Shown piece after piece: positions 1 through 64,000 of a DNA stretch of 64,000 nt (its first letter is position 1; each line of letters starts with the position of its first letter). Below the pieces are notes generated by a model that did no database searches, was not told the DNA's origin, and worked only from the letters and a program-made list of their open reading frames with translations. The position numbers and the translations under genes were made by a program. The stretch comes from Mycolicibacterium doricum (GTDB lineage Bacteria > Actinomycetota > Actinomycetes > Mycobacteriales > Mycobacteriaceae): positions 186,001-250,000 of the forward strand of contig NZ_AP022605.1 in assembly GCF_010728155.1 (NCBI RefSeq), in the 5' to 3' direction.

Positions 1-662
1 GCGGGGACTGGACCCTCAAACAGCTGTTCCGCCACGTCGGCCGCGGAAACCGCTGGGCCGCCCAGATCGTCGCCGAACGGCGTCACGAACCCCTCGACCC
101 GCGCGAGGTGCGCGACGGCCGGCCACCCGAAGATCAGGCCGCCGCCCTGGACTGGTTGCGCGGTGGCGCGCAGTTGCTCCTCAACGCCGTGGACGGGGTG
201 GGAGCGGGCACCAAGGTGTGGACGTTCCTCGGCCCGCGCGCAGCCGGATGGTGGGTCCGTCGCCGCGTACACGAGATGGCCCTCCACCGCGCGGACGCGG
301 CGCTGGCACTCGGGCAGCCGTTCGACCTGCCGCCCGAACTCGCCGCCGACGCACTCAGCGAATGGATCGAGCTGGCGGCCGTGCAGGCCGGCCGACATGG
401 CCTGCCCATCGAACGGGGCCGCACCCTGCACCTGCACGCGACCGACGACAGCCTCGGCGGTGTGGGGGAGTGGATGATCACCAGCACCGAAGAGGGCATC
501 GACTGGACCCACGAACACGGCAAGGGAGACGTCGCCGTCCGAGGCCCCGTCAAGGACCTGCTGCTGGCCGTGACGCGGCGCCGGGCGCTGGCCGACAGCG
601 GTCTCGAGGCGTTCGGGGCGACCGAGATCTGGGACCGGTGGCTGGAACAGACTCCCTTTTAG
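1..662 (+). CDS. Mycothiol-dependent maleylpyruvate isomerase family protein (5' truncated)
   Basis: The window opens inside this gene. The frame is open from base 3 and ends at TAG 660-662, leaving about 219 residues; the start lies upstream. The visible part begins with a DinB-type stretch (GDWTLKQLFRHVGRGNRW) followed by the WWVRRRVHEMALHRADA segment. In this actinobacterial family the helical DinB half uses a metal and mycothiol in thiol-transfer or isomerisation reactions. The C-terminal part (LHLHATDD, then RGPVKDLLLAV) looks like the SCP2-like half often fused to it. The substrate cannot be told. It lies 20 bp before the NTF2-like gene on the same strand and is probably co-transcribed with it. 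Confidence 0.8.
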   Translation, partial: GDWTLKQLFRHVGRGNRWAAQIVAERRHEPLDPREVRDGRPPEDQAAALDWLRGGAQLLLNAVDGVGAGTKVWTFLGPRAAGWWVRRRVHEMALHRADAALALGQPFDLPPELAADALSEWIELAAVQAGRHGLPIERGRTLHLHATDDSLGGVGEWMITSTEEGIDWTHEHGKGDVAVRGPVKDLLLAVTRRRALADSGLEAFGATEIWDRWLEQTPF

Positions 663-682
663 AGTGGCGTACCTTCACGAAC

Positions 683-1051
683 ATGACCACATCGGAGAAG
701 GCGACCGTGCTCGCCTGGCACGACGCACTCAACGCCCGCGACCTCGACACGCTGCTCGAACTGTCCAGTGACGACATCGAGATCGGCGACGCCCACGGGG
801 CGGCGCAAGGGCATGCGGCACTGCAGGATTGGGCCCGCGCGCTCGACGTCAACGCCGAACCCGGCCGGCTGTACGTCCGTGACGGGGTGGTCGTCGTCGA
901 ACAGCAAATCACCTCGGTGACCGGGGAGATCGGTACCGCCGCCTCCGCCTTCCGTGTCGTCCACGACAAGGTGACGTCGGTGTTTCGGCATTCCGACCTG
1001 GCGTCCGCGCTGGCCGCCACCGAACTCGGCGAAGACGACCTGACCGGCTGA
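683..1051 (+). CDS. SnoaL/NTF2-like small protein
   Basis: A protein of 122 residues starting at ATG 683 ([20 protein letters not shown]). The pattern of a helical N-terminus, an acidic SSDDIEIGD turn and alternating beta strands ([26 protein letters not shown]) fits the cone-shaped SnoaL/NTF2 fold, which in bacteria includes small isomerases, hydrolases and binding proteins. No catalytic pair can be assigned, so the function is unknown. Its stop TGA shares a base with the ATG of rmlA (TGATG at 1049-1053), which implies translational coupling with nucleotide-sugar synthesis. Confidence 0.75.
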
Positions 1052-1914
1052 TGCGGGGGATCATCCTGGCGGGCGGGTCCGGGACCCGGCTGTACCCGAT
1101 CACGCTCGGGGCCAGCAAGCAGCTGCTGCCCGTGTACGACAAACCGCTCATCTACTATCCGCTGTCCACGCTCATCATGGCCGGCATCCGAGACATCCAG
1201 GTGATCACCACCGCCGCCGACGCCCCGGCGTTTCACCGATTGCTCGGTGACGGTTCGCATTTCGGCGTCAACCTGACCTACGCCGTCCAGGACCAGCCCG
1301 ACGGGCTCGCGCAGGCTTTCGTGATCGGCGCCGACCACATCGGCACCGACTCCGTCGCACTGGTATTGGGGGACAACATCTTCTACGGCCCCGGCCTCGG
1401 CACCAGCCTGCGCCGCTTCCACGACGTCAGCGGCGGCGCCATCTTCGCGTACTGGGTGGCCAACCCGTCGGCCTACGGGGTGGTGGACTTCGGCGCCGAC
1501 GGCACCGCCCTGTCGCTCGAGGAGAAACCCGCGACACCGAAATCGCACTACGCGGTGCCCGGGCTGTACTTCTACGACAACGACGTCGTCGAGATCGCCC
1601 GGTCGCTGCAGAAGTCCGCGCGTGGCGAGTACGAGATCACCGAGATCAACCAGCGTTACCTGGACCGCGGACGGCTCAGCGTGGAGGTCCTGGCGCGCGG
1701 GACCGCCTGGCTCGACACCGGCACGTTCGACTCGCTGCTCGACGCCAGCGACTACGTGCGCACCATCGAACGCCGCCAAGGGCTGAAGATCTCGGTGCCC
1801 GAGGAGGTGGCCTGGCGCGTGGGGTTCATCGACGACGCGCAGTTGGCCGCCCGCGGGCAGACGCTGCTCAAGTCCGGGTACGGCGCGTATCTGCTGGAAC
1901 TGCTCGACCGCTGA
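1051..1914 (+). CDS. rmlA: Glucose-1-phosphate thymidylyltransferase RmlA
   Basis: A 287-residue cytosolic enzyme that joins dTTP and glucose-1-phosphate to dTDP-glucose. This is the first step of dTDP-rhamnose synthesis, and rhamnose links mycobacterial arabinogalactan to peptidoglycan. The N-terminal nucleotide-binding signature GGSGTRLYP is at residues 8-16, followed by [18 protein letters not shown], both diagnostic of the RmlA family. Further family blocks are [20 protein letters not shown] and [10 protein letters not shown]. Length and motifs match a full-length enzyme. The ATG overlaps the upstream stop. Confidence 0.95.
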
Positions 1915-2006
1915 TCAGGGCAGCCCGGCGAGCACCGGGATCGTCGACCGGTTGCTCGAAGGTGTACGCCGCGGCGCCGGTAGAGGTCGCCACGATGACC
2001 GGTGGG

Positions 2007-3239
2007 CTAGTGACGGTCGGCCCGTGGCGTCGCCAGCACCGCAGCGATCCCCGTCGTCAGCGGAACCGACAGCGCCAGCGCGATACCGCCGACCGCAGAC
2101 CGCGCGATCTCGATGGCCACGCTCTCACTGGTGAGCACGTCGACCAGCGCGCGGTTGGCGACGCTGAACAACAGCAGCAGCGGCAACGCGCTGCCGGCGT
2201 AGGCGAGCACCAGCGTGTACACCGTGCTCGCGATGTGGTCCCGCCCCACCCGCATCGCGCCGACGAACACCGCCCGCCGCGAACTGCCCTCGAGTTCGGC
2301 CAGTTCGAACGCCGTCGAGGCCTGCGTGACCGTCACGTCGTTGAGCACACCGAGCGAGCCGATGATGAACCCGGCCAGCAGTAGACCGGTGATCGACACG
2401 TTACCCAGATACGCCGCGACCTCGTTGTTCTGATCCTCCGACAGCCCGGTGAGATGGGCGATCCCGATCGAGCCCCAGGACAGGACGGCCGCCAGCAGCA
2501 GCGAGGTCAGCGTGCCGAGCAGGGCCGCGCTGGTGCGCAGGCTGACACCGTGCGCCAGATAGATCACCGCGTAGAGGATCATCGCGGACGCCACCAGTGC
2601 GACCGGGACGGCCGACGCGCCGTCGCGCAGGGCGGGCAGCAGGAACACGACCAGCACCGCGAATGCGACCACGATCCCCACCAGCGCCCGCAGACCCCGC
2701 CAGCGTGCAACCGCCACGACCACGACCGCGAAGGCGGCGGCCAACAGGGAAAGCGGCCACCCGCGCGCGTAGTCGTAGAACGTGTAGGTGGTGGCACCGC
2801 CCTGGCTCACCTGACGGCTGAGCCGGATGTCGTCACCGGCGGCCAGCTGCGGCTGGCCGGGACCGCCGCTGAACTCCAGCAGCGTGTTGGCGCCCTTGTT
2901 GGGCCCCGAGTCGATCGCGACCAGCACCTGCACACATTGGGACCCGTCGCTGGGCGTCGGCGCCGGGTCGACGGTGAGCACCTGGCCCGCCGACGGACTG
3001 CCGCAGGACGCCAGGCTGGTGGCGCGCACCTGCCCGGCTTCGGTCGTCACCGCACCGCCCTCGGCGTTCTGGAACGGCAGCGGGATGTCGGCCTTCTGCT
3101 GGCTGGGCCACAGCAGCACCGCGCCGACCGACACCGCGATACCGATCAGCACCAGCAACCCGACGACGATCCTGGCGGCGAGCGGGCCCAGCGGCGACGG
3201 GCCGCTCAGCGAGTGTGAATGCGCGTGGGAGTGGGACAC
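2007..3239 (-). CDS. YibE/F family multipass membrane protein
   Basis: A 410-residue protein starting at GTG 3239 with a His/Ser-rich head (MSHSHAHSHSL). A first membrane helix is at about residues 20-45, followed by an extracytoplasmic stretch of about 115 residues. At least six further helices follow (for example LSLLAAAFAVVVVAVA, GLLLAGFIIGSLGVLNDV, VGGIALALSVPLTTG). The GVLNDVTVTQAS block is characteristic of the YibE/F family, whose role is not established. The start is 3 bp after the stop of the upstream aminotransferase gene on the same strand, so the two are almost certainly one operon. Confidence 0.85.
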   Translation of the reverse strand: MSHSHAHSHSLSGPSPLGPLAARIVVGLLVLIGIAVSVGAVLLWPSQQKADIPLPFQNAEGGAVTTEAGQVRATSLASCGSPSAGQVLTVDPAPTPSDGSQCVQVLVAIDSGPNKGANTLLEFSGGPGQPQLAAGDDIRLSRQVSQGGATTYTFYDYARGWPLSLLAAAFAVVVVAVARWRGLRALVGIVVAFAVLVVFLLPALRDGASAVPVALVASAMILYAVIYLAHGVSLRTSAALLGTLTSLLLAAVLSWGSIGIAHLTGLSEDQNNEVAAYLGNVSITGLLLAGFIIGSLGVLNDVTVTQASTAFELAELEGSSRRAVFVGAMRVGRDHIASTVYTLVLAYAGSALPLLLLFSVANRALVDVLTSESVAIEIARSAVGGIALALSVPLTTGIAAVLATPRADRH

Positions 3240-3242
3240 CCG

Positions 3243-4547
3243 CTACTGCCGGTAGCTGACCAGGAAGTTGCCGAGACGTTCGATGGCGTTGGCCAGGTCA
3301 CGGGCCCACGGCAACGTCACGATGCGCAGGTGATCCGGTGTGGCCCAGTTGAAGCCGGTGCCCTGGGTGACCAGGATCTTCTCCTGCAGCAGCAGGTCGA
3401 GCACCAGTTGTTCGTCGTCGTGGATGTCGTAGACCTCGGGGTCCAGCCGGGGGAACGCGTACAGCGCGCCCTGCGGTTTCACGCACGAGACACCGGGGAT
3501 CTCGTTGAGCTTCGCCCATGCCACGTCGCGCTGCTCGAGCAGCCGGCCGCCGGGCAGGACCAGATCGTCGATGCTCTGGTGTCCACCGAGCGCGACCTGA
3601 ATGGCATGCTGCGCGGGGACGTTCGGGCACAGCCGCATGTTGGCCAGCAGGCTGATGCCCTCGATGAAACTGCTCGCGTGCTCCTTGGGGCCGGTGATGA
3701 CCAGCCAGCCCGACCGGTAACCCGCCACCCGGTAGGCCTTCGACAGCCCGTTGAACGTCAACGTGAGCACGTCGGGCGCGACCGAGGCCATCGCGATGTG
3801 TTCGGCGTCGTCGTAGAGGATCTTGTCGTAGATCTCGTCGGCCAACAGCAACAGCTGGTGCTTGCGCGCCAGCTCGGCAATCTGCTCGAGCACCTCGCGG
3901 CTGTAGACGGCGCCCGTCGGGTTGTTCGGGTTGATCACGACCAGCGCCTTGGTGCGGTCGGTGATCTTGGACTCGAGGTCGGCGATGTCGGGCTGCCACC
4001 CCTGCGTCTCGTCGCACAGGTAGTGCACCGGGGTGCCGCCCGCCAGCGAGCACGACGCCGTCCACAGCGGATAGTCCGGCGCCGGGATCAGCACCTGATC
4101 GCCGTTGTCCAGCAGCGCCTGCAGCGTCATCGTGATCAGTTCCGAGACGCCGTTGCCGAGGTACACGTCGTCGACGTCGAACCGCGGGAAGCCGTCGACG
4201 AGTTCGTAGCGGGTGAAGACCGCGCGGCGCGCGGGCATGATGCCCTTGGAGTCGGAGTAGCCCTGCGCATACGGCAACGCCTGGATGATGTCGCGCATGA
4301 TGACGTCGGGCGCCTCGAAGCCGAACGGCGCCGGATTTCCGATGTTCAGCTTGAGGATGCGGTGGCCCTCGGCCTCCAGCCGGGACGCGTGCTCGTGTAC
4401 CGGGCCGCGGATCTCGTAGAGGACGTCCTGCAGTTTCGACGACTGCGTGAACGTGCGGGGCCGCTGCTGATGGCTCTGGGCGTGCCAAGTCCGCTCGGCA
4501 GGGGTCTGAGGCATGGTCACGTCATCCATGGTGGCATTGCCGTCCAC
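3243..4547 (-). CDS. aspC: PLP-dependent aminotransferase (AspC/AlaA type)
   Basis: A 434-residue class I aminotransferase. Family landmarks are NPNNPTG at 206-212, ADEIY at 236-240 and the Schiff-base lysine in GLSKAYRVAGYRSGW (Lys270). It is the counterpart of the M. tuberculosis gene Rv0337c, annotated aspC; closely related enzymes (AlaA) make alanine from pyruvate and glutamate, so the main substrate is uncertain. The GTG at 4547 gives an N-terminus resembling what I recall of Rv0337c. ATGs at 4529 and 4514 are alternatives. The YibE/F gene follows 3 bp downstream. Confidence 0.92.
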   Translation of the reverse strand: MDGNATMDDVTMPQTPAERTWHAQSHQQRPRTFTQSSKLQDVLYEIRGPVHEHASRLEAEGHRILKLNIGNPAPFGFEAPDVIMRDIIQALPYAQGYSDSKGIMPARRAVFTRYELVDGFPRFDVDDVYLGNGVSELITMTLQALLDNGDQVLIPAPDYPLWTASCSLAGGTPVHYLCDETQGWQPDIADLESKITDRTKALVVINPNNPTGAVYSREVLEQIAELARKHQLLLLADEIYDKILYDDAEHIAMASVAPDVLTLTFNGLSKAYRVAGYRSGWLVITGPKEHASSFIEGISLLANMRLCPNVPAQHAIQVALGGHQSIDDLVLPGGRLLEQRDVAWAKLNEIPGVSCVKPQGALYAFPRLDPEVYDIHDDEQLVLDLLLQEKILVTQGTGFNWATPDHLRIVTLPWARDLANAIERLGNFLVSYRQ

Positions 4548-4664
4548 TCATTTTGAAATCCACGCAGGGAGCGGCTACGCACGACTCACCGAGAGGTTCA
4601 TGAGCTCGGGCCGTTCGTCGCCGAAATCGTCGGGCTCAACACGATCTCGACATGGCGCCCCGGG

Positions 4665-7600
4665 TCAGCGCTTCCCTGGGCGGCGGGCGCCCTTGGCGAT
4701 GCCCAGACCCTTCACCGGCGGTTCGTCGCCCACGACACGGGCGTCGCCGGTGCCGGCTGCGGACTCCGGCTGTGCCGGCCGCTCGGCCTCGGCCTCGGGC
4801 GCTGATTCCGTGGTGGGCTCATCGGCTGGCTTCGCCGCCGGTGCGGGCGCCTTCTTCTTCGCACCCGGACGGCGCGCGCCGGAGGCGATGCCCAATCCCT
4901 TGACCTCTGGCTCCGGCTTGCTCGCCAGGCCCAGATCCGAATCGGCGCTGTCCGCGGCCTCCGTGCCGGCCGCTGCCTTGTCCGGGTCCACGTTCGGCGG
5001 CTGGACGACCGTTCCAGCGCCCTCGTTCGGCGACGCCTCGGCGGGTGCCTTCTTCGCGCCCGGACGTCGAGCGCCGGCGGCGATCCCCAGTCCCTTCGCC
5101 GGTGCTGCGGCGGGCGCCTCGGTGGTTTCGGCCTTGGCCTCGGTGGTCCCAGCCTTGGCTTGCGCCGGCGCTGCCGCGGTCTTCTTCGCACCGGGACGCT
5201 TGGCGCCACCCGCGAGTCCCAGTCCGGTGACGGGTTTGGCGCCCGGCTGGGCCGGCGATTCTGCCTGGGCCGGCTGTGCCGGCTGGGCCGGCTGGGCCGG
5301 CGATTCTGCCTGGGCCGGCGCTTTCGACTCCTCGGCGGGCGCCTTCTCGGGCGCCGTTGCCGGTGCGGCCGCCGCGGCCTTGGCCGCGCGTTCCTCGGCC
5401 TCCTTGGCTGCGGTGCCCTTCTCGGGCAGTGTGACGGTGCTCGTGTCGAGCGACCCGAGCAGCAGCTGCGCGACGTCGAGCACCTCGACCTTCTCGATGT
5501 CCCTGGCGGCGGCGACCTCGTCGACACCGTCGGTCATCATCACGCGGCAGAACGGGCAGCCGGTCGCGATCCGTGACGCGCCGGTGTCGATCGCCTCTTC
5601 GGTGCGTTCGGTGTTGACGCGCTTGCCGATGTGCTCTTCCATCCACATCCGTGCACCGCCGGCACCACAGCACAGGCCGCGGTCGGCGTGGCGCGGCATC
5701 TCGGTCAGCGTCGCTCCGGAGGCGCCGATCAGCTCGCGCGGAGCTTCGTAGACCTTGTTGTGCCGGCCCAGGTAGCAGGGGTCGTGGTAGGTGATGTCCG
5801 GCCCGTTCGCGCCGTCGCCGCCGACGGGGGTGACCGGCACCAACTTCTTGTCCCGGATCAGCCGGTTGAGCAGTTGGGTGTGGTGCAGCACGGTGTAGTT
5901 GCCGCCCACCTGTGGGTATTCGCGACCCAGGGTGTTGAAACAGTGCGGGCAGGTGACGACGACCTTGCGATCGACCCGCTCGACACCCTCGAATAGGTCG
6001 TTGAGCGTCTCGACATTCTGCGCGGCGAGCTGCTGGAACAGGAACTCGTTGCCGGAGCGGCGGGCCGAGTCGCCGTTGCAGGTCTCGCCCTCGCCGAGCA
6101 CCAGGTACTTGACGCCGGCGATCGCCAAGAGTTCGGCCACCGCCTTCGTGGTCTTCTTCGCACGGTCCTCGTAGGCGCCGGCGCAGCCCACCCAGAACAG
6201 GTACTCGTAGCCCTCGAAGGACTCGACGTCCTTGCCGAACACCGGAACGTCGAAGTCCACCTCGTCGATCCAGTTGGTGCGGTCCTTGGCGTTCTGACCC
6301 CACGGGTTGCCCTTGGTCTCCAGGTTCTTGAACAGGACGCCGAGCTCACCGGGGAACTCGGATTCCATCATCACCTGGTAGCGCCGCATGTCGACGATGT
6401 GGTCGATGTGCTCGATGTCCACCGGGCATTGCTCGACGCAGGCGCCGCAGGTGGTGCACGACCACAGCACGTCGGGATCGATGACACCGCCTTGCTCTTC
6501 GGTGCCCACCAGCGGGCGGGTGGCCTGCTCCGGGCCGGAGCCGAGGATGCGCTCGAAGCCCGATTCGGGGACATGGTCGTGAGACTGCTTTTCGGAGTGC
6601 TTCTCGCCGCGGGCCTCTTCGCCGAGACCGCCCGCGGGGGTGTTCTCCAGCGGCGACTCCTTGTCGCCGAGGATGTACGGCGCCTTGGCGAACAGGTGGT
6701 CGCGCAGGTTCATGATCACGAGCTTGGGCGACAGCGGCTTGCCGGTGTTCCACGCCGGGCACTGCGATTGGCAACGCCCGCATTCGGTGCACGTGGTGAA
6801 GTCGAGGTAGGCCTTCCAGGTGAAGTCTTCGATCTTGCCGCGGCCCAGTTGTGCGTCCTCGGGGGGATCCTCGAAGTCGATCAGCTCGCCCTTGTACTCG
6901 ATGGGCAGCAACGGGCCGAGGGCGTCGGGCAGCCGCTTGAAGGTGACGTTGATGGGCGCAAGGCCGATGTGCAGGTGCTTGGAGTGCAGCACGATCAGCA
7001 GGAAGATCAGCATGACCCCGATGTGCAGCAGCAGCGCGATGGTCTCGACCCACTCGTTGACGTCGTGACCGAGTGGGCTGAGCACCCATCCCATGAAGTG
7101 GGAGAAGAACGCGCCGTTGCCGTAGGGAAGGTTGCCGAGGTCGGCGGCGGCGCCGCGGACCAGGGCGTAGGTCCAGATGACGTTGAAGATCATGAACAGG
7201 ATCAGCCAGGCGCCGCCGGTGTGCGATCCGTAGAACCGCGAGTCGCGGCCGTGCTGCTTGGGCTCCTGCCTCACCCGGATGATCGCGAAGGTGATGATGC
7301 CGAGCAGGACCGCGACGGCGAAGAAGTCCTGCAGAAAGCCGAGCGCGTCCCACGTGCCGATGATCGGGAGGTGGAAGTCGTGGTCGAACAGCAGGCCGTA
7401 GGCCTCCAGGTAGACCGTCGCGAGGATGAAGAAGCCCCACATCGTGAAGAAGTGCGCGATGCCGGGGATCGACCAGCGCAGCAGCCGGGTCTGGCCGAAG
7501 ACCTCTTCGAATTGCGTGGTGATGCGCTTGCCGAGGTTGTCCTTGCGGTTGTTGGCCTCGCTGGTCGGCGCGCCGGACCGGATCAGCTTCGTCAGCCACA

Positions 7601-7682
7601 GCACGCGTTTTGCGGCGAGCGCGACCACGATGCCGGTCATCAGCAACCCGACGACGAGTCGGATCATAATCTGCGTATCCAC
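4665..7682 (-). CDS. etfD: EtfD-type membrane iron-sulfur reductase with repetitive C-terminal tail
   Basis: A 1005-residue protein. Five to six membrane helices lie in residues 5-235, like a cytochrome b/NarI-type anchor. Two 4Fe-4S clusters follow (CTECGRCQSQC at 298-308 and CTTCGACVEQCP at 409-420), then heterodisulfide-reductase CCG domains (GCAGAYED near 499, DPCYLGRH near 634, GLCCGAGG at 669-676). Its M. tuberculosis counterpart, Rv0338c, has been described as EtfD, passing electrons from electron-transfer flavoprotein to the menaquinone pool during fatty-acid oxidation. The last ~250 residues are Ala/Pro/Lys/Glu rich with four GLG[IL]AxGA[RK]RPG modules. Start GTG 7682 has a GGGAGG ribosome site about 6 bases upstream; ATG 7667 is an alternative. 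Confidence 0.9.
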   Translation of the reverse strand: MDTQIMIRLVVGLLMTGIVVALAAKRVLWLTKLIRSGAPTSEANNRKDNLGKRITTQFEEVFGQTRLLRWSIPGIAHFFTMWGFFILATVYLEAYGLLFDHDFHLPIIGTWDALGFLQDFFAVAVLLGIITFAIIRVRQEPKQHGRDSRFYGSHTGGAWLILFMIFNVIWTYALVRGAAADLGNLPYGNGAFFSHFMGWVLSPLGHDVNEWVETIALLLHIGVMLIFLLIVLHSKHLHIGLAPINVTFKRLPDALGPLLPIEYKGELIDFEDPPEDAQLGRGKIEDFTWKAYLDFTTCTECGRCQSQCPAWNTGKPLSPKLVIMNLRDHLFAKAPYILGDKESPLENTPAGGLGEEARGEKHSEKQSHDHVPESGFERILGSGPEQATRPLVGTEEQGGVIDPDVLWSCTTCGACVEQCPVDIEHIDHIVDMRRYQVMMESEFPGELGVLFKNLETKGNPWGQNAKDRTNWIDEVDFDVPVFGKDVESFEGYEYLFWVGCAGAYEDRAKKTTKAVAELLAIAGVKYLVLGEGETCNGDSARRSGNEFLFQQLAAQNVETLNDLFEGVERVDRKVVVTCPHCFNTLGREYPQVGGNYTVLHHTQLLNRLIRDKKLVPVTPVGGDGANGPDITYHDPCYLGRHNKVYEAPRELIGASGATLTEMPRHADRGLCCGAGGARMWMEEHIGKRVNTERTEEAIDTGASRIATGCPFCRVMMTDGVDEVAAARDIEKVEVLDVAQLLLGSLDTSTVTLPEKGTAAKEAEERAAKAAAAAPATAPEKAPAEESKAPAQAESPAQPAQPAQPAQAESPAQPGAKPVTGLGLAGGAKRPGAKKTAAAPAQAKAGTTEAKAETTEAPAAAPAKGLGIAAGARRPGAKKAPAEASPNEGAGTVVQPPNVDPDKAAAGTEAADSADSDLGLASKPEPEVKGLGIASGARRPGAKKKAPAPAAKPADEPTTESAPEAEAERPAQPESAAGTGDARVVGDEPPVKGLGIAKGARRPGKR

Positions 7683-7700
7683 GCGCGGCCTCCCGGTGTG

Positions 7701-7745
7701 AAGTTACCCAAGAGTAACTTAGACTAAGTTACCCCTCGGTAACTT
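7701..7745. promoter_or_regulatory. Two tandem 20-bp dyads, probable operator of etfD
   Basis: Two copies of AAGTTAC-N6-GTAACTT lie at 7701-7720 and 7726-7745, separated by 5 bp, so their centres are 25 bp apart. The first begins 19 bp upstream of the etfD GTG. Perfect 7-bp arms in both copies with divergent spacers are typical of a dimeric repressor site. The size suits a TetR-family protein, but the regulator cannot be named from sequence. The stretch from 7683 to 7818 holds nothing else I can identify. Confidence 0.75.
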
Positions 7746-7818
7746 AGGCTCGATCCTGTTCATAGTGACACCACCGGCATGAAGGCCGCTACGAAGGCTG
7801 CCCTAACCCGCCGTTCGG

Positions 7819-10356
7819 CTAACTCGACGGGGCCACAAGTGCGCGCAGCATCGACAGCATTTCCGACCGCGATTCCGCCCCGAGCCGGCGGCGGATCCGA
7901 GCCACATGGTGTTCGACCGTCTTCGCTGAGATGAACAGTTGCGCGCCGATGTCTCGGTACGGCATCCCCAGCAGTAGGAGCTCGGCCACCTCACGTTCGC
8001 GCTGCGAGAGCTGCGCCGAGGCGGTGGGGCGTGCCGCCGACGTGGGGCACGGCGCTGACGTCGAAGTCGGCGCGGCGGTCTCCGCCGGGACTTCGGCACC
8101 GGCCACGCTCTGCTTGAGGTCGCGCGCGAGCTGCAGCATCGCCTGCGACACCCGGCCGTCCGAGGTCTGCAGAGCCGCCTGACCGGCCAGCCGTGTGCCG
8201 TCCCAGGTGTGGCCGAACTGGGCCAGCCCGCGGGCAGCGGTCGTCACCTCGCCGACGTCGATGTGGTTGGCGAGCACCCGCAACCAGGTGCGACCGGCCG
8301 TGGCCAGCGCTTTCGCGAATGCGCTCTGAGCCTGCTCGTCGCGGCTGGCGGCGGTCAGCGCCTGCCCGTGCGGCGCGACGGCCTCCGGGGAATTCGCCAA
8401 GATGCCGGCGTGCACACCGGCCCAGTGCAGCGGCACCGACCACAACACCGGATCGCCCAGCGCCGCGAGCAGGGAGAACGCCTCGTCGAGGGGGTGCTTC
8501 AGCCGATCCACCTGCCGCAACCGCGCCGCGGCCACCCACAGCTCGCCGAGCGGGAGCAGCGTGAACAGGTCGACGGAGTATTCGGCCAGCACCTCCATCG
8601 CGGAGTACCAGTGCATCTGCATCGCGCCGCTGTCACCGCTGCGACGCGCGATCGCCGTCTGGAGCGCGGCCGCCCACAGCGCGTCGCGGCGGTGCAGGTC
8701 GGTGCCCGGCCCCGGAACCGCGGCGGCCGCGGCCGGTAACTTCCCGTCCTGCATATGCGTCCAGCCCAGCAGTAGCCGGTGCCGGTGCGTCACGAAGATC
8801 GCATCGCCGGATCCGTTGTCGCGTCCGACGCGGACCGCCCGGCTGACCACACTGCGGGCGCGTACCGGGTCGCCGCCGTGGAGGGCGGCCAGTGTCACGA
8901 CCGCGGCCGGGGTGTCCGGGGTGACGCCGCCCCGGCCGTGGTCGGTGTTCAGCGACTGTCCCAGCCGTGCCGCCGCGATCGGATAGGGCTCGTCGAGGGA
9001 CAGCAGGAGTCCTTCGGCGAGGCTGCGGGCCGCCCGCGCGATCGACGTCGGCGGCCCGGCGGCCGGGGTCTGCCCGAGCGCCTTGGCGGTGCTCCCGTCG
9101 CCCGCGGCGAGTGCGGCGACGGTACCCGCTGCGCTCAGCAGCGCGTCCGGCGACGGGCCCAGCCAGCGGAAGAGGTCGAGTGCCTGCGTGGCGCTGCCGT
9201 CGTGCATCGCGATGCTGGCCGAGATCCGCACCGCCGCGGCCCGCTCCTCGGGGTCCTGCGAGGTGAGCAGTTCATCGGCGATCCGGCCCGCTGTCGCGCA
9301 GTCTCCCGTCAGCGCGAGTGCGTCGGCCAGTTGCGCGCTCAATGCGGTGGCGCCGGCGTCGGCGGCAGCCCGGTACAGCCGTGCCGCGCCGGCGGCTTCG
9401 TTGCCGGTGTGGGCTGCCAGGTCGGCAAGCGCGGCGGCAAGCCGCTCGTCGCGTAAGCCATGCTCAGCCATCCGTAGCGCGAGGTCGGCTGTCAGAGTGG
9501 AAAGTTCGAGCTGCGAACAGAGCAGTGACACCTCGATGTCGTGGTGGCGCGCGGCGCCGACGATCTGGGCGAGCCCGTCGTGCACCGTGCGCAGGAAGCT
9601 GTGGTGATAGCTCGGTTCGAGCAGCCCACTGGCCCGTGCGCGGTCGACCACGGCCAGCGCGGCGTCCGACGGCATGTGCAGCGCCGCGGCGACGTCATCG
9701 GGCCCCATTTCCGGGCTCAGCGACGCCACCAGAAGTGTGTCGAGCAGCGGTTCGTCGAGTCGGCGCAACCGTTCGATCAGCGCGATGCGCGCAGTCTGCC
9801 GTATCGCCGCCGCGCCGTCACCGACCGCGGCGAGCGCGGGCCGCAGGAGGAACGGCAGACCGGCGGTGACTGTCATCAGCAGCCGGACCACCTCGGGTGC
9901 CGGGGCGGCGGCGTGCGTCGCGGCCATGGCACGGCCCACCTCCACTGCCGTGACGGACCCCACTGCGACAGCGGGGTTCTCCCGCTCGAGCGCGGTGACC
10001 AGTCCCCGCAGCGCGGCGTGGTGGGCCAGCGGTTGGGTGGCGATCACGACCGTCGACGCAGAATCGGCCACCAGGTCGGTGAGCCGTTCGAGGTCGACGA
10101 TCTCCAGTAGGTGCGCATCGTCGACGACGACTGCGGCGTCGGCGGGATCCTCGGGGCGCGGCGGGCGGGACAGCACCGGACGGCCGCCCGACCGCAGAAC
10201 CGTGCGCACCGCGGCGAGCACGGTCGATTTGCCTGTCCCGATGCCGCCGGTGACCAGCATCTTCATGGGCGCGGCGGGATCCGCCTCGATCGCCGCGACG
10301 GCCTCGCGCGCAGCGGCCGGGAACTCCGACTGACGGTGCGGCGCCGGGTTTGCCAT
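7819..10356 (-). CDS. iniR: IniR-type STAND/LuxR transcriptional regulator
   Basis: An 845-residue signal-transduction ATPase. Walker A GGIGTGKST is at residues 37-45 and Walker B AVVVDDAH at 75-82. A long helical, TPR-like middle follows. A C-terminal LuxR helix-turn-helix spans about 780-842 (LSQREREVAELLLLG, then ISAKTVEHHVARIRRRL). It sits where M. tuberculosis has Rv0339c, reported as IniR, an activator of iniBAC that responds to trehalose. Here it is second in a minus-strand operon, 9 bp after the Hsp70-like gene. It probably controls the diverging ini genes through the 12.2-12.4 kb region; that is inferred from context. Confidence 0.85.
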   Translation of the reverse strand: MANPAPHRQSEFPAAAREAVAAIEADPAAPMKMLVTGGIGTGKSTVLAAVRTVLRSGGRPVLSRPPRPEDPADAAVVVDDAHLLEIVDLERLTDLVADSASTVVIATQPLAHHAALRGLVTALERENPAVAVGSVTAVEVGRAMAATHAAAPAPEVVRLLMTVTAGLPFLLRPALAAVGDGAAAIRQTARIALIERLRRLDEPLLDTLLVASLSPEMGPDDVAAALHMPSDAALAVVDRARASGLLEPSYHHSFLRTVHDGLAQIVGAARHHDIEVSLLCSQLELSTLTADLALRMAEHGLRDERLAAALADLAAHTGNEAAGAARLYRAAADAGATALSAQLADALALTGDCATAGRIADELLTSQDPEERAAAVRISASIAMHDGSATQALDLFRWLGPSPDALLSAAGTVAALAAGDGSTAKALGQTPAAGPPTSIARAARSLAEGLLLSLDEPYPIAAARLGQSLNTDHGRGGVTPDTPAAVVTLAALHGGDPVRARSVVSRAVRVGRDNGSGDAIFVTHRHRLLLGWTHMQDGKLPAAAAAVPGPGTDLHRRDALWAAALQTAIARRSGDSGAMQMHWYSAMEVLAEYSVDLFTLLPLGELWVAAARLRQVDRLKHPLDEAFSLLAALGDPVLWSVPLHWAGVHAGILANSPEAVAPHGQALTAASRDEQAQSAFAKALATAGRTWLRVLANHIDVGEVTTAARGLAQFGHTWDGTRLAGQAALQTSDGRVSQAMLQLARDLKQSVAGAEVPAETAAPTSTSAPCPTSAARPTASAQLSQREREVAELLLLGMPYRDIGAQLFISAKTVEHHVARIRRRLGAESRSEMLSMLRALVAPSS

Positions 10357-10365
10357 CGTGGGTGG

Positions 10366-12177
10366 TCAGGCGCCGCCGTCGGGGACGGGCACCGTCGTCG
10401 GTGGGTCCGGCGGATCGACCGTTGTCGGCGGCGGTTGGACCGTCGTGGTCGGCGGTGGCTGCGTCGTGGTCGGCTGCGTGGTGGTCGGCTGCGTGGTGGT
10501 CGGGCGGGTGGTGGTCGTGGTCGGCTGGGTGGTCGTGGTCGTCGCGGTGGTGGTCGTCGCGGTCGTGGTGGTCGGCTGCGTGGTGGTCGTCGTGCCCTGC
10601 GTCGTCGTGGGCCCAGGTGGCGGCGGCTGGCTGACGCTGGTCGTCGCCGCGCCGTCGGGGCCGATCGTGACGGTGGTCACCGGAGGCGGCGGGGCCTGAG
10701 GCGACGGCTCCATCGACACCCTCGTCGAGGTCTCGGTCACCGGTGTCGAGTCGCCTTCGGCGCCGGTCAACGTGGCCGCCAACCCGCCGAGCGCCAGCAG
10801 CGCCGCCGCGGCGGCGGTACCGAACAGCACCGGCGGGCGTTTGTACCAGGGCAGCGGCCGAGGCTCCTGCTCGTCACCGTCCGCGTTACCGGCGTCGTCG
10901 GGTGCGAACGCGATCGGCGAACGCGCACCGGTCACCGCCGGGTCGTAATCCTCACCGGCGTACGGCACGGGTTCACCGGCGGGCTCGTCGTCCTGCGACC
11001 AGGCCAGCGCGCGGAAGGTCGCCGAGGAGGCCCCGTCCGCCGCAGCGGCCCCGGCGGCGAGGCCGGCCGCGCCCGCGGCCCAGGCCGCAGGCCCCATGCT
11101 CGTCGCGGCGTCGGCGGCCGCGGCCATGCCGGTGGGAGCGTCGGAGTCCGCGCTCTGGTTGGCCACCAGCGCCGCGCCGGCCGCGACGTTGAGGCCAGAC
11201 TCCGGGGTCGTGACAACCGGGGCCCGCAGCTGCTCGGAGAACCGCTGGGTGACCAGCGGAATGGCCGCCCCTCCGCCGACCGTGGCGACCGCGGTCACGT
11301 TCGCCACCGGAATCTCGTTGCGCCGCAACGTGTCGTCGATCGCGTTCAGCAGTCCGCCGAGTGGTCCGGAGATCAGCTGTTCGAGTTCGGGACGTGTCAC
11401 CCGGATGTCCGACTGCACACCGGGCAGTTCGACCGGCACCGCGGTCGCGGTCTCGGCGGACAGGCGCTCCTTGGCCCGGCGGCATTCCTCGCGCAGGCGA
11501 GCGAGCGATCCGACCGCGGCGGTGCTCGCTGGATCAGCGGCCCCGGAATCGGCGATACCGGCCAGCACGTGGTTGAGCAGGGCCTGGTCGATCCCGTCGC
11601 CGGAGAACTCCGGGTACCGCATGGTCTGGCCGACGGCGTCGAGGTTGGCGCCCGCGTCGGCCAGCGAGATGCTGCTGCCGCTGCCGCCGAGGTCGACCAG
11701 GACGACCACGCCCTGGTCGGGCAGTCCCGGGGCGGCCTGCAGCGCGGCGAACGCGGCGGTCGAATCGGGGATCAGCGCGGCGGGCACGCCGTGCGGGGCG
11801 AGATTCGGACGGGCACGCAGCGCGCCGCGAAGCGCCCCGACCGTGCCAGGACCCCAGTGCGAGGGCACCGCGATGGCGATCGGCGAGCCGCCGTCGACCG
11901 TGCGGGCCATCGCGTCGAGCGCCTCGGCGAGCACCAGTTCACCGCGGTGCGCCGAACCGTCGGCGGCGACGAGCGGAACCGGGTCACCGACCCGGTCGAC
12001 GAAACCGCGCAGCACGAGGCCGGGTCGGTCGAGGTTGGGATTCTCGGCGGGTACGCCGACCTCGGGCGCCCGGTCGGCGAAGAGGGTGAGGATGGCTCGT
12101 CGGATCACCGGCGGCCGGCCAACGCGGGCCGCCACCAGGTTCGTCATCCCGATCGACAACCCCAAGGGTTCGGTCAT
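10366..12177 (-). CDS. Membrane-anchored Hsp70-like protein with Thr-rich tail
   Basis: A 603-residue protein starting at ATG 12177, with a GGAG ribosome site about 10 bases before it. Residues 1-350 have the Hsp70/actin fold: GLSIGMTNL (phosphate 1), VDLGGSGSSIS (phosphate 2) and VATVGGGAAIPLV (adenosine). The phosphate-1 aspartate of true Hsp70s is Ser here, so ATP hydrolysis may be lost. An Ala-rich linker leads to LPWYKRPP, one membrane helix, then a tail of about 130 residues that is mostly Thr, Pro and Gln, likely outside the membrane and a plausible O-mannosylation target. It is paralogous to the gene at 17873-19774. It is first in the operon with iniR and divergent from the ini genes. 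It has no substrate-binding or lid domain. Confidence 0.85.
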   Translation of the reverse strand: MTEPLGLSIGMTNLVAARVGRPPVIRRAILTLFADRAPEVGVPAENPNLDRPGLVLRGFVDRVGDPVPLVAADGSAHRGELVLAEALDAMARTVDGGSPIAIAVPSHWGPGTVGALRGALRARPNLAPHGVPAALIPDSTAAFAALQAAPGLPDQGVVVLVDLGGSGSSISLADAGANLDAVGQTMRYPEFSGDGIDQALLNHVLAGIADSGAADPASTAAVGSLARLREECRRAKERLSAETATAVPVELPGVQSDIRVTRPELEQLISGPLGGLLNAIDDTLRRNEIPVANVTAVATVGGGAAIPLVTQRFSEQLRAPVVTTPESGLNVAAGAALVANQSADSDAPTGMAAAADAATSMGPAAWAAGAAGLAAGAAAADGASSATFRALAWSQDDEPAGEPVPYAGEDYDPAVTGARSPIAFAPDDAGNADGDEQEPRPLPWYKRPPVLFGTAAAAALLALGGLAATLTGAEGDSTPVTETSTRVSMEPSPQAPPPPVTTVTIGPDGAATTSVSQPPPPGPTTTQGTTTTTQPTTTTATTTTATTTTTQPTTTTTRPTTTQPTTTQPTTTQPPPTTTVQPPPTTVDPPDPPTTVPVPDGGA

Positions 12178-12255
12178 GGTGGCATGTCTCCTGTCTGGAC
12201 CGGCCACCACCATAACGCCGGAATCCCCACATCCTCGGGAAATCCCCCTAGTGGC

Positions 12256-12284
12256 GCAAAGCCCCTAACGGCAAAGCCCCTAAC
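12256..12284. repeat. Tandem CCCCTAAC-type box, two copies
   Basis: GCAAAGCCCCTAAC occurs at 12256-12269 and again at 12271-12284 (15-bp period). A related CCCCCTA lies just upstream, near 12243. The same CCCCTAA core recurs upstream of iniB at 13067-13108. Recurrence before both IniB-N genes suggests a shared activator site. Confidence 0.65.
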
Positions 12285-12345
12285 AGTGCGGGGCCGGATG
12301 TGGGCTGCGCACCGATCCGGCCGACGTCCGGCGTGCATAGCATCG

Positions 12346-12385
12346 TGACAAGCGGATCGGGGGACTGACAAGCGGTTCGGGGGAC
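12346..12385. repeat. Tandem 20-bp direct repeat upstream of the IniB-N gene
   Basis: Two adjacent copies of TGACAAGCGG-[at]-TCGGGGGAC lie at 12346-12365 and 12366-12385, differing at one base. They lie 60-100 bp before the start at 12446. They may be a direct-repeat operator or a recent slippage duplication. Confidence 0.7.
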
Positions 12386-12445
12386 TGGAGTGCCGACCCG
12401 CATGGACACGAACCGTCTTCGGATCGTAAATGGGAAAGGTGCCCG

Positions 12446-12973
12446 ATGGCTAACTCGCTACTCGACTTCGTGCTGTCGCTGGTGCGGGACCCCGACGCCG
12501 CCGCACGCTACGCGGCCGACCCGGCCGCTGCCATCGCCGACGCTCAGCTGACCGGTGTGACCAGCGTCGATGTCGACAACCTCATCCCGGTGGTGACGGA
12601 ATCGATGCCGATGGCCGCGCCGTCGATCGGCCCGGACCCCTTCGGGGCCGAGGCCGCCGGCAACGTGTGGTCCAGCAACGTGTGGTCCAGCGGCGCCGCC
12701 ACCGCCGCCTTCGATGCGTTCGCCGACCCGGCGCCCACATTCGCCGTCATCGACACTGCCTCCGCCGTTATCGACACCACCGATGAGTTCGACCGGTCCG
12801 TCGACGCGCTCACGGCACCGGACGCGTTGGTGGACACGGCATCGCCGCAGTTCGCGGACCCGGCGCTCGACGACGCGACGACGGCCGGGACCGATCTCGA
12901 CGACGTGTGGGGAGAAGCCCTCGACGACGCCCGGTCGGCCGACCACACCCCCGGGTTCGATCCGTTCGACTGA
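12446..12973 (+). CDS. IniB N-terminal domain small protein (Rv0340-like)
   Basis: A 175-residue protein. Residues 1-50 (LLDFVLSLVRDPDAAARY, then ADPAAAIADAQLTGV) form the IniB N-terminal helical domain also found at the start of iniB. The rest is acidic, low in basic residues, and ends GFDPFD. It resembles Rv0340, the gene just before iniB in M. tuberculosis. It has a tandem NVWSS duplication at about residues 73-82. There is no signal peptide or membrane segment. The ribosome site GGAAAGG precedes ATG 12446. A strong terminator follows, so iniB has its own promoter. Function unknown. Confidence 0.85.
   Translation: MANSLLDFVLSLVRDPDAAARYAADPAAAIADAQLTGVTSVDVDNLIPVVTESMPMAAPSIGPDPFGAEAAGNVWSSNVWSSGAATAAFDAFADPAPTFAVIDTASAVIDTTDEFDRSVDALTAPDALVDTASPQFADPALDDATTAGTDLDDVWGEALDDARSADHTPGFDPFD
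12662..12691 (+). repeat. 15-bp in-frame tandem duplication
   Basis: The unit AACGTGTGGTCCAGC occurs twice back to back inside the Rv0340-like gene and encodes NVWSS-NVWSS. It looks like a slippage duplication; the repeated Trp-containing motif may matter for binding. Confidence 0.8.
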
Positions 12974-12990
12974 CCTCTCCCGATAACCGA

Positions 12991-13019
12991 ACCCGCGCGG
13001 ATTTCCCGCGCGGGTTTTT
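12991..13019 (+). terminator. Rho-independent terminator after the Rv0340-like gene
   Basis: A perfect 10-bp GC-rich stem (12991-13000 paired with 13006-13015) with loop ATTTC, followed by a T run ending at 13019. It begins 18 bp after the stop at 12973. This is the clearest intrinsic terminator in the window and separates the Rv0340-like gene from iniB. Confidence 0.9.
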
Positions 13020-13066
13020 GGTGCGTGAACTGCGACTATTCCGCCTTTCCCCCGGCTCCCCCGTAG

Positions 13067-13108
13067 ATCCCCTAATCCCCTAACGGACCTAAACGCACGC
13101 CCCCTATG
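13067..13108. promoter_or_regulatory. CCCCTAA box cluster upstream of iniB
   Basis: Between the terminator and iniB lie CCCCTAAT and CCCCTAAC (about 13069-13084), then ACCTAAAC and CCCCCTATG (to 13108), spaced roughly 8-10 bp. The same core lies upstream of the Rv0340-like gene, so this is a candidate activator region for iniBAC. The rest of 13020-13238 contains a GAAAGG ribosome site and no other clear signal. Confidence 0.5.
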
Positions 13109-13238
13109 CGGATCGCCGAGGCAGGGGTGGCAACCCCGTTTGCCGGGTGTCGCGAACTCCATAACGTGGTGTCCAGATCGCCGGAGGGCCGGCGAGACAA
13201 CCTCCCCGGGACACCGGGAAGATACGAAAGGCAGTCAC

Positions 13239-14303
13239 ATGAACATCATCGACTTCATCCTCGACCTGTTCCGCAACCCGGGCTCGGCGGCCTACTTCGT
13301 CGTCGACCCGGACGGTGCACTGCGCGACGCGGGCCTGCCGAACGTGACCGCCGCGCAGCTGGCGTCGGTGGCCGCCACGGCCGCACCCGCCGGCTACGCG
13401 CTCGGCGGCGGCGACCCGATCGTCGGCCTGCAGCGGGCGGTCGCCGACCACCACCAGCTCGCCTCGAACTTCGCCTCGCCGTTCTCGCCGCAGACCTCGT
13501 TCGCGCCGACGACCGAGTTCGCCAGCCGCAACGACACCGACCTGCTCAGCGGGAACAATGTCCCGGTCGCCAGCCCGATCCAGGACGCCGGCGCCAACGC
13601 CCAGAACGGTGCCTTCAACCTGGGATTCGGTGACATCACCCTCGGCGACAAGACCTCCAACACCGCCACCGACGGCGGCGTGGTGGTCGCCGGTGACAAC
13701 GACGGCGACATCGTCAGCGGTGACGGCGCCGCGCTCGGCGACGGCAACACGATGAACAACGGCGACATCCTCGCCGGCTCCGGCTCCAACGTGGTCGTCG
13801 GCAAGGACAACGAGGTCGAGGACAACTCGCAGACCGCCGGCGGGGACCTCATCGCCGACAACGACGCTCCGGTGCTCAACGACGTCGACACCAGCGGCGG
13901 CAACGGCGGCGGTGCGGACGGCGGTGGCAGCCTGATCGGGATCGGCGGCGGCAACGCGGTCGGCGGCGACGGCGGCGACGGCGGCGGCATCATCATCACC
14001 GACAACGACGTCAACGCCGGTACGCAGATCGACGGCGACTACGGCAGCGACAATGTCGAGGACAACTCGGTCAACACCTCGGTGGAGGCCAACACCTCCA
14101 CCTCGACCGAGAGCTCGTTCGAGGACAACTCCTCGAGCTACGAGTCGAACATCGGCTCCGGCAACGACACCGCGATCGGATCGGGCAACCAGACCGACAC
14201 CGATCTGTTCTCCGGCAACGACACCGAATTCGAGACCAATACCGGTATCGAGACCGACGTCGCGTCGAACAACAACACCAAGACTGAGCTGGACGTCTTC
14301 TGA
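13239..14303 (+). CDS. iniB: IniB, Gly/Asp/Asn-rich isoniazid-inducible protein
   Basis: A 354-residue protein starting at ATG 13239 (MNIIDFILDLFRNPG), with GAAAGG about 6 bases upstream. Residues 1-50 form the IniB N-terminal domain, the same as in the preceding gene. The rest is extremely rich in Gly, Asp, Asn, Ser and Thr with loosely repeated GDN, GNN and DND units, consistent with a repetitive beta or disordered surface protein. iniB is the first gene of the operon induced by cell-wall inhibitors in mycobacteria; its role is not known. There is no classical signal peptide. A hairpin separates it from iniA. Confidence 0.9.
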   Translation: MNIIDFILDLFRNPGSAAYFVVDPDGALRDAGLPNVTAAQLASVAATAAPAGYALGGGDPIVGLQRAVADHHQLASNFASPFSPQTSFAPTTEFASRNDTDLLSGNNVPVASPIQDAGANAQNGAFNLGFGDITLGDKTSNTATDGGVVVAGDNDGDIVSGDGAALGDGNTMNNGDILAGSGSNVVVGKDNEVEDNSQTAGGDLIADNDAPVLNDVDTSGGNGGGADGGGSLIGIGGGNAVGGDGGDGGGIIITDNDVNAGTQIDGDYGSDNVEDNSVNTSVEANTSTSTESSFEDNSSSYESNIGSGNDTAIGSGNQTDTDLFSGNDTEFETNTGIETDVASNNNTKTELDVF

Positions 14304-14322
14304 TCGAGAATCGAAACAACGC

Positions 14323-14355
14323 AACTGGCGGGGACCGACATGGTCGCCGCCAGTT
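14323..14355 (+). promoter_or_regulatory. Intercistronic hairpin between iniB and iniA
   Basis: AACTGGCGG (14323-14331) pairs with CCGCCAGTT (14347-14355), and inner GACC/GGTC extend the stem around a GACAT loop. No T run follows, so it is more likely an mRNA processing or stability element or a weak attenuator than a terminator. It lies 20 bp after the iniB stop. Confidence 0.6.
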
Positions 14356-14398
14356 CGCGCGCTTACCGTGAGGACAATCCTGGGTGAGAGGAGGCGAC

Positions 14399-16261
14399 AT
14401 GACCCAACCGAGTGGCCCCGCCAAGTCGATCTCCGACACGCGCAAGGTGGTCACCGAGCTCATCGAGCACACCACCAAGATCGCCGAGGACAACGGCCGC
14501 GGCGACCTGGTGGCACGGCTGGCGCGCGCCCGCAGACGCATCGGTGACCCGCAGATCCGGGTGGTGATCGCCGGACAGCTCAAACAGGGCAAGAGCCTGC
14601 TGCTCAACTCGCTGCTCAACATGCCGGTGGCCAGGGTCGGCGACGACGAGTCGACGGTCCTGGCCACCGTCGTGTCGTACGCCGAACAGCCGTCGGCGCG
14701 GCTGGTGGTGGCGCGGCCCGACGGGGAGGAACCCGAACTCGTCGAGATCCCGACCACCGACCTTGGCAAGGATCTGCGGCGCGCGCCGCAGGCCGGCGGA
14801 CGTGAGGTGTTGCGCGTCGAGGTGACGGTACCCAGCCCGCTGCTCAAGGGCGGCCTGGCGTTCGTCGACACCCCGGGCGTGGGCGGTCACGGACAACCCC
14901 ATCTGTCCGCGACGCTGGGCCTGCTGCCCGACGCCGACGCGATGCTGATGATCAGCGACACCAGCCAGGAGTTCACCGAACCGGAGATGACGTTCATCCG
15001 GCAGGCGCTGGAGATCTGCCCGGTCGCCGCGATCGTCGCGACCAAGACGGACCTGTACCCGCACTGGCGCCAGGTGGTCGACACCGACGCCGCCCACCTG
15101 CACCGCGCCGGCATCACCATCCCGATGATCCCCGCCTCCTCGACGCTGCGCGGCCACGCCGTGCAGCTCAACGACAAGGAACTCAACGACGAGTCCAACT
15201 TCCCGGCGATCGTGAAGTTCCTCTCCGAGCAGGTGCTCTCCCGCAACAACGACCGCGTGCGCGACCAAGTGGTCGGTGAGGTCCGCGCGGCGGCCGAACA
15301 TCTCACGATGGCGGTGCAGTCGGAGCTGTCCGCGCTCAACGACCCTCAGTCGGGTGCCAACCTGACCGCCGACCTGCAGCGCCGCAGGAAGGAGGCGGAG
15401 GAGGCGCTGCAGCAGACCGCGCTGTGGCAGCAGGTGCTCAACGACGGCACCGCCGACCTCACCGCCGACGTCGACCACGACCTGCGGCAGCGCTTCCGCA
15501 ACATCACCTTCCACACCGAACGGGTCATCGACTCCGGCGACCCGACGCTGCACTGGGCCGAGATCGGCGCGGAACTCGAAGAGGCCGTGGCGACCGCCGT
15601 CGGCGACAATTTCGTGTGGGCCTACCAGCGGGCCGAGGCGCTGGCCGCCGAGGTGGCCCGCACGTTCATGGAGGCCGGTCTTGACGCGGTGCGGATGCCC
15701 GCGATCGACGCCAGCGAGATGGGGGCGGAGTTCGGCGAGTTCCGTTCCCTCGCTCACCTCGAGGCCAAACCGCTCAAGATCGGTCACAAGATCGTGACCG
15801 GGATGCGCGGCTCGTACGGCGGCGTGCTGATGTTCGGCATGCTGACCTCGTTCGCGGGGCTCGGCATGTTCAACCCGCTGTCGCTGGGTGCCGGCTTCGT
15901 CCTCGGCCGCAAGGCCTACAAGGAGGACATGGAGAACCGGATGCTGCGGGTGCGCAGTGAGGCTAAGACCAACGTGCGCCGGTTCGTCGACGACGTGGCG
16001 TTCGTGGTCGGCAAGGAATCACGCGACCGGCTCAAGGGCATCCAGCGCCAACTCCGCGACCACTACCGTGAGATCGCCAATCAGACGACCCGCTCACTCA
16101 ACGAGTCGCTGCAGGCCACGATCGCCGCCGCGAAACTCCAGGAGTCCGAGCGCAACGCCCGCACCAAGGAGCTGCAACGGCAGCTCAACATCCTGCGGCA
16201 GGTCGTCGAACACGCCGAGAAACTCGGCTCCACGGCCGCTGCGCCGGTCTCCGCGCCCTGA
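14399..16261 (+). CDS. iniA: IniA, dynamin-like GTPase
   Basis: A 620-residue bacterial dynamin-like protein. G1 GQLKQGKS is at residues 59-66, G3 DTPG at 157-160 and G4 TKTD at 215-218. Helical stalk regions surround a hydrophobic membrane-inserting segment at about 474-503 (GVLMFGMLTSFAGLG, then NPLSLGAGFVLG). M. smegmatis IniA has been shown to bind and remodel membranes, and iniA is linked to isoniazid and ethambutol tolerance in mycobacteria. ATG 14399 has a strong GGAGG about 5 bases upstream. It follows iniB and precedes iniC in one operon. Confidence 0.93.
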   Translation: MTQPSGPAKSISDTRKVVTELIEHTTKIAEDNGRGDLVARLARARRRIGDPQIRVVIAGQLKQGKSLLLNSLLNMPVARVGDDESTVLATVVSYAEQPSARLVVARPDGEEPELVEIPTTDLGKDLRRAPQAGGREVLRVEVTVPSPLLKGGLAFVDTPGVGGHGQPHLSATLGLLPDADAMLMISDTSQEFTEPEMTFIRQALEICPVAAIVATKTDLYPHWRQVVDTDAAHLHRAGITIPMIPASSTLRGHAVQLNDKELNDESNFPAIVKFLSEQVLSRNNDRVRDQVVGEVRAAAEHLTMAVQSELSALNDPQSGANLTADLQRRRKEAEEALQQTALWQQVLNDGTADLTADVDHDLRQRFRNITFHTERVIDSGDPTLHWAEIGAELEEAVATAVGDNFVWAYQRAEALAAEVARTFMEAGLDAVRMPAIDASEMGAEFGEFRSLAHLEAKPLKIGHKIVTGMRGSYGGVLMFGMLTSFAGLGMFNPLSLGAGFVLGRKAYKEDMENRMLRVRSEAKTNVRRFVDDVAFVVGKESRDRLKGIQRQLRDHYREIANQTTRSLNESLQATIAAAKLQESERNARTKELQRQLNILRQVVEHAEKLGSTAAAPVSAP

Positions 16262-16346
16262 TCCTCGGGCGCCGTCTGGCAAGCTCAAGGGGTCAGCAGT
16301 CGGGTAACTGGAACGGACCGGGCAAACACTGAGCACAAGCGACCAA

Positions 16347-17831
16347 GTGCGCGCGATCCTGGGCGGCACCATCGCGGCCTACCGGGAGGATCCGGCGTAC
16401 CGCCAGCGCCCCGACGTGCACAACGAACTCGAGCGCATCGGTGCCCGGCTCAACCAGCCGGTCCGGATCGCGCTGGCCGGCACGCTCAAGGCCGGTAAGT
16501 CGACACTGGTCAACGCGTTGGTGGGCGAAGAGATCGCCCCGACCGACGCGACCGAGGCCACCCGACTCGTCACGTGGTTCCGCCACGGACCCACCCCGAA
16601 GGTGACTGCCAACCACCGCGGGGGCCGACGGTCCAACGTGCCGATCGCCCGCGACCCCCGCGAACGGGGCCTGACCTTCGACCTCGCCAGGCTCGATCCC
16701 GAAGACGTGCTCGACCTCGACGTGGAGTGGCCGGCCACCGAACTGGTCGACGCGACGATCATCGACACCCCCGGCACGTCGTCACTGTCGCGTGACGTGT
16801 CGGCGCGCACGCTGCGGCTGCTGGTGCCCGACGACGGGGTGCCCCGGGTCGACGCGGTGGTGTTCCTGCTGCGCACGCTCAACGCCGCCGACATCGCGCT
16901 GCTCAAGCAGATCGGTGAGCTGGTCGGCGGGTCGTCGGGGGCGCTCGGGGTGATCGGGGTGGCCTCGCGCGCCGACGAGATCGGCGCCGGGCGCATCGAC
17001 GCAATGTTGTCGGCCAAGGACGTCGCCACCCGATTCACCGAGGAAATGGACCGCACCGGCATCTGCCAGGCGGTCGTACCGGTGTCGGGCCTGCTCGCGC
17101 TGACCGCGCGGACCCTGCGGCAGAGCGAGTTCGTCGCGCTGGAGAAGCTCGCCGGCGTGGATCCCGCCGAGTTGGCCAAGGCCATGCTCTCGGTGGACCG
17201 GTTCATACGCGAGGACAGCCCGTTGCCCGTCGACGCGGCGGCCCGAGCCGCGCTGCTGGACCGGTTCGGCATGTTCGGGGTCCGCATCTCGATCGCCCTG
17301 CTGCGGGCCGGGGTGAAGGATTCGGTGGCACTGGCCGACGAACTGCTCGAACGCAGCGGGCTGGTGGTGTTGCGCGATGTGATCGACCAGCAATTCGCAC
17401 AGCGATCGGACCTGTTGAAGGCACATACGGCGCTGCTGTCGCTGCGGCAGTTCGTCCAGGTCCATCCGATCTTCGCGACGCCGTACATCATCGCCGACAT
17501 CGATCCGCTGCTCGCCGACACCCACGCGTTCGAGGAGCTGCGGTTGCTGAGCCAACTCCGTTCGCGCCCGACCACCTTGACCGACGACGAGATGGCCTCG
17601 CTGCGGCGGCTGATCGGCGGCTCCGGCACCGACGCGACGAGCCGGCTGGGACTGCAGCCCGAGGACCCGTGCGACGGGCCGCGCGCGGCGTTCGCCGCGG
17701 CTCAGCGGTGGCGCCGGCGCGCCGAGCATCCGCTCAACGATCCGTTCACCGCGAGGGCCTGCCGGGCGGCGGTTCGCAGTGCCGAAGCGCTGGTCGCCGC
17801 CTATGCGGCGAAGGGCAGCGGATCCCGCTAA
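16347..17831 (+). CDS. iniC: IniC, dynamin-like GTPase
   Basis: A 494-residue dynamin-family protein from GTG 16347. G1 GTLKAGKS is at 45-52 and G3 DTPG at 140-143, followed by VVFLLRTLNAADIALLKQ and the degenerate G4 SRADE. It lacks the long hydrophobic paddle of IniA, so it probably acts as a soluble partner. Six codons upstream in frame, CTG 16329 would give the N-terminus (M)STSDQVRAIL, which matches the M. tuberculosis IniC start as I recall it, so a CTG start is plausible. No clear ribosome site decides between them. Confidence 0.9.
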   Translation: MRAILGGTIAAYREDPAYRQRPDVHNELERIGARLNQPVRIALAGTLKAGKSTLVNALVGEEIAPTDATEATRLVTWFRHGPTPKVTANHRGGRRSNVPIARDPRERGLTFDLARLDPEDVLDLDVEWPATELVDATIIDTPGTSSLSRDVSARTLRLLVPDDGVPRVDAVVFLLRTLNAADIALLKQIGELVGGSSGALGVIGVASRADEIGAGRIDAMLSAKDVATRFTEEMDRTGICQAVVPVSGLLALTARTLRQSEFVALEKLAGVDPAELAKAMLSVDRFIREDSPLPVDAAARAALLDRFGMFGVRISIALLRAGVKDSVALADELLERSGLVVLRDVIDQQFAQRSDLLKAHTALLSLRQFVQVHPIFATPYIIADIDPLLADTHAFEELRLLSQLRSRPTTLTDDEMASLRRLIGGSGTDATSRLGLQPEDPCDGPRAAFAAAQRWRRRAEHPLNDPFTARACRAAVRSAEALVAAYAAKGSGSR

Positions 17832-17872
17832 CGTTCGCCTAACGTTTGAGCGCGCGGCGACGACAAACAGGT

Positions 17873-19774
17873 ATGCGCAATTCTGTGGGCGTATCCCTTG
17901 GCGCGGCCAACCTGGTCGCTGTCGCCGAGGGACGCCCGATCATCCGGCCCGCGGCACTGACGCTCGGCGGGGCGAGGATCACCGGTTTCGTCGACCGGGT
18001 GGGTGACCCCGTGCCGCTGGTCGCGCCCGACGGATCGGCACACTACGGCGGTCAGCTGGCCGCCGCCGCGATCGAGGCGCTGACCCACGCCGCCCACCCC
18101 TACCGACGGCCCGATGCCGCGGCGGTCGCCGTGCCCGCGCACTGGTCGCCGACGGCGGTGGCGGCGTTGCGCGCGGTTGTGCCGCAGTTGACCGTCGTCT
18201 CGGATGCCGTCGCGGCGCTCACCGCGCTGCAGGCCAATCCCGGGCTGCCCGCGCGGGGAGTCGTCGTGCTGTGTGACTTCGGGGCGACCGGAACCAGTAT
18301 CACGCTCGCCGATGCGGGCGACGGGTTCCGTGTGATCGGTGAGACGGTGCGCTACGAAGACTTCTCCGGAGACCTGATCGACCAGGTGGTGCTGCGCCAT
18401 GTGCTCGCCGATCTCGAGGCCGATCCGAGTGGTACGTCGGCGGTGGCGTCGCTGGCCGTGTTGCGCGATGAGTCGCGGGCTGCCAAGGAGCGACTGTCGG
18501 TGCACACCGCGACGGCGCTGACCGGGCCGAATAGCTCGCACACCAGCGTGCGGCTGACCCGGCCCGAACTCGAGTCACTGCTCGCCGGGCCGCTCGCCGG
18601 GCTTGTCGACACCCTCGTCGACGTGCTGCAGCGCAACCGGGTGGCCCCCGCGCAGCTCGCCGCGGTCGCGACAGTCGGTGGTGGGGCACGGATACCGCTT
18701 GTCACGCAAGGCATTTCGGAGGCGCTGCGGATGCCGGTGGTCACCGGCCCCTATGCGCAGGTCGCCGCGGCGGCCGGTGCGGACCTGATCGCGTCCCGTG
18801 GCGGAGAACTGGATGCGGTCACCACGATCACCCCGGTGTCCGCCTCCTCGGTGAGCGACGCGCCGGCGACCGAGGCCGCGGTACCACTGGCCTGGTCCGC
18901 CGAGACGGTGGACTCCGACGCGGCGACACAGTATGCGTTGCCCGTCTACGACGCCGCGATGGCGCGGCCCGGGATCCGCTTCGACCAGGTGCCGGTCGGG
19001 GATTGTGCGGGCGGCTCGCCGTGGTACCGCAAGCGGGGGGCGATGTTCGCCGGCGCCGCCTGTCTGGCGGCCTTGGCGGCGACGGGTCTGATCCTCGCCT
19101 CGCACACCGGCGACGCGGATGCAGTGCAGGCGGGCTCGTCGGCGATCACCGCTCCGGTCGCGACGCAGCCGATGGAGCAACCCGACCCAGCTCCCGAGGC
19201 GGCGCCGGCCCCGGTCGTCAGCGAGCGGGCGGTGGCCGGCGCACCCGCACCTGCGCCGAGGGCCGTTCAAGCGCCGGCGCAGCAGCGACCGAACACCCCG
19301 GCCGAGCGGCGGGTGGCGTCGAAACAGGTGGCACCGGGTCGGGTAGCACCCGCGCCTGCGCCCGCCGCCGCGCCTGCCCCCGCCGCCGCGCCTGCCCCCG
19401 CCTTCGCGCCTGCCCCCGCCGCCGCACCTGCCGCTGCGCCGTCGATGGGTCTGCCCCGGATTCCGGTGCCTGCGTTCACGTTGCCGCGGCCCACTCCGCC
19501 GCCGGCCTCGACGCCGGCCCCGACACAGCCGTCACCGACACAGCCGTCACCGACACAGCCGTCACCGACACAGCCGTCACCGCCGCCATCGCGGCCAGCC
19601 CCGTCACCGATGCCCGAGCCGGAATCCGAGCCGCAAGCCACGCCTCCGCGGGTGCAAGATCCTGCGCCGACGCAGCAACCCCCGCCCGCGCCGGAACCGG
19701 CAGCCGAGGCGCAGCCGGCGTCGTCGGCCGAACCGCAGCCGGAATGCATGCCGGAGGCCGGAACCGTCTGCTAG
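17873..19774 (+). CDS. Second membrane-anchored Hsp70-like protein, Pro/Ala-rich tail
   Basis: A 633-residue protein starting at ATG 17873. The N-terminal 320 residues are a clear paralog of the Hsp70-like protein at 10366-12177: GVSLGAANLVA, TGFVDRVGDPVPLVAPDGSAH, VVLCDFGATGTSITLAD and VATVGGGARIPLVTQG. Again the phosphate-1 Asp is Ser. It continues with SPWYRKRG, one membrane helix (GAMFAGAACLAALAATG) and about 220 residues of Ala/Pro/Gln/Glu-rich tail ending with two Cys. The tail includes a PTQPS repeat. It follows iniC by 41 bp on the same strand and is probably part of the ini operon. No lid domain. Role unknown. Confidence 0.85.
   Translation: MRNSVGVSLGAANLVAVAEGRPIIRPAALTLGGARITGFVDRVGDPVPLVAPDGSAHYGGQLAAAAIEALTHAAHPYRRPDAAAVAVPAHWSPTAVAALRAVVPQLTVVSDAVAALTALQANPGLPARGVVVLCDFGATGTSITLADAGDGFRVIGETVRYEDFSGDLIDQVVLRHVLADLEADPSGTSAVASLAVLRDESRAAKERLSVHTATALTGPNSSHTSVRLTRPELESLLAGPLAGLVDTLVDVLQRNRVAPAQLAAVATVGGGARIPLVTQGISEALRMPVVTGPYAQVAAAAGADLIASRGGELDAVTTITPVSASSVSDAPATEAAVPLAWSAETVDSDAATQYALPVYDAAMARPGIRFDQVPVGDCAGGSPWYRKRGAMFAGAACLAALAATGLILASHTGDADAVQAGSSAITAPVATQPMEQPDPAPEAAPAPVVSERAVAGAPAPAPRAVQAPAQQRPNTPAERRVASKQVAPGRVAPAPAPAAAPAPAAAPAPAFAPAPAAAPAAAPSMGLPRIPVPAFTLPRPTPPPASTPAPTQPSPTQPSPTQPSPTQPSPPPSRPAPSPMPEPESEPQATPPRVQDPAPTQQPPPAPEPAAEAQPASSAEPQPECMPEAGTVC
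19520..19579 (+). repeat. 15-bp minisatellite, four identical copies
   Basis: CCGACACAGCCGTCA is repeated four times without mismatch, encoding PTQPS units in the tail of the second Hsp70-like protein. A looser 18-bp Pro/Ala repeat (GCGCCTGCCCCCGCC core) lies just upstream at about 19350-19430. Copy number is likely to vary among strains. Confidence 0.9.
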
Positions 19775-19778
19775 CAGG

Positions 19779-20297
19779 TCAGCGGCCCGGCCGATCCAGT
19801 CTCGGCACCGTGATCGTCACCGTGCTGGTGCTCGTCTCCACGGTGGTGGGCGGAGGCGTCGTGGTGGTGGTCGTGGTGCTCGGCGTCGTCGTGGTTGTCG
19901 TCGTGGTAGTCGGCGCCGTGGTGGTCTCCGGCGCAGAGGTCGCCTCCGGCGCTACGGTGGTCTCCGCTGGCGACTCGGTCACCGTCTGCGGCGGAACCAC
20001 CGCGGGCGCCTCCGCCGTCGTGGTCGTGGTCGTCGTGGTCGTGGTGGATTCGGACGAGGATTCATCCGACATCAACTGCACGATGAGCCAGATGATCAGC
20101 GCCACCAGCAGGGCCGCAAGCGCCCCGAGTCCGATCAGGGCGCCGGGTTTGCGATACCACGGCTGGGGTTCCTCGGGCGGCGGCTGGTCGTACGCGCCGG
20201 TGTAATCGCCGTACTGGGTCGGCTCGGCGCTGTAGGCGTTCGAGTACTGGGTCGGCTCGTCGTCCGACTGGTTCGGATCTTCAGGAGGTCGCGCCAC
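19779..20297 (-). CDS. Single-pass membrane protein with Thr-rich tail
   Basis: A 172-residue protein from GTG 20297. An acidic Gln/Tyr-rich N-terminus (EPTQYSNAYSAEPTQYG, a doubled EPTQY unit) leads to QPWYRKPG. A strong membrane helix follows (ALIGLGALAALLVALIIWLI), then about 95 residues that are mostly Thr, Pro, Ala and Ser. Topology is predicted as cytoplasmic N-terminus and external tail. The PWYRKPG junction matches those of the two Hsp70-like proteins. It ends 4 bp from the stop of the convergent Hsp70-like gene. No known domain. Confidence 0.75.
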   Translation of the reverse strand: MARPPEDPNQSDDEPTQYSNAYSAEPTQYGDYTGAYDQPPPEEPQPWYRKPGALIGLGALAALLVALIIWLIVQLMSDESSSESTTTTTTTTTTAEAPAVVPPQTVTESPAETTVAPEATSAPETTTAPTTTTTTTTTPSTTTTTTTPPPTTVETSTSTVTITVPRLDRPGR

Positions 20298-20323
20298 GGG
20301 CTCCGATAGTAGGCGTCCTTTGC

Positions 20324-20788
20324 TCAGGGACGTGGGTAAAGCGTGCGTGTCTCGTTGAGTCGTGGCCGGTTGCGCGTCGTCGTTCGCGGCGACGACTCCT
20401 GCCCGCTCTCCTCCGACTCCTCTTCCTGGGTCCTGGACCGCCCCCGCGTGGTCGAGGTCTCCGACACCGGGGGAGGTGGCGCAGGCGCCGACTCCGGCGG
20501 GAGGTCCAGGTCCGTGGTCAGGGGCGGGCTGATGCGTGTGGTGGTGGTGGAGGCAGTCGCCGAGGTGGACCGGGAGGTCATCGACGAGAAGCTCGGGTCG
20601 ACGAAGTTCGTCGGCGCCTGCGGGGAGTCCCCGGCTCGCGACGCGTACATCACCCCGGCCACGACCAGCCCGATTGCGGCGATACCGGCGATGCTGGCCC
20701 CGAGCACTTTGCCGGTCGAGTGATGCCAAGGCGTCGACGCATCCGGCTGTCGACCGGAATGCTCGTCGTCGTCGGGGGCGCCCGTCAC
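20324..20788 (-). CDS. Small single-pass membrane protein with Ser/Thr/Pro-rich tail
   Basis: A 154-residue protein from GTG 20788. A polar N-terminus is followed by STPWHHSTGK, one membrane helix (VLGASIAGIAAIGLVVAGVMY) and a Ser/Thr/Pro-rich then Arg/Glu-rich tail. The architecture is the same as the next gene downstream (26 bp away), including a Pro-Trp junction before the helix. It is probably co-transcribed with that gene and with the upstream oxidoreductase gene (37-bp gap). Function unknown. Confidence 0.7.
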   Translation of the reverse strand: MTGAPDDDEHSGRQPDASTPWHHSTGKVLGASIAGIAAIGLVVAGVMYASRAGDSPQAPTNFVDPSFSSMTSRSTSATASTTTTRISPPLTTDLDLPPESAPAPPPPVSETSTTRGRSRTQEEESEESGQESSPRTTTRNRPRLNETRTLYPRP

Positions 20789-20825
20789 GGGCACCGATCC
20801 TAGCCCGACCAGGCGGCGGGTCGGG

Positions 20826-21755
20826 TCAGCGCAGCTGGGGCAGGACCTGACCGGCGACCAGCGCCAGGTGGTCGAGGTCGGACATGTCCAGCATCTGGAG
20901 ATAAACCCGCTGCACCCCGGCATGGGCGAACGGCCCCAGCTTGTCGACGATCTCCGCGGGCGTACCGGCCATCGGCGAATTGCTGCGGAGTTCGTCGACC
21001 TCGCGGCCGATGGCGTCGGCGCGTCGGGCGATCTCGGTGTCGTCGGCCCCGGCGCACAGCACGAAGGCCGCCGAGTACACCATGGAATCCGGTTCGCGCC
21101 CGGCGTCGGCGACCGCCGCCCTCACCCGGTCGAACTGGGTGTTCACCGTGTCCAGCGGGACGAACGGCACGTTGAACTCGCCGGCGTACTTCGCCGCCAG
21201 CGCAGGGGTGCGCTTGGCTCCCGTCCCGCCGATGACAATCGGCGGGACCGCCTGCACCGGTTTGGGCAGGGCGGGAGAATCCGCGACGGTGTAGTGGGTG
21301 CCGCTGTAGTCGAACGTCTCGCCGACCGGGGTGGCCCACATGCCGGTGAGGATGTCGAGCTGCTCGGTCAACCGGTCGAACCGTTCACCCAGCGGCGGGA
21401 ACGGGATTGCGTACGCCTTGTGTTCGGCTTCGAACCAGCCTGCGCCCAGTCCGAGCTCGACGCGCCCACCGCTCATCTCGTCGACCTGCGCCACCGAGAT
21501 GGCCAGCGGGCCGGGATGGCGGAAGGTCGCCGAGGTAACCATGGTGCCCAGCCGGATCGACGACGTCTCTCGCGCGATGCCGGCGAGCGTCACCCATGAG
21601 TCCGTCGGCCCGGGCAGGCCGTCACCGCTCATCGCCAGGTAGTGGTCGGACCGAAAAAACCCGGAGAACGCCATGTCCTCGGCGGCGCGGGCGACGGCGA
21701 GCTGGTCGGCGTAGCGGGCACCCTGCTGCGGTTCGACGAAAACACGAAAATCCAC
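20826..21755 (-). CDS. LLM-class F420-dependent oxidoreductase
   Basis: A 309-residue TIM-barrel flavin/F420 oxidoreductase from GTG 21755. Typical blocks are VDFRVFVEPQQG, FFRSDHY, SIRLGTMVTSATFRHPG and GRVELGLGAGWFEAEH, followed by PPIVIGGTG. Mycobacteria have many such paralogs using coenzyme F420 made reducible by Fgd1 (also in this window). The substrate is unknown. Two small membrane-protein genes follow on the same strand and a TIGR03085-type gene precedes it by 10 bp. Confidence 0.85.
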   Translation of the reverse strand: MDFRVFVEPQQGARYADQLAVARAAEDMAFSGFFRSDHYLAMSGDGLPGPTDSWVTLAGIARETSSIRLGTMVTSATFRHPGPLAISVAQVDEMSGGRVELGLGAGWFEAEHKAYAIPFPPLGERFDRLTEQLDILTGMWATPVGETFDYSGTHYTVADSPALPKPVQAVPPIVIGGTGAKRTPALAAKYAGEFNVPFVPLDTVNTQFDRVRAAVADAGREPDSMVYSAAFVLCAGADDTEIARRADAIGREVDELRSNSPMAGTPAEIVDKLGPFAHAGVQRVYLQMLDMSDLDHLALVAGQVLPQLR

Positions 21756-21765
21756 GGCGGCCAAC

Positions 21766-22386
21766 CTACAGAGCCTTGGGTGCGTCGCGCAGTGCCTGCA
21801 CGGCGGCGGGGTCACCGTCGAACCCGACGCGTGCCTCGCGACCGACAGCGAAGAGCAACAGCTCCTCGGGCCGTCCCGTCACGATGACCGAATCCCCCTT
21901 ACCTGCGGTCACCAGCGTCTTGCCCTCCGGTGTGCGCAGGGCCGTGCGCGCCGGCGCCTTCGCCAGCGTGAGCCGCGCCATCAGCGACAGCGTGCGGGTC
22001 AGCCCCTTGACCGTCGCGTCGTCGAGGGTGCGAGGTTCCCAGCCCGGCTGCGCCCGTCGCACGTCTTCGCAGTGGATGAACATCTCGGCCAGGTTGGCGA
22101 TGGGGTCGAGCAGCCTGAACGGCGAGTACAGCGGCGGACCGCCGGCGATCTTGTCCAGCATCGCGTTCCATTCGGTCGTCTCGGCGGCGCGGTTCTGCAC
22201 TTTCTCGGTGTACCTCGCCAGTGCCGGGACGGCGATCCCCGCCGTCGCGTCCGGCCGGTACTCCCGGATGTAGAGGTGAGCGGCCAGGTCACGGGTCTTC
22301 CATCCCTCGCACAGGGTCGGGGCGTCCGGCCCCATGGCGCGCATGGCGTCGACGAGTGCGGCGCGTTCCCGCTGGGCGGCGGTCAT
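21766..22386 (-). CDS. TIGR03085-type DinB/mycothiol isomerase-like protein
   Basis: A 206-residue protein from ATG 22386, with GGAGG about 6 bases upstream. The N-terminal stretch (CEGWKTRDLAAHLYIREYR) and AEMFIHCEDVRRAQPGW carry the His residues expected of the DinB-like metal site. The family is widespread in actinobacteria without a proven reaction. It is separated from the downstream F420 oxidoreductase by only 10 bp, so a shared operon is likely. It is only distantly related to the truncated isomerase at the left end of the window. Confidence 0.8.
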   Translation of the reverse strand: MTAAQRERAALVDAMRAMGPDAPTLCEGWKTRDLAAHLYIREYRPDATAGIAVPALARYTEKVQNRAAETTEWNAMLDKIAGGPPLYSPFRLLDPIANLAEMFIHCEDVRRAQPGWEPRTLDDATVKGLTRTLSLMARLTLAKAPARTALRTPEGKTLVTAGKGDSVIVTGRPEELLLFAVGREARVGFDGDPAAVQALRDAPKAL

Positions 22387-22500
22387 GGTGTTCCTCCATC
22401 TGGTCCGTCGAGAGAGCACGTCGGCTCAGGCCCAGAAGTACCCCGGCGCCGAGTTCGCTACGCACTGCGCCCTGGCCGCGCCCGCGGTTCCGGCCCGACG

Positions 22501-22848
22501 TCAACGGTCCTGCCGGTCGCGTCGACGTGACCGGACACCGAGGAGCGCCACGACCGCGATCACGGCCAGCCCGGCGACACCCAGGCTGACCGTCCAGACC
22601 CGGCGGTCGTGCAGTTGCGCGCGGCAGACCTCTGTGTAGTCGACGTCGACGAGGAGGCCGCCGTCGGCCGGAATGTTGGCCGCGTTGCCGTCATCGAGTG
22701 CTTCGGCCGTGGACAGATCCGGGGCAAAGGCGCTCCCACAGTCGACCACCTGGCGCTCGGGAGACACGGACACGGGTGTCATCAGCCCCACCACACCGAC
22801 CACCAGCGCGACCAAACCCAACATCACAGTGAGTCGTTTGACGATCAT
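22501..22848 (-). CDS. Small two-helix membrane protein
   Basis: A 115-residue protein using ATG 22848 (MIVKRLTVMLGLVALV); GTG 22872 is a possible earlier start. Two membrane helices, at about residues 6-24 and 84-103, flank an external loop of about 60 residues with two Cys. A basic tail (RSRRRDRQDR) would be cytoplasmic. No domain recognised. It lies between the lipoprotein gene (93 bp upstream) and the TIGR03085-type gene. Confidence 0.6.
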   Translation of the reverse strand: MIVKRLTVMLGLVALVVGVVGLMTPVSVSPERQVVDCGSAFAPDLSTAEALDDGNAANIPADGGLLVDVDYTEVCRAQLHDRRVWTVSLGVAGLAVIAVVALLGVRSRRRDRQDR

Positions 22849-22941
22849 GACGACCGGTACCCGTGGGACCACCGCCCGATACGGGGCTGCGACGAAACCG
22901 CACCGCCGTCGGCCGCTCCTGCGACCCCGGCGGCTTCGGAG

Positions 22942-23487
22942 TCAGAAAGTCGCCACCCGTTCGACGGAGACGAACATGCCGCGGTGGGTGCGGTCGTTGC
23001 TGAAGCGGGTGCCGTCGCTCCCGGCGTCGATGGTCCAGCCCACCGCAGAGTACCGCCGGTAGTCCAGGGTGACGGCTGGGATGTCGCCGAGGTTGCCCAC
23101 GACCCACTCGACCTGCCCGTCCGCCGACAGGCGCACGCCGTTGGCCGGCAGGCCGCCGACATCGGGGGCGTCGGCGAACTGCGCCTCGCAGCCGACCTCC
23201 TCGGCGCTGAGCTGGCAGCGCGTCTTGCCGGATCGGGTCTGGACGAACACGTAACCGTTCTGTGGTGCGAGAACCTCGGCCGCTGCGGGCGGCACTGCGC
23301 TGGGCGGAGCGGGGGTGATCGTGCGCGGCGGCGACGCGGGGGTCGACGTACGCGACGGCCGAGGCGTCGGGACTGTCGGCTCGGTCGGCGAGTCGGGGCC
23401 GCGGACTGCGGTGCCGGTCGTGTCGCTCTGGCAGCCGGTGAGCAGCACCCCGACGGCGAGCGCACCCACCACCACCCCTGACCGCAT
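22942..23487 (-). CDS. lpqJ: LpqJ-like lipoprotein
   Basis: A 181-residue protein from ATG 23487 (TTG 23493 possible). A short signal peptide ends in the lipobox LLTGC, so the mature protein should be lipid-anchored outside the membrane. A Pro/Thr/Ser-rich linker leads to a C-terminal beta-rich domain of about 110 residues with a Cys pair (KTRCQLSAEEVGCEAQF). It occupies the place of lpqJ (Rv0344c) downstream of iniC in M. tuberculosis, and the symbol rests on that position and type. Function unknown. It is divergent from dnaK. Confidence 0.75.
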   Translation of the reverse strand: MRSGVVVGALAVGVLLTGCQSDTTGTAVRGPDSPTEPTVPTPRPSRTSTPASPPRTITPAPPSAVPPAAAEVLAPQNGYVFVQTRSGKTRCQLSAEEVGCEAQFADAPDVGGLPANGVRLSADGQVEWVVGNLGDIPAVTLDYRRYSAVGWTIDAGSDGTRFSNDRTHRGMFVSVERVATF

Positions 23488-23568
23488 TGCCAAACCCTAC
23501 GACCTGCGGGACGGCAACATGGACACCGGGGAACAAATCCGCCGGGCGGCCCGTTGAGCCTTTCGACA

Positions 23569-23589
23569 GTTGAGTATGGCTCGCTCAAG
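23569..23589. promoter_or_regulatory. HAIR (HspR-binding) site 1 upstream of dnaK
   Basis: GTTGAGT-N7-GCTCAAG, one mismatch in each arm against the HAIR consensus CTTGAGT-N7-ACTCAAG. It lies just upstream of a TTGACA -35 element. Confidence 0.85.
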
Positions 23590-23596
23590 TATGAGG

Positions 23597-23626
23597 TTGA
23601 CAGCCGGGTGTCCGGCGGAGCAGTCT
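23597..23626 (+). promoter_or_regulatory. Probable dnaK promoter between two HAIR sites
   Basis: TTGACA (23597-23602) is followed, about 18 bp later, by a weak CAGTCT -10 element. It is flanked by both HAIR sites. An ideal AAGGAGG ribosome site lies at 23671-23677, 7 bases before ATG 23685. Confidence 0.55.
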
Positions 23627-23645
23627 TGAGTGCGGTCCGCTCAGA
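23625..23645. promoter_or_regulatory. HAIR site 2 upstream of dnaK
   Basis: CTTGAGT-N7-GCTCAGA: a perfect left arm and a degenerate right arm. Position downstream of the presumed -10 fits repression by HspR. Confidence 0.7.
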
Positions 23646-23684
23646 CCCCACAAACGTAGTAGTCGGTAACAAGGAGGACACACC

Positions 23685-25540
<1,856 letters not shown>

Positions 25541-25544
<4 letters not shown>

Positions 25545-26221
25545 GCAACACCGATCCGCACGAGCCGGTGACCGTCACCGACAAACGGCGCATCGATCCC
25601 GTGACCGGTGAGGTTCGCGATCCGTCCGGCCCGGCCCCCGGAGCCGCTCAGGCGGCGACGTCCAGCCACAGTGGGCCGGCGCCGGACGCCGCGCCGGCGG
25701 CCCGACAGGCCGCCGGCCCCACGGAGGGCGGGGACACCGATGAGGTAGCCGAGCTCAAGAGCACGTTGCAGCGGGTGAAGGCGGAGTACGACAACTACCG
25801 CAAGCGCATGCTGCGCGACCAGCAGATGATCGCCGACCGCGCGAAAGTCTCGGTGGTCAGCCAGTTGCTGGGGGTGCTCGACGACCTCGACCGCGCCCGC
25901 AGCCACGGTGACCTGGAGTCCGGCCCACTGAAGTCGGTAGCCGACAAGCTGGCCGGTGCACTGGAGAACCTCGGGTTGACGCCGTTCGGCGCGGAGGGGG
26001 ACGAGTTCGACCCCGCACTGCACGAGGCCGTCCAGCACGAGGGCGAGGGCACCCACCCCGTGGTGGGCACCGTGATGCGCCGTGGCTACAAGGTCGGTGA
26101 ACAGGTGGTGCGCCACGCACTCGTCGGCGTCGTGGACACCGTGCCGCCAGGATCCGGACCCGCCGACACGGCCGATAACACCAGCGCCGCGGCGCACCAG
26201 GCCGCAGAATCAGACAACTAG
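25541..26221 (+). CDS. grpE: Nucleotide exchange factor GrpE
   Basis: A 226-residue protein starting at GTG 25541, overlapping the dnaK TGA by 3 bases (GTGA), so it is translationally coupled. A disordered N-terminal ~65 residues precede the coiled-coil ([19 protein letters not shown]) and the C-terminal beta domain ([18 protein letters not shown]). It releases ADP from DnaK. Second gene of the HAIR-controlled operon. Confidence 0.96.
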
Positions 26222-26253
26222 AAACCCAGAGAAAGGTGAGGAGGTGACGCGGC

Positions 26254-27447
26254 ATGGCCCAACGCGAGTGGGTCGAGAAGGACTTCTACTCCGAGCTCGG
26301 CGTCTCCTCTGACGCCAACGCGGACGAGATCAAGAAGGCCTACCGGAAGCTGGCCCGCGATCTCCACCCCGACACCAACCCGGACCCCACGGCCGCCGAG
26401 CGGTTCAAGGCCGTGTCCGAGGCGCACAGCGTGCTGTCGGACCCGGCGAAGCGCAAGGAGTACGACGAGACCCGCCGGCTGTTCGCCGGCGGCGGTTTCG
26501 GCCGTGGCCGCTTCAACGGCGGCGGTGGGGGATTCGGCGGCGGTTTCGGTGGCGGCGGCGCTTACGGTTCCGAGGGCGCCGAGTTCAACCTCAACGATCT
26601 GTTCGACGCCGCCGGGCAGACCGGCGGCGCCAACATCGGCGACCTGTTCGGCGGACTGTTCGGGCGGGGTGCCTCGCCGCGGCCCAGCCGGCCGCGTCGC
26701 GGCAACGACCTCGAGACCCAGACTGAGCTGTCGTTCCTGGAGGCCACCAAGGGTGTGGCGATGCCGTTGCGGCTGACCAGCCCCGCACCGTGCACTAATT
26801 GCCATGGCAGCGGGGCACGTCCGGGCACCAGCCCCAAGGTGTGTCCGAACTGCAACGGCGCCGGAGTCGTCAACCGCAACCAGGGCGCGTTCGGATTCTC
26901 CGAACCGTGCACCGAATGCAAGGGCAGCGGCTCGATCATCGAACACCCCTGTGCCGAGTGCAGAGGCACCGGCGTGACCACCAGGACCCGCACCATCAAC
27001 GTGCGGATCCCCCCTGGTGTGGAGGACGGTCAGCGGATTAGGTTGGCCGGTCAGGGTGAGGCGGGATTACGCGGGGCGCCCTCGGGCGACCTGTACGTGA
27101 CCGTGCACGTGCGCCCCGACAAAGTGTTCGGCCGCGACGGTGACGACCTCACCGTGTCGGTGCCGGTCAGCTTCCACGAGCTAGCGCTTGGCACAACACT
27201 TTCCGTCCCGACGCTGGAAGGCAAGGTGGGTGTGCGGGTGCCCAAGGGCACCTCGGACGGTCGCATCCTGCGGGTGCGCGGGCGAGGTGTGCCCAAACGT
27301 GGTGGCGGACACGGCGATCTGCTGGTCACCGTGAAGGTGGCGGTTCCGCCCAACCTCGAGGGCGAGGCCGCCGAGGCGCTCGAGGCCTACGCCAAGGCTG
27401 AGCGCGCGAGCGGATTCGATCCGCGGGCCGGCTGGGCGGGGGCGTGA
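26254..27447 (+). CDS. dnaJ: Chaperone DnaJ (DnaJ1 type)
   Basis: A 397-residue type I J-protein. J domain with HPD at 38-40, a Gly/Phe-rich linker (about 77-105), then four CxxCxGxG zinc repeats ([32 protein letters not shown]) and the C-terminal beta domains. It stimulates DnaK ATPase and delivers substrates. ATG 26254 lies in the dnaK operon, 32 bp after grpE. The stop is followed immediately by a second TGA and an 18-bp repeat also seen after clpB. Confidence 0.96.
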
Positions 27448-27465
27448 TGAGCGCTTGCGCGAAGA
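27448..27465 (+). repeat. 18-bp dispersed repeat after the dnaJ stop
   Basis: TGAGCGCTTGCGCGAAGA follows the dnaJ stop directly. The identical 18-mer covers the clpB stop at 36647-36664, with a further partial copy at 36679-36692. Confidence 0.8.
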
Positions 27466-27481
27466 ACCGGGGGCACTGATC

Positions 27482-27871
27482 ATGGCGGCCGAACGAAACG
27501 AGGAAGCCCGGACCTTCCTGATCTCGGTGGCCGCCGAGTTGGCCGGTATGCATGCGCAGACTCTGCGCACCTACGACCGGCTCGGCCTGGTCAGCCCACA
27601 ACGCAGTTCCGGTGGTGGCCGACGGTACTCCGAGCGCGACGTCGACCTGCTGCGCGAGGTGCAACGGCTGTCACAGGACGAAGGCGTCAACCTGGCGGGG
27701 ATCAAGCGCATCATCGAGCTGACCAATCAGGTGGAGGCGTTGCAGTCCCGTGTCAAGGAGCTGGTCCGTGAGGTCGAGGACTTGCGGAGCAGCCAGCGCC
27801 GCGACCTCGCGGTCCCGGTGAAGAGCACCGCGCTGGTCGTCTGGCAGCCGCGGCGGGGCCGCAGCCGCTAG
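27482..27871 (+). CDS. hspR: Heat-shock repressor HspR (MerR family)
   Basis: A 129-residue MerR-type repressor using ATG 27482, which best matches known mycobacterial HspR; an upstream GTG at 27455 is less likely. The helix-turn-helix is in ISVAAELAGMHAQTLRTYDRLGL, followed by the RRYSERDVDLLREVQRLSQDEGVNLAGI wing and helix. A coiled-coil at about 75-105 mediates dimerisation. It binds HAIR sites upstream of dnaK and clpB (three found in this window) and needs DnaK as co-repressor, giving feedback control. Its stop overlaps the stop of the convergent epimerase gene by 3 bases. Confidence 0.95.
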   Translation: MAAERNEEARTFLISVAAELAGMHAQTLRTYDRLGLVSPQRSSGGGRRYSERDVDLLREVQRLSQDEGVNLAGIKRIIELTNQVEALQSRVKELVREVEDLRSSQRRDLAVPVKSTALVVWQPRRGRSR

Positions 27872-28770
27872 CCGACCCTGATGGAGAACCGACTGGTATC
27901 GGGTGCACCAGCCGCCGCGACCCGGTGGTTGTCGCGGCGCAGCGCGTCGGTGGGCGCGGCCATCGGTTCGACGGCGACGAGCTCGTCGGTCGGCGGCGCG
28001 AAGAGTTGCGCTGCCCGGTAACCTTTTTCGAACGTCAACTCCACTCGCCGGTCACCATCGGTGAGGGTGAACACCGAGCCCTCCTCGACCTCGTCGAACC
28101 CGTGGTCGAGTTCGGTGTCGCCGAGTGTGATGTTGCCGCCCGCCCACTCCTCGGTGGCCCCCGTCGGCAGACCCCATGTGTCGACGGGGAGGTGGCGCAT
28201 CGGTGGGCTCTGCAGCTGCCACTGCGCCCGCGGGACGCCCGGGATCTGGAGATACGGGTGATAGCCGTAGCAGAGCGGAACCGGAGCCGCGGCCGACGGC
28301 GTCACCGTGGTCTCCACAGTCAGCGTGCGCTCGGCCAGCGTCACCGCCATGGTGAGGATATGCGGGAACGGGAACGTCGCCAACAGCCGCGGTTTGTCGG
28401 ACCAGTTCACCTCGGCCACCAATGTGTTGGCGGACTGCTCGGTGACCCGCCACCCCGGATACGCACCCAGCACCCCGTGAATCGGCACGCCGTGCTCGTC
28501 GGTGCGCACGCCGGCGACACCGGGGGTCAGCGTCACCACGCCACCGTCGATGGCGTACTTCGCGGCGCTCAGCCGGTTCGCCCACGGGTAGAGGATCGGG
28601 ATGCCCATCGTCTTACCGCTGGTGATGTAGGCCTGCACGCCGCGGCGCTGGCCGAGGAACTCGACCCCGTCATCGGCTAGCGACGTGCAGATCATCCCCG
28701 CGGACGGCACATACGTCGCCGTCATCGACGACGACGGGTCGCGCAGAGTGACAGGTTGGGGTTCGGCCAT
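27868..28770 (-). CDS. Aldose 1-epimerase-like protein (GalM/YeaD family)
   Basis: A 300-residue beta-sandwich enzyme starting at ATG 28770; open frame continues upstream but this start fits the family. Expected residues occur in GIPILYPWANRL, GVPIHGVLGAYPGW and YGYHPYLQIPG (two His) and in a C-terminal acidic region (EPMAAPTDALRRDN). Such proteins interconvert sugar anomers; the sugar is unknown. It is convergent with hspR. The upstream flavohemoprotein gene ends 22 bp away on the same strand, so the two may be co-transcribed. Confidence 0.85.
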   Translation of the reverse strand: MAEPQPVTLRDPSSSMTATYVPSAGMICTSLADDGVEFLGQRRGVQAYITSGKTMGIPILYPWANRLSAAKYAIDGGVVTLTPGVAGVRTDEHGVPIHGVLGAYPGWRVTEQSANTLVAEVNWSDKPRLLATFPFPHILTMAVTLAERTLTVETTVTPSAAAPVPLCYGYHPYLQIPGVPRAQWQLQSPPMRHLPVDTWGLPTGATEEWAGGNITLGDTELDHGFDEVEEGSVFTLTDGDRRVELTFEKGYRAAQLFAPPTDELVAVEPMAAPTDALRRDNHRVAAAGAPDTSRFSIRVG

Positions 28771-28792
28771 GGCGCCAGTGTGGCACGCCCGC

Positions 28793-29959
28793 TCAGGTGG
28801 TGAGCGGGTCGTGCTGGATGCGTTCCTGGGGAGCACCTTTGGCGGTGAGTGCGGCCTTGGTGGCCGCGGTCATCGCCACCCCGCCACAGATCAGGATCTG
28901 CCGGTCGCCCCAGTTGCCGTACCGGGTGACCACCTCGTCCAACCGACCGGTCTGGCGGACGTGCAGCCCCCGCGGCGGTGACGGATCGGGATACTCGGCC
29001 GCCCACGGTGGGTCGCTGCTGTACTCCGACACCGGCGTCACCGACAGCCACGGGTTGGTCGAGGCGATCTGCCACAGCGTCAGGAGGTCGTACAGATCGC
29101 ACGGGAACCGTCCCCCGAAGAACAGGTGGACACGCGGGTTGGCCCCGAATCGGGTCATGTCCATGATCAGCGTCCGCAACGGCGCCAGGCCGGTGCTGCC
29201 GGCCACCATCAGAACGTCGCCGCCGTCGCGGTCGACGGCCAGTCCGCCGTGCGGATTGGATATCCGCCATCGGTCGCCGACGCGGGTCTCGTTGACGATC
29301 GCGGTGCTCACCATGCCGCCGGGCACCGATCGGATGTGGAACTCGACGTACCCGTCCGGATCTGCGGGGATCGCCGGGCTCAGGTACCGCCAGCGCCGCG
29401 GCCACTGGGGCACCTGGACGGTGACGTACTGGCCCGGGTGGTAGGCGAGCGGCTGGTCCAGTTTCAACCGCACCACGGACACGTCGCGGGTGGCGCGGAC
29501 GTGTTCGATGACCGTGCCGTCACAGAACGGCGGGCCTTCTTCGGCCTCGGCCGCTCCCCGCATTACCCCGGTGGTCAGGGCGACGGCGTCGCGGGCGGTC
29601 TGGGCGAGCCGGTCCGACCACTGATCGGCGAGACGATTGCGCAGCGCGGCGTACAGGGCCTGACCCATGGTGTCGTAATGCTGTTGCGTCACGCCGTATT
29701 TGCGGTGGTCGCGGCCGAGCTGGGCGAGGAACGCCACGGGTTCCTCAGCGCGCTGGGCGATCAGCTCGCCGAACAGCCAGGTCATCGCTTCGGCGAAGGC
29801 GGTCCGCTGCCTAGCCATGTCCGGCGGAAACAGGTCGCGCACCGAGAGGTCGGCGGCGAACCAGCGGGTGTAGAAGTCGCCGATCAGCGGATCGGAACCG
29901 CGCCGGGGATCGACCGCGTCGCGCAGTACTGTCAGCGCGTCACGGTCGTCGAGTCCCAC
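28793..29959 (-). CDS. Flavohemoprotein (Rv0385-like, type II flavohemoglobin)
   Basis: A 388-residue protein from GTG 29959. The N-terminal globin (FYTRWFAADLSVRDLFPPDM, then LGRDHRKYGV with the proximal His) is followed by a ferredoxin-reductase module: FAD-binding HPGQYVTVQVP, and the NAD-binding GSTGLAPLR and ICGGVAMTAA segments. It corresponds to Rv0385 of M. tuberculosis, a type II flavohemoglobin that differs from classical NO dioxygenases. Electron donor and substrate are uncertain here. In M. tuberculosis the gene is also next to clpB. Confidence 0.85.
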   Translation of the reverse strand: MGLDDRDALTVLRDAVDPRRGSDPLIGDFYTRWFAADLSVRDLFPPDMARQRTAFAEAMTWLFGELIAQRAEEPVAFLAQLGRDHRKYGVTQQHYDTMGQALYAALRNRLADQWSDRLAQTARDAVALTTGVMRGAAEAEEGPPFCDGTVIEHVRATRDVSVVRLKLDQPLAYHPGQYVTVQVPQWPRRWRYLSPAIPADPDGYVEFHIRSVPGGMVSTAIVNETRVGDRWRISNPHGGLAVDRDGGDVLMVAGSTGLAPLRTLIMDMTRFGANPRVHLFFGGRFPCDLYDLLTLWQIASTNPWLSVTPVSEYSSDPPWAAEYPDPSPPRGLHVRQTGRLDEVVTRYGNWGDRQILICGGVAMTAATKAALTAKGAPQERIQHDPLTT

Positions 29960-29994
29960 GTCGTGCCAGTGTAAGTCAGTCCGCTGTGCGAGCC

Positions 29995-30437
29995 CGTTGC
30001 CGCAGCGCACCCACCGGGCAGCATCTCAGGTGCCCTGCGCAGTCCGGACAGCGGATTGCCGACCAGCAGGGCCAACACCGCCCTACAGCCCATACCGACC
30101 TTGCCGAACAGGGAACCCAGCCCGAGGATGGGGCAGGCCGCAACCCAGCAGCCCGAGCGTCAGACCCGGCCGTCACACTCCAGAAACTCTGGTCGAACGA
30201 GCGGAGGACGTAGTACAGCAGCGCGGCCATGCCCGTACCGAGTTGGGTCAGCACCTGCGCGACCGCCGGGTTGGAGCCGCTGGCGATGAGCAGTTTGCGG
30301 CCGTCCGGACCGAAGGGACAGGCCCCCGTAGACCCGCTGGTCGGCGATGGCGTCGCGCAACCGGTATCGCGGGAGGTGGTGGGAATCGCCCGAGAGGGGT
30401 TCAGCATGGTCGTGATGCCGCAGTCGGCCACCCGCAA
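29995..30437 (-). pseudogene. Remnant of a multipass membrane protein gene
   Basis: No intact frame crosses this stretch, but coherent pieces lie in different minus-strand frames: RDAIADQRVYG, then GPDGRKLLIASGSNPAVAQ, VLTQLGTGMAALLYYVL, and finally GLGSLFGKVGMG with LLVGNPLSGLRRAPEMLP. The last piece resembles actinobacterial ABC-2/YhgE-like integral membrane proteins that are often paired with a TetR repressor. At least two frameshifts separate the pieces. The upstream 29960-29994 carries only the leader of the flavohemoprotein gene. Confidence 0.5.
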
Positions 30438-30613
30438 CAGCGATGCTGGCCGCCACCACGTTGGTCGGCACCGCGATGCTGCGCTACGTCATGCAGATCG
30501 CGCCGCTGACGACGCTGTCGGGCGACGAACCGATCGCCCTGCTCGCCCTGACCGTGACCCGCTACCTCACCGCCGACGCCGGAGAGCTAGGGCTGCCCGC
30601 TCAGAGTCCGTGA
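30416..30613 (+). pseudogene. C-terminal remnant of a TetR-family regulator
   Basis: The frame opens after TGA 30413 and ends at TGA 30611-30613, giving about 65 residues. The segment TTLVGTAMLRYVMQIAPL followed by LLALTVTRYLTAD resembles the TetR C-terminal ligand domain common in actinobacteria. No helix-turn-helix is found upstream in any frame, so the N-terminal half is lost. It overlaps the 3' end of the GAP-family gene on the opposite strand. Together with the minus-strand remnant it looks like a deleted TetR/membrane-protein pair. Confidence 0.55.
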
Positions 30614-31266
30614 ACCCCTTTGTAAAACACCAGAAGTCCGATGACGACGAGAATCGCCGCCATCAAGGTGGCGTGGTTGCGCTCCATCCAATCCTTGAGC
30701 CGCGCGAGCGGATCGTCCAGTCGATCGCCGGATACCGCATAGGCGAGGATCGGCAGTGCGACGCTGCACCCCGCGATCGCGGCGAAGTACACCACCGCGG
30801 CCCACACCGCGGTGCCCAGGCCGGCCGAGCCGATCACCAGACCTGCTGCGACGCAGAGGAACAGCACCTTCAGGTTGACGACGGTCAGCGCGGCGGCGGT
30901 GACGGCTGCCTTCGGCGGGCTCAGGGTGGTCAGGTTGCGCAACCACTCCGGTTGGTGTCCTGAGGATTTCCGGCGCACGAACCGAACGACGCCGAACACG
31001 ATCAGCGCAGCGCCGATCACGATCCGCAGCCAGGACGCCCAGCTCGGCGGCTTCTCGAAACCTCCGATCGTGCCGGAGACCGCCACGAACACCGCCGTCA
31101 GCACGCCGAGGCCGAGCAGCCAGCCCGCCATGAAGGCCAGCGCGGTTGGGCGCGGCTGCGGCGTCTGCAGCATCAACACAGCGGGGATGATGGACAGCGG
31201 CGACAAGGTGATCACCAGCGCCAACGGGATCAGTTCTGTCAACACAGAGCCCCAACTGCCCGACAT
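30601..31266 (-). CDS. GAP/Sap (SfLAP) family membrane protein
   Basis: A 221-residue protein from ATG 31266, with CGGAGGTG about 5 bases upstream. Six membrane helices, beginning LIPLALVITLSPLSIIPAVL, with LAFMAGWLLGLGVL and VNLKVLFLCVAAGLVIG further on. This is the layout of the GAP family, whose mycobacterial members help place glycolipids (Gap, glycopeptidolipids; Sap, sulfolipid) at the surface. The cargo is unknown. The 31267-31482 gap downstream of the esp-like genes shows no gene or terminator. Confidence 0.8.
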   Translation of the reverse strand: MSGSWGSVLTELIPLALVITLSPLSIIPAVLMLQTPQPRPTALAFMAGWLLGLGVLTAVFVAVSGTIGGFEKPPSWASWLRIVIGAALIVFGVVRFVRRKSSGHQPEWLRNLTTLSPPKAAVTAAALTVVNLKVLFLCVAAGLVIGSAGLGTAVWAAVVYFAAIAGCSVALPILAYAVSGDRLDDPLARLKDWMERNHATLMAAILVVIGLLVFYKGVHGL

Positions 31267-31482
31267 GTGCGCACCTCCGATTCGGTTGTCGCACTAAACG
31301 TAGTCGCCACACGGCCGGGGTCCGGCTATGCGGCGCCTCAGCGCGTCGCCGGAGTAATCGGGTGCTCGACCTCCGAGCGGGGAGTCAGCGGGCGGCGGAG
31401 AACTGGGTGACGTCGGTGGTGGCAGCGCTTTACGTCATGACTTTCGTCGTATTCGCCGCCGAGACCTGGTCGCAGTCTGCGA

Positions 31483-31950
31483 CTACCAGTAGCGGGCGGC
31501 TAGTTCGGCTGCGGAGGACACCGCCTGTCCCGGGGTGGGAAGGTGCAGCTGGTGTTGCAGTAAATCGTGGACCGAAGCAGGGTTCTGACCCTGTCTCCGG
31601 AACAACTCGGAGATAAGTTCATATGCCCCCGCACCTGCCTTATGTGCCGCCACTTTCGCGACGGCCACGATCTCCGCAGCCAGGTCCGTCTCGGTAAGCG
31701 CTGCCACCGCGGGCGCCAGGTCGATTCGTTTGCATTCGCCACTCAAGAGGGCGGTCACCGCGACGGTCCCCGGGGGGTTGGCCGCGGTGAACACCAGATC
31801 CTCCGCGGGGTCGCCGCCACCGTTGCCGGGATCGGTCGGACTGTAAAGACCCAGAGCGTCGAGGTCGCTGTCGGTGTCGTCGTCGTATCGCGGTGAGGAG
31901 GATCCGAGAGCGGCTAACTCGTCGTCACCGAGTTCGTCACTGTCCGTCAT
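31483..31950 (-). CDS. EspD/EspH-like ESX-1 secretion-associated protein
   Basis: A 155-residue protein from ATG 31950, overlapping the upstream stop (ATGA). An acidic disordered head (DELGDDELAALG, DDDTDSDLDALGLYSP) is followed by FTAANPPGTVAVTALLSGECKRIDL and TDLAAEIVAVAKVAAHKA. This strand-strand-helix unit is found in EspD/EspH-type chaperone proteins of ESX-1 loci and is related to the YbaB fold. It is third in an espA-espC-espD-like operon, where the M. tuberculosis counterpart EspD stabilises the other two products. Confidence 0.7.
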   Translation of the reverse strand: MTDSDELGDDELAALGSSSPRYDDDTDSDLDALGLYSPTDPGNGGGDPAEDLVFTAANPPGTVAVTALLSGECKRIDLAPAVAALTETDLAAEIVAVAKVAAHKAGAGAYELISELFRRQGQNPASVHDLLQHQLHLPTPGQAVSSAAELAARYW

Positions 31951-32276
31951 GGTCCGGGTCGCATGGCGCCGTCGAGTTCTGCGCGCCCATCCATGTCAGT
32001 CTTCTTGTAGTGCATCAGCGCGCGCTCGAGGTTGCCCGCGAACGCCTCTGACACCGACTGCACTGCGGCACATGCCTCGGCGCGTGCCTCTTCGGCGGCT
32101 GCCGCCGCCGCGAATGCGGGTGCGCAGACCTGGCCGTGTGTGCGTTCGACGTCGGCGGCGACTCCCACAGTCAGTGTGGCCGCCGCGGAGATCTGATTCG
32201 CCGCATGGTTCTGTTTGTCCGACAGCTCCCGTAGATGGGCGGGAGACAGTCGCAGCTGACCCGGGCCTTCGGTCAT
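31947..32276 (-). CDS. EspC-like (WXG100-related) secretion-associated protein
   Basis: A 109-residue helical protein (LRLSPAHLRELSDKQNHAANQI), a two-helix hairpin rich in Ala with late THGQVC and ALMHYKKTD segments. Small proteins of this EspC/DUF2580 type are ESX-1 substrates. It is the middle gene of the operon: 12 bp after the EspA-like gene, and overlapping the next by 4 bases. No ESX secretion apparatus genes are present in the window. Confidence 0.75.
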   Translation of the reverse strand: MTEGPGQLRLSPAHLRELSDKQNHAANQISAAATLTVGVAADVERTHGQVCAPAFAAAAAAEEARAEACAAVQSVSEAFAGNLERALMHYKKTDMDGRAELDGAMRPGP

Positions 32277-32288
32277 TTCAGAGAATCC

Positions 32289-33056
32289 CTACATCCTCGT
32301 CGGATAACAATCATCTGCCACTTCCTGGTACAGGCGGGTGGCTGCTTCGATACTCGCTGCGGATCTGGAGGAGACGTCTGCCAGCTGGTTCATGTACCAG
32401 ATGCAGGTGGGTATCGATGTGCCGACCACCGAGGTCTCGATCGACAGGGAGAGCGCTTTGCCGTGCTTGCCTAGCGCTCGCGCTGCGAGGGCAGGCGCGA
32501 TCGCATTGCCCATCATCATCGCAGCGTTGTTGAGGATGCGTCGCGTTGTCTCAACCTCGCCGGCCTCCGCTGATAACGCCATCCGTACGTCGAGATCGGC
32601 ATCGACCATCTTCTTGGCGCGCAGCTTCTGACGGTCGTTCGCGGCGGCGTACGCTTCGGCCGCCGCACCGGTCCATCTTTCGTCGGGAGCCGCGACCGAC
32701 AGTGTATCGGCGATGTCATTGAAGCGTTGCGCGCCCGTGCTGTAGCCATCTCCTCGATTCGGTTCATTGGTGAACCCGCATTCGTACTGCATTGCCAGTA
32801 CGGCTTTCAGGCCCCCTTGAATGATCAGGGTTTGCTTCGCCAGCGGCAGCATGCTCTGCGCGACGCTGGCCATCTCCGCTGCGTTTCCAGCTAGATTCCA
32901 CAGCGTGTCGACGCCGTTCTGATCGATGAGCCGGGCAGTCTCGGATACTCCCGAAAGCATCTCGCCCGCAGCACCTATCGGGCCGAAGGGGTCGAACGTT
33001 CTCATCGCACTTCCGACCTTCTGCAGCACTTCGCCGTAGTCGTCGAACAGCCCCAT
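32289..33056 (-). CDS. EspA/EspE-like ESX-1 secretion-associated protein
   Basis: A 255-residue protein from ATG 33056 (MGLFDDYGEVLQKVG). The central part (DERWTGAAAEAYAAANDRQ, then AGEVETTRRILNNAAMMM) matches the helical WxG-type secretion region of EspA/EspE proteins, which travel with EspC. It is shorter than EspA (about 390 residues) because it lacks the long Gly/Ser tail. It heads the three-gene operon. Base composition here is visibly less GC-rich than in the flanks, suggesting a separate origin. Confidence 0.7.
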   Translation of the reverse strand: MGLFDDYGEVLQKVGSAMRTFDPFGPIGAAGEMLSGVSETARLIDQNGVDTLWNLAGNAAEMASVAQSMLPLAKQTLIIQGGLKAVLAMQYECGFTNEPNRGDGYSTGAQRFNDIADTLSVAAPDERWTGAAAEAYAAANDRQKLRAKKMVDADLDVRMALSAEAGEVETTRRILNNAAMMMGNAIAPALAARALGKHGKALSLSIETSVVGTSIPTCIWYMNQLADVSSRSAASIEAATRLYQEVADDCYPTRM

Positions 33057-33310
33057 CGAATCGGTACCGCCTCTCCGCCCGAATCCACCGTAGCAGTGCG
33101 CTATGGGTACGGTACGCGCCAATTTCGCCTTTGCTCGGTACGATCCAACGGCCGACGCTACGGCGTCCCGCTCGATGGAGGTGAGTCATCGGAGATGACG
33201 CGCATCCGGGCACACCGCCCGGGTGGTTCGCCGATCCCTGGGATCCATCGCAATTCAGATTCTTCGATGGTCGGCAGTGGACCGGCGATACCGCCGATGG
33301 ATCGGCGCAG

Positions 33311-33988
33311 ATGGCGGCCGCGTTCGGCGCAGCGCACGGTGGCTTCCCGCTGGGCCGGCCCGCGCTTTTTCTGCGGTCCTCGGACGACCGTCGTGAACAG
33401 CATGTGTCCTGGTGGGTTGGCGATGAGGTTGGGAATCAGGTCGCTCTGCTCGTGTCGCGCTCGGCCGTTGCAACTCGCGTCGGCAGGTCGCCCCGCACTC
33501 TCCATTTCCAGATGATCGGCCCCGACGGTGCGCCGATACTGTCCGTTACGCGTTTCGCTGAACCACACCACCGACTGGAGGTTTGCGATCCCGCGGGCGT
33601 CATCATCGGTCAGGTGCGTCAGACGAACGCCTCCGGACAGGCGTTCCGGACAGCCCGGATGGCGATCGTGCTCGAATCCGGCCAAAGAATATTCGCCGGT
33701 GCAGATCTGACTATTGATCCTTCGCGTAACCGGTATGCAGACGTCCGGACGCCGATCCGCGACGCCGCTGGATCTGTGATCGCCACGGTCGAGCGACAGG
33801 GGCGATACACCGGCAGGGCAGACAGCTCGTTCGTGTACAAGTTGGATTGCCTACAACCGACTGGTGAGCCGCTGCCCACACTGCTGTTGACCACCGCTTT
33901 CACCTACTCGCTCTATGACAGGCTGGCCGGCGGGGGATTCCTCGGCGCCGTAGGGCGCTGGCTTTCGCGGCCGACCTGGGAGTCCTGA
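33311..33988 (+). CDS. LURP-one/scramblase-related protein with DUF2510-like N-terminus lacking a normal start
   Basis: From ATG 33311 there are 225 residues. The beta-strand pattern (HFQMIGPDGAPILSVTRF, EVCDPAGVIIGQVRQ, TPIRDAAGSVIATVERQG) fits the tubby-like LURP-one/phospholipid-scramblase fold. Upstream in frame, 33185-33310 encodes PGWFADPWDP...FRFFDGRQWTGDT, a DUF2510 motif, but there is no ATG, GTG or TTG before TGA 33182. A GGAGG lies 6 bases before ATC 33188. So either an AUC start is used, or a 1-bp indel near 33187 broke the start. Divergent from the esp-like operon. Confidence 0.6.
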   Translation: MAAAFGAAHGGFPLGRPALFLRSSDDRREQHVSWWVGDEVGNQVALLVSRSAVATRVGRSPRTLHFQMIGPDGAPILSVTRFAEPHHRLEVCDPAGVIIGQVRQTNASGQAFRTARMAIVLESGQRIFAGADLTIDPSRNRYADVRTPIRDAAGSVIATVERQGRYTGRADSSFVYKLDCLQPTGEPLPTLLLTTAFTYSLYDRLAGGGFLGAVGRWLSRPTWES

Positions 33989-34027
33989 GCCTTCGCTCCG
34001 TTCCGCAACTCCCCGGAATTTGTCATA

Positions 34028-34048
34028 CTTGAGCGGAACAGACTCAAT
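34028..34048. promoter_or_regulatory. HAIR site upstream of clpB
   Basis: CTTGAGC-N7-ACTCAAT, one mismatch in each arm against the HAIR consensus, 55 bp before the clpB start. A TTGAC element follows at about 34050. This places clpB under HspR with dnaK. Confidence 0.85.
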
Positions 34049-34102
34049 ATTGACCGCGTTGAGTAAGGCGAGAAGCATTCCAACCAGACGATCGGAGGTG
34101 TC

Positions 34103-36630
<2,528 letters not shown>

Positions 36631-36649
<19 letters not shown>

Positions 36650-36692
36650 GCGCTTGCGCGAAGACCCTAGTGCTGGGATGAGCGCTTGCGCG
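36631..36692 (+). repeat. 32-bp tandem duplication at the clpB 3' end
   Basis: A 30-bp sequence starting GACCCTAGTGCTGGGATGAG occurs at 36631-36660 and again at 36663-36692. It covers the last codons and stop of clpB, so the second copy is untranslated. Each copy contains the TGAGCGCTTGCGCG repeat core. Confidence 0.9.
36647..36664 (+). repeat. 18-bp dispersed repeat covering the clpB stop
   Basis: TGAGCGCTTGCGCGAAGA, identical to the copy after dnaJ (27448-27465). The TGA is the clpB stop codon. Confidence 0.8.
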
Positions 36693-36705
36693 GGATGAGT
36701 TGCAG

Positions 36706-36777
36706 CTGACCGTTGACTCTGCGCGGAGGGCGGTGCGCACACGCACTTCCTCGCCCTCTTCGCAGAGTCAACGTCAG
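36706..36777. repeat. Long imperfect palindrome between clpB and ttfA
   Basis: CGTTGACTCTGCG (36711-36723) is the exact inverse of CGCAGAGTCAACG (36761-36773). Inner GAGGGC/GCCCTC (36726-36731, 36753-36758) and outer CTGA/TCAG extend the dyad. It can form a hairpin of about 70 bases but has no T run. It may be a terminator of the mycobacterial non-U type or a dispersed palindromic element. Confidence 0.7.
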
Positions 36778-36880
36778 TGCAGTGGCGTGTGTGACTCGAG
36801 AGGCGCGGACAACGCCCGAAACGGGGTTGTGACCAACTTGAGTTCGGGCGAAAGCGGTACCAGCAAGTAGGCTGGGTCCG

Positions 36881-37747
36881 ATGGTCCCGCTCTGGTTCAC
36901 GCTGTCTGCGCTCTGCTTCGTGGGCGCAGCCGTGCTTCTCTACGTCGACATCGACCGTCGACGCGGGCTCGGCCGACGCCGGAAGTCGTGGGCCAAGTCG
37001 CACGGCTTCGACTACGAACACGAATCCGCCGACATCCTCAAACGCTGGAAACGCGGCGTGATGTCCACTGTCGGCGACGTCACCGCCAAGAACGTCGTGC
37101 TCGGTCAGATCCGCGGCGAGGCGGTGTTCATCTTCGACCTCGAGGATGTCGCCACCGTGATCGCGCTGCACCGCAAGGTCGGCACCAACGTCGTCGTGGA
37201 CATGCGGCTCAAGGGCATCAAAGAGCCCCGCGAGAACGACATCTGGCTGCTCGGGGCGATCGGTCCCCGCATGGTGTACTCCACCAACCTCGACGCGGCC
37301 CGCCGCGCCTGTGACCGGCGCATGGTCACCTTCGCCCACACCGCCCCAGACTGCGCCGAGATCATGTGGAACGAGCAGCATTGGACGCTGATCAGCATGC
37401 CGGTCAACAGCACGCGGGCCCAGTGGGACGAGGGTCTTCGTACCGTGCGGCAGTTCAACGACCTGCTGCGCGTGCTGCCGCCGATCCCGCAGACCGACTC
37501 CGTGCAAGCGGTGGCCCGGCGTAGCGGTTCACCCAGCCGGCCCACCACTCCCGCGCCGCATCGGCAGCCCGAACCGCCGCAGGGCCGCCCCGACGCCGGC
37601 CGTCCCGGCTTGGCCGCCCCGGCCCGTCCGTATGGGCAACGTCCCGACGCCGGCCGTCCCGACCGTCCGCCCGCAGCGCGGCCGGACACCGCGCCCCGGA
37701 CCCCGCCGGCGCGCAACGGGCACCAGTCGCCCAACTTCCAGCGCTGA
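36881..37747 (+). CDS. ttfA: TMM transport factor TtfA
   Basis: A 288-residue protein: one N-terminal membrane helix (PLWFTLSALCFVGAAVLLY), a basic patch (DRRRGLGRRRKSW), a cytoplasmic domain to about residue 210, and a disordered Pro/Arg-rich tail with PDAGRP repeats. It matches M. tuberculosis Rv0383c (TtfA), a partner of MmpL3 needed to export trehalose monomycolate for the outer membrane. The start is ATG 36881. As in M. tuberculosis it is next to clpB; a lone CTTGAGT half-site at 36837 is not enough to call HspR control. Confidence 0.93.
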   Translation: MVPLWFTLSALCFVGAAVLLYVDIDRRRGLGRRRKSWAKSHGFDYEHESADILKRWKRGVMSTVGDVTAKNVVLGQIRGEAVFIFDLEDVATVIALHRKVGTNVVVDMRLKGIKEPRENDIWLLGAIGPRMVYSTNLDAARRACDRRMVTFAHTAPDCAEIMWNEQHWTLISMPVNSTRAQWDEGLRTVRQFNDLLRVLPPIPQTDSVQAVARRSGSPSRPTTPAPHRQPEPPQGRPDAGRPGLAAPARPYGQRPDAGRPDRPPAARPDTAPRTPPARNGHQSPNFQR

Positions 37748-37762
37748 GCGCGCCCACCCGCA

Positions 37763-38536
37763 ATGCCCCGCCCCGTTGCGCTGATCACCGGACCGACTTC
37801 CGGCCTCGGTGAGGGCTTTGCGCGTCGCTACGCCGCCGACGGCTACGACCTCGTCCTCGTCGCCCGTGACCAAGCCCGTCTCGGCGCGCTCGCGGGGGAG
37901 CTCCGCAAGGCCGGCGCCGGCGTCGAGCTGCTGCCCGCCGACCTGGCCGAGGCCGACGACCGCACAAAAGTCGCCGAGCGGTTGTCCCAAGGCGTCCGGG
38001 TGCTGGTCAACAACGCCGGATTCGGCACCTCCGGAGAGTTCTGGACCGCCGACTACCCGCTACTGCAATCCCAGCTGGACGTCAACGTCACCGCGGTCAT
38101 GCAGCTCACCCACGCAGCTCTCCCCCCGATGCTCGACGCGCACGCCGGCACCGTCATCAACGTCGCGAGCGTGTCGGGTCTGCTTCCCGGTCGCGGGTCG
38201 ACGTACTCGGCGTCCAAGGCGTGGGTGATCGCGTTCTCCGAAGGGCTGGCCAACGGGCTCGGTGGGACCGGGGTCGGGGTGCACGCCCTGTGTCCCGGCT
38301 TCGTCCGCACCGAATTCCACCAGCGGGCCGGCATCGAGATGTCCGGTACGCCTTCGTGGATGTGGCTCGACGTCGACGACGTCGTCGGCGACTGCCTCTC
38401 CGACGTCGCCAAGGACAAGGTCGTCATCGTGCCCGGTGTGCAGTACAAGGTCATGACGACCGTCAGCCGGCTGGTCCCGCGGCACCTCGTCCGCGCCATG
38501 ACCAGGACCGTTGGCCGCGGTCGCGGCCGAACCTGA
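37763..38536 (+). CDS. Short-chain dehydrogenase/reductase
   Basis: A 257-residue classical SDR. Cofactor motif TGPTSGLGEG at 9-18, NNAGFG, catalytic Ser in NVASVSGLL, and YSASK with Tyr and Lys. It probably reduces or oxidises a hydrophobic substrate with NADP(H); an Arg follows the first strand. The substrate is unknown. It starts 15 bp after ttfA and is likely in its operon. Confidence 0.9.
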   Translation: MPRPVALITGPTSGLGEGFARRYAADGYDLVLVARDQARLGALAGELRKAGAGVELLPADLAEADDRTKVAERLSQGVRVLVNNAGFGTSGEFWTADYPLLQSQLDVNVTAVMQLTHAALPPMLDAHAGTVINVASVSGLLPGRGSTYSASKAWVIAFSEGLANGLGGTGVGVHALCPGFVRTEFHQRAGIEMSGTPSWMWLDVDDVVGDCLSDVAKDKVVIVPGVQYKVMTTVSRLVPRHLVRAMTRTVGRGRGRT

Positions 38537-38541
38537 TCGCC

Positions 38542-38661
38542 GTGGGCGCGCTCACCGCCGTCGCCGTGACGGTTCCGCTCGTCGCGGTCACCGGCTGCTC
38601 GGACTGCCGAGGATCGACCGACACCTACGCCGCGCCGACGCGCGCTGTGGAGCACCGATGA
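38542..38661 (+). CDS. Possible 39-residue lipoprotein
   Basis: From GTG 38542 the frame encodes a hydrophobic segment (ALTAVAVTVPLVAVTGC) ending in a lipobox with Cys at 19, then SDCRGSTDTYAAPTRA and TGA. The stop overlaps the ATG of the methyltransferase gene (ATGA). The n-region lacks basic residues unless an unusual earlier start is used, and there is no clear ribosome site. The lipobox and coupling argue for a real gene; the short length argues for caution. Confidence 0.4.
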   Translation: MGALTAVAVTVPLVAVTGCSDCRGSTDTYAAPTRAVEHR

Positions 38662-39314
38662 CTGAGGAACCGGGTCCCACCGAATGGGGTGAGGGCCCTG
38701 GCGTCGGGCCGTGGTCCGTAGAGAGAGCCGGTGACCCGCCCGACGATCCGCGCTACGATCCGGACCTGCTGCGTGACGGCGACACCCGCAACGTCGTCGA
38801 CGGCTACCGCTACTGGGCCCGCGAGGCGATCGTCGCCGACATCGACGGGCGCAGACACCCGCTGCACATCGCGATCGAGAACTTCGGCAACGACGCCAAC
38901 ATCGGCGCGGTGGTGCGCACCGCCAACGCCTTCGCGGTCGACACCGTGCACATCGTCGGCCGGCGCCGCTGGAATCGCCGCGGCGCCATGGTCACCGACC
39001 GCTACCAGCGCCTCCGCCATCACGACGGCACCGCCGAACTGCTCGACTTCGCGGCCACAGCGGGCCTGACCGCCGTCGCAGTCGACAACATCCCCGGTGC
39101 GGTGCCGCTGGAACACACCGATCTCCCGCGGGACTGCCTGCTGATCTTCGGTCAGGAGGGCCCCGGTATCACCGACGACGCGAAAGCCGGTGCACGGCTG
39201 ACGGTGTCAATTGCCTCGTTCGGCTCGACACGGAGCATCAACGCGGCCGTCGCCGCCGGCATCGCCATGCACACCTGGATCGTCCAGCATGCCGACCTCA
39301 GCAAGGCCTGGTAG
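38658..39314 (+). CDS. SPOUT-class (TrmH/SpoU) RNA 2'-O-methyltransferase
   Basis: A 218-residue protein from ATG 38658. After a disordered N-terminus of about 60 residues the SpoU motifs appear in order: NFGNDANIGAVVRTANAF (motif 1), LIFGQEGPGI (motif 2) and VSIASFGSTRSINAAVA (motif 3), which form the knotted SAM site. It resembles Rv0380c. It should methylate ribose in tRNA or rRNA; the target is unknown. Confidence 0.9.
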   Translation: MTEEPGPTEWGEGPGVGPWSVERAGDPPDDPRYDPDLLRDGDTRNVVDGYRYWAREAIVADIDGRRHPLHIAIENFGNDANIGAVVRTANAFAVDTVHIVGRRRWNRRGAMVTDRYQRLRHHDGTAELLDFAATAGLTAVAVDNIPGAVPLEHTDLPRDCLLIFGQEGPGITDDAKAGARLTVSIASFGSTRSINAAVAAGIAMHTWIVQHADLSKAW

Positions 39315-39413
39315 TAGTTCGGAGATCGCCAGGTCGTCGAGGGCCGCCATCAACGAGCCGCCCGCAGCCCGGGAACGGTATCAGCGGCCCGGCCGGTGAG
39401 GCAGGATCGACCC

Positions 39414-40586
39414 ATGGATCAGCTGTGGGCCAACCGGGCGGCAAGCGCCGAGGCGGCGATCACCCAACGGCACCTTCGACGCCTGTGGGGGTTGCCGGGT
39501 ACACAGCTCGGCGTGGTGGCCTGGCCGGCGGCCGGACCGCACAAGCGTTTGCGCACCTGGCACTACTGGTGGCAGGCCCACCTGCTGGACTGCCTCGTCG
39601 ACGCGCAGTTGCGCGAGCCGGATCCGGAGCGTCAGCGACGCATTGCTCGGCAGATCCGAGCACATCTCCTCCGCAACATAGGCCGGTGGACCAACGACTA
39701 CTACGACGACATGGCGTGGCTGGCGCTCGCCCTGGAACGCGCCGGCCGGCTCACCGGTGTGGCGAAGCCCCGCGCGCTCCACACACTGTGTGAACAGCTT
39801 GTCAACGCCTGGGTGCCGGAGGACGGTGGCGGCATCCCATGGCGCAAACAGGACCAGTTCTTCAACGCACCGGCCAACGGCCCGGCCGGGATCTTCCTGG
39901 TCCGTTATGACGACCGGCTGCGACGGGCTCAGCAGATGGCCGACTGGATCGACGAGGTGCTGATCGACCCGGACACCAAGCTGGTGTTCGACGGGGTCAA
40001 GGGCGGATCGCTGGTGCGCGCGCAGTACACCTACTGCCAGGGCGTGGTGCTCGGGCTGGAAACCGAACTGGCCGTGCGCATCGGCGCCGGTGAGCACGCC
40101 CTGCGGGTGCACCGACTGGTTCGGGCCGTCGCCGAACACATGGCCCCTGACGGCGTCATCAAAGGAGCCGGCGGCGGCGACGGCGGCCTGTTCAACGGCA
40201 TCCTCGCGCGCTACCTCGCCGTGGTCGCCACCACGCTTCCGGGAGACACCGCCGAGGACATCGCTGCCCGCGACACCGCGCGACGGCTCGTACTCGACTC
40301 CGCCGAGGCGGCCTGGGAGAACCGGCAGACCGTCGGCGTTGACGGGGGCGGGCTCCCGCTCTTCGGGGCGTTCTGGGAACGCGCCGCCGAACTGCCCACC
40401 GCCGCCGGCCGGCAGGCTGAATCCGTCGAGGGTGCGGTCAACGCCTCGGAGATCCCGGAACGGGATCTGTCGGTGCAACTGTCGGGATGGACGCTCATGG
40501 AGGCCGCACACGCGGTGAGCGCTCAGCCCTCCGGCGCGGGATCCACCGAGTCACGGCCCACCGAACCAGGTCCCGCCGGAACATGA
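39414..40586 (+). CDS. Glycoside hydrolase family 76-type protein (Rv0365c-like)
   Basis: A 390-residue (alpha/alpha)6 barrel protein from ATG 39414. The Trp-rich TWHYWWQAHLLDCLVDA and the paired acid motif WTNDYYDDMAWLALALERA are the signature of GH76, with Asp-Asp as catalytic residues. Known GH76 enzymes cut alpha-1,6-mannan, which is the backbone of mycobacterial LM/LAM. No signal peptide is visible, so it may act on intracellular glycans. Its stop overlaps the nhaA ATG (ATGA), so the two are coupled. Confidence 0.9.
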   Translation: MDQLWANRAASAEAAITQRHLRRLWGLPGTQLGVVAWPAAGPHKRLRTWHYWWQAHLLDCLVDAQLREPDPERQRRIARQIRAHLLRNIGRWTNDYYDDMAWLALALERAGRLTGVAKPRALHTLCEQLVNAWVPEDGGGIPWRKQDQFFNAPANGPAGIFLVRYDDRLRRAQQMADWIDEVLIDPDTKLVFDGVKGGSLVRAQYTYCQGVVLGLETELAVRIGAGEHALRVHRLVRAVAEHMAPDGVIKGAGGGDGGLFNGILARYLAVVATTLPGDTAEDIAARDTARRLVLDSAEAAWENRQTVGVDGGGLPLFGAFWERAAELPTAAGRQAESVEGAVNASEIPERDLSVQLSGWTLMEAAHAVSAQPSGAGSTESRPTEPGPAGT

Positions 40587-42433
40587 CCGAGGCGTCCGCC
40601 CGCACGCTCAGATCGCTGCCGAGCCGTTTCAACCGGGATCCGAAGACCCCGAGCTCGACCGACAACCGAGCCGCCGCACTGCTGCTTGCCTTCACCGTGC
40701 TGGCGGTGCTGTGGGCCAACTCGCCCTGGGCGCAAACCTATTCGACGTTCTGGGACACCGACGTCGCGGTGAGCTTCGGTGAGTACCGCGCCGAGTTGTC
40801 GGTCAAACACCTCGTCAACGACGGCCTGATGGCCTTCTTCTTCTTCATCGTCGGGCTGGAAGTCAAGGCCGAGTTCGTGATCGGTGAATTGACCGACCGG
40901 TCGCGGGCTGCGGTGCCCGTCGTCGCCGCCGTCGCCGGGCTGATCGTGCCCGCCGTCATCTTCCTCGTGTTCAACCCCTCGGGACAGGACGCACAGGCCT
41001 GGGGTGTGGTGATCTCCACCGACACGGCATTCCTGGTCGGCGCCCTGGCGGTGATCAAACCCAAATTCCCGGCCCGCCTGCGGATCTTCCTGTTGACGCT
41101 GGCCGTCGTCGACGATGTCGGCGCACTGGGCGCGATCGCGCTGTTCTACACAGACGATCTGATCCCGGCACCGCTGGCGGTCGCGGCACTGCTCATCGCC
41201 GCGCTGGCGGGCGTGCGCAAACTGCCCTCTCTTCGCGGACCCGCCTACGCCGTACTCGGTTTCGCCCTGTGGATCGCGCTGTACCTCGCGCACGTGCACC
41301 CGACACTGGCGGGTGTGGCTGTGGCCGTGCTGATCCCGGTATTCACTCCGGACCGCAAGCAGGTCGAGCAGACCCTCGGCCTCGTGCGGGCGTTCCGTCA
41401 GTCACCCAATCCGCAGTACGCCAGGGCGGTGACACGCGGCTTGCGCGAATCGGTCTCGATCAACGAGCGGCTGCAGACGGCCGTCGGTCCGTATGTGTCG
41501 TTCCTGGTGCTGCCCATCTTCGCCCTCGCCAACGCCGGTGTGCACCTCGACGAGGAGACCGTCGCCGCCGCCATGAGTTCGACGCTGACCTGGGGCGTGG
41601 TGGCCGGGTTGGTGATCGGGAAGTTCGTCGGGATCACCGCGGCCACCGCACTGATGAGTGCCACCGGGTGGGGCCGACTGGCGCCCGGGCTCTCGCTGCG
41701 GCGGGTGGCGGGCGGAGCGGCCCTGTCGGGGATCGGTTTCACGATCTCGCTGTTCATCGTCGACGTCGCGATCGAGGACCCGGCCCGTCAGGACCTGGCC
41801 CGCGTCGGCGTGTTGATCGCTTCGCTGCTGGCGTTCACGTTGAGCTGGGCGCTGTTCCGGCTCACCGACCGGGTCAGCCCACCCGAACCCGTCGGCCTGA
41901 CCCTGGTGCGTGCCGTCGACCCGCAGCGCGACCACATCCGGGGCCATCCGGACGCGCCGCTCATCCTCGTCGAGTACGGCGACTACGAATGCCCGTTCTG
42001 CGGCCGCGCGACCGGCGCCATCGACGAGGTGCGCGCTCACTTCGGCGACGACCTGCTGTACGTGTGGCGCCACTTCCCGCTGCAACGTGCGCACCCGCGG
42101 TCGTTCGACGCCGCCCGCGCCAGCGAAGGCGCCGCGCTGCAGGGCAAGTTCTTCGACATGGGCCGCGAGTTGTTCGCCCACCAGGACGACCTGGACTGGT
42201 CGGACATGTACCGCTACGCGGTCGCGATCGGGCTGGACATCGAACAGTTCGACCAGGATGTCCGGGTCCACCCCTCGAAGGTGCTGCACCGGGTGCGCGA
42301 CGACGCGCAGGACGCCGAGGTGATGGACCTCAACTCCACGCCCACGTTCTTCGTCAACGGGAAGCGCCACAAGGGGCCGTGGGATGCGGCCAGCCTGATC
42401 CGCGCGCTGGAGGCCGGCCGACCACCGCACTGA
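40583..42433 (+). CDS. nhaA: NhaA Na+/H+ antiporter fused to a DsbA-like thioredoxin domain
   Basis: A 616-residue fusion. Residues 25-430 are NhaA with about 12 helices, GLEVKAEF and the ion-binding Asp pair in AVVDDVGALGA (about 177-178). Residues 440-616 are a DsbA-like thioredoxin fold with CPFC at 470-473 and the cis-Pro in NSTPTFFVNG. The antiporter exchanges Na+ for protons; the fused domain might sense or catalyse thiol redox chemistry. The fused architecture is known in actinobacteria. ATG 40583 overlaps the upstream stop. Confidence 0.92.
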   Translation: MTEASARTLRSLPSRFNRDPKTPSSTDNRAAALLLAFTVLAVLWANSPWAQTYSTFWDTDVAVSFGEYRAELSVKHLVNDGLMAFFFFIVGLEVKAEFVIGELTDRSRAAVPVVAAVAGLIVPAVIFLVFNPSGQDAQAWGVVISTDTAFLVGALAVIKPKFPARLRIFLLTLAVVDDVGALGAIALFYTDDLIPAPLAVAALLIAALAGVRKLPSLRGPAYAVLGFALWIALYLAHVHPTLAGVAVAVLIPVFTPDRKQVEQTLGLVRAFRQSPNPQYARAVTRGLRESVSINERLQTAVGPYVSFLVLPIFALANAGVHLDEETVAAAMSSTLTWGVVAGLVIGKFVGITAATALMSATGWGRLAPGLSLRRVAGGAALSGIGFTISLFIVDVAIEDPARQDLARVGVLIASLLAFTLSWALFRLTDRVSPPEPVGLTLVRAVDPQRDHIRGHPDAPLILVEYGDYECPFCGRATGAIDEVRAHFGDDLLYVWRHFPLQRAHPRSFDAARASEGAALQGKFFDMGRELFAHQDDLDWSDMYRYAVAIGLDIEQFDQDVRVHPSKVLHRVRDDAQDAEVMDLNSTPTFFVNGKRHKGPWDAASLIRALEAGRPPH

Positions 42434-42511
42434 GCGTCCGCTCAGGACGCCTGGTTTGGCGAGCGTGAGAGATGTGCTGGACACCCGTTCCGTGAACTTT
42501 CCCGAGGTGCC

Positions 42512-43366
42512 ATGCTGAGCGGTATGGATCAGTACCGGCGCGACGGCCTGGTGTTCGATGTGCGTGACGAGGGACCGGCGGACGGCCCGGTTGTGGTGCT
42601 GCTGCACGGATTCCCCCAGCGCAACAGCAGCTGGGACGCGATCATCGAGCGGCTCACCGCGCAGGGCTACCGCTGCCTGGCGCCGAACCAGCGGGGATAT
42701 TCGCCCGGCGCGCGGCCGCGGCGCCGCCGTGACTACCGCATGGCGGAACTGGTCGCCGACGTCGGCGCGCTGATCGACGCCAGCGGCGCGCAGCGCGTGC
42801 ACGTCGTCGGCCACGACTGGGGTGCGGCGGTCGCGTGGAGCGTCGCCGCGGAGATGCCCGAGCGGCTCGCCACGGTGGTCCCGGTGTCGGTGCCGCATCC
42901 GGGAGCGTTCCTCAAGGCGCTCGCGACCAGCAGGCAGGGCCTGGCGTCCTGGTACATGTATTTCTTCCAGCTGCCCTATGTGCCCGAACTACTGCTGACC
43001 CGGCGACGGGGCGCGTTGGCGACGGGGGCGCTGCGCCGCATGGGACAGACCCAAGCCGCCGCCGAGCGCGACGTCGCCGCCATGCTGGAACCGGGAGCCC
43101 TGACCGCAGGCATCAACTGGTACCGCGGGATGCCGTTGATGGATCCGCGCGCCACCGGCGGCAAGATCACCGTGCCGACGATGTTCGTGTGGAGCGACGA
43201 GGATCCCGCGCTGCTGGCCAAGGGCGCCTACGACACCGCGCGCTACGTGTCGGGGAAGTACCGGTTCGAGATCATGTCCGGGGCCTCGCACTGGATCCCC
43301 GAGGAACGGCCCGACGAACTCGCGGGCCTGCTGCTGGAGTGGTTCGCCGCCCACCCGACCACCTGA
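42512..43366 (+). CDS. Alpha/beta hydrolase, epoxide-hydrolase type
   Basis: A 284-residue hydrolase (start ATG 42512 with GAGGTG upstream; ATG 42524 possible). Oxyanion motif HGFP, nucleophile Asp in VVGHDWGAAVAW, acid in WSDEDPAL and His in SGASHWIPEE, a complete catalytic set for epoxide or haloalkane-type hydrolysis. The substrate is unknown. The 42434-42511 spacer contains a short CTGAGC/GCTCAG hairpin over the nhaA stop. Confidence 0.88.
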   Translation: MLSGMDQYRRDGLVFDVRDEGPADGPVVVLLHGFPQRNSSWDAIIERLTAQGYRCLAPNQRGYSPGARPRRRRDYRMAELVADVGALIDASGAQRVHVVGHDWGAAVAWSVAAEMPERLATVVPVSVPHPGAFLKALATSRQGLASWYMYFFQLPYVPELLLTRRRGALATGALRRMGQTQAAAERDVAAMLEPGALTAGINWYRGMPLMDPRATGGKITVPTMFVWSDEDPALLAKGAYDTARYVSGKYRFEIMSGASHWIPEERPDELAGLLLEWFAAHPTT

Positions 43367-43389
43367 GCCCGCACCGTACGGTTGGGGCA

Positions 43390-44301
43390 GTGGGTGATCC
43401 CAGCAAGTCGATCGTCGAATTCCCCGCCCGCATCGGTGTCTGGTGGGCCAGTGAGACGTGGTCGATCACCGACGCGCAGGACGTCGCAAGGGAGATCGAG
43501 GCGCTCGGCTTCGGCTCACTGTTCATCCCCGAGGTGGCGGGCAAGGAGTGCCTGACGCAGTCGGCGGCGTTCCTGGCGGCCACCGACCGGCTGGTAGTCG
43601 GTACCGGCATCGCCAACATCCACGTTCGGCTGCCCTCGGCGGCGGAGACCGGGGGGCGCACGCTGGGCGCGCTGCACCCGAACCGCTTCGTGCTCGGGCT
43701 CGGAGTGAGCCACGCTCCGCTGGTCGAACACGCGATGGGCGGGACGTACGCGAAACCGCTCGCGACCATGCGCACCTATCTCGAGCGGATGGCCGCGGTG
43801 TCCGAGGCGATCGAACCCGGTGCGCCGCGGCCGGTCCGGCTGCTCGCGGCCTTGGGCCCGAAGATGATCGAGCTGTCCGGGACCTACGCCGACGGTGCCC
43901 ATCCGTACCTCGTCACGCCCGGGCAGACCCGCACCACACGTCAGATCCTCGGGCCGGACAAGTGGATCGTCTCCGAGCAGGCGGTCGCGATCGGCGGCGA
44001 CGACGCCGACCAGCTGCGTCGCGCGCACCAACACCTCGACGTATACAGCGGGCTGCCGAACTACCGGAATTCCTGGTTGCGTCAGGGATTCGACGAATCG
44101 GATCTGGTGCGCGGCGGCTCGGATCGATTGGCCCGCGCGATCGTCGGCATGGGATCGGTCGAGCAGGCCGCCGCCTCGGTGACCGCACACCTCGACGCCG
44201 GCGCCGACCATGTGGTGCTGCAGGTCCTCGGCGACGATCCGACGGCCGATCCGCGGCCGGCGCTGCGTGAGCTCGCCGACGTGCTGGGGCTCAGAACGTA
44301 G
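43390..44301 (+). CDS. LLM-class F420-dependent oxidoreductase
   Basis: A 303-residue luciferase-like enzyme (TIGR03620 type) from GTG 43390. Blocks include RIGVWWASETWS, FGSLFIPEVAGKE, VVGTGIANIHVRLPS and RFVLGLGVSHAPLVE. It uses F420H2 or flavin; the substrate is unknown. It follows the hydrolase gene by 23 bp and may be in one transcription unit with it and the nitronate-monooxygenase-like gene. Confidence 0.87.
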   Translation: MGDPSKSIVEFPARIGVWWASETWSITDAQDVAREIEALGFGSLFIPEVAGKECLTQSAAFLAATDRLVVGTGIANIHVRLPSAAETGGRTLGALHPNRFVLGLGVSHAPLVEHAMGGTYAKPLATMRTYLERMAAVSEAIEPGAPRPVRLLAALGPKMIELSGTYADGAHPYLVTPGQTRTTRQILGPDKWIVSEQAVAIGGDDADQLRRAHQHLDVYSGLPNYRNSWLRQGFDESDLVRGGSDRLARAIVGMGSVEQAAASVTAHLDAGADHVVLQVLGDDPTADPRPALRELADVLGLRT

Positions 44302-44418
44302 CTCTCAGCGCGGCGGAGCCCTCCACTATTGGGGACATGCGGGGCCCTGCGGCGGAACTTCGGGGGACACGACGCCGACGGCCGCATTCTCGTGGCACGA
44401 TCACCACGAGGAGCATCG

Positions 44419-45441
44419 ATGACGTCACCACTGACCGACCTGGGTGTCCGTCTACCCGTGATCGCCGCACCCATGGCGGGCGGCGCCACGACCGCCGCCA
44501 TGGTCAACGCGGCCGCCGCCGCGGGCAGCCTCAGTCTGCTCGCAGCGGGGTACAAGACGCCCGAAGCCCTGCGGACGGAGATCGCGACCGTGCGCGCGGC
44601 GTCGGTCCCGTTCGGCGTCAACGTCTTCGCGCCGAACCCGGTGCCCATCGACGTCGACGCCTATCGCCGGTACGCGGCCGCCGTCCAATCCGAGGCGGAC
44701 CGCTATGGCCTGACCCTGCCCGCCGACCCGAATGACGACGACGATGCGTTCGACGCGAAGATCGACCTGCTGCGCGCCGATCCGGTGCCGATCGTGAGTT
44801 TCACCTTCGGCCTGCCCGGCGGCGACGTCATCCGGGCGTTGCAGAAGGCCGGCACCACGGTCGTTCAGACCGTCACCTCGGTGCAGGAAGCCGAGGCGTC
44901 CGCGGCCGCCGGGGTCGACATGCTCGCCGTGCAGGGGTGGGTCGCCGGCGGGCACTCGGGCACCTTCACTCCCGAGCGCATGCCCGCACCGGTGCCGCTC
45001 ACCGACCTCGTGCGACAGGTGCTCGACAAGGTCGGTCTACCCGTCATCGCGGCAGGCGGACTCGCCGCCGCCTCTGAGGTGACAGCGGTGCTGCGCGCCG
45101 GGGCGTCCGCCGCGGCCGTCGGCACAGTGCTGTTGCGAGCCGAGGAGAGCGGCGCCTCGGCCTCCCACAAAGCCGCGCTGGCTGATCCATCGCGCACCGA
45201 GACGGTCCTCACCCGTGCATTCACCGGGCGCCCCGCACGCGGGCTGCGCAACCGGTTCATCGACCGGTTCGAGGCCTCCGCGCCGCTGGGTTATCCCGCG
45301 ATCCACCACCTGACGAGCCCGCTGCGCAAAGCGGCGGCCGCGGCCGGCGACTCCGACGTCATCCACCTGTGGGCCGGTACGGGCTACCGGCACGCCGCCG
45401 AGAAGCCGACAGCGGCGATCCTGACCGAGCTCGCCGGTTAA
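44419..45441 (+). CDS. Nitronate monooxygenase-like flavoprotein
   Basis: A 340-residue TIM-barrel FMN enzyme from ATG 44419, with GAGGAG upstream. Diagnostic stretches are PVIAAPMAGGATT, PFGVNVFAPNP, VSFTFGLP, QGWVAGGHSG (with the family His) and PVIAAGGLAAASEV. Such enzymes oxidise alkyl nitronates or act as related flavin oxidases; the substrate here is unknown. Its TAA overlaps the stop of the convergent DedA gene by 3 bases. Confidence 0.88.
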   Translation: MTSPLTDLGVRLPVIAAPMAGGATTAAMVNAAAAAGSLSLLAAGYKTPEALRTEIATVRAASVPFGVNVFAPNPVPIDVDAYRRYAAAVQSEADRYGLTLPADPNDDDDAFDAKIDLLRADPVPIVSFTFGLPGGDVIRALQKAGTTVVQTVTSVQEAEASAAAGVDMLAVQGWVAGGHSGTFTPERMPAPVPLTDLVRQVLDKVGLPVIAAGGLAAASEVTAVLRAGASAAAVGTVLLRAEESGASASHKAALADPSRTETVLTRAFTGRPARGLRNRFIDRFEASAPLGYPAIHHLTSPLRKAAAAAGDSDVIHLWAGTGYRHAAEKPTAAILTELAG

Positions 45442-46133
45442 GCCAGATCGATCGGCCGAGCGGCGATCCCGGCCTGCTTCGCGGCGCGGCGCCGCTTGTA
45501 GTACTCGATGAACATGGGCGCGACTGAGGCCAGCACGATGGCGATGAAGATCGGTTCGAGCAGCTTCTGGATGATCTCGAACTGGCCGAGGGTGTAGCCC
45601 AGCAGCACCAGCCCGACCCCCCAGACAACGGCGCCGAGGATGTTGAACAGCGCGAAGACCGGATAACTCATCCGGGCAGCGCCCGCGGTGAGGGGGGCCA
45701 GCGTCCGCACGATCGGCACGAACCGGGCGAGCACGATCGCGAACGGTCCGCGCGCCTCGAAGAACAGATGCGCCTCGTCGAGGTACTTCTGCTTGAGGAA
45801 CCGGGCGTCGGGTTTGAACATCGCCGTGCCGACGTTGCGGCCGATCCAGTAGCCGACTTGGCCGCCCAGGATCGCGGCGATGGGGATGAAGACCAGCAGC
45901 TGCCACAGCTGGAAGTTGATCGGCTCACCGCCGTCGGCGGCCACCGCGGCCGTCCCGGCCGCCAACATGCCCGCCACGAACAGCAGCGAGTCACCGGGAA
46001 GTACCGGGAACAGCAGCCCGGATTCGACGAAGATCACGACCAGCAGGCCCACCAGCGCCCAGGTCCCGAAGTAGCCGAGCAGCGTCATCGGATCCAGGAA
46101 GTCGGGCATGAGGGCCAGATGGGTGGTCGTCAT
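45438..46133 (-). CDS. DedA-family membrane protein
   Basis: A 231-residue protein from ATG 46133. About five or six membrane segments, with the DedA signatures FVESGLLFPVLPGDSLLF, GGQVGYWIGRNVG and ARFVPIVRTLAPLTAGAARM. DedA proteins flip phospholipid or undecaprenyl phosphate and affect envelope pH and antibiotic tolerance. It corresponds to Rv0364, which also neighbours fba in M. tuberculosis. It is divergent from fba across 157 bp. Confidence 0.9.
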   Translation of the reverse strand: MTTTHLALMPDFLDPMTLLGYFGTWALVGLLVVIFVESGLLFPVLPGDSLLFVAGMLAAGTAAVAADGGEPINFQLWQLLVFIPIAAILGGQVGYWIGRNVGTAMFKPDARFLKQKYLDEAHLFFEARGPFAIVLARFVPIVRTLAPLTAGAARMSYPVFALFNILGAVVWGVGLVLLGYTLGQFEIIQKLLEPIFIAIVLASVAPMFIEYYKRRRAAKQAGIAARPIDLA

Positions 46134-46290
46134 GGGTACCCAAGATACCGGTCCAGGGTTGCCGCCACCCGGAGCGAGCCGTTGACCCTCGTCCACGTCG
46201 GCCGAGGCCTACGCCGCGATGGACCAGCGCCGCGCGGTACCGCTTGGTTCTCACCAGGTGATCACGCCCGAATAGGGGGATACTTCCTCT

Positions 46291-47328
46291 ATGCCGATTG
46301 CCACCCCTGAGGTGTACGCCGAGATGCTGAACCGCGCCAAGCAGCATTCGTTCGCGTTCCCCGCCATCAACTGCACATCGTCGGAGACCGTCAACGCCGC
46401 CATCAAGGGATTCGCCGACGCCGGTAGTGACGGCATCATCCAAGTTTCCACCGGCGGAGCCGAATTCGCCTCCGGGCTGGGCGTCAGGGAGATGGTGACC
46501 GGCGCCGTCGCGCTGGCCGAGTTCGCCCACGTGATCGCCGAGAAGTATCCGATCACCGTCGCTTTGCACACCGACCACTGTCCGAAGGACAAACTCGACA
46601 CCTACGTCCGCCCGCTGCTGGCCATCTCCGCCGATCGCGTCGCCGCGGGCGGTGACCCGCTGTTCCAGTCGCACATGTGGGACGGATCGGCCGTGCCGAT
46701 CGACGAGAACCTCACGATCGCGCGGGAGTTGCTCGCACAAGCCGCCGCGGCCAGGATCATCCTCGAGGTGGAGATCGGCGTGGTGGGCGGCGAAGAGGAC
46801 GGCGTCGAGGCCGAGATCAACGACAAGCTCTACACCACGTGGGAGGACTTCGAGAAGACCATCGACGCCCTCGGCGCGGGTGAGCGCGGCCGGTATCTGC
46901 TGGCCGCCACGTTCGGCAACGTGCACGGCGTGTACAAGCCCGGCAACGTCAAACTCAGGCCCGAGGTGCTGGCGGAGGGACAGAAGGTGGCCGCCGCGAA
47001 GCTCGGCCTGGACTCCGACGCGCAGCCTTTCGACTTCGTGTTCCACGGCGGCTCCGGGTCGTTGAAGTCCGAGATCGAGGACGCGTTGCGCTACGGCGTG
47101 GTCAAGATGAACGTCGACACCGACACCCAGTACGCGTTCACCCGGCCGATCGCCGGGCACATGTTCACCCACTACGACGGTGTCCTCAAGGTCGACGGCG
47201 AGGTCGGCGACAAGAAGGTCTACGACCCGCGCAGTTATCTGAAGAAGGCCGAGGCGGGAATGGTCGAACGGGTCGTCGAGGCCTGCCGGGATCTCCACAG
47301 CGAGGGCCGCTCGGTCACGGCGAGTTAG
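46291..47328 (+). CDS. fba: Class II fructose-bisphosphate aldolase
   Basis: A 345-residue zinc aldolase of glycolysis and gluconeogenesis. Zinc ligands occur in ALHTDHCPKD, EVEIGVVGGEEDG, FGNVHGVYKPGN and FHGGSGS, and the substrate-binding NVDTDTQYAFT follows. Full length and motifs match Rv0363c. The 46134-46290 gap holds its promoter, but no consensus element stands out. The stop overlaps the convergent membrane-protein gene. Confidence 0.97.
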   Translation: MPIATPEVYAEMLNRAKQHSFAFPAINCTSSETVNAAIKGFADAGSDGIIQVSTGGAEFASGLGVREMVTGAVALAEFAHVIAEKYPITVALHTDHCPKDKLDTYVRPLLAISADRVAAGGDPLFQSHMWDGSAVPIDENLTIARELLAQAAAARIILEVEIGVVGGEEDGVEAEINDKLYTTWEDFEKTIDALGAGERGRYLLAATFGNVHGVYKPGNVKLRPEVLAEGQKVAAAKLGLDSDAQPFDFVFHGGSGSLKSEIEDALRYGVVKMNVDTDTQYAFTRPIAGHMFTHYDGVLKVDGEVGDKKVYDPRSYLKKAEAGMVERVVEACRDLHSEGRSVTAS

Positions 47329-48029
47329 GGCGACGGGGCCTGGCAGATCTTCCACTGGTCGTCGCGGAACTCCAGGTCGAAGCTCCGGGTCGAGCGGGTC
47401 TGCGGGGCGTAGGCCATGAATGCGGTGACGTTGGCCTCCGCATGGTCGCCGTTGACGACGATCTGGTCGATGCTGGCGACTACCGGGTACTGCTTGGCGG
47501 CGGCCACCCGTTTGTGGGTCTCCTCCCACGCCTTGTCGTCGTAGTTGACGTAGCTGTCGCGCTTGGCGCCGCAGGTGATGCTCCGCAGTGTCGCCAGATC
47601 GCCGCTCTGGATCGCGACGTCGAACTGCTCGATTGTCGCGCGGACCTGGTCCTCCTGCGAAGTCGCCGACCCGGACCCGCGGGTCAGCAGGATCGTGCCG
47701 AGGATCGCGATCGCCACGAGCGCAGCGATGACCAACACGACGGCCACCACCCAGCCCCAACTGCGCCGCCCCTGCTGCGGCGGCGTGGGAGCGTCTCCGC
47801 GTGGAGGGATGACCTGTGGGCCGGCGGCCTTCTGCGCGGCGAACGGGTCGGTGGCGGATCCGGTGTGGCCGGTCTCCGGCCTCGGGAACACCTCGGTCGC
47901 GGGCTCTGGCGGCGGATCGATCTTCTGGGTGGATCCGGCGTCGAAGCTCGACGGCGCGGTGAAGCGGCGTTCACCGTCCGACGGCACGGCCGGCTCGTCA
48001 CCCTGTTCGGGCCCTCGTGGGTTCGACAT
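47325..48029 (-). CDS. Rv0361-like single-pass membrane protein
   Basis: A 234-residue protein from ATG 48029. A disordered Pro-rich cytoplasmic N-terminus of about 90 residues, one membrane helix (WVVAVVLVIAALVAIAILGTILL), then an external NTF2-like domain (VRATIEQFDVAIQSGDLATLRSITC, ending FRDDQWKICQAPSP). Two Cys could form a disulfide. It resembles Rv0361, also next to fba. A shorter paralog lies at 56402-56860. Function unknown. Confidence 0.82.
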   Translation of the reverse strand: MSNPRGPEQGDEPAVPSDGERRFTAPSSFDAGSTQKIDPPPEPATEVFPRPETGHTGSATDPFAAQKAAGPQVIPPRGDAPTPPQQGRRSWGWVVAVVLVIAALVAIAILGTILLTRGSGSATSQEDQVRATIEQFDVAIQSGDLATLRSITCGAKRDSYVNYDDKAWEETHKRVAAAKQYPVVASIDQIVVNGDHAEANVTAFMAYAPQTRSTRSFDLEFRDDQWKICQAPSP

Positions 48030-48127
48030 CCCGCTGCGTTCCTCCTCCGACGACGCTACTGATGGAGCTTATCGACCGATTCGGGCCGATGACCGCTCGC
48101 CGCGACCGGCACGGCACAATGTGTCCC

Positions 48128-48544
48128 ATGACGCGGATGGGCGACCTTCTCGGACCGGACCCGGTACTGCTGCCAGGTGACCCTGAAGCGGAAGCGGAAC
48201 TCGAGGCGAACGAGAACCCGGCGATCGTGGCCGCGGCCCATCCGTCGGCGTCGGTCGCGTGGGCCGCTCTTGCCGAGGAGGCGCTCGCCGACGACAAGGC
48301 CGTCACCGCCTACGCGTACGCCCGCACCGGCTACCACCGCGGACTCGACCAGCTGCGCCGCAACGGCTGGAAAGGCTTCGGCCCGGTGCCCTACCGGCAT
48401 GAGCCCAACCGCGGGTTCCTGCGCTGTGTGGCCGCGCTGGCCCGCGCGGCGGACACGATCGGCGAGACCGACGAATTCCAGCGCTGCCTCGACCTGCTCG
48501 ACGACTGCGATCCGTCGGCGCGGGCGGAGTTCGGGCTGAGCTGA
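48128..48544 (+). CDS. DUF3151-type conserved protein (Rv0360c-like)
   Basis: A 138-residue soluble protein from ATG 48128 (ATG 48137 possible). Conserved actinobacterial blocks MGDLLGPDPVLLPGD, AYAYARTGYHRGLDQLRRNGWKG and EPNRGFLRCVAALARAA suggest a TPR-like helical protein. It is conserved next to fba in mycobacteria. Function unknown. Confidence 0.85.
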   Translation: MTRMGDLLGPDPVLLPGDPEAEAELEANENPAIVAAAHPSASVAWAALAEEALADDKAVTAYAYARTGYHRGLDQLRRNGWKGFGPVPYRHEPNRGFLRCVAALARAADTIGETDEFQRCLDLLDDCDPSARAEFGLS

Positions 48545-48563
48545 GCGACGGGCCCGGCCCGCG

Positions 48564-49463
48564 CTACCAGTCGTTGCTCTCGCAATTGCAGTCGGCGGTG
48601 TCGCCCGGCGGTTCGACCTGCACTGTCGCATGGTCGAGGCCGCGGGCGGCCAGCACCGAGCGGGCGTCGTCGAGGACCCGAGCCGAATCGCGCGCCGACG
48701 TCAGGTGCGCGGTGACGACGTCCTTGCCGGGAACCAGCGTCCACACGTGCAGATCGTGTACCTCGGTAACACCCTCGACGTTGCCCAGCGCCGTCCGCAG
48801 TTCGTCGACGTCGATGTGCGCCGGCGACGACTCCGAGAGGATCCGCAGCGCCGCCCGCGCCAACGAGATCGCCCGGGGCAGCACCCACAGCGCGACGAAC
48901 ACCGCGACGACGACGTCGGCGTACGGCCAGCGCGTCGTCACCGTCACGATGCCGGCGATGAGCACCGCGATGCTGCCGACCGTGTCCGCGACGACCTCCA
49001 GGTAGGCGCCCTTGACCGCGAGGCTCTCCTTGGCGTCGGATCGCAACAGTAGGACGACGACGGCATTGGCGGCCAGCCCGGCCAGCGCAACCACGATCAT
49101 CGGTACGCCGGGAACATCCGGTGCGTCGCCGATCCGTTCGACCGCCTCGTAGAGGACGAACACCGCCATCGCGAGCAGCAGTGCGGCATTGGTGACGGCG
49201 GTGAACACCTCGGCGCGGTGCCAGCCGTACGTTCGGGCGGGGGAAGCGCTGCCGTGCCGGGCGAGCAGCACCGCGGTCAGACCCATGAACATCGCAACCA
49301 GGTCGGTGAGCATGTGCCCGGCATCGGCCAGCAGCGCGATCGAGTCGATCCACAGCGCCGTGACGAGTTCGAGGACGAAGAATGCGGAGAGTATGGCCGC
49401 GGCGACGAGCATGCTGCTGACACGGGTGTCGGTCCCGTGCTGGTGATCGTGGCCGGCGCCCAT
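48564..49463 (-). CDS. Cation diffusion facilitator (zinc/cobalt-type exporter)
   Basis: A 299-residue CDF transporter from ATG 49463. A His-rich start (GAGHDHQHG) precedes six helices, with metal-site residues in LLADAGHMLTD and YLEVVADTVGS. A C-terminal cytoplasmic ferredoxin-like domain (GVTEVHDLHVWTLVPG) ends in an unusual CNCESNDW, which may bind metal. It exports divalent cations in exchange for protons. An 18-bp palindrome just upstream suggests metal-responsive control. Confidence 0.9.
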   Translation of the reverse strand: MGAGHDHQHGTDTRVSSMLVAAAILSAFFVLELVTALWIDSIALLADAGHMLTDLVAMFMGLTAVLLARHGSASPARTYGWHRAEVFTAVTNAALLLAMAVFVLYEAVERIGDAPDVPGVPMIVVALAGLAANAVVVLLLRSDAKESLAVKGAYLEVVADTVGSIAVLIAGIVTVTTRWPYADVVVAVFVALWVLPRAISLARAALRILSESSPAHIDVDELRTALGNVEGVTEVHDLHVWTLVPGKDVVTAHLTSARDSARVLDDARSVLAARGLDHATVQVEPPGDTADCNCESNDW

Positions 49464-49473
49464 GCCAGCAATC

Positions 49474-49491
49474 TATGCGCAAAGTCGCATA
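49474..49491. promoter_or_regulatory. Palindromic operator before the CDF gene
   Basis: TATGCG-N6-CGCATA, 10 bp upstream of the CDF start codon. The form resembles ArsR/SmtB-family metal-sensor sites (TATG...CATA). The whole gap to the upstream protease gene is only 52 bp. Confidence 0.65.
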
Positions 49492-49515
49492 TATCGCAAG
49501 GCCCGCGCAGGACGG

Positions 49516-50295
49516 CTACAGCCAGGCAGACCAGAAGCGCGTCAACTGACCGCCGATTGACGTCAGGGCACTCGGCACCCCGGACAGTTCGGAGAGCCAG
49601 TACACCGCGCCGAAGAACCACTGGTTGAGCGTGGGCGCGAACAGCAGGATCAACAAGATGAAGAAACCCCACTGCTTGACGGGCACGAGGGCCCGCTGGG
49701 TGTCCGGGCTCAGATGCGGTTCGAGCGCGCCGTAGCCGTCCAGGCCGGGGATGGGCAGCATGTTGAGGACGAACGCGGTGACCTGCAGGAACCCGAGGAA
49801 CGCCAGACCCGCCCAGAACACGCTGTGCGCCGGGTCGTGCAGCAGGCTCGTCGCCCCGAGCAGCAGGACCGCCAGCACCAGGTTCGCGCTCGGGCCGGCG
49901 AGGCTGACCAGTGTCTTCTGGCGCGGTGTCATCCACGATGTCCGCAGGTAGACGGCGCCGCCGGGCAACCCGATTCCGCCGAGGGCGATGAACAGCACCG
50001 GCAGCCCGAGCGAGAGCATTGGGTGCGAGTACTTCAGTGGGTTGAGCGTCAGATAGCCGCGGATCTCGACGTCGCGGTCGCCGAACCGGAATGCGGTGTA
50101 GGCGTGCCCGAACTCGTGCAGGGACAGCGACACCAGCCAGCCCGCGATCACGAAGACGAACACCCCGGCATACGCCAGTGGCCGCACGGTGTCCATCGCC
50201 GTCCATGCCAGGGCCCCGCCGGCGACGGTGATCGCCACGACGGCGAGGAAGACGGGGCTCGGCCGCACCGATTGGCGCAGCGGGCGGATGCTCAC
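49516..50295 (-). CDS. Site-2 protease (M50) family membrane protein
   Basis: A 259-residue membrane protease from GTG 50295. HEFGHA in the second membrane segment carries the zinc-binding His pair and Glu. The third ligand Asp is in NMLPIPGLDGYG. It matches Rv0359 in length and type. It probably cleaves membrane proteins within the bilayer; there is no PDZ domain. It follows an Rv0358-like gene on the same strand, 43 bp away. Confidence 0.9.
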   Translation of the reverse strand: MSIRPLRQSVRPSPVFLAVVAITVAGGALAWTAMDTVRPLAYAGVFVFVIAGWLVSLSLHEFGHAYTAFRFGDRDVEIRGYLTLNPLKYSHPMLSLGLPVLFIALGGIGLPGGAVYLRTSWMTPRQKTLVSLAGPSANLVLAVLLLGATSLLHDPAHSVFWAGLAFLGFLQVTAFVLNMLPIPGLDGYGALEPHLSPDTQRALVPVKQWGFFILLILLFAPTLNQWFFGAVYWLSELSGVPSALTSIGGQLTRFWSAWL

Positions 50296-50338
50296 GGTTC
50301 GACGTTACCGGCCGACGCGCATCCCACCCGGCCGAGCG

Positions 50339-50953
50339 TCAGCTGACCCGCAGCCAGCCCTCGATGTGGCGGTAGAACGTCGACCGTTTCACCTCACGCG
50401 CCCCCTCGACGCCGTCGCGGATCACCCGCGCGCCTGTCGTCCCCAACTGCGCGGCCCGCCCGGCCACCCAGCGGTGCGGCCGTCCGCGTCCGGTCAGCAC
50501 CGCCGCGCGCAGCCCCGGCATCTCCGCCGTCGGCTCGATCCGTACTCCCGCGACGTCGCCGGAGAACAAGGTGGTGTCGTCGACCACGGCCTCACCGAAC
50601 AGGTCCTGGCCGACGCCGCGCCACTCGGCCGACCCCACGATCGCGAACCCGGCGTCGTCCCTGATCAGCGGCACCCGCCGGGCAGTGCCGGACAGCGCCG
50701 TACGGGCCGTGAGCAGGCCCCGGGCGGTGGCCAGCTCGACGCCGAGCCGTTCGCTGCGCATCAGCCGGGTCAGCACCGCCGCGACGTCCGCGTCGGAACC
50801 GACGACGACCAGCCGGCGGGCGGTGGCCGCGGCCGCCTCGATGTCCTCCGAACCGGCTACCTCCACGTTGTCCAGACCGGTCAGTCCGCGTGGTGCGCGG
50901 CGTCCGGCGAAGCGGAGCACGACGACGCCGTCGCCCCTGTCTCTGGCACTCAA
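50339..50953 (-). CDS. Conserved protein, Rv0358-like
   Basis: A 204-residue protein starting at TTG 50953, supported by GGGAGG 7 bases upstream. It shows alternating strands and helices (RLVVVGSDADVAAVLTRLM, then GVRIEPTAEMPGLRAAVLTG) ending RSTFYRHIEGWLRVS. The layout recalls part of a lipid-kinase fold, but no catalytic motif is present. It resembles Rv0358, which also pairs with the M50 protease and diverges from purA. Function unknown. Confidence 0.75.
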   Translation of the reverse strand: MSARDRGDGVVVLRFAGRRAPRGLTGLDNVEVAGSEDIEAAAATARRLVVVGSDADVAAVLTRLMRSERLGVELATARGLLTARTALSGTARRVPLIRDDAGFAIVGSAEWRGVGQDLFGEAVVDDTTLFSGDVAGVRIEPTAEMPGLRAAVLTGRGRPHRWVAGRAAQLGTTGARVIRDGVEGAREVKRSTFYRHIEGWLRVS

Positions 50954-51020
50954 GAGCGATCCTCCCGACCTGCTGGGATAGGGTGTGTCACCGGCTGCAC
51001 CACATCAAGCGGGAGACTAA

Positions 51021-52947
<1,927 letters not shown>

Positions 52948-52951
<4 letters not shown>

Positions 52952-53601
52952 TGCCCCGCAGGCCGTCGACGCCCAGAGCCGCGGCGCTGGCGGGGGTGCT
53001 CTTCGCCCTACTCTTCGGAGCGGCACTGATCCTCATCCACACCGCGCTTCCCGCGGGCGCCCAACCGGGATCGCAGTGGGTCGACGGCGCCACCCCGCAG
53101 CTCCGTGTGGCCGCGGTCCTCATGCCGTTCGCGGGTATCACGTTCCTGTGGTTCGTCGGCGTGATCCGGGACGGCTTCGGCCGGTACGAGGACAAGTTCT
53201 TCGCGACCGTGTTCCTCGGTAGCGGGCTGCTGTTCCTGGCGATGATGTTCGTCGCGTCGGCGGTGGGCGTCGCGCTGGTGGCGGGCCGCGGCGCGACGAC
53301 GCACGACCACCTCACCGTATTCGGCCAGACGCTGGTGGTCGCCCTGAGCAAGACCTACGCGCTGCGGATGGCCGCAGTGTTCATGGTCTCGCTGGCCACG
53401 ATCTGGTTGCGCACCGGTCTGATGCCCCGACCGCTGGCCTACGGCACCTACCTCGTCGCGCTGGCCCTGATGGCCGCCGCCGAGGTCAGCATGTGGCTCG
53501 TGCTGACCTTCCCGGCCTGGGTCCTGGTGGTCAGCGCGCTCATCTACTGCCGCGCACTCACTCCGGCGCCACCCGCAGCGCCGTCGCCGGGCACAGCCTG
53601 A
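52948..53601 (+). CDS. Multipass membrane protein of unknown function
   Basis: A 217-residue protein from GTG 52948 (or ATG 52951), overlapping the thioesterase stop. Six likely membrane helices, including AALAGVLFALLFGAALILI, FATVFLGSGLLFLAMMFV and ALMAAAEVSMWLVLTF, with a Pro/Ala tail. No recognised family. Its 3' end overlaps the convergent ferredoxin gene by 44 bp. Confidence 0.75.
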
Positions 53602-53752
53602 CCGCTTCCCGGGCGCGCTCCTGCTCGCTCTCGGGCACCGGATCGGCCAGCAGCACGACGATGCCGTCGTCGTCCTGGTCGAACACCTCCGGCGCGGCCA
53701 TCACACAGTTGCCCGCGCTGATGCACACCCCACGGTCCGCGTCGATCCTCAT
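53558..53752 (-). CDS. Small ferredoxin of the P450-partner type
   Basis: A 64-residue protein from ATG 53752. Cys residues in GVCISAGNCVMAAP and RLCPATAL give the three-Cys pattern of a 3Fe-4S ferredoxin (the second position of the 4Fe motif is Ser/Ala). It begins 7 bp after the P450 stop, so it is very likely the electron donor of that P450. Confidence 0.9.
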   Translation of the reverse strand: MRIDADRGVCISAGNCVMAAPEVFDQDDDGIVVLLADPVPESEQERAREAVRLCPATALRVAPE

Positions 53753-53759
53753 CGCGTCA

Positions 53760-54962
53760 TCACCATCCCACCTGCAGCGACCGCAGCCCGTAAATGAAGT
53801 GGAACGAGCGGAACTCCACGTCGTCAAACGGTTCGGCCAGGGTCAGGGTCGGGAATCGACGCAGCAGCGCGGGGAACGCGATCCGCATCTCCATGCGGGC
53901 CAGCGGCGCACCGAGGCAGTGGTGCACACCGTGGCCGAACGCGAGGTGGCCGACCGTGCCGCGGCCGATGTCGAGTGCCTCCGGCGCCTCCACCAACGCG
54001 GGGTCGCGGTTGGCCGACGGCAACGACACGACCACCAGCTGGCCTTTCGGGATCGCCACGCCGGCCACCTCGACGTCGGTGGTGGTGATCCGCGGGATAC
54101 CGCTGTGCACGATGGACAGCCACCGCAGCAGCTCCTCCACCGCGGGCCCCACCGCCGCCGGATCGTCGCGCACCGCGGCGAGCTGTTCGGGGTGGCGCAG
54201 CAGCGCCAGCACACCGAGGCCCAGCATGTTCGACGTGGTCTCGTGCCCGGCGAGTAGCAGCAGCCCGGCGATGCCGACCAGCTCGTCGTCGATCAACTCG
54301 TCACCGTGCTCACGCACCAGCATCCCGAGGATGTCGTCGCCCGGTGTGCGCCGGGCCCGGCTCACCAGTGAGTGCATGTACTCACGGCCCTGGCGGGCCA
54401 GCGCGAGCCGCTCGGGGATCGACAGCGACAGGTCGAGCTGACGGGCGCTGCGCCGCTGGAATTCCTCCCGGTCGGCGTACGGCACGCCGAGCAGTTCGCA
54501 GATCACCAGCGACGGTATGGGCAACGCGAAGCCGGCCACCAGATCGGTCGGCGGGCCGGCCTTCGCCATCGCGTCCAGGTGCTCGTCGACGATCGCCACG
54601 ACGCGCGGTTCGAGCCGGTTGATCCGGCGCAACGTGAACTCCGGCGTCAGCATCCGGCGCAGCCGCGAGTGTTCGGGCGGGTCGTTGGCGAGCAGGTTGC
54701 CCGCCTGCCTTCTGGCCTGTTCGGCATCGGACAGCGCCCCTCCCACACCGCCGAAACCGGGCGGGCGGGTGTTGGAGAACCGCGTGTGGTCGGCCAGCAC
54801 AGCCTTGACGTCGTCGTGGCGGGTCACCAGATACACGTCCATCCCGAACGCATTCTTGGTCATCCGGACTCCGGCCGACTCCCGGATTTCGCGCAACTCG
54901 GCGGTCGGGTCGAAGCCGTTGCGTTGCATGTGGAGCGGTGGCAGGGCGGGGGCCGCAGTCAT
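53760..54962 (-). CDS. Cytochrome P450
   Basis: A 400-residue soluble P450 from ATG 54962. Oxygen-activating I helix LLLAGHETTSN, the ExxR motif in EELLRW and the heme-Cys loop FGHGVHHCLGAPLAR are all intact. It resembles bacterial CYP families that hydroxylate hydrophobic substrates; the substrate is unknown. It is in an operon with the ferredoxin gene downstream. Confidence 0.93.
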   Translation of the reverse strand: MTAAPALPPLHMQRNGFDPTAELREIRESAGVRMTKNAFGMDVYLVTRHDDVKAVLADHTRFSNTRPPGFGGVGGALSDAEQARRQAGNLLANDPPEHSRLRRMLTPEFTLRRINRLEPRVVAIVDEHLDAMAKAGPPTDLVAGFALPIPSLVICELLGVPYADREEFQRRSARQLDLSLSIPERLALARQGREYMHSLVSRARRTPGDDILGMLVREHGDELIDDELVGIAGLLLLAGHETTSNMLGLGVLALLRHPEQLAAVRDDPAAVGPAVEELLRWLSIVHSGIPRITTTDVEVAGVAIPKGQLVVVSLPSANRDPALVEAPEALDIGRGTVGHLAFGHGVHHCLGAPLARMEMRIAFPALLRRFPTLTLAEPFDDVEFRSFHFIYGLRSLQVGW

Positions 54963-55060
54963 ACCAACCGAACGTACCGCAGATCTACGGCGTCGCGGCG
55001 CGTGCGGGCCACGTCATGCGGTCAGCCGAACCGGGGGAGTCCTGGCGGTGGTGCTACATC

Positions 55061-55117
55061 GACCTCCGGGTGGGCTGAGGACCTCCGGGTGGGCTGAGAC
55101 CTCCCGGCTGGGTTGAG
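55061..55117. repeat. 19-bp tandem repeat upstream of purT
   Basis: GACCTCCGGGTGGGCTGAG occurs at 55061-55079 and 55080-55098, followed by a diverged copy at 55099-55117. It ends 21 bp before ATG 55139. The function is unknown; it may affect the purT leader. Confidence 0.8.
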
Positions 55118-55138
55118 CATCTGGCAGGCTGGCGGGCG

Positions 55139-56398
55139 ATGACTCAACCAACCGACGCCGACACACCCGTCACCGACCCCGAGGTGGTTGCCCCGCAGGC
55201 CGCACCGGCCGCACCCGGGAGCACGGTGCTGCTGCTCGGCGCCGGCGAACTCAGTCGCGAACTGGCGCTGGCCTTCCAGCGGCTGGGTGCGGTCGTGGTG
55301 GCCGTGGACCGGTACGCCGATGCGCCGGCGCACGGGGTGGCCGACCGCTCGGCCGTCGTGCGGCTGACCGACACCGAAGCCGTCACCGCGCTGATCGAGC
55401 GGGAGAAACCGCGGTACGTCGTCGCCCAGTCGGGCGCCATCGCCGCCGACGCGTTGATCGCGGTCGCCGAACGTGGCGGTGTCGACGTCTTCCCGACCCC
55501 GCGCAGCACCCGGCTGGGTCAGGACCGCGAGGGGCTGCGCCGCCTGGCCTCTGATGAGCTCGGCCTGCCCACCGCCCCGTTCTGGTTCGCCGGTTCGGCC
55601 GAGGAGCTCGGCGCGGTCTCCCAGCACGCCGGGTTCCCGCTCGTCGTCAAACCGATCTCCGGCGCGCCCGGGGAAGGCCAGTCGGTCCTGCTCCGTGCCG
55701 AGGACGTCGAACCGGCCTGGCAGCGTGCCATCGCCGCGGGGCGGATCACCCACAGCCGGGTGATGGCCGAGACGGTCGTCGAGGTGGACTACGAGGTGAC
55801 ACTGCTGACGGTGCGCAGCACCGGCGTCACCGGCCCCACGCTGGCCTTCTGTGAACCGATCGGACACCGCCCCGGCGACGGCGACACGCTCGAGTCGTGG
55901 CAGCCGCAGCAGATGACGCCGGCGGCCCTGGACGCGGCGAAGTCGATCGCCGCACGCATCGTCAACTCGCTGGGCGGCAGGGGCGTCTTCGCGGTCGAAC
56001 TGCTCGTGCGCGGCGACGAGGTGTACTTCTCCGACGTCCGGGCCCGGCCCCAGGACACCGGACTGGTGACGCTGCGTTCACAGCGGCTATCGCAGTTCGA
56101 ACTGCACGCCCGGGCGATCCTCGGCCTCGCGGTCGACACGATCATGATCTCGCCCGGCGCCGCGGAGGTGCGCTACGCGGGCACCGAGACCTCGGTCGCC
56201 GAACCGTCGGGTGACGACATCTCCACGGTGGTGGCCGAGGCGCTGGCCACCCAGGAGAGCGATGTCTGGCTGTTCGGCCGAGCTGACGAGACAGAAGGCC
56301 GACGCCGGCTCGGGGTCGCACTGGCCACCGCACCGGATGTGATCATCGCCCGGGACCGCGCCCGCCGGGTGGGCGCCGCGCTGTGCAGGCTGTGGTGA
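55139..56398 (+). CDS. purT: Formate-dependent phosphoribosylglycinamide formyltransferase 2
   Basis: A 419-residue ATP-grasp enzyme. N-terminal Rossmann part (TVLLLGAGELSRELALAFQRLG), ATP-grasp core (PTPRSTRLGQDREGLRRLA, FPLVVKPISGAPGEGQSVL) and ligands in GVFAVELLVRGDEVYFSDV with RPQDTGLVT. It forms FGAR from GAR, formate and ATP in purine synthesis. An extra disordered ~27 residues precede the core. It corresponds to Rv0389. Confidence 0.94.
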   Translation: MTQPTDADTPVTDPEVVAPQAAPAAPGSTVLLLGAGELSRELALAFQRLGAVVVAVDRYADAPAHGVADRSAVVRLTDTEAVTALIEREKPRYVVAQSGAIAADALIAVAERGGVDVFPTPRSTRLGQDREGLRRLASDELGLPTAPFWFAGSAEELGAVSQHAGFPLVVKPISGAPGEGQSVLLRAEDVEPAWQRAIAAGRITHSRVMAETVVEVDYEVTLLTVRSTGVTGPTLAFCEPIGHRPGDGDTLESWQPQQMTPAALDAAKSIAARIVNSLGGRGVFAVELLVRGDEVYFSDVRARPQDTGLVTLRSQRLSQFELHARAILGLAVDTIMISPGAAEVRYAGTETSVAEPSGDDISTVVAEALATQESDVWLFGRADETEGRRRLGVALATAPDVIIARDRARRVGAALCRLW

Positions 56399-56401
56399 CC
56401 G

Positions 56402-56860
56402 GTGCCCCCTGGACCCGATCCGTACACCGGCCGACCGAGCGACCGGCCCACCGCGGTCCCGTTCCTCATCGCGCTCGGCATCATTGCGCTCGTCGTGATC
56501 GGTATCTGGCTGGTCAACCTCGTCGAGGGTGACCAACCGACCCCCGAACAGCTGATCGGCCGGGCCGCCGCCGCGCAGAACGACGCCCTGCAGCGCGAGG
56601 ACTACTCGGCTTTCCAGCAGTACACCTGCCGTGCCGAGCATGCGACTGAAGCCGAAGTGCTCGAGCGGCAACGCACGTCGTCCGCCGAGCAGGGCGCCCG
56701 GTTCCTCGACGGGGTGAGCGACGTCGCCGTCGACGGCGACCGAGCCACCGCCACGGTCACCTATCACTTCGACAAGTCCGAAGACGACAAGTTCGGGGTG
56801 GCGACGACCTTCGTCCGGGAGGACGGAGCATGGAAGGTGTGTTCGACCGGTTCTGGCTAG
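56402..56860 (+). CDS. Single-pass membrane protein with NTF2-like external domain
   Basis: A 152-residue protein from GTG 56402. A short Pro-rich head, one membrane helix (FLIALGIIALVVIGIWLV) and an external domain (NDALQREDYSAFQQYTC, then TTFVREDGAWKVCSTGSG). The helix, the early Cys and the terminal WK[VI]C match the Rv0361-like protein at 47325-48029, so the two are paralogs. It lies 3 bp after purT. Function unknown. Confidence 0.75.
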   Translation: MPPGPDPYTGRPSDRPTAVPFLIALGIIALVVIGIWLVNLVEGDQPTPEQLIGRAAAAQNDALQREDYSAFQQYTCRAEHATEAEVLERQRTSSAEQGARFLDGVSDVAVDGDRATATVTYHFDKSEDDKFGVATTFVREDGAWKVCSTGSG

Positions 56861-56879
56861 GTGTGCGAGACTCACGGCC

Positions 56880-57293
56880 GTGAGTTATGCGGGAGACATC
56901 ACGCCCGAGCAGGCCTGGCAGTTACTCGACAGCGACCCGAACGCCGTTCTGGTCGATGTCCGCACTGAGGCCGAGTGGCGCTTCGTCGGCGTGCCCGATC
57001 TGTCGCCGCTGTCCCGCGATGCGGTGTTCATCGAGTGGAACCACACCGACGGCACCCACAACCAGCGGTTCGTCGACGATCTGAAGGACGCGGGCGTCAC
57101 GCCGGGCGAGCGTCCGGTGGTGTTCCTGTGCCGCTCCGGCAACCGCTCCATCGGCGCAGCGGAAGCCGCGACCGAGGCGGGGATCGGACCGTCGTACAAC
57201 ATCCTCGACGGTTTCGAGGGCAACCTCGACGAGGCTGCCCATCGTGGCGGGAGCGGCTGGAAAGCCGTGGGGCTGCCCTGGAAGCAGTCATGA
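56880..57293 (+). CDS. Rhodanese-domain sulfurtransferase
   Basis: A 137-residue single rhodanese domain from GTG 56880. The VLVDVRTEAEW strand and the active-site loop FLCRSGNRS with catalytic Cys are intact. Its stop overlaps the metZ start (ATGA), suggesting that it supplies or handles sulfur for homocysteine synthesis. It corresponds to Rv0390. Confidence 0.9.
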   Translation: MSYAGDITPEQAWQLLDSDPNAVLVDVRTEAEWRFVGVPDLSPLSRDAVFIEWNHTDGTHNQRFVDDLKDAGVTPGERPVVFLCRSGNRSIGAAEAATEAGIGPSYNILDGFEGNLDEAAHRGGSGWKAVGLPWKQS

Positions 57294-58513
57294 GCGCCGG
57301 CCGTCAAGACGAGGTGCCGTCGGTCCGCAGGCCCGCCGAGCTGCCCGAAGGGGTCGGGCAGGCGACCATCGGTGTGCGCGGCGGTCTGCTGAGATCCGGT
57401 TTCGAGGAGACCGCCGAGGCCATGTACCTCACCTCCGGATACGTGTACGCGTCGGCCGCCGAGGCGGAGAAGGCGTTCACCGGGGAGATCGACCGGTATG
57501 TCTACTCACGGTACGGCAATCCGACGATCACGATGTTCGAGGAACGGCTGCGCCTGATGGAGGGTGCGCCCGCCTGCTTCGCGACGGCGACCGGTATGGC
57601 GGCGGTGTTCACGTCGCTGGGCGCGTTGCTCGGCGCCGGTGACCGGTTGGTCGCCGCGCGTTCGCTGTTCGGCTCGTGTTTCGTGGTCTGCAACGAGATC
57701 CTGCCGCGGTGGGGTGTGGAGACGGTGTTCGTCGACGGGGACGACCTCGCGCAGTGGGAGGAGGCGCTGTCGGTCCCCACACAGGCGGTGTTCTTCGAGA
57801 CGCCGTCGAATCCGATGCAGTCCCTGGTCGACATCGCCGCGGTCTCCGACATGGCTCATGCGGCCGGCGCAACGGTGGTGCTGGACAACGTCTTCGCGAC
57901 GCCGCTGCTGCAGCAGGGCATGCCGCTGGGCGCCGACGTGGTGGTCTATTCCGGTACCAAGCACATCGACGGGCAGGGCCGGGTGCTCGGCGGCGCGATC
58001 CTCGGGTCACAGGAGTACATCGACGGTCCGGTGCAGAAGCTGATGCGCCACACCGGCCCGGCGATCAGCGCCTTCAACGCGTGGACGCTGCTCAAGGGGT
58101 TGGAGACGCTGGCGGTGCGGTTGGATTATTCGAACCGATCGGCGCAGCGGATCGCGGAGTTCCTCGAGGAGCATCCGTCGGTGGGTTGGGTGAAATACCC
58201 CTTCCTCCAGTCCCATCCCCAGTACGACCTGGCCAAGCGGCAGATGTGTGGCGGCGGAACCGTCGTCACGTTCGAACTGTCCGGCGGCAAGGACCGGGCC
58301 TTCGAGGTGCTCGACAAGCTGCAGTTGATCGACATCTCGAACAACCTCGGCGACGCCAAATCGCTGATCACGCACCCCGCCACGACCACGCACCGGGCGA
58401 TGGGCCCGGAGGGCCGCGCCGCGATCGGTCTGGGTGACGGTGTGGTGCGGGTCTCGGTCGGGCTGGAGGGCACCGATGATCTGATCCGCGACCTCGACCG
58501 GGCACTCAGTTAG
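57290..58513 (+). CDS. metZ: O-succinylhomoserine sulfhydrylase MetZ
   Basis: A 407-residue PLP enzyme of the Cys/Met metabolism family. RYGNPTITMFEERL, ETPSNPMQSLVDI and the PLP Lys in VVYSGTKHIDGQGRVLGG are present. It makes homocysteine from O-succinyl- or O-acetylhomoserine and sulfide. ATG 57290 overlaps the rhodanese stop. It corresponds to Rv0391. No SAM riboswitch is visible upstream. Confidence 0.94.
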   Translation: MSAGRQDEVPSVRRPAELPEGVGQATIGVRGGLLRSGFEETAEAMYLTSGYVYASAAEAEKAFTGEIDRYVYSRYGNPTITMFEERLRLMEGAPACFATATGMAAVFTSLGALLGAGDRLVAARSLFGSCFVVCNEILPRWGVETVFVDGDDLAQWEEALSVPTQAVFFETPSNPMQSLVDIAAVSDMAHAAGATVVLDNVFATPLLQQGMPLGADVVVYSGTKHIDGQGRVLGGAILGSQEYIDGPVQKLMRHTGPAISAFNAWTLLKGLETLAVRLDYSNRSAQRIAEFLEEHPSVGWVKYPFLQSHPQYDLAKRQMCGGGTVVTFELSGGKDRAFEVLDKLQLIDISNNLGDAKSLITHPATTTHRAMGPEGRAAIGLGDGVVRVSVGLEGTDDLIRDLDRALS

Positions 58514-58566
58514 TGTCGCGGGAAGTCCGCGGCGGGCCCGGAAAGAGGGCCTGAAAAGGTGATCCG

Positions 58567-59061
58567 GTGATCGCAGACTTGCGGTTCCTAGCCGTGGATC
58601 AGAGCGACCCGCTGGCCGAGCCCCTGCTCGCCGAACTCGCCGTCGAATACGCCGACCGGTACGAGGGCCGCGCCGAGGCGATCCTCGCGTGGCTGCGCCG
58701 CTACCCGGCCTCGGAGTTCTCCCCACCCCACGGCGCCCTGCTGATCGGGCTGCTGGGCGACACCCCCGTCACCGGCGGGGCGTTCCGCCGCTTCGGTGTC
58801 GTCGAGGGAGCCGAGACCGCCGAACTCAAACGCATCTGGACCGACAGCGCGCATCGCCGACGGGGTTTCGGCCGCGCACTGCTCGCCGAACTCGAACGGG
58901 AGATCGCCGCCCGCGGCTACCGCCGGATCTACCTGACCACCGGCGACCGCCAGCCCGAGGCCGAGGCGCTCTATCTCGCGGCCGGCTATCAGCGCCTCGC
59001 CGAACCCCTTCCCGCGGAGGAGGAGGTGTACCCGGTGGCGTTCGCCAAGCTGCTGCGGTGA
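58567..59061 (+). CDS. GNAT-family acetyltransferase
   Basis: A 164-residue protein from GTG 58567, with AAAAGG upstream. The acetyl-CoA loop is in ELKRIWTDSAHRRRGFGRALLAELE (the RRxGxG/A pattern) and the last strand pair in YLTTGDRQPEAEALYLAAGY. The substrate is unknown. It stands 53 bp after metZ and is convergent with the MBL-fold gene. Confidence 0.88.
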   Translation: MIADLRFLAVDQSDPLAEPLLAELAVEYADRYEGRAEAILAWLRRYPASEFSPPHGALLIGLLGDTPVTGGAFRRFGVVEGAETAELKRIWTDSAHRRRGFGRALLAELEREIAARGYRRIYLTTGDRQPEAEALYLAAGYQRLAEPLPAEEEVYPVAFAKLLR

Positions 59062-59102
59062 CCGCTTTGTCAGCTGCGCGAGCGTCACACGCGACCGTTG
59101 GC

Positions 59103-59834
59103 CTAGCGGGCGGCGGCCTGCGCAGCCTCGCCGATCGGTCCGCGCCACAGCGGACCGTGTCCGGGCAGCAGTACATCGGTCTGTAGCGACGCCAGCGCGG
59201 CGAGGCTGCCCACGCAGCGCCTCTGGTCGTGGTTGAAGAGATCAGGCAGCAGCTGCGGGCGGATGTCGGTGAGCAGTGGGTGACCGGTCACCAGCGCGTC
59301 GCCACTGACGAGTACGCCGTCGACGAGGTAGGAACAGTGGCCGCCGGTGTGGCCGGGCGTCGGGACGGCTCTCGGGGTTCCGGGCAGCGTCGCGGCGACC
59401 TCGTCGGTCAGGGCTTGGGCGGTCGGGATGCCACCGCGGTGTGTCCCGCCTTTGCCGCTGATGGCCAACGACCATTTCAGCCAGCGGGGCTGCCAGGCAT
59501 GTCTGGCGACGGCGAGCGGAGACACCTGTTCGAGGTAGTCGCGTTTGGCGTGGCCGACCTCGTCGGCGTGGGCGTAGACCGGCACGCCGTGCGTCTCGGC
59601 GAACCAGATCGCCGAACCGAAGTGGTCGACGTGAGCGTGTGTCAACAGGATTGCGCGGATGTCGTCGACTCCGAAACCCAACCGCCGTACGGACTCTACG
59701 ACGTCGTCGCGGTGCCCGGGAAAGCCGGCGTCGATGAGCAGCACGCCTGCGTCGTCGGCGACCAGCGTCCAGTTCACCAGGTCGGTCCGCGCGAGGTGAA
59801 CCCGGTCGGTCACGGCTGTCAGTGCTGCTGCCAT
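59103..59834 (-). CDS. Metallo-beta-lactamase fold hydrolase (Rv0406c-like)
   Basis: A 243-residue protein from ATG 59834. The zinc motif [10 protein letters not shown], with later His in [13 protein letters not shown], Asp in LVSGDAL and a terminal LLPGHG His, makes a complete binuclear site. The substrate is unknown. It lies next to and divergent from fgd1 as in M. tuberculosis (Rv0406c-fgd1). The start is set by the family N-terminus. Confidence 0.88.
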
Positions 59835-59836
59835 GC

Positions 59837-59869
59837 CGCGAGTGTAGGCAGGGACGCGAGTGTAGGCAG
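59837..59869. repeat. 15-bp direct repeat between MBL gene and fgd1
   Basis: CGCGAGTGTAGGCAG at 59837-59851 and 59855-59869, an 18-bp period, lying across the divergent promoter region. It could be an operator or a -10 duplication (AGTGTAGGC). Confidence 0.65.
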
Positions 59870-59914
59870 AGGAGTAGAAACGAGGCGTGCGCACGCGAGG
59901 AGCAGGGAGAGACC

Positions 59915-60925
59915 ATGGCTGAACTCACACTGGGATACAAGGCGTCGGCGGAGCAGTTCGCGCCGCGGGAACTCGTCGAACTAGCGGTGGCGGCCGAAGC
60001 GCACGGGATGGACAGCGCGACGGTCAGTGATCACTTCCAGCCGTGGCGCCACGAGGGTGGGCATGCACCGTTCTCGTTGGCGTGGATGACCGCCGTCGGT
60101 GAGCGCACCGAGCGCCTGCAGCTGGGCACGTCGGTGCTGACGCCGACGTTCCGGTACAACCCGGCCGTTATCGCGCAGGCTTTCGCGACGATGGCGTGTC
60201 TGTACCCTAACCGGATCTTCCTCGGTGTGGGCACCGGCGAGGCACTCAACGAGATCGCTACCGGATATGAGGGCGACTGGCCGGACTTCAAGGAGCGGTT
60301 CGCGCGGCTGCGCGAATCGGTGCGGTTGATGCGGGAGCTGTGGCTGGGCGACCGCGTCGACTTCGAGGGGGAGTATTACCGCACCAAGGGTGCGTTGATC
60401 TACGACGTGCCTGAAGGTGGTGTGCCGGTATATGTCGCGGCGGGCGGGCCAGTGGTCGCCAAGTACGCCGGCCGCTCTGGTGACGGTTTCATCTGCACCT
60501 CCGGCAAGGGTGAGGAGCTGTACCGGGACAGGCTGCTGCCTGCGGTCGCCGAAGGCGCCGACGCGGCCGGTAAGAACGTCGACGACGTCGACAAGATGAT
60601 CGAAATCAAGATCTCCTACGACACCGATCCCGAACTGGCGCTGGAGAACACGCGGTTCTGGGCGCCGTTGTCGCTGACCCCCGAACAGAAGCACAGTATC
60701 GACGACCCGATCGAGATGGAGAAGGCCGCCGACGAGTTGCCGATCGAACAGGTCGCCAAGCGCTGGATCGTGGCATCAGATCCGGAGGAGGCCGTCGAGA
60801 AGGTCAAGGACTATGTCGGATGGGGCTTGAACCACTTGGTGTTCCACGCCCCGGGCCACGACCAGCGCCGCTTCCTCGAACTGTTCCAGCGGGATCTGGA
60901 GCCACGGCTGCGCAAGCTTGGCTGA
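59915..60925 (+). CDS. fgd1: F420-dependent glucose-6-phosphate dehydrogenase Fgd1
   Basis: A 336-residue enzyme from ATG 59915 (GGGAGA upstream). Characteristic [48 protein letters not shown] and [10 protein letters not shown] segments match mycobacterial Fgd1. It oxidises glucose-6-phosphate and supplies F420H2, used by the LLM enzymes elsewhere in the window and needed to activate nitroimidazole prodrugs. It is followed by pta-ackA as in M. tuberculosis. Confidence 0.96.
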
Positions 60926-61020
60926 CGGGTCTTCGACAACAAACTTCGCCGACCCTGACCGTTTCTCCGGAAGTCAGCGGTGTGCTGGCCGCAATGCCGC
61001 TGATGCGGCAGGCTGTGAGG

Positions 61021-63105
61021 GTGCCCGACCAGACCGACTCGCGCGTCTCTGCGATCTACGTCGCGTCGCCGGAAGGCGACACCGGGAAATCGACCATCGC
61101 GCTCGGACTGCTCGACCGCCTGACGGCCACCGCCGCCAAGGTGGGCGTGTTCCGGCCCATCACCCGGCAGGGTCCGGCACGGGACTACATCCTGGAGCTG
61201 TTGCTGGCCCACGCCACGGCAGGCCTGCCGTACGAGGACTGCGTGGGAGTGAGTTATCACCAACTGCACGAGGACCCCGACAACGCGCTCGCCGATATCG
61301 TCGACCGATTCCACCGCGTCGCGGACCGATGCGACGCTGTGCTGATCGTGGGTAGCGACTACACGGACGTGGCCAGCCCGAGCGAGCTGTCGATGAACGC
61401 GCGTATCGCCGCCAACCTCAGCGCGCCGGTCGTCCTCGCCGTCAAGGCCCGCGGACGCACTCCCGAGGAGGTCGTCCAGGTCGTCGACCTTTGCCTCGAC
61501 GAGATCGCCGTCCACCACGCGCACACCGCCGCGGTGGTGGCCAACCGATGTGATCCCGACCAGCTCGACGAGGTGCGCCAGGCGCTGCAGCGCAACGGCG
61601 GCCCGCAGGCCTACGTGTTGCCCGAGGAACCGGTGCTCGTTGCGCCGTCGGTCGCCGAACTGCGCGACGCTGTCGACGGCACCATGATCAGCGGCGACGA
61701 GACACTGCTGGTCCGCGAGGCGATGGACGTGCTGGTCGCGGGCATGACCGCCGAACACGTGCTGGAGCGGTTGACCGAAGGCGTCACCGTGGTGACACCC
61801 GGCGATCGGTCCGACGTGGTCCTTGTCGTCGCCAGCGCCCATGCGGCCGAAGGGTTTCCGTCGTTGTCGAGCATCATCCTCAACGGTGGGCTGCAGCTGC
61901 ATCCTTCGGTCGCCAGACTGGTCGCCGGGCTGGGGCTGCGGTTGCCGATCGTCGCCACCGACTACGGCACGTTCGAGACCGCCAGTCGGGTGGCGGGCAC
62001 CAGAGGGCGGGTGACCGCCACGTCGGCGCGCAAGATCGACACCGCGCTGACGCTGATGGAGACCCATGTCGACACCGCGGAGCTGTTGAGCCGGTTGGCG
62101 ATTCCGATCCCGACGGTCACCACCCCGCAGATGTTCACCTACCAGCTTCTCGACCGGGCGCGGGCGGACCGCAAGCGGATCGTCCTGCCCGAGGGGGACG
62201 ACGACCGCATCCTCAAAGCGGCGGGCCGCCTGCTGGCGCGCGGCGTCGCGGATCTGACGATCCTCGGGGAGGAGGCACGGGTGCGAGCTCGTGCCGCCGA
62301 ACTCGGCGTCGACCTGAGCGCCGCGGCGGTGCTCGATCCGCGGACCAGCGACCTGTGCGACCGGTTCGCCGAGCAGTATGCCGAACTGCGCAAGCACAAG
62401 GGCGTCACCGTCGAGCAGGCCCGGGAGGTCATCCACGACGTCTCGTACTTCGGCACCATGCTGGTGCACAACGACATGGTCGACGGCATGGTCTCCGGTG
62501 CGGCGCACACCACGGCACACACGGTCCGTCCGGCGTTCGAGATCATCAAGACCCTGCCCGACGTGTCGACGGTCTCGAGCATTTTCCTGATGTGTCTGGC
62601 GGACCGGGTGCTGGCCTACGGCGACTGCGCCATCGTTGTCAACCCGACTTCCGAACAGTTGGCCGACATCGCCATCTCCTCCGCGCGCACGGCGGCGCGG
62701 TTCGGCATCGAGCCTCGGGTGGCGATGTTGTCCTACTCGACGGGCACATCCGGCACCGGCGCCGACGTGGAGAAGGTGCGCGAGGCAACCGAACTCGTGC
62801 ACAAGCGGGAACCCGACCTGCTCGTCGAGGGCCCGATCCAGTACGACGCCGCCGTGGAACCGTCGGTCGCCAAGACGAAGATGCCGGAGTCACCCGTCGC
62901 CGGCCGGGCCACCGTGCTGATCTTCCCCGATCTCAACACCGGCAACAACACCTACAAGGCAGTGCAGCGCAGCGCCGGGGCGATCGCCATCGGCCCGGTC
63001 CTGCAGGGGCTCAACAAACCGGTCAACGACCTCTCGCGGGGCGCCCTGGTCGAAGACATCGTCAACACGGTCGCGATCACCGCGATCCAGGCCCAGGGGG
63101 ACTGA
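61021..63105 (+). CDS. pta: Phosphate acetyltransferase
   Basis: About 694 residues from GTG 61021, which fits the 690-residue Rv0408; GTG 61015 and ATGs 61003 and 60994 are alternatives, and no ribosome site decides. The N-terminal BioD/DRTGG half begins with the P-loop [10 protein letters not shown]. The C-terminal catalytic half has [17 protein letters not shown] and [16 protein letters not shown]. It interconverts acetyl-CoA and acetyl phosphate. Its stop overlaps the ackA start (TGATG). Confidence 0.92.
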
Positions 63106-64000
63106 TGGCCCGCACAGTGCTCGTGCTCAACTCCGGCTCCTCGTCGGTGAAATTCCAACTGGTCGAACCGGATACCGGGCGCGCCGTGGCGAACGGAATC
63201 GTCGAGCGCATCGGCGAGGAATCCTCTTCGGCGAGCCTGACATACGGCGAGCGGGAGGTGACCCGCGACGACCCCGTCGCCGACCATGACGCTGCGCTGA
63301 GGGCGGCGTTCGACCTGTTCGACGCGGCCGGCGCGGATCTGGGCACAGGCCTGGTCGCCGTCGGGCACCGTGTCGTCCACGGCGGCCCGGATCTCTATCG
63401 GCCCACCGTCATCGACGACGCCCTGGTCGGAAAGCTCGAGGAGCTGGCTACGCTGGCGCCGCTGCACAATCCGCCTGCCGTACTCGGTATCCGGGTGGCC
63501 CGCAAGGCGCTGCCCGACCTGCCACACGTCGCGGTGTTCGACACCGCCTACTTCCACGACTTGCCTGCCGCCGCGGCGACCTACGCGATCGACCGGGACA
63601 TCGCCGAGCAGTGGCACATCCGGCGCTACGGGTTCCACGGCACGTCGCATCGGTATGTCAGCGAGCAGGCCGCACTGTTCCTCGACGCCCCGTTGTCGTC
63701 GTTGAGCCAGCTCGTGCTGCACCTGGGCAACGGTGCTTCGGCGTCGGCGATCCTCGGTGGCCGACCGGTCGACACCTCGATGGGTTTGACGCCGATGGAG
63801 GGACTGGTGATGGGCACCCGGTCCGGCGACATCGATCCCGGCGTCTTCGCCTATCTCTGGCGGACAGCTGGTATGGCGGTCGACGAGATCGAGACGATGC
63901 TCAACAAGCGGGCCGGGGTACGTGGTCTTGGTGGTGAGATCGACTTCAGGCTGCTGCATCAGCGCATCCAAAGCGGTGACGAACAAGCGCAACTCGCCTA
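63105..64000 (+). CDS. ackA: Acetate kinase (3' truncated by window end)
   Basis: The frame opens at ATG 63105, overlapping the pta stop, and is still open at base 64000, giving about 298 residues of an expected ~385. Motifs [46 protein letters not shown] and [12 protein letters not shown] are those of AckA. It converts acetyl phosphate and ADP to acetate and ATP, completing the Pta-AckA pathway. Confidence 0.95.

What the first reader, a model, noticed from the sequence alone, without database searches (positions are those of the whole stretch)
7819..20788. Hsp70-fold membrane proteins flank iniB-iniA-iniC and iniR: a candidate composite envelope-stress system
Two paralogous, membrane-anchored Hsp70-like proteins border the ini genes. 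One is in the iniR operon and the other directly follows iniC. Together with two dynamins (IniA, IniC), two IniB-N proteins and two small Thr/Pro-tailed membrane proteins, they form a compact locus of nine genes. M. tuberculosis, as I know it, has iniR, Rv0340 and iniBAC but not the Hsp70-like pair. An actin-fold sensor coupled to membrane-remodelling GTPases would be a new type of envelope-repair module.
Basis: partly seen in the sequence, partly recalled or inferred. Interest (0 to 1): 0.8.

Follow-up and report, generated by a model that had tools for sequence, protein, structure and literature searches.

The report
Overlooked Hsp70-fold partner of ini dynamins
A drug-induced cell-envelope stress gene cluster known from tuberculosis research (regulator IniR plus two membrane-remodelling dynamins) nearly always comes, in the genomes examined, with a further gene: a cut-down, often membrane-anchored relative of the chaperone Hsp70 that has had almost no attention and probably works with the dynamins or with the regulator.

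Summary
All nine genes are present: iniR, Hsp70-like H1, iniB*, iniB, iniA, iniC, Hsp70-like H2 and two small membrane-protein genes. H1 (modelled) and, by sequence, H2 have a DnaK-type nucleotide-binding domain, no substrate-binding domain, one predicted membrane helix and a Pro-rich tail. In all 72 mycobacterial members tabulated, four catalytic Hsp70 residues are replaced, so a classical chaperone is unlikely. The neighbourhood is conserved far beyond close relatives. Of 66 same-genus genomes with iniR over the cut-off, 51 have H1; of the other 15, all 10 whose contig reaches past iniC have an Hsp70-like gene there. Outside the genus, 41 of 41 loci holding iniC and iniR, and 6 of 6 loci found by iniR in other orders of the class, carry one. 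Two extra iniR loci without dynamins lack it. A dnaK-like gene beside M. smegmatis iniR is already in print in one sentence (2017), and what I infer to be its product (MSMEG_0692; listed M. tuberculosis orthologue Rv0312) was recovered with the polar cell-wall protein FhaA (2025). That it is a regular part of ini appears undescribed (paper searches). Mechanism is inferred, not shown.

The parts
4665..7682 (-). flanking gene, homologue of EtfD (Rv0338c / MSMEG_0690); conserved neighbour, not part of the system
   Evidence: next to iniR in many loci; the EtfD name rests on gene order and a paper (MSMEG_0690 and rv0338c = EtfD)
7819..10356 (-). iniR, STAND ATPase / LuxR regulator of iniBAC
   Evidence: NF038181 1414.6 bits, cut-off 750
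10366..12177 (-). H1: Hsp70-like nucleotide-binding domain + one predicted TM + Thr/Pro tail; ends 9 bases before iniR, probably one operon
12446..12973 (+). iniB* (Rv0340 family), divergent from H1
   Evidence: NF038176 176.9 bits, cut-off 100
13239..14303 (+). iniB
   Evidence: IniB_NTERM 61 bits, cut-off 40
14384..16261 (+). iniA, dynamin-like GTPase
   Evidence: PF00350 48 bits, cut-off 27
16347..17831 (+). iniC, dynamin-like GTPase
   Evidence: PF00350 40.4 bits, cut-off 27
17873..19774 (+). H2: second Hsp70-like membrane protein; ATG 41 bases after iniC
   Evidence: PF00012 48.3 bits; postC clade
19779..20297 (-). TM1: small protein with one predicted TM and a Thr-rich tail; juxtamembrane and TM stretch resembles that of H1 and H2, no nucleotide-binding domain
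   Evidence: local alignment score to H1 73 against shuffled mean 23.6, sd 4.8, reached by 0 of 1000
20324..20788 (-). TM2: small protein with one predicted TM and a Thr/Ser/Pro tail
   Evidence: score to H1 39, reached by 7 of 1000 shuffles

Best explanation
The Hsp70-like gene is a further regular component of the ini envelope-stress system (shown by gene order). Most likely its nucleotide-binding domain works as a non-chaperone, actin-fold adaptor for the dynamin pair IniA/IniC (inferred). In mycobacteria it is fixed in the membrane by one helix, reaches outward with a Thr/Pro-rich tail (inferred from sequence) and probably binds ATP without hydrolysing it well (inferred from residues). It would sit at sites of mycolate and peptidoglycan export, helped by contacts such as FhaA (one published crosslinking study), and recruit or license IniA and IniC there once IniR has switched the operon on. 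H2, an in-genus extra copy after iniC, would add more of this adaptor during stress.
For: (1) Hsp70-like gene in 41 of 41 non-genus loci that hold iniC and iniR and in 6 of 6 iniR loci in other orders of the class. In those six it is not next to iniR but on the dynamin side, and still present. (2) Same genus: 51 of 66 iniR genomes have H1: 48 directly 5' of iniR (recount) and 3 where a contig breaks between H1 and iniR and H1 lies beside iniB*. Of the 15 others, 10 of 10 whose contig reaches past iniC have an Hsp70-like gene after iniC; 9 of these 10, with four genes from two genomes without ini, form the sister clade (97/86) of the main H1 clade (18 of the 24 H1 rows), so the gene seems to have moved within the locus yet stayed. 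(3) Two extra iniR loci without dynamins have no Hsp70-like gene in 19 kb. (4) Dynamin pairs from loci without iniR: 20 of 31 have an Hsp70-like gene in the stretch; in L097, L101, L110, L112 it is directly 5' of the dynamins and ends in a predicted TM. (5) MSMEG_0692, inferred to be H1, was found only in FhaA complexes and in no control, with MviN, CwsA and TMM-transport proteins (PMC11898655 section 5). (6) IniA alone has low scission activity in vitro; its authors propose help from IniC (PMC6715688 passages), which leaves room for a further partner.
Against: In the order sample H1 is directly 5' of iniR in 40 of 41 loci, which fits an IniR partner at least as well. Two genomes without ini genes keep two Hsp70-like genes at the locus, and far copies exist apart from ini (H3; L034-L052). 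11 of the 31 dynamin pairs without iniR have none, and in several of the 20 it is 4-7 kb away. L064, 1 of the 10 post-iniC genes, is unplaced in the tree, and H1 by position is not one clade. Several distant members have no predicted C-terminal TM (L085-L088, L099, L111), so membrane anchoring is not universal. Point (3) is two loci in two genomes of one genus. In genome G106 iniR lies on another contig with no Hsp70-like gene in the 2 kb 5' of it held (L156). No interaction, expression or activity data exist for this genome.
Confidence: 0.42

Rival explanations
1. H1 is the membrane gatekeeper of IniR: like MalK or MalY with E. coli MalT (recalled), its nucleotide-binding domain holds the STAND activator inactive at the membrane and lets go when mycolate or peptidoglycan export fails.
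For: H1 ends 9 bases before iniR here and is directly 5' on the same strand in 40 of 41 order-level loci and 48 of 66 same-genus genomes, divergent from the target operon: a common layout for a regulator and its co-regulator. IniR over-expression gives constitutive iniBAC induction and trehalose induces it (PMC5760070, abstract and passages), which would fit a titrated inhibitor.
Against: In 6 of 6 class-level loci the Hsp70-like gene is not beside iniR. Two extra iniR loci without dynamins have none. IniR works in M. marinum and M. tuberculosis, for which the paper describes no dnaK-like gene beside iniR (PMC5760070, section 10).
Confidence: 0.32
2. A general scaffold of the cell-wall machinery (FhaA/MviN partner) that happens to sit beside ini; neither the dynamins nor IniR is its partner.
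For: Recovery with FhaA (may be indirect); Hsp70-like copies far from ini (H3, L034-L052) and two at the locus in genomes without ini.
Against: 47 of 47 non-genus loci holding iniR and the dynamins carry one nearby although gene order changes, which a bystander would hardly do.
Confidence: 0.16
3. Dedicated Hsp70 chaperone that folds or disassembles the dynamins or IniB.
For: True Hsp70 nucleotide-binding fold; many of the 33 distant rows keep catalytic residues (D8 28, E171 18, T199 20, D201 20).
Against: H1 has no substrate-binding domain: a helix predicted as TM follows a disordered linker. All 72 tabulated mycobacterial members lack D8, K70, T199 and D201.
Confidence: 0.05
4. Chance or inherited proximity among near relatives without functional meaning.
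For: Synteny decays slowly within a genus.
Against: Kept across handle families f1, f3, f14, f15, f16, f22 and f27 with changes of gene order; expectation about 0.014 per 19 kb.
Confidence: 0.03

Closest known systems
iniBAC / IniR system of mycobacteria (PMC5760070; IniA structure PMC6715688)
   Same: iniR, iniB*, iniB, iniA, iniC in the same order and with the same family assignments
   Different: an Hsp70-like gene is a regular member at order level; PMC5760070 mentions it in one sentence for M. smegmatis, and a term search of PMC6715688 for Hsp70 found nothing
Rv0312 / MSMEG_0692 'proline and threonine-rich protein' (PMC11898655, Table 1)
   Same: one TM helix, Pro/Thr-rich, ATP-binding annotation; by tag order MSMEG_0692 sits where H1 sits
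   Different: in the section read not described as Hsp70-fold or as an ini gene; Rv0312 is elsewhere in the M. tuberculosis genome (by tag number)
Hsp70 / DnaK
   Same: nucleotide-binding domain fold; G196 and D194 kept in all 72 mycobacterial rows
   Different: no substrate-binding domain in H1; D8, K70, T199, D201 replaced in mycobacteria; predicted membrane anchor
DO-GTPase systems with HSP70 and a substrate-domain-less HSP70 (PMC7159879, passages)
   Same: one or two paralogous GTPases with, in some loci, an Hsp70 lacking its peptide-binding domain
   Different: those GTPases are a separate TRAFAC family with GAP1 proteins, not dynamins; no IniR or IniB is mentioned in the passages seen

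Membership tests
ini system (IniR-IniBAC) | IniR equivalog | tested here: met
   NF038181 1414.6 bits, cut-off 750
ini system (IniR-IniBAC) | IniB N-terminal domain proteins (iniB, iniB*) | tested here: met
   NF038175 61 and 68.6 bits, NF038176 176.9 bits
ini system (IniR-IniBAC) | paired dynamin-like GTPases IniA and IniC | tested here: met
   PF00350 in both, order conserved
ini system (IniR-IniBAC) | induction by isoniazid, ethambutol or trehalose through IniR | not testable with these tools
   published for M. marinum and in part M. tuberculosis (PMC5760070, abstract and passages); no data for this genome
Hsp70 chaperone | nucleotide-binding domain fold | tested here: met
Hsp70 chaperone | catalytic residues D8, K70, E171, D194, T199, D201 (E. 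coli numbers and roles recalled) | tested here: not met
   72 of 72 mycobacterial rows lack D8, K70, T199 and D201; E171 is Asp in 72, D194 kept in 72 (sequence alignment only)
Hsp70 chaperone | substrate-binding domain | tested here: not met
   H1 model: disordered linker, then helix 448-471; Pfam match ends at profile position 372 of 599
Hsp70 chaperone | DnaJ and GrpE partners | not tested
   no search for partners was made
DO-GTPase / HSP70 conflict systems (PMC7159879) | DO-GTPase of TRAFAC clade with GAP1 protein | tested here: inconclusive
   IniA and IniC hit Dynamin_N; no GAP1 or DO-GTPase model was searched by name

The most novel reading that the evidence does not exclude
Actinobacterial dynamin pairs as a class use a substrate-domain-less, often membrane-attached Hsp70-fold protein as an adaptor or nucleotide switch, a kind of dynamin partner not described before as far as the paper searches show. 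The ini stress system is one instance; a second class of dynamin operons without iniR is another; and the present picture of IniA/IniC is incomplete because the partner does not sit beside ini in the species where the system was defined.
Probability: 0.33. Interest if true: 0.82.

Novelty: new variant of a known kind. Interest (0 to 1): 0.63.

Why it matters
iniBAC is a marker operon for drugs that block the mycobacterial wall, yet how IniR senses damage and how IniA and IniC act in cells is open. A conserved, overlooked gene that stays with the cluster through rearrangements is a direct candidate for the missing link between cell-wall synthesis, IniR and the dynamins. It can be tested by deleting one gene in the laboratory strain M. 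smegmatis.

Tried and rejected
A classical chaperone role was set aside for H1 (no substrate-binding domain, catalytic residues lost). A mobile-element origin found no support: no match to the H1 domain in 50,697 phage records and one in 72,556 plasmid records, a 2.66 Mb Nocardia farcinica replicon named plasmid 2; a scan of viral contigs with IniC matched 5 stretches by pattern, none confirmed. The idea that H1 serves IniR alone was weakened but not excluded. 'No Hsp70-like gene in M. tuberculosis' was dropped after PMC11898655 gave Rv0312 as the orthologue of MSMEG_0692. L107 and L089 first looked like iniR loci without an Hsp70-like gene or with a doubtful one; both have a diverged one, scored 180 and 155 bits by a wider model built without them. 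Paper searches (listings only, not all hits listed in 48, 73 and 100) showed no paper on an Hsp70-dynamin link except the 2017 sentence and, for other GTPases, PMC7159879.

Limits. The same-genus counts were read from the tables (recounted from the typed coordinates). The list was cut, so genomes without a listed adjacent H1 were read directly: 15, 3 contig-broken ones. Genomes with IniR pieces under the cut-off (G006, G031, G088) are not in the 66. The wide model was built from the window's H1 and 32 rows from loci L053 to L112, so 20 of the 41 loci are in part circular, although all 20 but L107 had been hit before with the mycobacterial model (L089 only weakly); the other 21 (in L113-L151) and the 6 were not used to build it. 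Of the 35 loci without iniR in the stretch, four (L073, L075, L076, L120) come from genomes whose iniR is on another contig; three of these have an Hsp70-like gene and L073 has not, but its iniR contig has one directly 5' of iniR (L154). They are left out of the '20 of 31'. Some of the 31 are cut by contig ends (L138, L147). In one search three distant rows were counted twice; one search corrects this (33 rows). The scan used H2 peptides and so favours H2-like loci. L093-L095 are extra flanks of in-genus loci and are not in the 76. The broken H2 of L019 and the broken gene of L043 were left out of the tree. TM helices rest on hydrophobicity and the H1 model; topology was not tested.

Full report
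What is there. The window is part of a 4.03 Mb one-contig genome. It belongs to Mycobacterium in the broad sense: close hits of H2 are in Mycobacterium sp. IS-1742 and IS-1496. In order lie etfD-like (-), iniR (-), H1 (-), iniB* (+), iniB (+), iniA (+), iniC (+), H2 (+), TM1 (-), TM2 (-) and, further on, the true dnaK (+). H1 ends 9 bases before iniR starts; the H2 ATG lies 41 bases after iniC. H1 and H2 are 43% identical over 463 aligned positions. A third paralogue, H3, lies about 37 kb from iniR.

Conservation in the genus. Of 98 same-genus genomes, 66 have IniR over the cut-off. H1 is directly 5' of iniR in 48 (recount); in 3 more a contig breaks between H1 and iniR, and H1 is beside iniB*. 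In 15 genomes iniR has no H1 beside it; in the 10 whose contig reaches past iniC, an Hsp70-like gene follows iniC, in 9 of them on the opposite strand. Six further in-genus loci from the order sample show H1 in five and a post-iniC gene in one. In the tree of 75 domains, 9 of the 10 post-iniC genes form, with the four 'pair' genes from two genomes without ini, the sister clade (97/86) of the main H1 clade, which holds 18 of the 24 rows labelled H1; the tenth (L064) is unplaced, and H1 by position is not one clade (L044, L069/L070 and the three rows from outside the genus fall elsewhere). H2 belongs to a separate clade of post-iniC genes. Two genomes without ini genes (L071, L072) keep two Hsp70-like genes where ini would be, which speaks against strict dependence on ini.

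Conservation beyond the genus. IniC was searched in 200 genomes of the order: 86 have a match at E 1e-30. All 76 non-genus places listed there were fetched and classified. IniR is in the stretch in 41, and an Hsp70-like gene in 41 of 41, directly 5' of iniR on the same strand in 40 (exception L079). IniR is not in the stretch in 35; an Hsp70-like gene is present in 23 and absent in 12. Four of the 35 (L073, L075, L076, L120) are from genomes with iniR on another contig; of the other 31, 20 have an Hsp70-like gene and 11 do not. Searching IniR in the same 200 genomes gave 60 genomes, all of which also have an IniC match. In 148 genomes of the class, IniR was found in 12, six of them outside the order; all six loci carry an Hsp70-like gene and the dynamin pair, with the Hsp70-like gene next to the dynamins and iniR at the other end. 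The Nocardia farcinica record NZ_LN868939 also has dnaK, iniC, iniA, an IniB-N protein and, divergent, an Hsp70-like gene followed by iniR. Pfam HSP70 hits 32 of the 34 rows of the distant alignment, H1 included.

Discriminating observations. Two extra iniR genes in two genomes (L152, L153) sit beside an IniB-N gene with neither dynamins nor an Hsp70-like gene in 19 kb. Dynamin pairs without iniR often carry an Hsp70-like gene; in L097, L101, L110 and L112 it is directly 5' of the dynamins and ends in a predicted TM helix. Together with the class-level gene order this puts the Hsp70-like gene more with the dynamins than with iniR, but on few independent cases. Against this, its usual place in the order is directly 5' of iniR; several distant members have no C-terminal TM; and in genome G106 iniR lies on another contig with no Hsp70-like gene in the 2 kb held 5' of it (L156), while one lies near its dynamins (L076).

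Published data. PMC5760070 (passages, section 10, abstract and introduction read): iniR synteny is conserved and 'M. [quoted passage not shown] trehalose induces iniBAC. PMC11898655 (section 5 read): MSMEG_0692, listed orthologue Rv0312, 'conserved hypothetical proline and threonine-rich protein', 1 TM helix, ATP binding, was found in at least four of five FhaA pull-downs (M. tuberculosis FhaA over-expressed in M. smegmatis, formaldehyde) and in no control, with MviN, CwsA and TMM-transport proteins; the authors call these direct or indirect interactors. That MSMEG_0692 is H1 is my inference from tag order: 0690 is EtfD (PMC13083937, passages), 0691 a putative transcriptional regulatory protein (PMC8088520, passage), 0695 IniA (PMC2945938, passages). 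PMC6715688 (passages): IniA alone has low scission activity and IniC may help. PMC7159879 (passages): another paired-GTPase system in which some loci have an HSP70 without its peptide-binding domain. PMC13413693: outline and a term search without hits. Other papers named in search listings were not opened.

Conclusion. That the Hsp70-like gene is a regular member of ini loci is shown by gene order. What it does is inferred. I favour a membrane adaptor for the dynamin pair (0.42) over a gatekeeper of IniR (0.32); both are testable in M. smegmatis.

Noticed in passing
L097, L101, L110, L112 (also L108): A second class of dynamin-pair operons without iniR carries an Hsp70-like gene directly 5' of the dynamins; in L097, L101, L110 and L112 the protein ends in a predicted TM helix.
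   Followed up: partly
L152 around 8091-10454 and L153 around 8684-11035: Extra iniR paralogues with a divergent IniB-N gene but no dynamins and no Hsp70-like gene.
   Followed up: partly
L071, L072: Two tandem Hsp70-like genes remain beside the etfD-like gene in genomes without ini genes.
   Followed up: partly
window 10366-12177 and relatives: The disordered linker between domain and TM holds a short conserved LAWS stretch, a possible docking motif (alignments).
   Followed up: no
window 19779-20297: TM1 looks like the membrane-and-tail part of H1 without the nucleotide-binding domain and lies near Hsp70-like genes in many loci.
   Followed up: partly
L061, L067, L163, L019: Interrupted frames: iniC in L061, iniA in L067 and L163, H2 in L019; decay or sequencing error, not resolved.
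   Followed up: no
PMC8088520 Table 2 (passage): An M. smegmatis cobK deletion strain carries a change in the 5' UTR of MSMEG_0691, which by tag order is iniR; vitamin B12 pathway mutations are reported to induce iniBAC in M. marinum (PMC5760070 introduction).
   Followed up: no
L020 6432-8402: In one species a further Hsp70-like gene lies between iniA and iniC.
   Followed up: partly
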